Source: Acidobacteriaceae bacterium (lineage in GTDB: Bacteria > Acidobacteriota > Terriglobia > Terriglobales > Acidobacteriaceae). From it: a stretch of 32,900 nucleotides of DNA. Location of the stretch: the NCBI GenBank assembly GCA_025355505.1, contig JANXZM010000055.1, positions 1 to 32,900 on the forward strand, given 5' to 3'. The stretch's first letter is position 1; the number at the start of each line of letters is the position of its first letter. The translations under genes were made by a program, and so were the position numbers. Below are positions 1 through 32,900 of the stretch, in pieces. The notes below the pieces were generated by a model. The model searched no databases and was not told the DNA's origin. It was given only the letters and a program-made list of their open reading frames with translations.

Positions 1-188
1 GTCAATGAATGGCGGGTCTGAATGGCGGCTCTGACACGGTCGCGTCAAACTCCGACCTGCAGAAGGACACGCTTGTCACTTCCGTCCGCGACTTTTAAAA
101 ACTTGGGCGTCATTTTCCGGTGTTGTGGATCGCGCGAGCATAGGGGCTGAACGCAGACCCATCCCGCCCTTCGGCCTTGTCGGCCGCC

Positions 189-228
189 GCGGAGCTTCGC
201 TCCGCTGGACGGACGAGGGCGTCCGTCC
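189..228. repeat. double-hairpin palindromic repeat (REP-like)
   Basis: There are two adjacent perfect hairpins. At 189-205 the stem GCGGAGC pairs with GCTCCGC around a TTC loop. At 207-228 the stem GGACGGACG pairs with CGTCCGTCC around an AGGG loop. There is no T-run after either, so an intrinsic terminator is unlikely. A decayed relative lies near 1151-1212. This architecture resembles dispersed REP-type elements. Confidence 0.7.
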
Positions 229-270
229 CTGCGCAAGTTGTGGCGACAACACCGGTGCCGACCAGCTGAA

Positions 271-279
271 TGCTAGAAT
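271..279 (+). promoter_or_regulatory. extended -10 promoter element for the KdsC gene
   Basis: TGC followed directly by TAGAAT (274-279) matches an extended -10 (TGn-TATAAT). It ends 7 nt before the ATG at 287. Transcription would begin at or next to the start codon, giving a leaderless message, and no Shine-Dalgarno sequence precedes this ATG. I see no good -35 box. The call rests on motif reading only. Confidence 0.35.
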
Positions 280-286
280 CGCGGCG

Positions 287-919
287 ATGCCTAAATCATC
301 GGCTACCGCTCGCGCTCGCAAAATTAAACTTATTCTTTTCGACGTTGACGGCGTTCTTACGGACGGAAAAATCTGGATTTTCCCGGCGCCCGGAGGCGCG
401 CAATCCGGAGCTCAGCAAAGTGTTCTTGAAAAATCCGCCCAACCTGGCGGACAGGGCGGCTTCGGGCTCCGCAGCACGAGCCTGATTGAAGCCAAGGGTT
501 TCCACGCCCACGACGGCACCGCCATTTCGTTGGCTCGGCTCGCGGGAATTAAGACTGGGATCATCACCAAGCGCATCTCCGAAACAGTTGCACTGCGGGC
601 ACGCGATCTGAAGATTGACCACGTCTATCAAGGCATTCAGGACAAGGCGTCGGTGGTCGCGCGGATTTTGGAAAAGGACGGGATCACCGCCGCCGAGGCC
701 GCGTTCGTTGGCGACGATGTGATTGATTTGCCGGCGATGCGCAAATGCGGCCTGGCGATTGCGGTGAAGAACGCGCGCCCCGAGGTCAAAGCCGAAGCGC
801 ACTGGGCTACGTCCCACGCCGGAGGAGATGGCGCGGCCCGCGACGCGGTCGAATACATTTTGAAAGCTCAGGGCAAATGGAAGCAGGCGGTGGAGGAATA
901 TATTTCGGAGAGAAGCTGA
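287..919 (+). CDS. kdsC: KdsC-like HAD phosphatase (3-deoxy-D-manno-octulosonate 8-phosphate phosphatase)
   Basis: This 210-residue cytoplasmic HAD-superfamily phosphatase resembles KdsC, which removes phosphate from KDO-8-phosphate on the route to CMP-KDO and lipopolysaccharide inner core. Motif I is FDVDGVLTDG (nucleophile Asp19, acid/base Asp21). The substrate-loop residues FHAHDG lie at 72-77, motif II Thr94 is followed by Lys-Arg where Gly-Arg is usual, the motif III lysine is about Lys120, and motif IV is GDD (142-144). About 34 residues (33-66, rich in Gly, Ala, Gln and Ser) are inserted in the beta-hairpin between motif I and the FHAHDG loop, which makes the protein longer than a typical 170-190-residue KdsC. 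ATG 287 is preferred over the upstream in-frame start at 125, because that extension runs through a palindromic repeat and lacks family similarity. Related phosphatase functions in this HAD subfamily remain possible. Confidence 0.85.
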   Translation: MPKSSATARARKIKLILFDVDGVLTDGKIWIFPAPGGAQSGAQQSVLEKSAQPGGQGGFGLRSTSLIEAKGFHAHDGTAISLARLAGIKTGIITKRISETVALRARDLKIDHVYQGIQDKASVVARILEKDGITAAEAAFVGDDVIDLPAMRKCGLAIAVKNARPEVKAEAHWATSHAGGDGAARDAVEYILKAQGKWKQAVEEYISERS

Positions 920-1234
920 CGGATGCCAGATCTCAGCTTTCAGTTCTCAGTGAAATCACCCGCCGGTTGCTTGCTTGGGGCGTGCTCGGGTTAGCAACCG
1001 GTGGGTGTTTGTTCTCCCTACTCACCCTGTTGTTTTCAGGAGCAATGAGTGTGAAAACCCAGTTTCGCCGGGAAAGTTTTGCGGATTGTGAGATTTTTTC
1101 GCGCTTTTTCTAACTCATTTCCTGCCAGTAAGTTATTGGCATCTGTTTGATCGGCGAGCTTCGCTCCCCTGCCCGGGTGCTGAGCGAAATCGAAGGAGGG
1201 CGTCCGGGCCTGGGTGATTCCGGTGCAGTGCACC
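920..1234. other. intergenic, no gene seen
   Basis: This gap of about 400 bases up to the convergent TPR gene has no coding signal I trust. It contains an imperfect palindromic element (1151-1212) and is followed by an inverted-repeat element (1235-1329). A T-rich run with several short hairpins at 1085-1130 might end transcription of the KdsC gene, but no classic intrinsic terminator is visible. Confidence 0.5.
1151..1212. repeat. degenerate relative of the 189-228 palindromic repeat
   Basis: Like the 189-228 element, this one has a GAGCTTCGCTC hairpin core (one mismatch in the extended stem), followed by a GC-rich arm pair: GCCCGG at 1171-1176 and CCGGGC at 1204-1209. The string AGGGCGTCCG is shared with the first copy. 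Extra sequence lies between the second pair of arms, as if something had been inserted or had diverged there. Confidence 0.45.
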
Positions 1235-1329
1235 TAAGGAAACTCTGATTAAGTGCCAACGAAGATCCTGAACCACAGGGTACACAGGGGTGCACGGAGG
1301 TACCCGGGGACTTAATCAGACTTTCCCTA
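1235..1329. repeat. 95-bp element bounded by 20-bp inverted repeats (MITE-like)
   Basis: Arm 1235-1254 and arm 1310-1329 are inverted copies matching at 18 of 20 positions; the inner 11 bp (TCTGATTAAGT and its complement) are perfect. Both outer ends are TA. The 55-bp interior carries a CCACAGGGTACACAGGGG-type motif whose relatives (CCAC..AGGACAC..) occur near 20890, 23780 and 29393. The right arm supplies the last bases and the stop codon (1327-1329) of the TPR gene. It is either a small non-autonomous transposable element or a long-looped terminator. Confidence 0.5.
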
Positions 1330-2136
1330 ATCGGGGATGGCCGTGGTCTTGGCCGCCATGAGTTCCGCGAAGCGGGGATCTTTGCGCAGGGCTGCGAATT
1401 CATTGTCCGTGTATACGTTCTTGATGTCTTTGTAACCCTCTTCCATCGCTTTCTTCAGATAGTGCAACGAACGCTCGGGGATGCCCGTCCTGGCGTAGAG
1501 TTTGGCGAGAACATAATCGTAGTGGGCGCGGTCTTCGGGAGAAGGAAGCTGGGCCAGCACTCCAGCGTGCGAGGTGCGCTCGAAGATTTCGGGATCTAGC
1601 TGCATCGCCTTGGAATAACTTTGTATGGCTTTGTCAAACTGTCTCTTGCCGAAATAAGCCGCGCCCATGTTACTGTAGTAGGACGCCGCGTCATCGCGCA
1701 GCGAGATCGCTTTCTGATATTGCTTGATCGCTCCGTTGTAGTTGTGCGCCTGGTAATAAATGACGCCGAGATTGTTGTAAGCGTCGGCATGTTTGCGATC
1801 GGCCTTGATGGCCCGGTCAAAATTTTTCCTGGCGTCTTTGTAGCGCTGCATCATGAGATGGCAGATGCCGATCTTGTTGAACACGGACGCGTTCCCCGGC
1901 GCACCTTTCAGGGCAGCCTGGTAGTAGTCCACCGCGTCGAGAAAGTTTTTCTCCGTGCGCAGTTCGTCGCCACGACTTTCAAGTTCCTCGGACGATGCTC
2001 CGGGAGCCGGCGGATCGACGCGGTGCAGCGGCGGCGGGCCGACCTCCAACTGTTCGGTGTTCTGACCTTGTAATGAAAGAACGAGAATAGCGGAGAAGAG
2101 AAGTGCTACAGAGCTGATGCGGATCCAGGAAAGCAT
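1327..2136 (-). CDS. secreted TPR-repeat protein
   Basis: This 269-residue protein has an N-terminal hydrophobic signal segment (MLSWIRISSVALLFSAILVL) and about four consecutive tetratricopeptide repeats over roughly residues 50-190. They show the usual W/Y-G-A-F-A-P spacing, for example NNLGVIYYQAHNYNGAIKQY. TPR superhelices bind partner proteins, so an envelope scaffold role is likely but the partner is unknown. ATG 2136 is chosen because a GGGGTG ribosome-binding site precedes it and it begins the signal peptide; an upstream in-frame start at 2169 only adds 11 polar residues. It lies 45 nt downstream of the penicillin-binding protein gene on the same strand and is probably co-transcribed, which hints at a cell-wall context. 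The stop codon lies in the arm of the inverted-repeat element at 1235-1329. Confidence 0.85.
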   Translation of the reverse strand: MLSWIRISSVALLFSAILVLSLQGQNTEQLEVGPPPLHRVDPPAPGASSEELESRGDELRTEKNFLDAVDYYQAALKGAPGNASVFNKIGICHLMMQRYKDARKNFDRAIKADRKHADAYNNLGVIYYQAHNYNGAIKQYQKAISLRDDAASYYSNMGAAYFGKRQFDKAIQSYSKAMQLDPEIFERTSHAGVLAQLPSPEDRAHYDYVLAKLYARTGIPERSLHYLKKAMEEGYKDIKNVYTDNEFAALRKDPRFAELMAAKTTAIPD

Positions 2137-2181
2137 ATTCACCCCGGGCCGAACACGATCGAACACCAAACTAACATCAGA

Positions 2182-4788
2182 CTATTGCGGCGGCGTGCCG
2201 CTGTCACTACTTTTAGACGGAGCAGGCGCGTTTTTGTCATTCTTGTCGTGTTTATTGGGGGAAGTGCTGTCGCCCTTGAACACGCCGACAATCTTGCCAA
2301 AGAAGCTTTTCTTTTTCTTGGCTTCTTCCTCAGATTGGACACCGGTAGCTGCCTGTGGGTTCCCGTTTGCGGCCGGAGGCAGCGCTTTCTCGGAATTTCC
2401 GCCGAAGATGCGAGAGAAGAAGCCTTGCACCCCGCCGGTCTGGTCACAGGTATCGTGAGGCTCGGTGCCGGCCACGAAGGCGATCGTGTAATCGTCGGGG
2501 CACGAAGGCGTCGCCAGGCGGTTGGTGATCTTGTCGAGCTGCACGTCCACCACGCCTTCGGGTTGGGTGAAGGGCTTCGGGTCCGAATACTGTGGCAACG
2601 TAACCGCCTTCTTCATGAACTCGGCCCAAATGGGGGCGGCAGTCTGCGCGCCGCTCAGATGCAGGTCGCTGTAATCGTCGTATCCCACCCAGACGATGCA
2701 CAGCAGATTGCTGGTGTATCCGGCGAACCATCCGTCGTGCGAACTGCCGGTCTTGCCTGCGGCAGGGGCGGTGAATCCGCGGGAACGCACCCCGGCGGCG
2801 GTGCCGAAGTTCATGACGCCTTCCAGCATGTTGGTCATGACGAAGGCGACGCGCGGATCGAGAACCTGCTTGTTCTCGGTGGCGATGTTGAGGACGATGT
2901 CGCCCTTGGCGCTGCGCACCGAATTTACGAAGACGGGCGAAAGCCGCATACCGCCGTTGGCAAAGCTGGTGTAGGCGGCGGTCATGTCGACGGGCGTGGC
3001 ATCGTAGGCGCCGAGAGCCATCGCCGGCGTGGGTTTTACCGAGGCGATTCCGGCGGACTTCGCGAGGTCCGCCACTTTGTCGTAGCCCACTTCCTCCGCC
3101 AATTTCACCGTCGCGTTGTTGAGCGAAAGCGCCAGCGCATAGCGAAGCGTGACGTCGCCGTGGTACTCCTCTTTGTAGTTGCGCGGCTCATAAATCTGGT
3201 CGCCGTAGGAGAACGTGGAAGGCGTGTCGGGAACGGTGGAGGCGGGAGTGATCACGGTGGCCGAGCCGTCAATCGCCGTATTCATGGCGGCTGCATACAC
3301 AAAAGGTTTGAAGATGGAGCCGGTGGGACGCTTGGCGAGCGCGTGGTTGAGTTGACTCGTTCCGTAGTTTCGTCCGCCAACCAGAGCCTTGATTTCGCCT
3401 GTGTGAGGATCCATGGCGACGAGCGCCACTTGCGCCTGCGGGCCGGGCGTGACCGTCGTTTCAAACTTGTTTTTCCCGACCTTGGTCTTTTTGGTGCGCA
3501 TTTTCGCGACCTGATCGTCCACCAGCTTGATGCCGGTTTCAACGGCCTGCGCGGCCGCCCGTTGCAATCCAGGATCGAGCGTCGTGTAGATGCGATACTC
3601 CTGTTCGTTGACCTCGTGCTCGTTCAGTTTGCTGATGATGGTGTCGCGCACCATGTCCACAAAGTACGGTGCCTCGCTGGCCTCAACGTTTGGCGGGGCC
3701 AGCTTGAGCGGCGCCGCCTTGGCTTTATCGGCTTGCTCGCGCGTTATGGCGTGGGTCTCGACCATGGTCTCGATCACGGTATTGCGCCGTTCGAGAGCGC
3801 GCTCGGGGTGGCGATAGGGCGAAAGATAGCTGGGCGCCTGGATCAATCCGGCGAGCAGCGCGGCTTCCGGCACGGTGATGTCTTTCAGGTCCTTGTTGAA
3901 ATAGGAGCGGGAGCCTTCGGCGAGGCCCGATATGGTGAAGGAGCCGCGCTGCCCCAAATCGACGCGGTTGGCGTAGAACTCGAAAATCTGTTGCTTGGAA
4001 AACTTTTGCTCCAACTCCACCGCAATCAGCATTTCGATCAGCTTGCGTTTGAAGGTTTTCTCCGGGCTCAGAAAAAATGCCCGCGAAAGCTGCATGGTGA
4101 TCGTCGAGCCGCCTTGCTGATGGCGCTGACGGGTCACGTCGATCCAGGCGGCTTCGGCCAGTCGCATGAAATTAACACCGCTGTGTTGGAAGAAGCGGCG
4201 GTCTTCGATGGCCGTGACTGCTTCCACCATGAGCTTGGGAATGTCGTCGTACTTCACCAGTTGACGCTTGGAGCGCTGCTCGGCGTCGAACAGCGAAGCC
4301 AGCATTTGGGGCTCGAGTTCATAGGCATCGAGGTCGCCGGAGGCGCGGCTGTTGATGACCGAAACCGCTCCGTCGGCGACGGTGATGGTGGCGGGTTCGG
4401 GGCTGTGATAAGACTCGGGACCGGGAAGAACTTCAATCGAGCTGCCCTGCAGACGATAGCTGCCCAGGGGAGATTCGCCATCTTTTTCGGAGTAGCCGGC
4501 GTGACGCAATTCCGCCGCAATTTCAGCAACCGTCAACTTAATCCCGATCCTCACCACCTGAGGAGAAGCAAAAATCTTAGCCGAAGTGGCGAACGCCGGG
4601 CCGCGGAAGCGCTGCTCGATGATGCGGTCATACTTTACATACCAGTAGGCAAAAAAACCGACCAGCAGCAGCGATAGCGAGAGAAAGGCGAGCAGGGCTA
4701 TGCGCACGATGGGATCGCGGGAAAGCAGGCGGCTTTTGCCGCGCTGGCCGCTGCTTCGAGCTGTCGGGATTTTCAGCTTAATGGCCAT
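2182..4788 (-). CDS. bifunctional class A penicillin-binding protein (PBP1A/1B type)
   Basis: This 868-residue inner-membrane peptidoglycan synthase polymerises glycan strands from lipid II and cross-links the stem peptides. A short cytoplasmic tail is followed by one membrane helix (about residues 29-50), then a small UB2H-like region as in PBP1B (about 60-160). The GT51 glycosyltransferase domain has catalytic Glu195 in EDRRFFQHSG and the GGSTITMQL motif (226-234). The transpeptidase domain has nucleophile Ser491 in SIFK, SLNN (555-558) and KTGSS (679-683), so all catalytic motifs are intact. The C-terminal tail (about 785-868) is low-complexity, rich in Lys, Ser, Pro and Asp. It heads a probable two-gene operon with the TPR protein. 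Assignment to the family is very secure; mrcA versus mrcB orthology is not, although the UB2H-like part favours the PBP1B type. Confidence 0.95.
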   Translation of the reverse strand: MAIKLKIPTARSSGQRGKSRLLSRDPIVRIALLAFLSLSLLLVGFFAYWYVKYDRIIEQRFRGPAFATSAKIFASPQVVRIGIKLTVAEIAAELRHAGYSEKDGESPLGSYRLQGSSIEVLPGPESYHSPEPATITVADGAVSVINSRASGDLDAYELEPQMLASLFDAEQRSKRQLVKYDDIPKLMVEAVTAIEDRRFFQHSGVNFMRLAEAAWIDVTRQRHQQGGSTITMQLSRAFFLSPEKTFKRKLIEMLIAVELEQKFSKQQIFEFYANRVDLGQRGSFTISGLAEGSRSYFNKDLKDITVPEAALLAGLIQAPSYLSPYRHPERALERRNTVIETMVETHAITREQADKAKAAPLKLAPPNVEASEAPYFVDMVRDTIISKLNEHEVNEQEYRIYTTLDPGLQRAAAQAVETGIKLVDDQVAKMRTKKTKVGKNKFETTVTPGPQAQVALVAMDPHTGEIKALVGGRNYGTSQLNHALAKRPTGSIFKPFVYAAAMNTAIDGSATVITPASTVPDTPSTFSYGDQIYEPRNYKEEYHGDVTLRYALALSLNNATVKLAEEVGYDKVADLAKSAGIASVKPTPAMALGAYDATPVDMTAAYTSFANGGMRLSPVFVNSVRSAKGDIVLNIATENKQVLDPRVAFVMTNMLEGVMNFGTAAGVRSRGFTAPAAGKTGSSHDGWFAGYTSNLLCIVWVGYDDYSDLHLSGAQTAAPIWAEFMKKAVTLPQYSDPKPFTQPEGVVDVQLDKITNRLATPSCPDDYTIAFVAGTEPHDTCDQTGGVQGFFSRIFGGNSEKALPPAANGNPQAATGVQSEEEAKKKKSFFGKIVGVFKGDSTSPNKHDKNDKNAPAPSKSSDSGTPPQ

Positions 4789-5147
4789 CGGGATCGCTGT
4801 GCATCCATGTGCAAGGGCAATTCTCAGTCCAAAACTGTTTTTGGGGCCAAAGTGCGTTGCTGGTTGATTCTAAATCAGAAGGCGGCGGCTACACCTACTT
4901 GGATGCGTGTCAAAGGATGGACGGGGTGTGGGTGGCGGGTCAGTTTCTGAGTAGGCAGTGATACGGGCACAATTCGCCTGCGTGAGGCAACGGACCACAT
5001 CTCGGAGCTTGTTGAAAGGCCTAAACCTCGTCATTCGGGGGAACAACCGTAACCAGGAACCTGCTGTCATCCTTGGATTTCTTGCCACGGCGGATTTCAA
5101 CCCCCAGCCAATGTCGCGCGCCCGCTCACATATAATGATGTACATTG
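4789..5147. other. divergent intergenic region between PBP operon and kinase
   Basis: This region of about 360 bp lies between two divergently read genes and must hold both promoters. I see no credible small gene, repeat or RNA structure in it. The only motif I can name is the TATAAT box at 5131-5136, next to the kinase start. Confidence 0.5.
5131..5136 (+). promoter_or_regulatory. TATAAT -10 box of the kinase gene
   Basis: A perfect TATAAT ends 11 nt before the ATG at 5148, so the predicted 5' leader would be about 0-5 nt. No Shine-Dalgarno precedes the start. No clear TTGACA-like -35 is seen at 16-18 bp spacing. Confidence 0.4.
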
Positions 5148-7820
5148 ATGACCCTCGCCTCTGGCACCAAACTCGGCCCCTACGAAATCCAATCGCCCAT
5201 CGGCGCCGGCGGTATGGGAGAAGTGTATCGCGCACGCGACACCCGGCTTGACCGCAGTGCTGCCATCAAAGTTCTGCCTTCGCATCTTTCCGACAACCCT
5301 GAAGCGAAGCAGCGCTTTGACCGCGAAGCGCGAGCCATTTCGTCGCTGAACCATCCCAATATCTGCACGCTTTATGACGTTGGGCACCAGGACGGGATCG
5401 ACTACCTGGTCATGGAGTTTCTGGAAGGGGAAACACTGGCGGACCGGCTCGCAAGAGGCCCGCTGCCACCCGACCAGGTGTTGAAATACGGCATAGAAAT
5501 TTGCGAAGGACTGGAGAAAGCGCACAAGACGGGCGTGATCCACCGCGATCTGAAGCCGGGCAACATCATGCTGACAAAAACCGGCGCGAAGCTGATGGAC
5601 TTCGGGCTGGCCAAGGCGGCGACCGCGACCGCGCCACCCTCGTCCAGCCTGACCATGACCATTTCCGGTCCATTGGCCAATCAGCCGCTGACCGCGCGGG
5701 GTACGTTGGTGGGGACATTCCAGTACATGTCTCCGGAGCAGATTGAAGGAAAAGAAGCGGATGCGCGCTCGGACATTTTCGCGCTGGGCGCGGTGCTGTA
5801 CGAAATGGTCACTGGCAAACGGGCGTTCACCGGCAAGACGCAAGCCAGCATCGTAGCCGCCATTCTCGCTTCGGAGCCGCCGCCGATCGCAGTAGTGCAG
5901 CCCATGTCGCCGCCGGCAATGGATCGGGTGGTGAAAGTCTGCCTGGCCAAGGACCCCGACGAGCGTTTTCAAACCGTCCACGATCTGAAGCTGCAAATGA
6001 AGTGGATCGCCGAGGGTGGATCGCAGGCTGGCGTGCCCGCACCGGTGACCGCAAAAAGGAAGAACCGGGAGCGGGCGCTGATCGCGGCACTGGTGTTGTG
6101 CGGCCTCCTGGCGGCGGCCGGGATCGCAGGTTCAATACTTTTTTCAAAGAAGGCCGAGAGCCTGCGGCGGGTGGTCCGCGCGCAGATCGGCGCGCCCGAA
6201 CACTACTCCTTCACCGGAGTCGGCACTGGCAGCCACGTCGTGATTTCGCCCGACGGCAGCAGCATTGCTTTCATCGCCGAAGGGGAAGGCAAGGAATTTC
6301 TTTGGGTGCGTTCGCTCCGCGCTACTACAGCACAGGCTCTGACCGGAACCGAAGGCGCCATCTATCCCTTCTGGTCGCCTGACAGCAAGTTCATCGGCTT
6401 CTTCGCCAACGGAAAACTGAAAAAAGTGGAGGCCTCCGGCGGCGTGGTACAAGCCCTCTGTGATGCTCCCTACGGGCGCGGCGGCAGCTGGAACCGCGAC
6501 GGCGTGATTCTGTTTACGCCCGGCATCCACGACGTGATCTACCGCATCCCCGACGGCGGCGGCCAGCCCGCGGCCGTAACCAAGGTAAAAAAGGCGGGTG
6601 CCTATAACGGGAGCCGCTGGCCTTACTTCCTGCCCGATGGACGGCATTTTCTCTACTCGGCAGCGGAAGGCGATGACCCACGGGAAAAGGTTTACGCCGC
6701 CTCCCTCGATTCTCCGGACGCGAAGCTGATCCTGGATGACAATACCAACGCCGCTTACGCGAATGGCTACCTCTTCTTTGCCAAGGATGGCAATCTGGTG
6801 GCCCAGCCCTTTGACCCGGACCGCCTGACTCTGAGTGGGAACCCAGTCCCAGTGGCTCCCAAGGTGGAGTACTCCGAGGGTAAGTCCCTGGGGAACTTTT
6901 CTGTATCGCAGAATGGGGTGCTGGTATATCGCACCGATTATTCGAGTCCCCTTCGCTTGGTGTGGCTGGACCGCACCGGCAAACAGTTGGCGACTCTGGG
7001 AGACCAAGGACATTACGAGGTGGCACGGCTTTCCCCCGACGGCCATACAGTTGTGCTTGCTCGCCAGGACTCCGCCGACGAAGGCAAGAGCGATCTGTGG
7101 CTTCTGGAAGTGCAGCGCGGAATTTTTTCCCGTCTGACCTTTCATCCCGCGCTAGCGTACTACGCGGCTTGGTCCGCCGACAGCAGCCGCCTGGCCATTG
7201 CGCCGTTTGCCGCAAAGGTCCAAATCATGCCGGCCAATGGGAGCGGAACACCGGTCACTGTCTCCGCAGAACTGGTGGCCCGCGTCAATGATTGGTCGCC
7301 GGATGGGCAGACGATCCTGGTCAGCCAGCAGAATTCGAGCACGGGCATGGATGTGATGTCGCTGCCGGTTTCGGATAAGCAGCAGCCCCTGACAGCGGTG
7401 CTGAATTCGCCGTTTGACGAAACAGAACCCAGACTGTCGCCCGACGGGCACTGGCTGGCTTACATCTCCAACGAAAGCGGCCGGGGCGAGGTTTACGTGG
7501 TTCCTTTCCCTGGGCGGGGCGGGCGCTGGCAGATCTCGAACAGCGGAGTCGCAACGGCCAACACAGGAGTAATCTGGAGCCGCGATGGCAAACAGCTTTA
7601 TTTCCGCGATGCGGCGGGAGGGCTGATGGCGGTCGACGCGGAACCGCAAGGCAGCGAGTTTCACTCCGGGCTCCCCAGGCAGATTTTCTCGGCGCCGGGA
7701 GGCGTCCGACCGGTGGACGCCGCGTCCGACGGAAGGATTCTGGTGATGGTAGAGGCGGACCAGAACGTTTCTCCGCCGATTACGCTGGTGATGAACTGGG
7801 ATGCGGAGCTAAAGAAATAA
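5148..7820 (+). CDS. membrane Ser/Thr protein kinase with C-terminal WD40/PD40 (TolB-like) propeller
   Basis: This 890-residue Hanks-type (PknB-like) kinase has a glycine loop GAGGMG (19-24), ATP-binding Lys41, catalytic HRDLKPGN (His132, Asp134), DFG (151-153), and SPE in place of APE (195-197). A juxtamembrane basic stretch leads to one transmembrane helix at about 309-332. The remaining 550 residues are extracytoplasmic and contain repeated blades such as ISPDGSSIAF, WSPDSKFIGFF, LSPDGHTVVLA and LSPDGHWLAYIS, typical of PD40/TolB-like propellers. The propeller probably senses a ligand or protein outside the membrane and controls kinase activity; the signal and targets are unknown. ATG 5148 is chosen over the adjoining TTG at 5145. 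The architecture is widespread and multi-copy in Acidobacteriota. No regulator gene sits next to it, and the permeases downstream start 135 nt later. Confidence 0.93.
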   Translation: MTLASGTKLGPYEIQSPIGAGGMGEVYRARDTRLDRSAAIKVLPSHLSDNPEAKQRFDREARAISSLNHPNICTLYDVGHQDGIDYLVMEFLEGETLADRLARGPLPPDQVLKYGIEICEGLEKAHKTGVIHRDLKPGNIMLTKTGAKLMDFGLAKAATATAPPSSSLTMTISGPLANQPLTARGTLVGTFQYMSPEQIEGKEADARSDIFALGAVLYEMVTGKRAFTGKTQASIVAAILASEPPPIAVVQPMSPPAMDRVVKVCLAKDPDERFQTVHDLKLQMKWIAEGGSQAGVPAPVTAKRKNRERALIAALVLCGLLAAAGIAGSILFSKKAESLRRVVRAQIGAPEHYSFTGVGTGSHVVISPDGSSIAFIAEGEGKEFLWVRSLRATTAQALTGTEGAIYPFWSPDSKFIGFFANGKLKKVEASGGVVQALCDAPYGRGGSWNRDGVILFTPGIHDVIYRIPDGGGQPAAVTKVKKAGAYNGSRWPYFLPDGRHFLYSAAEGDDPREKVYAASLDSPDAKLILDDNTNAAYANGYLFFAKDGNLVAQPFDPDRLTLSGNPVPVAPKVEYSEGKSLGNFSVSQNGVLVYRTDYSSPLRLVWLDRTGKQLATLGDQGHYEVARLSPDGHTVVLARQDSADEGKSDLWLLEVQRGIFSRLTFHPALAYYAAWSADSSRLAIAPFAAKVQIMPANGSGTPVTVSAELVARVNDWSPDGQTILVSQQNSSTGMDVMSLPVSDKQQPLTAVLNSPFDETEPRLSPDGHWLAYISNESGRGEVYVVPFPGRGGRWQISNSGVATANTGVIWSRDGKQLYFRDAAGGLMAVDAEPQGSEFHSGLPRQIFSAPGGVRPVDAASDGRILVMVEADQNVSPPITLVMNWDAELKK

Positions 7821-7955
7821 CGCGAGCGACAGGTGTAAAACGCGGGCCGTATGCCCTTCTCACCACCTGGCCACATTGAGTGACAAATGCGCCCGCGTCC
7901 CTTCCGTCCCGCTAAAAGCCAAAAGCTAGTATTCTGTTAGCGAGTTACTAACCCC

Positions 7956-9206
7956 ATGCAAATGGTGATTGACGTTTTCGCGCAGATTTTCGGCACCCTC
8001 TGGGCGCACAAACTGCGTTCGTTCCTCACCATGTTCGGCATTGCCTGGGGTGTCGGTTCCCTGCTGCTGCTGGTCGGCCTCGGCGAGGGCTTCAGAACCG
8101 GTAACCAGCGCGGCCTTTCAGAGTACGGCGAAAACATCATGATGATCTTCCCCGGCCGCGCTCCGGCCGTTCAGGGGAGCACGAACTCCGCCCGCCAGTA
8201 CCGGCTCACCTACCAGGATTACCTCGACATCCGCAAAGAATCTCCGCACATTCGGGCCATCACTCCCGTTCTCACCACCAACGACGTGCGTGCTGTCAGC
8301 GAGTTCGCCAGCGCCAGTGGCCAACTCACCGGCGCCGAACCGCAGTACAACGGAATCCGCTTCCTCCCGCTGAAACTGGGACGCTGGCTCAACGACCTCG
8401 ACGAAACTCAGAAACGAGGGGTTGTCGTCCTCGGCGATGAGATGACGCACAACCTTTTTCCCGGACGTCCCGCCGTTGGCTCGTTCATTTTGCTCAATGG
8501 TTATCGCTTCGAAGTGATCGGCACTCTGAAGCGCGTCGGCCGTGGGGATGACAACTCCACCAACACGCGTGCCTACATTCCGTTCCAAGTCATGCGCAGT
8601 GATTTCCCAATCAAGGGTGAGGAGGCATACGACGCGATTTCGTTCCTCAACTATCAGCCCCGCGTCGCCGACGAACACCTGATCGCACAGGATGAGGCGC
8701 GCCGCGTCGTCGCCCGTAATCATCACTTCGACTATCGCGATGAAGACGCCTTCGAAGGCTGGGATACCGTCAAGCAAGCGCAGATGATGGGCACCATCTT
8801 CGATGCTATGAACGAGTTTCTCGGCACCGTCGGTCTGGTCACTCTCGCTCTCGGCGCCATCGGCGTCATCAACATCATGCTCATCGCGGTCACCGAGCGC
8901 ACGAGAGAAATCGGATTGCGCAAAGCGCTGGGCGCCACCAACCGCAGCATTATGCTGCAATTTTTTGCCGAGGGCATTCTACTCACGCTGGTCAGCGGGC
9001 TTATCGGCATGGGCTTGGCTGGCGGCCTCATGGCTATGCTCGGCAATTACCATGGGCCCGGTGGCTTCGACCCGCCGCGCCTCGTGCCCAAAACCGCGAT
9101 CCTCGCCATCGCCAGCCTTACTCTCGCGGGCGTCGCCGCCGGACTCTATCCCGCCCGCAAAGCGGCCCGCCTGGAACCCGTCGAAGCCTTGAGGCAAGAA
9201 CAATGA
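7956..9206 (+). CDS. MacB/FtsX-family ABC transporter permease
   Basis: This 416-residue membrane protein has the MacB layout: a first transmembrane helix (about 22-46), a large periplasmic core domain (MacB_PCD, about 47-280), then three C-terminal helices forming the FtsX domain with the signature ERTREIGLRKALGAT and a final PARKAARLEPVEALR. Such permeases work with a cytoplasmic MacB/LolD-type ATPase to move lipids, peptides or lipoproteins, or to transmit force across the membrane; they do not form a classic channel. No ATPase gene is in this window. The second permease starts 17 nt after the stop, so the two are likely co-translated and heterodimerise. An alternative start is the ATG at 7962. 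The substrate cannot be told from sequence. Confidence 0.9.
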   Translation: MQMVIDVFAQIFGTLWAHKLRSFLTMFGIAWGVGSLLLLVGLGEGFRTGNQRGLSEYGENIMMIFPGRAPAVQGSTNSARQYRLTYQDYLDIRKESPHIRAITPVLTTNDVRAVSEFASASGQLTGAEPQYNGIRFLPLKLGRWLNDLDETQKRGVVVLGDEMTHNLFPGRPAVGSFILLNGYRFEVIGTLKRVGRGDDNSTNTRAYIPFQVMRSDFPIKGEEAYDAISFLNYQPRVADEHLIAQDEARRVVARNHHFDYRDEDAFEGWDTVKQAQMMGTIFDAMNEFLGTVGLVTLALGAIGVINIMLIAVTERTREIGLRKALGATNRSIMLQFFAEGILLTLVSGLIGMGLAGGLMAMLGNYHGPGGFDPPRLVPKTAILAIASLTLAGVAAGLYPARKAARLEPVEALRQEQ

Positions 9207-9223
9207 GGCAGGAATAGATTAAG

Positions 9224-10465
9224 ATGATGCGCGACCTGCTCCAGGAATCCTACAACGCGATGCGCCACAACCGGCGCCGCACCGCCCTCACCATGCTGGG
9301 CATGGCCTGGGGCATCGCCACCGTGGTCATGCTCCTCGCCTACGGGGATGGCTTCGGGCGCGCTTGCGCCAACATCTTTGCCAACTTCGGAACCAAGCTC
9401 TTTATCGTGGTTCCCGGCCGCTCCTCCATGCAAGCCGGCGGCCAGAAGGCGGGCGCGCAGGTCCGCATCACGCTGGACGACATTGACCTGCTCACCACCA
9501 ACATCCCGCAAATTACCCACATCACACCGAGTTGCGGCAAAGACGCGACCATGCAGTATGACAACCGCTCGTTCACAATGCCCGTTAACGGCGAATATCC
9601 TAATACTTTCGCCATCCGCGCTCTCACCCTCGATCAGGGACGTTTGTACAACCCCGAGGATCAGATCCAGCGCGCGCGCGTTGCCGTCATCGGTTCCGAC
9701 ACCAAAGAGAAACTTTTCTCCGGACGCAACGCCCTGGGCGAGCACCTCCGCATCGACGGCATCAGCTTTGAAGTCATCGGCATTCTCAGCCCCAAGATGC
9801 AACAGGGTGACGACAATATCAATCGCTTTGTCTACGTCCCCTTCACCACCATGAGTGACCTCAAGGACACGCACTACCTCGACGCCGTCTGGTTCAATTA
9901 CGAGACCAACGACTATCAGCGGATCGAGCAGTCCGTGCGCTACATCATGGCCGCGCAGCACAAATTCAATCCCGCCGACCGCCGCGCCCTGTTTGTCTTT
10001 AATCTCATGGAGCAAGTCAACCAGTTCGAGATCATCACCCTCGGCCTCAAGATTCTGCTCGGCATCATCGGCACCCTCACGTTGGGCATCGGCGGCGTCG
10101 GCCTGATGAACATCATGCTCGTCTCCGTCACCCAGCGCACCCGCGAAATCGGCATCGAGAAAGCGCTGGGCGCGCGCCGCCGCCACATCTTTCTCCAGTT
10201 TCTGGCCGAAGCTCTCGCCATCACCTTCATCGGCGGACTCCTTGGCATCATCCTGGCGTACATCGTTGCCTTCTCCGTAGGCAGACTTACGCTTTACAGC
10301 GCCATGGCCAAACACGCCGAAGCGGGCGACATCCGCCTCATGATCAACCCTGTCACCCTGCTCGTTGCCGTCCTCATCCTCGGTGCCGTCGGATTGATCA
10401 GCGGTATGGTCCCCGCCATCCGCGCCTCCCGCCTCGATCCCATCGAAGCCCTCCGCTACGAATAG
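9224..10465 (+). CDS. second MacB/FtsX-family ABC transporter permease
   Basis: This 413-residue paralogue has the same architecture as the preceding gene: an N-terminal helix (RTALTMLGMAWGIATVVML), a periplasmic MacB_PCD core, then a three-helix FtsX domain with QRTREIGIEKALGARRRHI and a closing PAIRASRLDPIEALRYE. A purine-rich AGGCAGGAA stretch lies upstream of the tandem ATGs at 9224 and 9227. With its neighbour it forms a tandem permease pair without an ATPase, reminiscent of the acidobacterial duplicated orphan permeases, although those are usually single proteins of about 800 residues with both halves fused. Here the halves are separate genes. It probably needs an ATPase encoded elsewhere. 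Confidence 0.9.
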   Translation: MMRDLLQESYNAMRHNRRRTALTMLGMAWGIATVVMLLAYGDGFGRACANIFANFGTKLFIVVPGRSSMQAGGQKAGAQVRITLDDIDLLTTNIPQITHITPSCGKDATMQYDNRSFTMPVNGEYPNTFAIRALTLDQGRLYNPEDQIQRARVAVIGSDTKEKLFSGRNALGEHLRIDGISFEVIGILSPKMQQGDDNINRFVYVPFTTMSDLKDTHYLDAVWFNYETNDYQRIEQSVRYIMAAQHKFNPADRRALFVFNLMEQVNQFEIITLGLKILLGIIGTLTLGIGGVGLMNIMLVSVTQRTREIGIEKALGARRRHIFLQFLAEALAITFIGGLLGIILAYIVAFSVGRLTLYSAMAKHAEAGDIRLMINPVTLLVAVLILGAVGLISGMVPAIRASRLDPIEALRYE

Positions 10466-10594
10466 AAAGCTCTTTCCCGCCGTACAAACGGGGCTTGCCC
10501 TGTCTCCGCTTTCACGCTTCCCAAAATCTTGCAAACCCACAGAAACATCGAAATAGAAGTGGTGTTATCGCTGTTGAAGGATGGTGACAACAAA

Positions 10595-11218
10595 ATGAAA
10601 AAGCTGATCGGCTGGCTCGCGATATGTCTCGTGTTTTCTCTTTCAGCGCTGGCCCAGCACGGCGGCCATCGAAACATTCCTAACAGCCTGTGGTGAAACT
10701 CCAGCGCCCAAAACCAGCGCCTAAAGGCGCCCTCATAACACGGCACTTACGGTATGCCTGAAGGCATACACCTGATACAAAACATACTTGCACCACGGGC
10801 TGCTAAGCACGGTCCTGCAAGAGCAATCACTCCGCATCCGATCGAGGAGAACCGCCACTTCAACGACAGGGAAGGACATCCCAACGCTCCCCACGTACAT
10901 AACAATGGAGAGTGGGTGGGCCACGACAGCGGCCGCGAAGACGCTCATTACCGCATGGAACGTCTCTGGGAACATGGCCGATTCACTGGCGGTTTCGGTC
11001 GCAGCCACGTTTGGCGCCTTGGAGGCGGTGGTCCCGGCCGCTTCTGGTTCGGAGGTTTCTACTTCTCCGTAGCTCCCTACGACGTCGGTTTCTGCAACGG
11101 CTGGTTCTGGGATGCGGACGACATCGTCATCTACGATGATCCCGATCACATCGGCTGGTACCTCGCCTATAACGTCAGGCTGGGAACCTACGCCCACGTA
11201 ACGTATCTGGGAAGGTAG
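10595..11218 (+). pseudogene. secreted protein gene of unknown function, split by a 119-bp insertion
   Basis: The 5' part (from ATG 10595) encodes a clear signal peptide (MKKLIGWLAICLVFSLSALA) followed by QHGGHRNIP, then hits TGA at 10694 inside an inserted element. The 3' part (10807-11218) continues in another frame with [15 protein letters not shown] and ends in a domain rich in Gly, His, Trp and Asp ([30 protein letters not shown]). Removing the element plus one copy of its CTAA target duplication (123 bp, 10684-10806) gives one uninterrupted frame of 166 residues. I recognise the protein only as a small secreted family seen in acidobacteria; its function is unknown. An ATG at 10754, inside the element, could start a residual product, but that product would lack the signal peptide. 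The insertion appears recent because both exposed halves are otherwise intact. Confidence 0.8.
10684..10802. mobile_element. 119-bp MITE-like element with terminal inverted repeats and CTAA target duplication
   Basis: The termini CAGCCTGTGGTG (10684-10695) and CACCACGGGCTG (10791-10802) are inverted repeats matching 11 of 12. The element is flanked by direct repeats CTAA at 10680-10683 and 10803-10806. It contains two internal hairpins: GCGCC-TAAA-GGCGC (10717-10730) and GTATGCC-TGAA-GGCATAC (10752-10769). It has no room for a transposase and so must be mobilised in trans. The 4-bp duplication CTAA fits the YTAR target preference known for IS5-type transposases, but the termini alone do not prove that relation. 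Excision restores the host gene exactly. Confidence 0.8.
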
Positions 11219-11256
11219 AGTGGTGAGATTTTTGTGAGGTAGTTTCTGCGTTGGAG

Positions 11257-11276
11257 GCCGGGCGGGGATGCCCGGC
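11257..11276. repeat. hairpin between convergent genes
   Basis: GCCGGGC (11257-11263) pairs with GCCCGGC (11270-11276) around a 6-nt loop, in the gap between the split secreted-protein gene and the FKBP gene. Neither side has a U-tract. Its flanks (GGAG.. and ..GCTCC) resemble the hairpin at 12911-12926, so both probably belong to one repeat family. Confidence 0.55.
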
Positions 11277-11298
11277 GCTCCACCGGACAAACATCCCG

Positions 11299-12180
11299 CT
11301 ACTTCTTTTCTTCGCTCTTGTCGTCCTTGCTCTTGTCGTCTTTTGCCTTCTGTTCGATCGAGAGCAGTTCGACTTCAAAGATCAGGGTCGCATTAGGTCC
11401 AATCTCGCCCGGGCCCCGCTCACCATAGGCCAGACTCGAAGGAATGACGAGTTGCCACTTGGATCCCACGGGCATGAGCTGCAACGCTTCCGTCCAACCT
11501 TTGATAACTCCACCGACTCCAAACGTCGCCGGTTGCCCGCGCTTGTAGGAGCTGTCAAATTCCGTGCCATTGATCAGAGTGCCGCGATAGTTACAGACGA
11601 CCGAGTCGCTGGCCGTGGGCTTCGGTCCCGTGCCCGCTGTCAGGATCTTGTACTGCAGACCGCTGGGCAATGTGACAACATCTTTTTTACTTTTATTGGC
11701 GACCAGATATGCTTCGCCTTCGGTCTTGTTCTTAGCCGCAGCCTCTTGCGTTTTCTCCTGTTGCTGTTTGCGAACCTCGTTCTGCACCTCGGTGAGCACA
11801 GCCTGCGCTTCTTCCTGCGTCAACCGCGTCTTGCCGCCGGACATCGAGTCCTTCACTCCCTGGGCTACGAGATTTGAGTCCACTTCCACTGACTGCTTTT
11901 TCAGGTTGGTCCCAAGACCGGAACCGATGTTCATTCCCAGTGCGTAACTGAACTTTTCTTTTCGCGTTTTAAGCGCAAGAACCGCTGCCGCGCTTTTCAC
12001 TGCCGTTCCCGTCTTCTTCACCGGAGCTTTCGCCGTTGTGGCAGCTTTCGGAGTTGTGGCTGCAGGAGCCGCTGGTGTCGTTGCCGCCGGAGTGCTTGCT
12101 GGAGTCTGCTGGGCATAGCCATCTCCGGCCAGCATCATCCCCGAGGCCAATAGTAGCGCTGTAGTGAGAGATCTTTGCAT
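11299..12180 (-). CDS. periplasmic FKBP-type peptidyl-prolyl cis-trans isomerase (FkpA/Mip-like)
   Basis: This 293-residue exported protein begins with a signal peptide (cleavage expected near GYAQQ, residue 23-24), followed by an Ala/Thr/Pro-rich linker (25-65). An alpha-helical FKBP_N dimerisation region comes next (about 70-165, with KFSYALGMNIGSGL). The catalytic FKBP domain (about 185-277) holds the pocket signatures YRGTLINGTEFDSSY, VIKGWTEALQLMPVGS and PSSLAYGERG. It catalyses proline isomerisation and chaperones proteins folding in the envelope. The tail is charged (KAKDDKSKDDKSEEKK). An AGGTGA ribosome-binding sequence abuts the ATG at 12180. It is divergent from the superoxide dismutase gene, with 160 bp between them. 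Confidence 0.93.
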   Translation of the reverse strand: MQRSLTTALLLASGMMLAGDGYAQQTPASTPAATTPAAPAATTPKAATTAKAPVKKTGTAVKSAAAVLALKTRKEKFSYALGMNIGSGLGTNLKKQSVEVDSNLVAQGVKDSMSGGKTRLTQEEAQAVLTEVQNEVRKQQQEKTQEAAAKNKTEGEAYLVANKSKKDVVTLPSGLQYKILTAGTGPKPTASDSVVCNYRGTLINGTEFDSSYKRGQPATFGVGGVIKGWTEALQLMPVGSKWQLVIPSSLAYGERGPGEIGPNATLIFEVELLSIEQKAKDDKSKDDKSEEKK

Positions 12181-12328
12181 TCACCTATTGTCACATTGCC
12201 CCGCGTTCTGCGCCAGACCAGAAGTAATGAAGTAGTGCTGCGGGCTTCGAGCCACGAGCTTCGAGTGAGATGGTTGCCCGTAGCTCGCAGCTTGTCTTTC
12301 CGCGTGTCGAGGCGGCTGCGGTTGTCGC

Positions 12329-12334
12329 TATAAT
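12329..12334 (+). promoter_or_regulatory. TATAAT -10 box of the superoxide dismutase gene
   Basis: A perfect TATAAT is followed by 6 nt and then the ATG at 12341. Transcription would start essentially at the A of the start codon, so the mRNA would be leaderless; no Shine-Dalgarno is present. A -35 match is not evident. Confidence 0.5.
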
Positions 12335-12340
12335 CCATCC

Positions 12341-12850
12341 ATGAAAACCGCTCGCTTGTTCTCGCTCGTACTGCTCGTGATCACGCTCGTATCGGCCAGT
12401 TCGGCCAAGATGTTGGTTCAACTCAAGGATGCTCAAGGCAAGGTTGTGGGCAGCGCGATTCTGTGGGAATCGGCCCCGGGAATCGGGATGGAACTCAATT
12501 TCTCGAATCTGCCGCCCGGTGAACACGCCATCCACTTTCATCAGAGCGCGAAGTGCGACGCCCCTGACTTCAAGTCCGCCGGTAGCCACTTCAATCCCGA
12601 TGCCAAGAAGCATGGGCTGGAGAATCTGGAAGGTCACCACGCCGGCGACAATCCCAACTTCACGGTGGGCGCAGACGGCAAAGCGCATTTCAAGGCTGAG
12701 GATAAAGACGTCACGCTCGGCAGTGACAGCCATTCCCTGTTCAGCAACGGAGGCACGGCCATCGTGGTGCACGCCAAGGCCGACGACCAGAAGACCGACC
12801 CCACCGGCAATGCCAGCGACCGCATCGCCTGCGGCGTAATTACGAAGTAA
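12341..12850 (+). CDS. sodC: exported Cu/Zn superoxide dismutase
   Basis: This 169-residue protein has a signal peptide (about 1-22) and the SodC fold, which dismutates superoxide to oxygen and peroxide in the periplasm. The metal ligands can all be placed: copper His65 and His67 (HAIHFHQ), bridging His83 (SHFNP), zinc His91, His100 and Asp103 (HHAGD), and copper His144 (IVVH). The active-site Arg161 (SDRIACG) and the structural disulfide pair Cys72/Cys164 are also present, so the enzyme should be active. It is divergent from the FKBP isomerase gene, and its promoter appears leaderless. A 14-bp palindrome lies just after the stop. Confidence 0.95.
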
Positions 12851-12858
12851 TTTCTTCT

Positions 12859-12888
12859 TGTAGAGACGCGGCAAGCCGCGTCTCTACA
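12859..12888. repeat. perfect 14-bp-stem palindrome downstream of sodC
   Basis: The arm TGTAGAGACGCGGC (12859-12872) and its exact complement (12875-12888) are separated by AA. It sits 8 nt after the sodC stop, between convergent genes, so its RNA could end or stabilise both transcripts. No T-run follows. The arm sequence is of a type seen as a dispersed intergenic repeat in many bacteria. Confidence 0.7.
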
Positions 12889-12910
12889 GAGCTTGTCAGC
12901 AACCTGACGC

Positions 12911-12926
12911 CGGGCGTTCCCGCCCG
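12911..12926. repeat. GC-rich hairpin, second repeat in the sodC/Vps10 gap
   Basis: CGGGCG (12911-12916) pairs with CGCCCG (12921-12926) around TTCC. Context (GACGC before, ACGCTCC after) is similar to the 11257-11276 hairpin, suggesting a shared family. Confidence 0.45.
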
Positions 12927-12955
12927 ACGCTCCATTTTCAAAGTGCTCTTGCTTC

Positions 12956-15900
12956 TTACTTCCCTGCCGGAACGTACAGCGCTGGTATGTTCTGCTTGTT
13001 CACCATCTCATTCAGCGCCGGCAAGTCCTTCGACATCAGCTCGCGGTACTGCGCCAGCAGCGGTTGCGCCTGTTTCTCCAGATCGTCGAAGACCTCGTAC
13101 TGCTGCTTCGTGGGCTCGGCATCGCCGACCTCCACGCTGCCGAGCAGTGAGTGCAGCCGCTCATCGATCAGCACTGGATAGTTCAGGTTCGACTCCGAAC
13201 TCTTCGAGTTCACCTGGAGCAACTGCGACTCCAGATCGTAACTCTTCTTGTCGAAGTCTTTGGTGGCCGCAACCAGCGAAGTGTAGCGCGAGGCATCGCC
13301 AAAACGCTCGTCGCCAAAACGCCGGCTCAGTCCGCGAGTCTGCGTGCGCACTTCGCGGATGGCTCCGATGGCCTCGTGAATCTCCGTTACTTGCGCCACG
13401 ATTTTGCGACCCAACGCACTCTGCTTTTGCAGGTCGTCGTTCGACGCCTTGGTCCGCGGATCCGCTTTCAACTCCAGCGGCGCCGTATACGATTTTCCTT
13501 CCGCCGTCAGTCGCACCTGGTAGGCGCCCGGCGGCACCATCGGTCCGCGATTGCGGAATTCCGCGCCGGGCTCCCCCGCCAGCGGAACCGGTCCCTGCAA
13601 ACGCAAGTCCCAGGCAAATCGGTTCACTCCCACATCGGCCGGAATCTTTTCGTCGGGAGGCGTCTGGTCGGGCCACTCTGGCGGTGTATCCGCTTCCTTC
13701 TTTTCTTCGTTGGAATAGCGCCGCGCAACTTTCCCCGACGCATCCAGAAATTCGAGCGTTACTACGCCCTTCGGCGCGGTTGGGAGGTAGTAATAAACAA
13801 TCGCACCCGTCGGTGGATTCTTTCCCACCGGCTGCCGCCGCTCGAAGAAATCAGGCCAGCGCATGCGATAGGTTAATCGCGGCTTGTAAAGCACGGCTTC
13901 AGCCGCCGCTTGCGCCGTTGCTGCACGAAGCGGTGTAAGGTCGTCCAGAATCCAGAACGCGCGCCCATGCGTCGCCACCACCAGATCGTCATTTTTCACG
14001 ACCAGGTCGTGGATCGGAGAGTTCGGCAAATTCAGTTGCAGCGATTGCCAGTTCGCTCCACCATCGAACGAAACATAAATCCCAGTCTCCGTGCCCGCGT
14101 ACAAAAGATTCTTCCGCACCGGATCTTCGCGCACGGCGTGCGTGTAAGCGCCATCCGGAATACCGCTGGTGATCTTGGTCCACGTCTTACCGAAATCCGT
14201 AGTCTTGAAAATATACGGCTTAAAGTCATCCAGCTTGTGGGTGTCGATCGCCGCATATGCCGTGCCGGCATCATGTGGCGAAGCCTCAATCAGGCTGACC
14301 ATGCTCCACTCCGGAATTCCCTTAGGAGTTACGTTCGTCCAGTTCTTGCCACCATCGCGCGAAACGTGAATCAAGCCATCATCGGTTCCCGCCCACAGCA
14401 AGTCCTTCTGCACGGGCGACTCCGCGACGGTGAACACAATGTCGTAATACTCGACCGAAGTGTTGTCCTTGGTCAGCGGCCCGCCGGAAGAAACCTGCTT
14501 GCTCTTGTCGTTGCGCGTCAGATCTGGACTGATCGCCGTCCAACTCTTGCCTTCGTCGGTAGTCTTGAAGACGCGCTCGCCGGTCGTGTAGATAACATTC
14601 GCGTCGTGCGGCGAGATCACAATCGGATGCGTCCATCCCAGCCGGTACTTCAAGTCGCCGACGCCGTGGCCTGAGCTCTCCATCGGCCAAACCGAGACGT
14701 CCTGTTCCTGGTTGCTGCGGCGATCGAGACGGGTGACAGCACCTTCTCCGGAACCGGCATAAATAATGTGTGAGTCTCGCGGATCGGGCGCAATGTAGCC
14801 GCTCTCTCCACCGCCCGCATCGAACCAATGCTGGCGTCCGACATAGCCGTCGTCGGTGCGGCTCGCGATGCCAATCGTCGAGTTGTCCTGTTGCGCGCCG
14901 TACACTTTGTAAAGAAAGTCATTGTCCGCGGCCACGTGATAAAACTGCGCGGTCGGCTGATTGTACTGCGTGGACCAACTCTTGCCGCCATCGACCGAGA
15001 CCGTCGCCCCGCCGTCATTCCCGTTGATCATGCGATCCGGATTCTGCGGATCGATCCAGAAACCGTGATGATCGCCATGTGGCGCCGGCAGCAGATTCAG
15101 TGTCTTGCCCCCATCGGTCGAGCGAAACACTCCGGTGTTCAGCATGTAAACCGTGTCCACGCTCTTCGGATCCGCAAAAATATGCGTGAAGTACCACGCG
15201 CGCTGCGTCAGCCGCTGGTCTTCGTTGACGCGTGACCAGCTTTCGCCGCCGTCATCGGAACGATACAACCCACTCTGCTTCGACTCGATGAGCGCGTACA
15301 CGCGATTTGAGTCGGCGCCCGAAACGCTGACCCCGATGCGCCCCAGAATGCCCTCCGGCAGGCCTTTCGCTTCCAGGTGCTTCCAGGAATTGCCCCCATC
15401 GGTCGAGCGGTACAATCCACTGCCCGGACCGCCGCTTTCGAGACTCCATGGCGTGCGCTGGATCTGATATAACGCGGCGAACATCACATTGGAATTATGT
15501 GGATCGACCGCGAGATCGATGGCGCCTGACTTGTCGTCTTTGTAAAGAATCTTCTCCCAGGTCTTGCCCCCATCGGTGGTGCGATAAATGCCGCGATCCG
15601 GATTCGGTCCGTACGCATGACCGAGCGCGGCGATCAGCACATGGTCGGAGTTGCGCGGATCAATCCAAACGCGCGCAATGTGCTGTGTGTTGTTCAATCC
15701 AATGTGCTGCCAAGTCTTGCCACCATCGGTCGTTTTGTAGACTCCATCGCCATACGAGATATTGCCGCGCAGGCAGGACTCGCCCGTCCCCACATAGATG
15801 ACATTCGGGTTCGATTCCGACACAGCAATCGCGCCGATCGACGAGATCATGCTCTTGTCGGAAATCGGCTGCCAGTTCACGCCACCATCGATGGTGCGCC

Positions 15901-16105
15901 ACACGCCTCCGGCAACGCCGCCGAAATAGTAGGTGAAGGGGCTGCCGGGAATTCCCGTCACGGCCAGCACGCGGCCGCCGCGATACGGCCCAATGTCGCG
16001 CCACTTCATCCCCTTGAACTGCGCTTCGTTATACGACTGGGCCGCCGCCGAGATTCCAAGCGCTGCAACCAGCACACACCATCCCACCAAACCGCGGACA
16101 TTCAT
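12956..16105 (-). CDS. large secreted Vps10/BNR-repeat (sortilin-like) beta-propeller protein
   Basis: This 1049-residue exported protein starts at ATG 16105, which has a strong GGAGG ribosome-binding site (complement of 16111-16115) and opens a signal peptide (MNVRGLVGWCVLVAALGISA). The N-terminal two thirds carry many BNR/Asp-box-like blades (IYRTTDGGKTWEKI, LYRSTDGGNSWKHL, VFRSTDGGKTLNLL, VFKTTDEGKSWTAI, IHVSRDGGKNWTNV), which is the Vps10/sialidase-type propeller. The last third has a beta-sandwich-like part (GVNRFAWDLRLQGPVPLAG) and a helical tail (about 900-1040). It is often annotated as a glycosyl hydrolase, but I see no catalytic residues to support that, so binding or surface scaffolding is as likely. 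It belongs to a family expanded in Acidobacteriota. The upstream 100 bp contain a four-unit 13-bp tandem repeat (16166-16217) that may regulate it. Confidence 0.9.
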   Translation of the reverse strand: MNVRGLVGWCVLVAALGISAAAQSYNEAQFKGMKWRDIGPYRGGRVLAVTGIPGSPFTYYFGGVAGGVWRTIDGGVNWQPISDKSMISSIGAIAVSESNPNVIYVGTGESCLRGNISYGDGVYKTTDGGKTWQHIGLNNTQHIARVWIDPRNSDHVLIAALGHAYGPNPDRGIYRTTDGGKTWEKILYKDDKSGAIDLAVDPHNSNVMFAALYQIQRTPWSLESGGPGSGLYRSTDGGNSWKHLEAKGLPEGILGRIGVSVSGADSNRVYALIESKQSGLYRSDDGGESWSRVNEDQRLTQRAWYFTHIFADPKSVDTVYMLNTGVFRSTDGGKTLNLLPAPHGDHHGFWIDPQNPDRMINGNDGGATVSVDGGKSWSTQYNQPTAQFYHVAADNDFLYKVYGAQQDNSTIGIASRTDDGYVGRQHWFDAGGGESGYIAPDPRDSHIIYAGSGEGAVTRLDRRSNQEQDVSVWPMESSGHGVGDLKYRLGWTHPIVISPHDANVIYTTGERVFKTTDEGKSWTAISPDLTRNDKSKQVSSGGPLTKDNTSVEYYDIVFTVAESPVQKDLLWAGTDDGLIHVSRDGGKNWTNVTPKGIPEWSMVSLIEASPHDAGTAYAAIDTHKLDDFKPYIFKTTDFGKTWTKITSGIPDGAYTHAVREDPVRKNLLYAGTETGIYVSFDGGANWQSLQLNLPNSPIHDLVVKNDDLVVATHGRAFWILDDLTPLRAATAQAAAEAVLYKPRLTYRMRWPDFFERRQPVGKNPPTGAIVYYYLPTAPKGVVTLEFLDASGKVARRYSNEEKKEADTPPEWPDQTPPDEKIPADVGVNRFAWDLRLQGPVPLAGEPGAEFRNRGPMVPPGAYQVRLTAEGKSYTAPLELKADPRTKASNDDLQKQSALGRKIVAQVTEIHEAIGAIREVRTQTRGLSRRFGDERFGDASRYTSLVAATKDFDKKSYDLESQLLQVNSKSSESNLNYPVLIDERLHSLLGSVEVGDAEPTKQQYEVFDDLEKQAQPLLAQYRELMSKDLPALNEMVNKQNIPALYVPAGK

Positions 16106-16165
16106 AGACGCCTCCAAAAAAATGATCTCTGAGAAGTAGACCGACAATGATAACCCATATGTTGG

Positions 16166-16217
16166 CGCTAAACTTTAAGGCTAATCTTTGACGCTAATTT
16201 TTAACGCTAATTTTCGA
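16166..16217. repeat. four tandem 13-bp repeats upstream of the Vps10 gene
   Basis: The units are 16166-16178 CGCTAAACTTTAA, 16179-16191 GGCTAATCTTTGA, 16192-16204 CGCTAATTTTTAA and 16205-16217 CGCTAATTTTCGA. The array covers the final codons and stop of the upstream esterase gene and lies 61-112 bp before the Vps10 start. Its regular AT-rich phasing could be stacked regulator sites or simple slippage of the gene end. Confidence 0.65.
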
Positions 16218-17058
16218 TGCGATCCGAATAGAGAAACTTCAGCGCTTCCGGAAGCCGTGCCGCCCAGGCCGATTCGGTGTGCGTAGCGCCTTCTTCGATG
16301 CGAACCTTCAGCCGTTGTTCGTCCAGTCCAGCCGCGCGCAGAATGGCTTCCAGTTCGCGGACGTCTTCCACCGTCTTGGCATCCTTTCCCGCATTTCCCG
16401 TTTCCCTCGTCCCCATCCCCAGGTAAGTGCGCGCCGGCCAACTGCTGAATCCGCGGCTCTCGTCCAGAATCTTCCGGTTGGCCACGAACAGAGACGGGCT
16501 CTCGATCAACAATCGTCCAAACACTCCCGGCACCGCCAACTGCGTGTATAACGAGATTAGTCCCCCGAGAGAAGAGCCGCCCAATCCCGTATTCTCCGGC
16601 CCCTTTAACACCGAATAACGCTCTTCGATCAGCGGCATCACTTCACGCTGCAAAAACTCCGGATAGCATTTTCCCTTCGCGTTTAAAACTTTGGGATCTT
16701 TTGACTTGTACGGAATGTACTCGCAAGCCCGGTGTTTTGTGTTGTCGATACCGACGATAATAAGCGGAGGAATTTTCTCTTCGGCGATCAACCGCGCCGC
16801 GGTCTCGCCCACTTGCCAGTGCACTCCGGCAAAGGCCGTTACCGGATCAAATAGATTCTGTCCGTCATTCAAATAAAGGACCGGATATCGAGTCGCGCCC
16901 CATCCGTCGTAATCGTCAGGCAGCCAAACCCGCACCAGTCGCGTGTTCCCGAAGATACGGCTGCTAAGCTCATGCGACCACAGGTTGCCGGTCGAAACCG
17001 GCAGGGCAGCGCTGGCGACAGGCTTTAGTTTTAGTTTTCGCGTTGTGGGCCGGGACAT
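16207..17058 (-). CDS. alpha/beta-hydrolase esterase (putative esterase D / enterochelin-esterase-like)
   Basis: This 283-residue hydrolase has the esterase-D pattern: an N-terminal strand region (RVWLPDDYDGWGATRYPVLYLNDGQNLF), the nucleophile elbow GSSLG with likely catalytic Ser163, and a C-terminal catalytic His in GATHTESAW. It resembles the alpha/beta hydrolases that cleave acyl esters or siderophore lactones, but the substrate is unknown. ATG 17058 is preferred: the longer open frame to 17178 adds 40 basic residues with no family similarity. I see no signal peptide from this start, so it is probably cytoplasmic. It precedes the Vps10 gene on the same strand by about 100 bp; its last codons and TAG are part of the 13-bp tandem array. 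Confidence 0.8.
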   Translation of the reverse strand: MSRPTTRKLKLKPVASAALPVSTGNLWSHELSSRIFGNTRLVRVWLPDDYDGWGATRYPVLYLNDGQNLFDPVTAFAGVHWQVGETAARLIAEEKIPPLIIVGIDNTKHRACEYIPYKSKDPKVLNAKGKCYPEFLQREVMPLIEERYSVLKGPENTGLGGSSLGGLISLYTQLAVPGVFGRLLIESPSLFVANRKILDESRGFSSWPARTYLGMGTRETGNAGKDAKTVEDVRELEAILRAAGLDEQRLKVRIEEGATHTESAWAARLPEALKFLYSDRIEN

Positions 17059-17228
17059 GGGGTAAATCGAGTTCTCAGCTTTCAGCTTTTTGGATTTCGG
17101 GAACCGCGGCGTTTTCCGGCAACCCATCCGAACGAGGCGCGGAAGAACCCAGCCCCGGAGGGACGACCCAGTCCTCACGCAAACTCTTTAACTCCTGAGG
17201 GCCAGAACATCACGCCTTTTGGCGCAAA

Positions 17229-17666
17229 CTACCGGCTACTGTCTCGTTTCCACCAGATCACCGCCGCCAACATCGTTGCCGTCGCTATCAACGCCAGCGA
17301 ACTCAAACACAAAATGCACCAGACTCCAAGCACGCGCGCTTCAACAAAGGTCAGATACAAAGCAAACGCCAGACCCGCCGCAGCGCCACTGAAAAGCATT
17401 GCCGGAGTCTCGCGCCGCTCGCGATACACCGTCGCCAGCCCCGCCAGCGCCGCGTACCCGAGTATCCCAATCAGCGCGACCGGAATTCCCAGGAGCGACG
17501 AATATTCACTGCGGTTCACGATGTCGCAATTGAACGTTGCTCCGATATCGCAGTACGCCGTCTTTGAGGTCGCGTAATGATGCTGCAGCGACACCGACGA
17601 CACCGCGATTCCGCACACCGCCAGAATGGCGATCAGGCTCATCAGACGCTTCGTCAAACCGGTCAC
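17229..17666 (-). CDS. VKOR-family quinone-linked disulfide oxidase
   Basis: This integral membrane protein of about 145 residues has four or five helices. Vitamin K epoxide reductase homologues pass electrons from a thioredoxin-like partner to quinone and so drive disulfide formation, replacing DsbB. The expected cysteines are present: loop pair Cys39 and Cys47 (YCDIGATFNC) and the active-site pair Cys117/Cys120 (WCILC). The conserved SEYSSLLGIPVALIG segment follows the loop. I favour GTG 17664-17666, which overlaps the TGA of the upstream thioredoxin gene (GTGA, translational coupling). An alternative GTG at 17678 would add four residues. The adjoining thioredoxin-like gene is its obvious redox partner. 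Confidence 0.88.
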   Translation of the reverse strand: MTGLTKRLMSLIAILAVCGIAVSSVSLQHHYATSKTAYCDIGATFNCDIVNRSEYSSLLGIPVALIGILGYAALAGLATVYRERRETPAMLFSGAAAGLAFALYLTFVEARVLGVWCILCLSSLALIATATMLAAVIWWKRDSSR

Positions 17667-18094
17667 TGCAGCGCGCACCCCGTCCGATCACTCAGCTCTT
17701 GCAGCGTGAAATTATGCTCCACTCGTTCGCCCGTGGGCGGAAACTGCCAGGTGGGATAGTGCTTGACGTCTTCGTCTTTGCAAACCTGTGACTGCCCGTG
17801 TGTTTCGCCCTTGATGCCGCACTCCACGTAAGGAGCGTACTCAAACGATGCCCCAAATTTTTCTTTTTGCTCCACGCAATGCGGGCACCACCACGCCCCG
17901 TACATCTTCACGCCGCGCTCCGTCAGACAGCGCGCGAACGCATCGTGCTTGTGCTGGCTGCGGTTGCCAAGATAATAGACTAGTCCGAACGCGGCCACCA
18001 CCAGCACGGCATAGATCGCGATGCGCCCCCAATTCCGGCTCAACCTTTTGATGCCCAGTTTTTCGTTTCGCCGTTCTCTTCGTTCTTGCGACAT
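17663..18094 (-). CDS. membrane-anchored thioredoxin-like protein, VKOR partner
   Basis: This 143-residue protein has a basic N-terminus, one membrane anchor (about 24-42) and a periplasmic thioredoxin-fold domain. The redox site is WCPHC (Cys70/Cys73), the cis-Pro loop is YPTW (Pro114), and a second cysteine pair (Cys92, Cys105) matches that in the thioredoxin domain fused to VKOR in cyanobacteria. It probably oxidises secreted proteins and is re-oxidised by the VKOR encoded immediately downstream with a 4-bp overlap. The domains are therefore encoded as two genes, thioredoxin first. A TATAAG box lies 6 nt before the ATG. Confidence 0.88.
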   Translation of the reverse strand: MSQERRERRNEKLGIKRLSRNWGRIAIYAVLVVAAFGLVYYLGNRSQHKHDAFARCLTERGVKMYGAWWCPHCVEQKEKFGASFEYAPYVECGIKGETHGQSQVCKDEDVKHYPTWQFPPTGERVEHNFTLQELSDRTGCALQ

Positions 18095-18100
18095 GGAATT

Positions 18101-18106
18101 CTTATA
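18101..18106 (-). promoter_or_regulatory. TATAAG -10-like box of the thioredoxin/VKOR pair
   Basis: On the minus strand TATAAG is followed by six bases and then the ATG at 18094. This would give a leaderless transcript, the same arrangement as at sodC. It suggests the redox pair can be transcribed separately from the lipid genes upstream. Confidence 0.35.
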
Positions 18107-18144
18107 TCACGATTGTTTAGGAAGAATTGTCATCACACGATTCT

Positions 18145-19083
18145 TTAAACCACCACCCGGAGCGCCGAGGGCAGCACTTCGATCGCCCGGCACTCCAGCG
18201 TCAGCACCTCGCCGTCCACCATTACATCCACCGGGCCGTTCAGTTGAAACTCGACGCGCCGAACCTTCTGCCGCTCCGCCAGCGGATGCCGAGTGTGCGT
18301 GCCATCATAAAGCGTTGCCAGGTTCCGGATCAGCCCCAGCCGCCCAATCGGCCCCCACCGCACATACTCAATCAATCCGTCATCGGTGACCGCGTCGGGC
18401 GCGATCATCATTGTGCCGCCCGTGAACTTGCTGTTGTTAAACGTCAAAAACAGGCAGCGCCGCGAGTCAAACTCTCGCTGCCCCTCCAACCGCACCGGAA
18501 ACGGGCGCCGATCGAGCCGCACCAGAGAAAGAAAAATAGACAGCACGTACCCAAATTGCCCAAGCCCCAGAAACCGCCGATGCCGCAACGCCGCCACATC
18601 CGCCGCAAACCCCACGCTCAGCAAATTCGTGTAGTAGATGGCTCCGTCTTTGTGCTCCAGCCGCAAAACATCACAAGGCCGTGAACGCCGCGCCTCCAAC
18701 GCCTCCAGCGCGTGCTCTAAACCACTCTTACTGGAAGCCCCATCCGCGAAATCCTTTAGAAAAGAATTGCCGGTTCCAAGCGGAAGAAACCCAAGCGTTG
18801 CGACTGCGTCCTCCGGCGTCTCTGCTCCTGTTACCGTGGAATCCGGAAACAGACCGTTGACGATTTCGTACGAAGTCCCATCTCCACCCACCGCCAGAAA
18901 CTTTCGATAGCCGCGCCCATAGGCCTCGCGAGCAATCCGAGTGGCCTCGCCAGCCGCGCTCGTCTCCGCTGTCTCCAGCACAATTCCCGCCGCCCGCAGG
19001 CGATCGAGCGCCGCAGCCACGCCCTCGCGGCAACGCCCGCCGCCCGCCGCCGGATTGATAATGGCAAAAAAAGTTTCGTTCAC
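18145..19083 (-). CDS. diacylglycerol kinase / lipid kinase (YegS/DgkB family)
   Basis: This 312-residue cytoplasmic lipid kinase carries the DAGK catalytic motif GGDGT (66-70), the N-terminal INPAAGGG loop (9-16), and PLGTGNSFLKD (101-111), the counterpart of the usual GTGNDFAR. The C-terminal half has the second YegS-like beta-sandwich lobe (about 140-312). It phosphorylates a lipid hydroxyl, such as diacylglycerol, sphingoid base or another long-chain alcohol, using ATP. The start is GTG at 19083. It is last in the co-oriented lipid-gene run, 76 bp after the AMP-forming ligase, so a role in making the phosphorylated lipid product is plausible but inferred. Confidence 0.88.
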   Translation of the reverse strand: MNETFFAIINPAAGGGRCREGVAAALDRLRAAGIVLETAETSAAGEATRIAREAYGRGYRKFLAVGGDGTSYEIVNGLFPDSTVTGAETPEDAVATLGFLPLGTGNSFLKDFADGASSKSGLEHALEALEARRSRPCDVLRLEHKDGAIYYTNLLSVGFAADVAALRHRRFLGLGQFGYVLSIFLSLVRLDRRPFPVRLEGQREFDSRRCLFLTFNNSKFTGGTMMIAPDAVTDDGLIEYVRWGPIGRLGLIRNLATLYDGTHTRHPLAERQKVRRVEFQLNGPVDVMVDGEVLTLECRAIEVLPSALRVVV

Positions 19084-19159
19084 GTTTAAGGTTTGGTTCT
19101 TAGCTCGCAGCCCGTAACTAGCTGCAATCCCCCGAGTGACTGATAGCTGACAGCTGAAC

Positions 19160-20875
19160 CTATATCCCCACTACTCCCGCCCGCGCCGCGTCAACCCCGA
19201 TCTCCGCCGCCAATTCTCCGCGCTTGATCTTCAGCGACGCCGTCCGCGGAAAATCTTTCTCCCACACCAGATACCCACCCACGCGCTTGAAGTCGGCCAG
19301 CCGCCGGTTCCGCTCCACCATCTCCTCGCGCAACTTATCGTCGAACTGCTGATTCTGCTCCAGCCGCAACACCAGCACCAGCATCTCGTTACCCAGCGTC
19401 TTCTGCGGCCACAAATAATTCGCCGCAAACATGCAGAATTCCTTCACCGGCAGACCATCAAACACCGCTTCAATATCCTCGGGATAAATGTTCTTCCCGC
19501 CCTCGGTGACAATCATATTTTTCTTGCGCCCAACAAGTTGCAGGTGTCCGCGCCCATCAACATCAAAGCGCCCCTGATCGCCCGTCAGCAACCAGCCCTC
19601 GACGATCGTCTGCGCCGTCTGTTCCGGGTCATCCAGATAATGCGACATGACCGCGCGGCTCCGCACCGCCACTTCCCCAATCCCGTCGCCATCCGGATTC
19701 AGCAGGCGGACCTCGGTTCCAGGCAGCGGCTTGCCCACCGTATCGGCGCGAAATGGTTTCAGATCGTTGAGCGTCACTGCCGTGCAAGCTTCCGTCAGCC
19801 CGTATCCGCACGTCACTGGAATTCCAAGATCGTAGAAAAACTGCAACGTCGAAGGTTCCGTAAATGCTCCGCCCACAATCAACGCCCGCAGTTCTCCGCC
19901 AAACGCCCTGTGCACTTGCGGCAGCAGACGACGGCTGAACTCCACATGCGGACGTGCTCGCGTCAGCATTTTGTTCAGCCCAATCAAGCGGTCAAGTATC
20001 ATCCGCTTTGCGGGCTTCAGTTCAGCAAACTTCGCTCGCAGTCCACGTTCCAAATTCTTCAGCACCATCGGCACCAGGCTCACATAGGTGATGCGGTAGC
20101 GCACAAACGCGTCGCGCACAAACTCCGGACGCAGCGTCCGCAGATGAACCACGCAAGCTCCGCACACAAACGGCCCGACAAATCCCACCATGAAATCAAT
20201 CGCGTGATTGGTGGGCAGAATACTCAAATAGCGCACGCCCGGCCAAAATGGATACCACGCCGTCAACGAAGCGCACTGCTCCAGATAACTGTCGTGCGTG
20301 AGCACGCATCCCTTCGGACGCCCGCCCGTCCCCGACGAATAGACGATGCAGGCCGTGTCCGCGCGCTGCCGCGTCGCAAACTGCGGCTCGCCCTTCCGCT
20401 TGAATTCTTCCCAGCGGTAAGCGCCGCGCAAGTCCGCGCCCGCCGGCGCTTCCGTCACCAGCACAATCTCAACCGTAAGTTTCGAGAACTCCGGTGACTG
20501 TGTGATCGCCCGCCACAAGTAGTATTCGACAACCAGAAACCGCGCCTTCGAATGCGCCAGCAGTTGCAGATGCTCGACCGCGCTCAATTTGTAATCCAGC
20601 GGAACCAGAACGCCGCCACAGAAAAAGATCGAGTATGCCGAAATCAGCCACTTCGACTGATTCGTCATGATGATCGCCGCCCGGTCCCCCGCCTTGAAAT
20701 CGGCGTCCTCAAGCGCGCGGCAAAGCGGCCGCGCCAGTTCCCTAAAGTCAGAGTAGGTTAACCGCGCCTTTTCGCGGTCACGATCAGCTTCAATCAGGCA
20801 GGTTTCATTGGGCCAGCGCTCCAGCGCGTCTTTGAGCGCGGCACCCAGGCTGGCATATTGACGGAGGTCAAGCAT
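19160..20875 (-). CDS. AMP-forming acyl-CoA/acyl-ACP synthetase (ligase 1)
   Basis: This 571-residue ANL-superfamily enzyme activates a carboxylic acid as its AMP ester and transfers it to a thiol (CoA or a phosphopantetheine arm). The phosphate loop is [11 protein letters not shown] (179-189). The A5-type motif [11 protein letters not shown], the hinge [26 protein letters not shown] and the C-terminal lysine region [11 protein letters not shown] are all present, so it should be active. It follows the ACP gene by 30 bp, which suggests that the ACP could be its acceptor (fatty acyl-ACP ligase behaviour), although the usual CoA function is not excluded. It is only distantly related to the second ligase of the cluster. 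Confidence 0.88.
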
Positions 20876-20905
20876 TTAATGTTTTATCTCACCACGGAGA
20901 CACGG

Positions 20906-21172
20906 CTAAAGCCGCGCCTGAATCCTATTCGCGAGCGTACGAAAATCCGACACGCCCTGCAGTTCATAGTCTGGCAACTCGATGCGGAAGTGATGCTCCA
21001 GTCGCGTCAGCAAATCGAGCGCCTGCAGGCTATCAATGCCAAGCGTCTTAAAAAAGTCGTCGTCAGGCGTGAGCTTTTCCCGCGGCACCTTAAAATGCGA
21101 AGCGGCAAGATTCAGAACTTCATCGAGCGTGTGATCAGTCGTAGGCGCTGACATAAGCGTGATGTCCTTCAT
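20906..21172 (-). CDS. free-standing acyl carrier protein
   Basis: This 88-residue acidic four-helix carrier has the phosphopantetheine site GIDSLQALDLL (Ser48). It is not likely to be the housekeeping fatty-acid AcpP: the attachment motif is IDSLQ where AcpP has DSLD, and it sits among lipid-modification genes, not fab genes. It probably carries the acyl chain handled by the neighbouring ligases, hydratase and reductase. An internal ATG at 21154 (MSAPTTDH) is an alternative start, with AAGGA a little upstream. The stop codon falls in a small CGGC-TAAA-GCCG hairpin (20903-20914). Confidence 0.88.
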   Translation of the reverse strand: MKDITLMSAPTTDHTLDEVLNLAASHFKVPREKLTPDDDFFKTLGIDSLQALDLLTRLEHHFRIELPDYELQGVSDFRTLANRIQARL

Positions 21173-21196
21173 ATTACCGAGTTACAGATTACACAT

Positions 21197-22000
21197 TTAC
21201 GGCAGATACGGCTGCACTCCCTCATTCTCCACAAACTTCCGCAGCCCTTCTTCGACGGCTGGACGCGAATAAAGGTCGCAGAAAATATCGATCTCCCGCT
21301 TCAACTCCTCATGTGGGATCGGCTTCACGAACTCCTTCGCCGCTGCTGTCGTCCGCCGGTCGAATTTTCCAACCTGGCTGGCCGTAGCTCGCGCCACCCG
21401 CAGCGCCTCGCCTTCGGCCGCAATCTGGCTCACCAGCCCGATCTGCTGCGCTTTCATCACATTGAAGCTGCGTCCGGTCAGCAGCAGATCGCGCACCACC
21501 GCATTGCCCACATCCCGCTTCAGACGCGGGATCCCACCGAATCCCGGGATCAGCCCGAGCCGCAGTTCCGGAAAACAAAATCGCGCCATCCGGTCCGCAA
21601 TCATAATGTCGCAAACCAGCGCCAGCTCGAACCCGCCGCCAAACGTCACCCCATGCACTGCCGCGATCGTCGTCAGCGGCGCCGCATCGAGCGCGTTCAT
21701 CACGGCGTGAATGCGCTCCAGGAATTCCCGCACTCCGCGCAAGGCTGCGCCTTTTTCCATCGCTCGACCGCGCTGAAACAACTCGCGCAAATCCGCTCCC
21801 GCTGAAAATCCCGCCTTCAACGTCGAATGGATAATCAACGCATGCGCTTCATTCGACAGCCCGGGCAGAGCTGCCACAAATTTCTCCAACTCCTCCAGCG
21901 TGCGCGTCCCAATCTCGTTGCACGGGTCGCGATGCAGCGCGAGTTCAATCGCCCCATTCACCTTCTGCCAGGAAAGCGTCTGCCCTTTGAAGTCGTTCAT
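21197..22000 (-). CDS. enoyl-CoA hydratase/isomerase family protein
   Basis: This 267-residue crotonase-fold enzyme has the oxyanion-hole segments AGFSAGADL (63-71) and GVTFGGGFELAL (117-128), and both acid/base glutamates of hydratases at the expected places, Glu125 and Glu145 (FPELRLGL). Hydration or isomerisation of an acyl thioester is therefore likely. It overlaps the upstream ligase gene by 4 bp (ATGA), a sign of coupling, and is followed after 24 bp by the ACP gene. Its substrate may be an ACP- or CoA-bound chain made in the cluster; ordinary beta-oxidation use cannot be excluded. Confidence 0.88.
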   Translation of the reverse strand: MNDFKGQTLSWQKVNGAIELALHRDPCNEIGTRTLEELEKFVAALPGLSNEAHALIIHSTLKAGFSAGADLRELFQRGRAMEKGAALRGVREFLERIHAVMNALDAAPLTTIAAVHGVTFGGGFELALVCDIMIADRMARFCFPELRLGLIPGFGGIPRLKRDVGNAVVRDLLLTGRSFNVMKAQQIGLVSQIAAEGEALRVARATASQVGKFDRRTTAAAKEFVKPIPHEELKREIDIFCDLYSRPAVEEGLRKFVENEGVQPYLP

Positions 22001-23682
22001 GCCGTCTTCGCCGCCTGATACATCGCGTCAATTTCGTTTCGAAAGCGCTCTGCAATCAGGTCCCGCTTCAGCTTTCCATTCGCCGTCAACAGCCCGCTCT
22101 CAATGGTGAACGCTTCCTCCACCAGATGAAACCCTCGTACCTGTTTGTAATGCGGAAGGCCCGGATTCACAATGTCCAGCGCCGCCTGCGTTTTTTCGCC
22201 ACTCACTTTGCCCGTAACCAGCGCCGCCAGATATCCGCGTCCATTGCCTACGACCACCACCTGAATTGCGCCCGGCAACTCGTGCAATATCTTATCCTCA
22301 ATCGGCTCCGGCGCAATGTTATGTCCCGATCCGAGAATAATCAGGTTCTTGATGCGGCCGACAATCTTCCAGTTTCCGTTTGCGTCCACTTCGCCCTGAT
22401 CGCCGGTATGAAACCAGCCATCGCGCAGTACTTTCGCTGTTTCCTCCGGACGACTCCAGTATCCCGGAAAAATATTCGGCCCGCGCACCACGATCTCCGC
22501 ATTCTCCGCGATCTTCATTTCCACGCCCGAAATCGGTGGCCCCGCGCGCCCCGGAATGATCGGCGCATCCGGATCATCCATGGTACAGATCGCCGTCGTC
22601 TCGGTCAGGCCGTACACCTGCAAAACCGGGACGCCCAGCATCATAAAGAACAACTGTGTTTCTAAACTTAGCGGCGCCGAGCCACAAATCAGCGCGCGCA
22701 GTTTGCCGCCGATCATCTTCTTTCGAATCGTGGGAAATACGAGCCGATTTGCCAGCCCGAGCCAGAACCCGTCTCCGGCGCGGGATTTCCCCTCCTGCCG
22801 CCGCACCCATGCGCCCTTTGCCTTGGTGTACACCTTCAACGGAAATCCACCCGTCTTCCAAAGTTGCTCGTCGACCGCTTTGCGCATGCGTTCGAGCAGC
22901 GCGGGAACATTCAGAAAATACTCCGGCGCTGCCATGCGCATTTCCGCAGCAATCTTCCCCAGATCCGTATTCAATGTCAGCTTGTTGCCGCGCAACATAC
23001 AGGTCAGCATCATGATCCACGAGCCCGCAAAGCAAAACGGCAGGTAATGAAACACGGCGTCCTGTCCCGGACGCGTCTTCGCCGGATCACCCAGTATCGT
23101 GCGATCCCGCATAAGCTGATCCAGCCGCCCCGAAGTGCAGCCCAGCATGTGCCCGACGTTGCCCGCGTTTAGCATCACACCCTTCGCCTCGCCTGACGTG
23201 CCTGACGTATAGATGATCGTCACCACATCTCCTTCTGCAACCGTCAGCGCTGGATTCTCCACCGGCCCGCGCCCTGCCGTGAACACATTTTCAAAACAGA
23301 AATGCGGCGGAGCTTCAGGCCACGCCTCGACGATCGCATCGGCCAGCGACTGTTCGCCGCAAGCGATCACCGAGGGCCAGCAATCCTTCATCATCGCGAC
23401 CAGTTCGGCCGGCGACTGCCGCGCATACAGCGGCACCGCCGTCAGCCCCTCCGCCATGACGGCTAGATCCATCGCCACCCACTGCATTGAGTTATGCGCC
23501 AACAGCGCGCAGCGGTCGCCCTTCTTCAGCCGCAGCCGACGCAGATAAGCCCGCGCCACTTGCACCTGAGCCAGCAACTGCCGCGCTGTAAGCGGAACTG
23601 GCTGCCCGTCGCGCAGTTCCTGCAGCACGACGGCATCGCCGCTGCGCTCCAGCCTCGCAACAATCTGTTCAAGAAATGACAT
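21997..23682 (-). CDS. AMP-forming long-chain acyl-CoA synthetase (ligase 2)
   Basis: This 561-residue ANL enzyme has the phosphate loop YTSGTSGEAKG (158-168), the motif VYGLTETTAIC, the hinge TGDQGEVDANGNWKIVGR and the C-terminal catalytic lysine region TANGKLKRD. The linker region and overall layout fit FadD15/long-chain acyl-CoA synthetases. It provides activated fatty acyl groups. It heads the four-gene block ligase 2, hydratase, ACP, ligase 1, and is separated from the pyruvyl transferase upstream by 135 bp containing an inverted repeat, so a second promoter is possible there. Confidence 0.9.
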   Translation of the reverse strand: MSFLEQIVARLERSGDAVVLQELRDGQPVPLTARQLLAQVQVARAYLRRLRLKKGDRCALLAHNSMQWVAMDLAVMAEGLTAVPLYARQSPAELVAMMKDCWPSVIACGEQSLADAIVEAWPEAPPHFCFENVFTAGRGPVENPALTVAEGDVVTIIYTSGTSGEAKGVMLNAGNVGHMLGCTSGRLDQLMRDRTILGDPAKTRPGQDAVFHYLPFCFAGSWIMMLTCMLRGNKLTLNTDLGKIAAEMRMAAPEYFLNVPALLERMRKAVDEQLWKTGGFPLKVYTKAKGAWVRRQEGKSRAGDGFWLGLANRLVFPTIRKKMIGGKLRALICGSAPLSLETQLFFMMLGVPVLQVYGLTETTAICTMDDPDAPIIPGRAGPPISGVEMKIAENAEIVVRGPNIFPGYWSRPEETAKVLRDGWFHTGDQGEVDANGNWKIVGRIKNLIILGSGHNIAPEPIEDKILHELPGAIQVVVVGNGRGYLAALVTGKVSGEKTQAALDIVNPGLPHYKQVRGFHLVEEAFTIESGLLTANGKLKRDLIAERFRNEIDAMYQAAKTA

Positions 23683-23739
23683 GCGACTGTGATCGACCAG
23701 GAGTACCGATGTTGCAAACTACCTCTCGGGATTTCCTCA

Positions 23740-23802
23740 GTGAACCTTCGTGTCCTTTGCGGTTTCCGCACTTCTTTAACCACAGAGGACACGAAAGTTC
23801 AC
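23740..23802. repeat. inverted repeat between pyruvyl transferase and ligase 2 genes
   Basis: Arms 23740-23761 and 23781-23802 are complementary at 19 of 22 positions, with a 19-nt loop. The arm contains CCACAGAGGACACGAAAG, a relative of motifs at 1272-1300, 20890 and 29393. The hairpin could attenuate or stabilise the message inside the lipid-gene run. Confidence 0.6.
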
Positions 23803-23817
23803 GAATAAAAACCCAAC

Positions 23818-25227
23818 CTACCCGTACGCCTTCACTAACTCTCGCAACCCATCGCCCATCGGCGGCAGATAATCCTCCCAGCTCCATTCTCCGCGACGAG
23901 TAGGAAACTCCGGATACCGCCGCTGCACTTCTTCTTCAAAATACACGCCCATGCGCGCCATCAATTTCAAATTCTTCACCACCGTCCGCGCGATCCCGTC
24001 GGCAATCCGCTCACCGTCGCGATCCAGAATTTCGAGTGCCGCCAGAGTTCGCGCCTCCAGGTCCGCATCATCCACATTCATCAGCAACTCCTGATGCCCG
24101 CGCTCGTTCATCAGATTCCGTATGCGCTCATCCATCGTGATCCCCGCCGACGCCACCAGCGCCGGCATCGAAGTCACAATCCCGTGATAACGCGAAGACA
24201 CCATCATGCGGCACGCCCGCAGGATACTAACCATTTGGTACATGTTGTAATCGTCCGAAGTCAGCACCGGAACTCCGCCCAGCTTCTCCGAGATACGACC
24301 GCACGGCCGAGCATCCATGCGCTCGGTCGCGGCCAGGATCACGAACACATTTTTCTTCTGGCGGAACGCGGCCACCGCATTGGCAATCGAATTCAGATAA
24401 TGTTCGTAGGCGCGATCCGCCTTTGGCCCCGCGTGATGAAAGTAGGGCCCGCGGTAGTGGCTCTCTTTGTATGCGCCCGTCAGGCTGTACAGCGCGGCCT
24501 TCGCCACCGACGCCTTCACCGGCCACTCAAACGGATTGATCGGACACAACACCAGCACCGGCGTCTTGCCATCCCAACCCACATCGCGCAGCGCCTTCCG
24601 CCCATACTCCGCACCCAGCGGCTCAAATGTCCATGCCGTGTCCGTGCCCAGTTCCGTTGGCACGCCGAGCTCGCGCAGAATTTTCCGCGACTCATCATTG
24701 CGCGTGATCACCAGCGAATTCCTGCAATAGCGTCCGCACATCTTTGCGACCAGCGGATCCATATGCCCCGCTTCGGCGCCGTAGCCGATCGACAATTTGT
24801 TCTCCGCCGCCGCAATGCCCAGCGAGCCGATCATCATCGTCGCCAATGCATTCGCAAATTTCGATTTGAACATCGAACCTTCACACGCCACAACGCCATG
24901 ATGTTTCGGCACTTCCCTGGCCAGGAACGGCGGGAAAATATCCGGCAGCCGTACCTGCGACGTGCCTTCGAAATAGCCGCGCGACCGGTCAAAATTAAAC
25001 GTCATCATGCTGAGATCGACATTCTCCGGCCCAAGAATCCGCCGGATTTGCCGCAGCATCTCCTCCACGCGCACATCCGACCCGGTGTTGCGCGTGCCGT
25101 TGTAGCCCGCAAACAGCAGCTTCAGTTTCTCGCCCGGCTGCCATGGATCCCGCTTGCCCATCATCCACTGAACCTTCTTGCCCTCGATGATGCTGGATAC
25201 CCACGCTTCCAGAACGAAGTCCATCAT
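23818..25227 (-). CDS. polysaccharide pyruvyl transferase family protein
   Basis: This 469-residue protein of the PS_pyruv_trans family (CsaB/WcaK-like) resembles enzymes that add a pyruvate ketal to a sugar from phosphoenolpyruvate. It has the family's N-terminal [12 protein letters not shown] motif (compare GNxGDE), a two-lobed GT-B-like layout, and the conserved [15 protein letters not shown] motif with the catalytic-region histidine. ATG 25227 is chosen because it forms an ATGA overlap with the SDR gene and has GGAGG nine bases upstream; a longer frame to 25263 would overlap the neighbour needlessly. In this setting the acceptor may be the sugar of a glycolipid, but pyruvylation itself is inferred from the family. 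Confidence 0.82.
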
Positions 25228-26363
25228 GCGGCAGACCCTCCTGCCCTCGTGCTCTCCGGCCACGCTTGATACGGGTATGCAAAATTGTGCTCGCGGCTGA
25301 ACCGGAGCAGCGGAAAACTGTATTGCGAAAACGGCGTTGGCTTGCGTCCCATCTCCGCTGTAACCCGAGTGTTATCGAACACGGTATTCCAGGTCAGGTA
25401 CGGCATAAAGACCTTCATCAGTGCCGCAGCGTGCCCCACCGGTCCTTTGCGGTTCGCGAGCGTGTTGACGATGGAGCTGAACGGCTTTTCGAGGATCGGC
25501 ACAAACACCGGCCCGCGCCGGTTCTGCTCGGCTGCCAGTGCCTTGGTCAATTCTTGAAACGACTGCGCATCGTTGCCGGAAGAAAGATGATAGGTATCGT
25601 GCTCGGGATTCGCCTTCATGTGCAAAGTCGAAATCGCATCGGCCACGAAGTCCACATTCACAATGTCAATCTTGTCATGCGGACGAAACGGCAGCACCGG
25701 CAATCCCGCCAGGAACACGAACGACCGCACCATGTCGAACTGCGTCGTCTGCGGATAGCGGCTGTCTCCCAACACGATACTCGGACGAAAAATCGTCAGC
25801 GGCACGTCCGGCAGCAATTCGCGCACCATGTGTTCACAGAATTTTTTCGTCCGCGCATAGGGATCGTAATCGGAACGCCCCCATTCAATCGAGCGGTCCT
25901 CTACAACAACTTCGTGGCTGCGTTTTCCCGCCACCGCCACCGTGCTCACATTCGAAAACCGCCTCAGCCCGTGGTAATACTGCGATCGCCGCGCCAACTG
26001 CACCACTTCGAGCGTCCCGCGCAGATTCACATTCAAACAATTTTTTTCCGACTTTCGATTCAACGAAGCTGCGCAGTGGATCACCGAATCGGTGGTGTGC
26101 ACGAGCCGGTCGTAATCGCTGGCTTCAAGCCCGAACTGCGGCGACGTGAGATCGCCGCGAAAGATCCGGATCTTCGCCTGCAAGTAGTCGTAGAACTTGG
26201 GAAACGGCAGGTGCAACTGCAAGGCATTCCAAAGACGCAGTTCCGCGTCACGCGGATCGCGGCCGCGCACCAGCAGATTCAAGGTCGCATCATGCTGGTC
26301 GAGCAGATTCGCGGCGACATGCGCGCCGATGTACCCGGTCCCACCGGTCAGGAATATCGCCAC
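25224..26363 (-). CDS. extended SDR / thioester-reductase-like NAD(P)-dependent protein
   Basis: This 379-residue protein has a Rossmann N-terminus TGGTGYIG (6-13), a downstream [10 protein letters not shown] serine region and the catalytic YARTK (Tyr-x-x-x-Lys). The overall pattern fits the NAD_binding_4 (male-sterility / thioester reductase) or epimerase branch of extended SDRs. It could reduce an acyl thioester or act on a nucleotide sugar. It begins at GTG 26363 with GGAG four bases before, overlaps the end of the reductase fusion by 16 bp, and overlaps the pyruvyl transferase start by 4 bp, so the three are translationally coupled. Confidence 0.85.
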
Positions 26364-28816
26364 GTTGCTCCGTTTGTCCCCGTCTTCATAGCATCGCGAT
26401 TTTCGCTCTTCGTTGGCGGCGCAGTCGGCGCCGGCGGCATCTGCAGCACACGCGGCGCACGCGCTTCCAGCGGACGCCCCTCAATCAGCGGATACGTCCA
26501 CCGCCGCAATGCCGGAATATGAATGTTGATCCAATACTCCCACCAGTCCAGCCCCGCCGTGTCATATCCGAAACTTTCTTTCTCTTCGGGCGTCAGAGCC
26601 TGCGACAGCTTCTCTACATTATCCGCGATAAAATCGTGTTCGTTGTGCAGAATAAAGGGCTCAAACAGGCCCACTAATTTCTCCACGCGCTCGAGGTTGC
26701 GCTCGGTTTTTGCCAGCGGCTTCTTCATCGGCAGCGGAGACATCACGCGCTGAATCGACTTGATAATCATTTTTTGCGCCGGCGCCGACATGCGGTTATA
26801 ACGCTCCTTCGAAACCGGAATCGCGTCCATTCGCAACCGGAGCCAGTATTCAAGACCTTCCTGAGCCCGATAGTGTCGCCGATGTCCGAGCGATGTCAAC
26901 TCAATCGACCGCCCCATGTCGCAAGGATTCGTGACCGATGTAGCCAGTTGATACAACGGATCGTGCCGCCGCTCCACCAGCGCCGCGCCAATCAGCGTCA
27001 TGCCCGCGCACACCGCGTCCACCGGAATAATATCCAGCCGCTTGCGTTCATTCGAAGGCAGTTGCCGGAACGCCGTCCCCAGCAGATACGACAGCGACGC
27101 TGAAGTATTGATTCCCTCATTCCACCCGCGAAACGGCTTCGTCACCGAGGTCTCAACAATCGCCGGACGAACGATCGCAATCGGCAGTCCCGCGCCATGT
27201 TTCGCAATCATGGATTCCGCCAGGTATTTCGTGTAGGTGTAAGTATTCGGCCATCCCAACTCCTTCGCGCGCCGAGTGCCTTCTTCCGTAAGATACTTTT
27301 TCAGCCAGCGCACCCGGTTCTTGCGGATTTGGTTTTCCAGCGCCTGCCCGCTCAGCCCTTTCGCCGCATGCGCTTTCTCCAACGCCTGCTTCTTCAGTTC
27401 CTCGGTGACTTGCGGCCCTTCCACCCGCGCTTCCGCCGACTCCACCAGTTCATGCAGGCGATGCCATTCTTCTTCCGCGTCGAAGTCCTTCAATCCCGCC
27501 GGCGTGTAATTCAGACGCACTCGCTCACTCACGCGCCCATCGCGCTGTCCCGCCACATAACAAGTCGAAAGATGCAGCAACGCCGCGTGATCCGATGCGC
27601 GAATGAATTCGATCAGGTGATGCGTCGAATCCACATTCACCGCCAACGCGTCCCGCAGATCGGGATTGAAATCCGTTAACCCCGAGCTGTTGATGATCAG
27701 ATCCAGATCCTTGCTCAGCCGCGCTGCCGTCTCAGTATCCAGTCCCACACCGGGCTGCGAAACGTCGCCCTCCACGACCTCAATTTTTTCCGCCAGCAGA
27801 GCGCCCAGCCGATCGCCGTATTTCTCAAACAAGGGATCAAAAACCGGCGAGCCTTCAATCATTTTCTCGAAGCGCGTCTGCGCTGGACTCGACTTCTGCC
27901 GCCGGATCAGCAGATAGAGTTTCCCAATCTCCGGCAGATCCATCAAGGTATTGGCCAGCCACACCTTGCCGATAAATCCCGTGACGCCGATCAGCATCAC
28001 GCGCTTTCCGCCCAGCGCCTTACGCACCGAAAACGGCGCTGGATGCCGTGTTTCATCGAAGTACACAATCGGTCGAACCCGCGGCGCGTCCACCCGCACG
28101 GCCGGCACAATTGCCGATGCCAGCGCTTTGGGACCGCGCAATCCGAGAGCGCGCACCCATCGTGCCGGACTTTGCTGCCCGTCCGGACCCGCTTCGCGAA
28201 TCCGCGCAAATATTCCGCGCGGGCGAATCACCGGACTCAGCAGCCGTCCGGTCGCAACTCCATCGCGGAAATCAAGGCGGTTCGCAATCATCCACCGTAC
28301 TCCCAAATGCCGTGCCAGTGGCCACATCACGTGCTCCAGCCCTTGGCTCACCAGCACCACATCCACACCCGTGGCCTGCAGCGCCTTCAGGTGCCGCACT
28401 CCTTCTTCTTTGAGCAGCGGCTTCAGCTTGTATTCGAATTCCTCTTCGCCCAGCAGATCGAGGCGGTCGCGCGTAATCCCGCGCAGCACGGCGTGAACGA
28501 TTCGAGTCGCGGCAACGCGGTTTGCCGCATACAAAAATGGCCGCAGCAACGCCATCAAGAGCACCAGGCTGCGGCGTGCCGCCCGCGCGATAAATGTCTG
28601 GCTGTTCCAGGTAAAAAAGGCGATCGGACGAACCGTGGTCAGTTCCAGCAGACTTCCCTCCACCCGCCAGTAAACGGGCGACGAAGGCCGCGGATGAGGA
28701 GGAGGCGGAGCAACGACCGGAGCAACGCGCGAGGCCGACGGCGCGCCTGCTGCCGACGCGCTGGCGTCAAGTGATGTCCGCGCCCGCTCTTCTTCGAGAT
28801 TGTTCACAGGTTCCAC
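26348..28816 (-). CDS. fusion of degenerate HAD domain and fatty-acyl reductase (FAR)
   Basis: This 822-residue protein begins with a Pro/Ala-rich leader (about 10-48), then a HAD-IB-like region (about 49-240), where the strand that should hold DxDGT reads RVEGSLLEL. Both catalytic aspartates are lost, so phosphatase activity is unlikely, although the helical cap (FYLxxRP-like, [18 protein letters not shown]) and [17 protein letters not shown] are kept. From 270 on is a long-chain fatty-acyl reductase: NAD(P) motif GVTGFIG (277-283), STCYVAG serine region (417-423), YTYTK (Tyr526, Lys530), and an alpha-helical C-terminal FAR_C-like tail. Such enzymes turn acyl-CoA or acyl-ACP into aldehyde or alcohol with NADPH. 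The start is taken as GTG 28816; a second GTG three codons later is possible. It is the first gene of the co-oriented cluster. Confidence 0.85.
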
Positions 28817-29137
28817 AAATCAATATCCGGCTGCGCCTTTTTCCAGACAACGTTCCGAGGATAACTTTCTCTCGGCTCACAGGGCCCCAGGGAACGGGGC
28901 CGAATCATCCATTTTAACCTCTCCTTCGCAAAGGACGAAGAATAAGTGCCAGCCCGTCTCCGCGCGGGTTTTCACGGGCGGTGCCAGCCCCAGCTATGCC
29001 TCCCGGATTTTCGAAGACTCAGCCATAGCCCCTGTGCCGCGGACGCTCCTGTCCGCGAACTCTCTGCCAAAGCGGAGAATTCGAGGGTACCGCGAATTTA
29101 CCTCCGTAAGAGTTTGGTAGGATGAGTCACCACGGAG
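28817..29137. other. repeat-rich divergent intergenic region
   Basis: No gene is evident in these 320 bp, which must include the promoter of the lipid cluster. It holds a direct repeat GTGCCAGCCC (28946-28955 and 28981-28990) with a GCCCG/CGGGC arm pair between, and one copy of the GCGGAC...GTCCGC hairpin. Confidence 0.5.
29038..29057. repeat. dispersed hairpin repeat, copy 1
   Basis: CGCGGAC pairs with GTCCGCG around GCTCCT. The following GAACTCT is shared with copy 2 at 30961-30980. Copy 3 (31657-31676) shares the stem and the first bases after it. Confidence 0.75.
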
Positions 29138-29386
29138 ATGGAGCAGCGCGCGAAAGGAAATGCCGGCAACGTGAATACGCTTACGCTATTCGGACTGTTC
29201 GCGGTGACCGCGATGTTGGTCACTTATGCGTTGGAGAAGCGCAGTTCATGGTTTGTCCTGGCCTTTGCGGTTTCCTGCGCGCTCGGCTCCGCTTATGGTT
29301 TTCTGCAAGGCGCCTGGCCCTTTGGGTTGGTCGAGGCGATCTGGTCAATCGTGGCCGTGCGCCGCTGGTATAAGGCGCGGCAGTGA
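29138..29386 (+). CDS. small conserved membrane protein of unknown function
   Basis: This protein of up to 82 residues has two or three hydrophobic helices (LTLFGLFAVTAMLVTYAL, WFVLAFAVSCALGSAYGFL, PFGLVEAIWSIVAVRRWY). I recognise the pattern as a small hypothetical membrane family found in many bacteria, with the conserved end GFLQGAWPFGLVEAIW. The function is unknown. GTG 29171 (after AAAGGAAA) is a plausible later start giving 71 residues that begin just before the first helix. It stands alone on the plus strand, between the lipid cluster and the convergent transhydrogenase gene. Confidence 0.75.
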   Translation: MEQRAKGNAGNVNTLTLFGLFAVTAMLVTYALEKRSSWFVLAFAVSCALGSAYGFLQGAWPFGLVEAIWSIVAVRRWYKARQ

Positions 29387-29454
29387 AAAGCATCCACCAC
29401 TAAGGACACAAAGGGAAACGAAGTAGGACCTTTGGGAATTCGCGCCAGGCTCGC

Positions 29455-30843
29455 TCAGAGTTTATTCAGCCCATCGAGAGCCGCGACTTTGTAGGCTTCC
29501 GCCAGCGTGGGATAGTTAAATACCGTGTCGCGGAAATATTCGATGGTCGCGCCCATCGTCAGCACCGCTTGTCCAATGTGCACGATCTCCGCCGCCCGAT
29601 CCCCAATAATGTGCACGCCCAGCAATTTCAACGTATCCGGATCAAACAGAATCTTCAGCAGCCCCTGATCGTCGCCCAACATCTGCCCTTTCGCCAGTTC
29701 CGAGTAGCGGGCCAGCCCGCTCTCATACGGAATCTTATTGCGCGTCAGCTCTTCCTCGGTGGCGCCCACCATGGAGATTTCCGGAATGGTATAGATGCCA
29801 TACGGAATCAGATTCGGCAGCAACCGGCTGGGCTTGCCAAACATGTGACAACCTGCCAGCCGCCCCTGCTCCATCGAAGTACTGGCCAGTGCCGGGAACC
29901 CAATCACATCCCCGGCAGCGTAAATATGCGGGACCGTGGTCTGGAAATTTTCGTTCACCACCAACTTGCCCCGCTCCTGCGGCTCCAGACCCGCAGCCTC
30001 GATTTTCAGCTTGTCGCTATTCGCTTGCCGTCCAATGGTATACAGCAGCGCCTGCCCGCGAACTTTCTTTCCGCTCTCCAGCGTCGCGAAAACTTTGTCC
30101 CGCTCCTCGTCGAAGCCAACCGACACCACTTTCTCCCCGACGCGGAAAACCGTTCCCAGTTGCCGCAACTGGAAGCACAGGCTTTCGATAATCTCCCGAT
30201 CCACAAAATCCAGCAGCGTCGGACGCTGGTCGAGCAGCGTCACCTTCACCCCAAGCGCCGCGAACATGGACGCATATTCCAACCCGATAATCCCGGCGCC
30301 CACCACAATCAATTCCCGCGGTATCTCCTCCAGGCAGTGCACCTGATCCGAATCGAAGATGCGCCTCCCGTCCACCGGGATCCCGTCGATGTGCACCGGC
30401 CGCGTACCGCAGGCGATCAGAATCTTCTCTCCCCGAACCTGTTGCACTCCCTCGTCGGTGACGATCTCAATCGTATGCGGATCGGCAAAGTGAGCGTCGC
30501 CTTCAAGCGCGGTCACGTAATTCCGCCGCAGTTGCGCCTTGATCACATCCACTTCCCGCGTCATCACCGACGTCGCCCGCAGCACCAGGTCCGACATCAT
30601 GATCCGGTCTTTCACCACGTAACCGCGGCCATAGAACATCCGCTGGCGCAAGCCGCTCAGGTAGAGCACCGCCTCGCGCAGCACCTTGCTCGGAATCGTC
30701 CCGGTATGGACGCAAACTCCTCCCATCGTCAGCCGGCGGTCGATGATCGCGACTTTCTTGCGCATCTTCGCCGCGCATATCGCCCCCTTCTGCCCCGCCG
30801 GACCGCTTCCAATCACCACCAGATCGTATTCGTTAGCCTGCAT
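29455..30843 (-). CDS. sthA: soluble pyridine nucleotide transhydrogenase (SthA type)
   Basis: This 462-residue flavoprotein of the disulfide-reductase fold has an FAD-binding GSGPAG (12-17), a second Rossmann GAGIIGLEYASMF for NAD(P), and the FAD-ribityl YAAGDVIG motif. The redox-active dithiol is absent: GGVCVHTGTIPSK keeps Cys44 but has Thr49 at the second cysteine, and the C-terminal HPT motif reads NYPTLAEAY. Both changes are hallmarks of SthA, which transfers hydride between NADPH and NADH. It probably balances the two pools. It starts at ATG 30843 and ends 69 bp from the convergent small membrane protein gene. NADPH supply could matter for the reductases of the neighbouring cluster, but a direct link is speculative. 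Confidence 0.92.
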   Translation of the reverse strand: MQANEYDLVVIGSGPAGQKGAICAAKMRKKVAIIDRRLTMGGVCVHTGTIPSKVLREAVLYLSGLRQRMFYGRGYVVKDRIMMSDLVLRATSVMTREVDVIKAQLRRNYVTALEGDAHFADPHTIEIVTDEGVQQVRGEKILIACGTRPVHIDGIPVDGRRIFDSDQVHCLEEIPRELIVVGAGIIGLEYASMFAALGVKVTLLDQRPTLLDFVDREIIESLCFQLRQLGTVFRVGEKVVSVGFDEERDKVFATLESGKKVRGQALLYTIGRQANSDKLKIEAAGLEPQERGKLVVNENFQTTVPHIYAAGDVIGFPALASTSMEQGRLAGCHMFGKPSRLLPNLIPYGIYTIPEISMVGATEEELTRNKIPYESGLARYSELAKGQMLGDDQGLLKILFDPDTLKLLGVHIIGDRAAEIVHIGQAVLTMGATIEYFRDTVFNYPTLAEAYKVAALDGLNKL

Positions 30844-30960
30844 ATGTGTGCGCTTCGCCGCAGCACGAAACTAGCACTTTCTTACTCCACGCAAAAGGTA
30901 CCTTTCGTTTCTAATACAGAATTAAGAGTCCTTTAATAACGTGGCGAATAACGAGTGGGG

Positions 30961-30980
30961 CGCGGACACTCCTGTCCGCG
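30961..30980. repeat. dispersed hairpin repeat, copy 2
   Basis: A perfect 8-bp stem CGCGGACA/TGTCCGCG closes on a CTCC loop, followed by AACTCT as in copy 1. It lies upstream of the transhydrogenase and beyond the end of the YkgJ-like gene. Confidence 0.8.
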
Positions 30981-31018
30981 AACTCTATCCAAACCAGGAG
31001 TCGCACGCATCGGACAAT

Positions 31019-31627
31019 TCATTTCACAGCGTACGAAACCATCGTCCGCCCACGTGGGCCATGCGTCTTCTCAAGTTTTGAGAGCACTCTCGCTTCCAGG
31101 TCATCCGGATCGACCACCATCTCGCAAGCAGCGATCTGCTCATGACTCGCGCCGTGAAAACACAGCTCACAAACTCCCAAACCGTCTTCGGATCGCACGG
31201 GAGGACCAAACGTGCGGCACGTCATCGGCCGCGCATCGTAGAGATCGCACAATCCGGTCTCCGGATCGAGCACGGGACAAGGCTCATCATTGGCAAATTC
31301 CGCAAAGCGATCTTCCGCCTCCGGTCCTTCGTCAAGCACGCCGGTTTCTGCGTCACCAGGAAACTCCGCCGACAACCGCTGAATCGACAGCCGCGCCCGC
31401 TTGCGAATACGGAGCGCCCGCTGCGAGTCCGTCTTTGCGAGGTCGGCCAACCCCTGCTGCAACCGCACCGCATCCAGTTGATTGATGGCAAACACGCCGA
31501 CGCAGCATTGCGTGCATCCCGGACGACATACCAGCCATTCGCCGCTACGCCGCGCGGCATCGGCCAGAGCAGCGTCCACGATCTGGATCAGCGCGCCATC
31601 CGCAGCCGGCAATCGCCGTGAAGACAT
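31019..31627 (-). CDS. YkgJ-family cysteine-cluster (Fe-S/zinc) protein
   Basis: This 202-residue protein carries the CxxxCxxCC cluster (Cys34, Cys38, Cys41, Cys42) and the second family block CPVLDPETGLCDLYDARPMTC (Cys117, Cys127, Cys137), plus Cys153, Cys156 and Cys168. The family is thought to bind a metal or Fe-S centre through these cysteines. The exact activity is unknown. ATG 31627 is used because the open frame above it to 31771 runs through a hairpin repeat (31657-31676) and into the antisense of a decayed gene. Confidence 0.85.
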   Translation of the reverse strand: MSSRRLPAADGALIQIVDAALADAARRSGEWLVCRPGCTQCCVGVFAINQLDAVRLQQGLADLAKTDSQRALRIRKRARLSIQRLSAEFPGDAETGVLDEGPEAEDRFAEFANDEPCPVLDPETGLCDLYDARPMTCRTFGPPVRSEDGLGVCELCFHGASHEQIAACEMVVDPDDLEARVLSKLEKTHGPRGRTMVSYAVK

Positions 31628-31656
31628 TTCGGAAGCATACCGCAACCCTCGTGTGG

Positions 31657-31676
31657 CGCGGACACTCTTGTCCGCG
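31657..31676. repeat. dispersed hairpin repeat, copy 3
   Basis: The 8-bp stem CGCGGACA/TGTCCGCG is the same as in copy 2, with a CTCT loop. It lies 30 bp upstream of the YkgJ start and next to the truncated lactonase remnant. Confidence 0.8.
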
Positions 31677-31718
31677 AACCGCCGCCGCATGTCGAACCGC
31701 AGCGCAGGATCATCACCT

Positions 31719-31990
31719 ATTGCCCCCAATCGCGGACAGATAGCATCGCCATCTTCTCCATCAACAGCCACACCGGCGCTCTAACTCTCGTGGATAACTT
31801 CCCCACCCAAGGCAAGACGCCGCGTAACTTCGAAATCGATCCCACTGGCAAGCTCCTGTTCGTGGCCAATCAGGACACCAACAACATCGTAGTTTTTCGG
31901 ATCGACCCTAACTCCGGAAGATTAACCTCCACCGGCCAGACCCTCCACGTCCCCTCGCCCGTGTGCCTGAAGTTTGTGGCCGCAGAATAA
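31719..31990 (+). pseudogene. C-terminal remnant of a 7-bladed-propeller lactonase (6-phosphogluconolactonase-like)
   Basis: The last 80 or so residues of a Pgl/lactonase_7 protein are readable: DSIAIFSINSHTGALTLVDN, then TPRNFEIDPTGKLLFVANQ and FRIDPNSGRLTSTGQTLHVP before the stop at 31988-31990. The family's NRGHDSI motif is split: NRG is encoded at 31728-31736 in one frame and DSI resumes in another, which is a single-base deletion at about 31737-31738 in the His codon. Nothing upstream resembles the first 300 residues. It is therefore a truncated, frameshifted relic. The open frame from ATG 31790 is part of it and probably is not expressed as a working enzyme. Confidence 0.8.
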
Positions 31991-32129
31991 GGCGAGACTG
32001 TCAAAGTCTCATCCGCCACCCGTCACTGGAACAATTAGACAATTTCCACAGAGTTACCCTTTGACAAATGAGGCAATCAGTGTCACGTTCCTTGCACTGT
32101 CTAAGTCAATTTTTGTCCGAGGTGTTCGG

Positions 32130-32543
32130 ATGACAAGGGTTGCTTTCGCGCTTGCCGTTTTTGTATGTTTGGTCTCTATTCTGCAACCGTCAGCCTTTCC
32201 TCAGGCTCAAGACCCGGCATTCCAGTTGGGAATACCGCCCGGCAGCACCATCACAGGTGGACCCGACGTTATCAATTTATCGAGCCTCGGCGTTCATTTT
32301 GAAGTTCCCGTTCACGGAAGGACTGGGCGCGGCATGAATTTTTCCTTCAACATGAACTTCGACAGTTCCAGCTACAGCCTGATCCCTATTGTCGGAGGGC
32401 TCCAGTGGTCGTCACTTGTCGGCTCGCTAAGCACCGGCGGCCTCAATGGTTTGGGGGCGATTATGGGGTCGCTAGCTCAAAAAACTTGCAAAAACCAATA
32501 CCGTGAGACACAGACATACGACGATTACACCTTATGGAGATGA
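32130..32543 (+). CDS. secreted protein resembling the N-terminus of acidobacterial RHS/YD-repeat proteins
   Basis: This 137-residue protein has a signal peptide (MTRVAFALAVFVCLVSILQP) and then GIPPGSTITGGPDVINLSSL, GVHFEVPVHGRTGRGMNFSF and NFDSSSYSLIPI. That series is the opening segment of large RHS/YD-repeat proteins common in Acidobacteriota, where thousands of residues of repeats normally follow. Here the frame ends after YDDYTLWR, so it is either a truncated gene or an orphan short form. ATG 32130 is chosen for its signal peptide and a GAGGTG ribosome-binding site. Its end touches the start of the next gene. Confidence 0.65.
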   Translation: MTRVAFALAVFVCLVSILQPSAFPQAQDPAFQLGIPPGSTITGGPDVINLSSLGVHFEVPVHGRTGRGMNFSFNMNFDSSSYSLIPIVGGLQWSSLVGSLSTGGLNGLGAIMGSLAQKTCKNQYRETQTYDDYTLWR

Positions 32544-32545
32544 AG

Positions 32546-32900
32546 ATGCGAAGAGGGCTAGGAGTTGCGGGGAGCGTGCTTATGCTTTTGCTGCTTCTCT
32601 CTGCGGATGTTCTCAGTGCCCAATCGGATTTTTCCGCCGACAAGAGCCAGATCTCAAAGTTGCTGACTGGGCTCTCTGATCATTCCATCAAACCCGCTGA
32701 TGTCCTTGACCCATCTATGAAATTAGAGAAACGCACGAGCAGCTTGGGATATTTTGACGATCCAGCGTATCAACTGAGCTTGGTCCCTGTTGGTGACATC
32801 GAGATCAATGCAGATGGCTCGGCAGCGGTTCGGGTGAAAGTTCGTTTCAAGACTGAGGGCAAAGAAGTATCTGCGCAAAGCACCGCAGAGTTCGTGAAGA
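32546..32900 (+). CDS. secreted protein, incomplete at the right edge
   Basis: The frame is open from here to the window end (118 codons). The product starts with a signal peptide (MRRGLGVAGSVLMLLLLLSA, cleavage likely after VLSA) and continues with QSDFSADKSQISKLLTGLSD. I do not recognise the family. ATG 32546 is preferred, since GGAG lies six bases before it; in-frame ATGs at 32534 and 32540 are alternatives, the latter in an ATGA overlap with the preceding stop. The close coupling suggests it forms an operon with the RHS-like fragment. The C-terminus lies outside the window. Confidence 0.7.
   Translation, partial: MRRGLGVAGSVLMLLLLLSADVLSAQSDFSADKSQISKLLTGLSDHSIKPADVLDPSMKLEKRTSSLGYFDDPAYQLSLVPVGDIEINADGSAAVRVKVRFKTEGKEVSAQSTAEFVK

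Follow-up and report, generated by a model that had tools for sequence, protein, structure and literature searches.

The window analysed here (the whole stretch of 32,900 nucleotides from an Acidobacteriaceae bacterium) carries on its minus strand, running from position 28816 down to 18145, eight co-oriented open reading frames, A to H, all present at the positions at which the initial annotation had placed them. A (26348..28816; 822 aa from a GTG start) joins a degenerate ElbB-like HAD domain to a fatty-acyl reductase (NAD_binding_4 and Sterile domains), and is followed by B (25224..26363; 379 aa), a stand-alone thioester-reductase-type SDR (NAD_binding_4), and by C (23818..25227), a PS_pyruv_trans protein (PF04230) with a GT-B-like fold. 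D (21997..23682; 561 aa) is the first of two AMP-forming ligases (AMP-binding), E (21197..22000; 267 aa) a crotonase (ECH_1), F (20906..21172; 88 aa) an acyl carrier protein (PP-binding), G (19160..20875; 571 aa) the second AMP-forming ligase (AMP-binding), and H (18145..19083; 312 aa) a YegS/diacylglycerol-kinase-type lipid kinase (DAGK_cat/YegS_C). There is no ketosynthase among the eight genes, as had been claimed, and the families, judged by Pfam-type domain matches, are the same as or close to those first read; the initial annotation had left unnamed the HAD domain of A and three further genes downstream on the same strand. These are I (17663..18094), which has no Pfam match and was assigned by eye as a thioredoxin-like CxxC protein with a membrane anchor, J (17229..17678), a VKOR protein gene overlapping I by 16 bp, and K (16207..17178), a putative esterase. 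In most loci of the window's group all three are conserved along with the cluster, on its downstream side; I probably lies outside the lipid pathway proposed below.

Three of the junctions are overlaps, of 16 bp (A/B), 4 bp (B/C, ATGA) and 4 bp (D/E), and the gaps measure 135 bp (C-D), 24 bp (E-F), 30 bp (F-G) and 76 bp (G-H), which by coordinates are the figures reported initially (gaps of 24-135 bp). The B/C overlap takes the ATG at 25227, which overlaps the stop codon of B, as the start of C; an alternative GTG start carries the frame to 25263 (481 aa) and the overlap to 40 bp, and in an alignment of C proteins solid conservation begins only at about the ATG. No Rfam family or tRNA was found within the window, and promoter and terminator scans gave site numbers no higher than in shuffled sequence.

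C was found in only 110 of the 398 genomes of the window's family, so the trait is patchy. A profile of C was used to collect 80 named loci, the best 80 of 294 named matches; all are titled as MAG, many of the titles reading bog, fen, palsa or soil depth. Leaving out the 33 loci without room for the whole cluster, all eight genes occur in every named Acidobacteriota locus with enough flanking sequence (47/47), a co-occurrence far beyond chance. The order A-B-C-D-E-F-G-H holds across the 80 loci as far as they extend, the exceptions being local inversions in L059 and L114. The comparison of gene order in related genomes that the initial annotation had suggested was thus run and synteny is present; together with the co-conservation, it supports keeping these genes as a set and reading them as a dedicated lipid pathway. 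In L037 an additional frame of 555 aa separates A from B; it is treated as non-coding, since neither a Pfam family nor any sequence in the other loci matches it.

In 14 genomes representing five families, all eight genes could be located in 13, the exception being G744, where A is unseen and the contig ends beside B. In the other families the set divides into A-B-C-D, F-G-H(-PlsC) and E, and the finding of all eight genes in 13 of 14 genomes despite this splitting argues for one pathway. In the f84 genomes G686 and G693 (L157, L158, L183), ABCD and FGH-PlsC are arranged divergently; in f60 and f37 the FGH module and ABCD lie on different contigs or about 28 kb apart. Spacing is looser outside the window's family, the f70 genes standing up to several kb apart and H lying 8.6 kb beyond G in G658. 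The f70 cluster of L184 nonetheless keeps A to H and a linked PlsC together in a single stretch. Seven cluster genomes outside f1 were searched for E, and in five of them it lies away from ABCD; one of the five is G744, where E sits on its own short contig and may still be linked to ABCD. All seven nonetheless hold an E homologue at 63-70% identity, compared with a best match of 36-43% in the two ElbD-type genomes searched. A PlsC gene directly follows H in 8 of the 10 non-f1 genomes examined; none was seen within 7.6 kb in G643, the sequence available for G658 does not reach this position, and loci of the window's own family have no linked PlsC.

Catalytic-type positions are conserved across the orthologues (alignments restricted to those that span 85% of the query or more), with the exception of the HAD motif of A. 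Both catalytic-type Glu positions of E are kept in 70/70, the Ser of F in 72/72, the GGDGT of H in 62/62 and an R-x-H pair of C in 85/85; the motif Lys of D is likewise conserved. In A, the conserved part of which starts near residue 45 (alignment of a subset of 21 rows), the Asp of HAD phosphatase motif I is replaced by Arg in 69/69 orthologues. The nine A proteins aligned lack the [ST]DSxSD motif, whereas five ElbB-type proteins, which have an N[RH]L[ED]F...ATGR stretch in common with the A HAD domain, keep both HAD motifs. The reductase part of A matches ElbD-type proteins with E values down to 1e-95 at 28-38% identity, and the solved structure nearest to A is a plant fatty-acyl reductase, rice DPW, an enzyme with acyl-ACP activity.

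By these similarities A alone clearly ties the locus to Elb, the labels ElbB, ElbC, ElbD and ElbE being given here to acidobacterial proteins by domain content and position and not by Myxococcus xanthus sequences. The relationship with ElbD is shown for A only, because PlsC, D and G fail to group specifically with ElbD domains. The closest relative of D is other than the ligase domain of ElbD-type proteins. G has an ElbD-type protein as its best match in G086 and G025, yet as a candidate detached ElbD ligase domain it failed the reverse best-hit test in three of five genomes, a search with one ElbD-type ligase domain preferring another ligase over G in G000, G084 and G132. PlsC, considered as a detached ElbD acyltransferase, is not especially close to the ElbD-type acyltransferase in a best-hit test. 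Among solved structures B comes closest to R domains (those of MxaA and carboxylic acid reductase), a class described as releasing aldehydes or alcohols (PMC12783407). B weakly matches the SDR that neighbours the ElbD-type gene of L038 (2e-7, 23%) and the SDRs of L042 and L043 (8e-11 and 3e-10), though for L038 and L043 the reductase domain is the better match. These weak matches keep B a candidate ElbE, against which stand its structural closeness to R domains and a single ElbE-type query, from L039, that had no match in 89 loci at 1e-6. An acidobacterial ElbC-type query likewise had none in 89 loci at that threshold; ElbC in the elb loci seen here is LarA-like.

C scores 33.1 bits against PF04230 for the window protein (gathering score 25.3), and the family is matched by all 24 members of the aligned subset with E values of up to 0.01. 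Its AlphaFold model matches many sugar-nucleotide enzymes, with folds of the GT-B type, and C may have a glycosyltransferase-like activity. PDB sequence searches with C and with its profile gave nothing useful, finding neither CsaB nor Pvg1p; that Pvg1p is not among the 50 matches listed in either structure comparison carries no evidential weight. We take CsaB and Pvg1p to be PF04230 members. Both are described as pyruvylating saccharides to give ketals, and the PEP-binding residues of CsaB are given as R148, R306, H308 and K328 (PMC10435577). The R-x-H pair of C resembles R306/H308 of CsaB (PMC10435577), a pairing made by eye with no CsaB or Pvg1p sequence aligned. C stays with A, B and D even in genomes in which the other cluster genes lie elsewhere.

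From the families, motifs and arrangement of these genes we infer the substrates, reactions and products of one pathway for a fatty-alcohol-derived phospholipid, alkyl or probably ether in nature, a reading to which we give about an even chance. It would consist of two modules plus one enzyme, E. F, G and H, with PlsC in most of the genomes examined outside the window's family, would supply ACP-bound chains and later phosphorylate a lipid alcohol (H) and acylate it (PlsC). In the other module, A would reduce the chain to a fatty alcohol, C would join this alcohol to a PEP-derived C3 unit, D would activate a carboxylate and B would reduce a thioester, with E acting after D and before B to hydrate (or isomerise) an unsaturated thioester. 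The presence of two ligases and of two thioester reductases is in keeping with a pathway that handles two carboxylates. The version that we think most likely, as an inference, is the de novo formation of an ether lipid from PEP, although taken by itself it is a tentative proposal of rather low probability. C would here move enolpyruvate, turning fatty alcohol and PEP into a 2-alkoxyacrylate; D would convert this into its thioester, E would hydrate the latter to a 2-O-alkyl-3-hydroxypropionyl (2-O-alkylglyceroyl) thioester, B would reduce it to 2-O-alkylglycerol, and the YegS-type kinase H would yield 2-O-alkylglycerol phosphate, to be acylated by a PlsC. The substrate of E and B may instead be the chain, in place of a C3 unit. 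Neither a description of this cluster nor an enolpyruvyl ether of a fatty alcohol was found in the literature searched.

Other explanations make different use of the same genes. C could be a late ketal pyruvyltransferase placing pyruvate on a sugar or glycerol head group of a fatty-alcohol or ether lipid, as the saccharide substrates described for CsaB and Pvg1p and the R-x-H pair, likened to theirs by eye, would suggest. Neither A-H nor the neighbours I-L match any glycosyltransferase family, however, and with none beside C the pyruvylated sugar head group put forward in the initial annotation is unsupported. C moreover keeps company with ligase D and the reductases rather than with the kinase/acyltransferase module, and the second ligase, second reductase and crotonase would be left without a task; we thus regard this explanation as doubtful. 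Equally, the cluster could be a variant of the Elb ether-lipid pathway, with ElbD chemistry and the ElbD domains on separate genes. A does unite an ElbB-like with an ElbD-type reductase domain, with ACP and ligase genes beside it, joined outside the window's family by PlsC, and in 247 genomes, with at most four candidates scored per genome, 7 are of the window type, 28 of the ElbD type (a reductase match inside a frame of more than 1400 aa) and none of both, as expected of alternatives. Against this stand the lack of an ElbC match in 89 loci and of any match to the one ElbE-type query, the HAD motifs lost in A, the want of any specific ElbD relation in D, G and PlsC, and the presence of C and E, both foreign to the Elb operon as described. 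We consider such a variant rather unlikely, and membership of Elb itself was rejected given the absence of a one-protein ElbD, the loss of the ElbB motifs and the lack of an ElbC match; what stands of the Elb link first suggested is the match of A to both an ElbB-type HAD and an ElbD-type reductase domain.

Alternatively, the product might be a non-ether lipid such as a modified fatty acid or an alkyl phosphate, with D and E acting on the chain (3-hydroxylation or a double-bond shift) and C and H decorating it. The 4-bp overlap of the crotonase and ligase D genes in the window is in keeping with this, as is the ability that H could have to phosphorylate an alcohol directly, but it does not account for the persistence of C and B beside A and D even in genomes in which the remaining genes lie elsewhere, and we think it improbable. 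Ligases and crotonases are also common in beta-oxidation, and a role there, judged from gene content, is unlikely: the eight genes include no acyl-CoA dehydrogenase, 3-hydroxyacyl-CoA dehydrogenase or thiolase family, and the FAR, ACP and PF04230 genes are alien to that process. That these are beta-oxidation or fatty-acid salvage genes which are neighbours by chance is, in view of the synteny in 47/47 loci, hardly credible.

Our preferred reading is that in this uncultured soil bacterium the conserved cluster probably converts fatty acids to membrane lipids of an unusual kind, based on alcohols and perhaps ether-linked, by a route for which the literature searched gave no description. The ether-lipid pathway of this phylum is described as unclear, elb or agps being reported only in some subdivision 4 genomes (PMC11868695), and poor knowledge of the producers is said to hamper the use of brGDGTs as temperature and pH proxies (PMC13274423). 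sn-2 alkyl ethers are known in bacteria as 2-O-MAGEs (PMC5552659). If the PEP route is true, it would be a new way of making the ether bond in a membrane lipid, drawing the glycerol carbon from PEP and not from glycerol phosphate, forming sn-2 alkyl ethers and dispensing with AGPS, Ger and ElbD alike. Being compact and having testable steps, the cluster offers a direct experimental handle.

Among known systems, Ger/PlsA is likewise a bacterial route to alkyl ethers, Ger being described as a multidomain protein (PMC13274423). No multidomain PlsA-like protein with PF01869 is present in the window's genome (96% complete), where the single PF01869 match is a frame of 425 aa. MurA and MurB offer a works-like analogy only, in that PEP carbon becomes an ether-bearing C3 unit; their fold is unrelated to that of C, and the MurB step is a reduction, in place of which the proposed route would have a hydration. 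With CsaB and Pvg1p, C has in common the Pfam family over its C-terminal half, the R-x-H pair (by eye) and a GT-B-like fold; it differs from them in its length of about 470 aa, its weak score and the absence of a sugar pathway around it, acyl reductase and ligase genes standing beside it in all 47 loci with room. The elb comparison was made with acidobacterial elbD-type proteins and, for M. xanthus, with the operon as described. In both, a HAD (ElbB-like) domain and a fatty-acyl reductase are related to A, and an AMP ligase and an ACP are common to elb and the present cluster, as is an acyltransferase outside the window's family. The cluster differs in having no fused FAR-ACS-ACP-AT protein, its FAR, ligase and ACP being encoded by separate genes (in the window's genome, NAD_binding_4 matches other than A and B lie in frames of 329-370 aa), in the degenerate HAD domain of A fused to the reductase, and in its additional PF04230 protein, second ligase, crotonase, R-domain-type reductase and lipid kinase.

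The eight genes A–H of the window run in one shared orientation on the minus strand from 28816 to 18145, as ORF coordinates bear out. Their Pfam and NCBIfam matches comprise a HAD, NAD_binding_4 and Sterile domain fusion (A), a second NAD_binding_4 protein (B), a PS_pyruv_trans protein whose score is weak yet above the gathering score (C), two AMP-binding proteins (D, G), an ECH_1 protein (E), a PP-binding protein (F) and a DAGK_cat/YegS_C protein (H). The initial annotation was right that the cluster lacks a ketosynthase, and its junction lengths are correct provided that C begins at ATG 25227. If C is started at the position aligned with the window's GTG, its overlap with B measures 32–46 bases in 85/85 cases; since the ATG lies 36 bases past this GTG, the two genes are at most about 10 bases apart when C is read from the ATG.

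That annotation had proposed comparing gene order in relatives, and the cluster was complete in all 47 loci with room on both sides, these being the loci with enough flank among the best 80 of 294 relatives of C. The order A-B-C-D-E-F-G-H holds throughout, as far as the loci reach, with local inversions in L059 and L114 only. Every one of the 28 gene pairs shows correlated orthologue distances (22 sets, r 0.60–0.89), a result also expected from plain vertical descent and therefore showing only that the genes are not of differing sources. All eight genes were located in 13 of 14 genomes examined (four in the window's family, f1, and ten outside it); in the remaining one, G744, A was unseen and the contig ends next to B. 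In G757, of family f70, A–H and a PlsC gene lie in a single stretch. We give about even odds to A–H forming one pathway for an alkyl or ether phospholipid.

The 294 relatives come from searching a species-level genome collection with a profile of C built from seven sequences. Going by title, the best 80 are all Acidobacteriota, and all are titled MAG (Terriglobia, Acidobacteriaceae, Acidobacteriales, Candidatus Sulfotelmatobacter and others). C is present in 110 of 398 genomes of the window's family (57 of 256 good ones) and in 10 of 11 genomes of f70 (6/6 good ones). An even draw across the phylum gave a C match in 14 of 396 genomes, 13 of them strong (f1, f37, f60, f70, f84) and one weak (f59).

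Beyond the window's family, the cluster splits in a consistent fashion into two modules plus a lone E. In f84, in G686 and G693 (L157, L158, L183), A-B-C-D is divergent from F-G-H-PlsC, which sits on a separate contig in G132 and G062; in G734, E starts about 28 kb past the end of D and is followed by F, G, H and PlsC, finishing about 35 kb past D. E stands apart from A-B-C-D in G132, G686, G693 and G734, and may do so in G744, where it lies on a 4-kb contig. An orthologue of E with 63–70% identity occurs in 7/7 non-f1 cluster genomes searched, the best identity in two ElbD-type genomes searched being just 36–43%. In three genomes (L173, L174, L176) E is 62-68% identical though apart from other cluster genes in the fetched stretches. 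Spacing in f70 genomes other than G757 reaches several kb, H lying 8.6 kb past G in G658. PlsC immediately follows H in 8 of 10 non-f1 genomes (G235, G757, G132, G734, G062, G686, G693, G744); none was seen within 7.6 kb in G643, and in G658, counted among the ten, the place behind H falls outside the stretch covered. Among 89 loci, PlsC matched only in the three other-family loci that hold H. G062 also encodes a second C-like protein (L161:8988-10319), 35% identical, and the 19 kb retrieved there contain none of the other genes of the cluster.

Catalytic-type positions are invariant among aligned orthologues: YxxxK of the reductase of A (69/69) and of B (77/77), both Glu positions of the crotonase E (70/70), the Ser of the ACP F (72/72), GGDGT of the kinase H (62/62), the C-terminal Lys of the ligases D (72/72) and G (60/60), and R-x-H of C (85/85). 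HAD motif I of A reads W-R-V/A-E-G-S in 69/69, as against D-x-D/E-G-T in five aligned ElbB-type proteins, whose [ST]DSxSD is absent from nine A proteins aligned alongside; having lost these motifs, the domain looks like a pseudo-phosphatase, perhaps retained for structure or binding. The reductase of A is nearest, in sequence and predicted structure (mean pLDDT 76), to the rice fatty-acyl reductase DPW (7eoz). The nearest solved structures to B are thioester-reductase R domains, MxaA first; such domains detach their product from the carrier protein as an aldehyde or alcohol (PMC12783407). The presence of two thioester reductases and two ligases hints that two carboxylates undergo activation and reduction.

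PF04230 matched in 24/24 aligned C members. The AlphaFold model of C (mean pLDDT 80) resembles UDP-GlcNAc 2-epimerases; 9cm8_A, for example, reaches Z 18.4 with an rmsd of 3.9 over 318 aligned positions, level with the top match (Z 18.9). In Foldseek, the leading eight matches all bear glycosyltransferase titles (TM-scores 0.34–0.55). As the authors of Pvg1p likened it to the GT-B enzyme MshA (PMC4872226), these fold matches fit a pyruvyltransferase, though they are not specific. CsaB binds PEP via R148, H308 and K328, to which docking adds R306 (PMC10435577); C has an invariant Arg upstream of its R-x-H, and these residues, paired by eye, look equivalent to the PEP-binding residues of CsaB.

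The pyruvylated sugar head group of the initial annotation is not supported, as it comes without a glycosyltransferase and gives D, E and B no task. The most economical scheme employing every gene draws on PEP, although we infer all of its reactions and think it unlikely to be correct as a whole. G would load a fatty acid onto F, and A would reduce the bound chain to an alcohol, to which C would add enolpyruvate from PEP; D would activate the new carboxylate, E would put water across the double bond, and B would reduce the thioester to a 2-O-alkylglycerol, which H would phosphorylate and a PlsC acylate. A, B, C and D would thus serve ether making and processing, and F, G, H and PlsC chain supply and phospholipid finishing. 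The literature searched, in which few subscription papers were covered, yielded no account of the A–H cluster, nothing on Sulfotelmatobacter with ether lipid and, by title, none on enolpyruvyl with fatty alcohol; the word enolpyruvyl was also absent among the matches listed in a further search.

Beyond H, 17229-18094 holds I, a membrane CxxC thioredoxin-like protein recognized by eye (no Pfam match), and J, a VKOR by Pfam, overlapping I. H is followed by I and J in 56 loci, L034 of the same family being an exception. I and J are likely a split disulfide-bond formation pair and are not next to clusters of other families among the loci compared, and we therefore leave them out of the pathway. 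The next gene, K, encodes a putative esterase that may or may not serve the pathway. Past K, a number of loci carry gene L (12956-16147), a 1063-aa sortilin/BNR-repeat protein that also occurs close to F-G-H in L139 and close to A-B-C-D in L159. The window further encodes a serine/threonine kinase fused with PD40 beta-propeller repeats (5145-7820) and a class A penicillin-binding protein with transglycosylase and transpeptidase (2182-4788).

The known system closest at hand is the Myxococcus ether-lipid operon elbA–E. ElbD joins a FAR-like domain to ACS, ACP and acyltransferase domains, while ElbB belongs to the HAD proteins, ElbE is an SDR and ElbC is of unknown function (PMC9131029); elbD-type clusters of sponge symbionts occur in Acidobacteriota and Poribacteria (PMC9426513), and the brGDGT producer Solibacter usitatus reportedly lacks ElbD (PMC10087280). 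Among 247 genomes, with up to four candidates scored in each, 28 hold the ElbD type (reductase match in a frame longer than 1400 aa), seven the window type and none both; in the window's genome, a family search agrees, as its NAD_binding_4 matches other than A and B all lie in frames of 329–370 aa. Neighbours of ElbD-type genes include HAD, Lar_N and SDR proteins. Lar_N (lactate racemase N-terminal) domain proteins occupy the ElbC position in L038:7393-9006, L039:7456-9054 and L042:1223-3106, adjoining ElbD-type or related reductase genes. In a third locus type (L040, L042, L043), a YegS-type lipid kinase accompanies the HAD and reductase genes, and no AMP ligase match is linked to them; L042 and L043 also have an SDR, and L042 a Lar_N protein.

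ElbC-type and ElbE-type queries found no match in the 89 loci; B does have weak matches to SDRs of L042 and L043 and, in L038, to the one adjoining the ElbD-type gene. PlsC and D of the cluster are nearer other enzymes than their ElbD counterparts, and G fails the reverse best-hit test against the ElbD ligase in 3/5 genomes. Assignment of A–H to Elb was rejected, the remaining genes being unrelated or not demonstrably related. Since A alone is clearly Elb-related, the likeness that the initial annotation saw does not extend to cluster membership and comes down to one clear common component, A, which is akin to Elb in both its HAD and its reductase portion.
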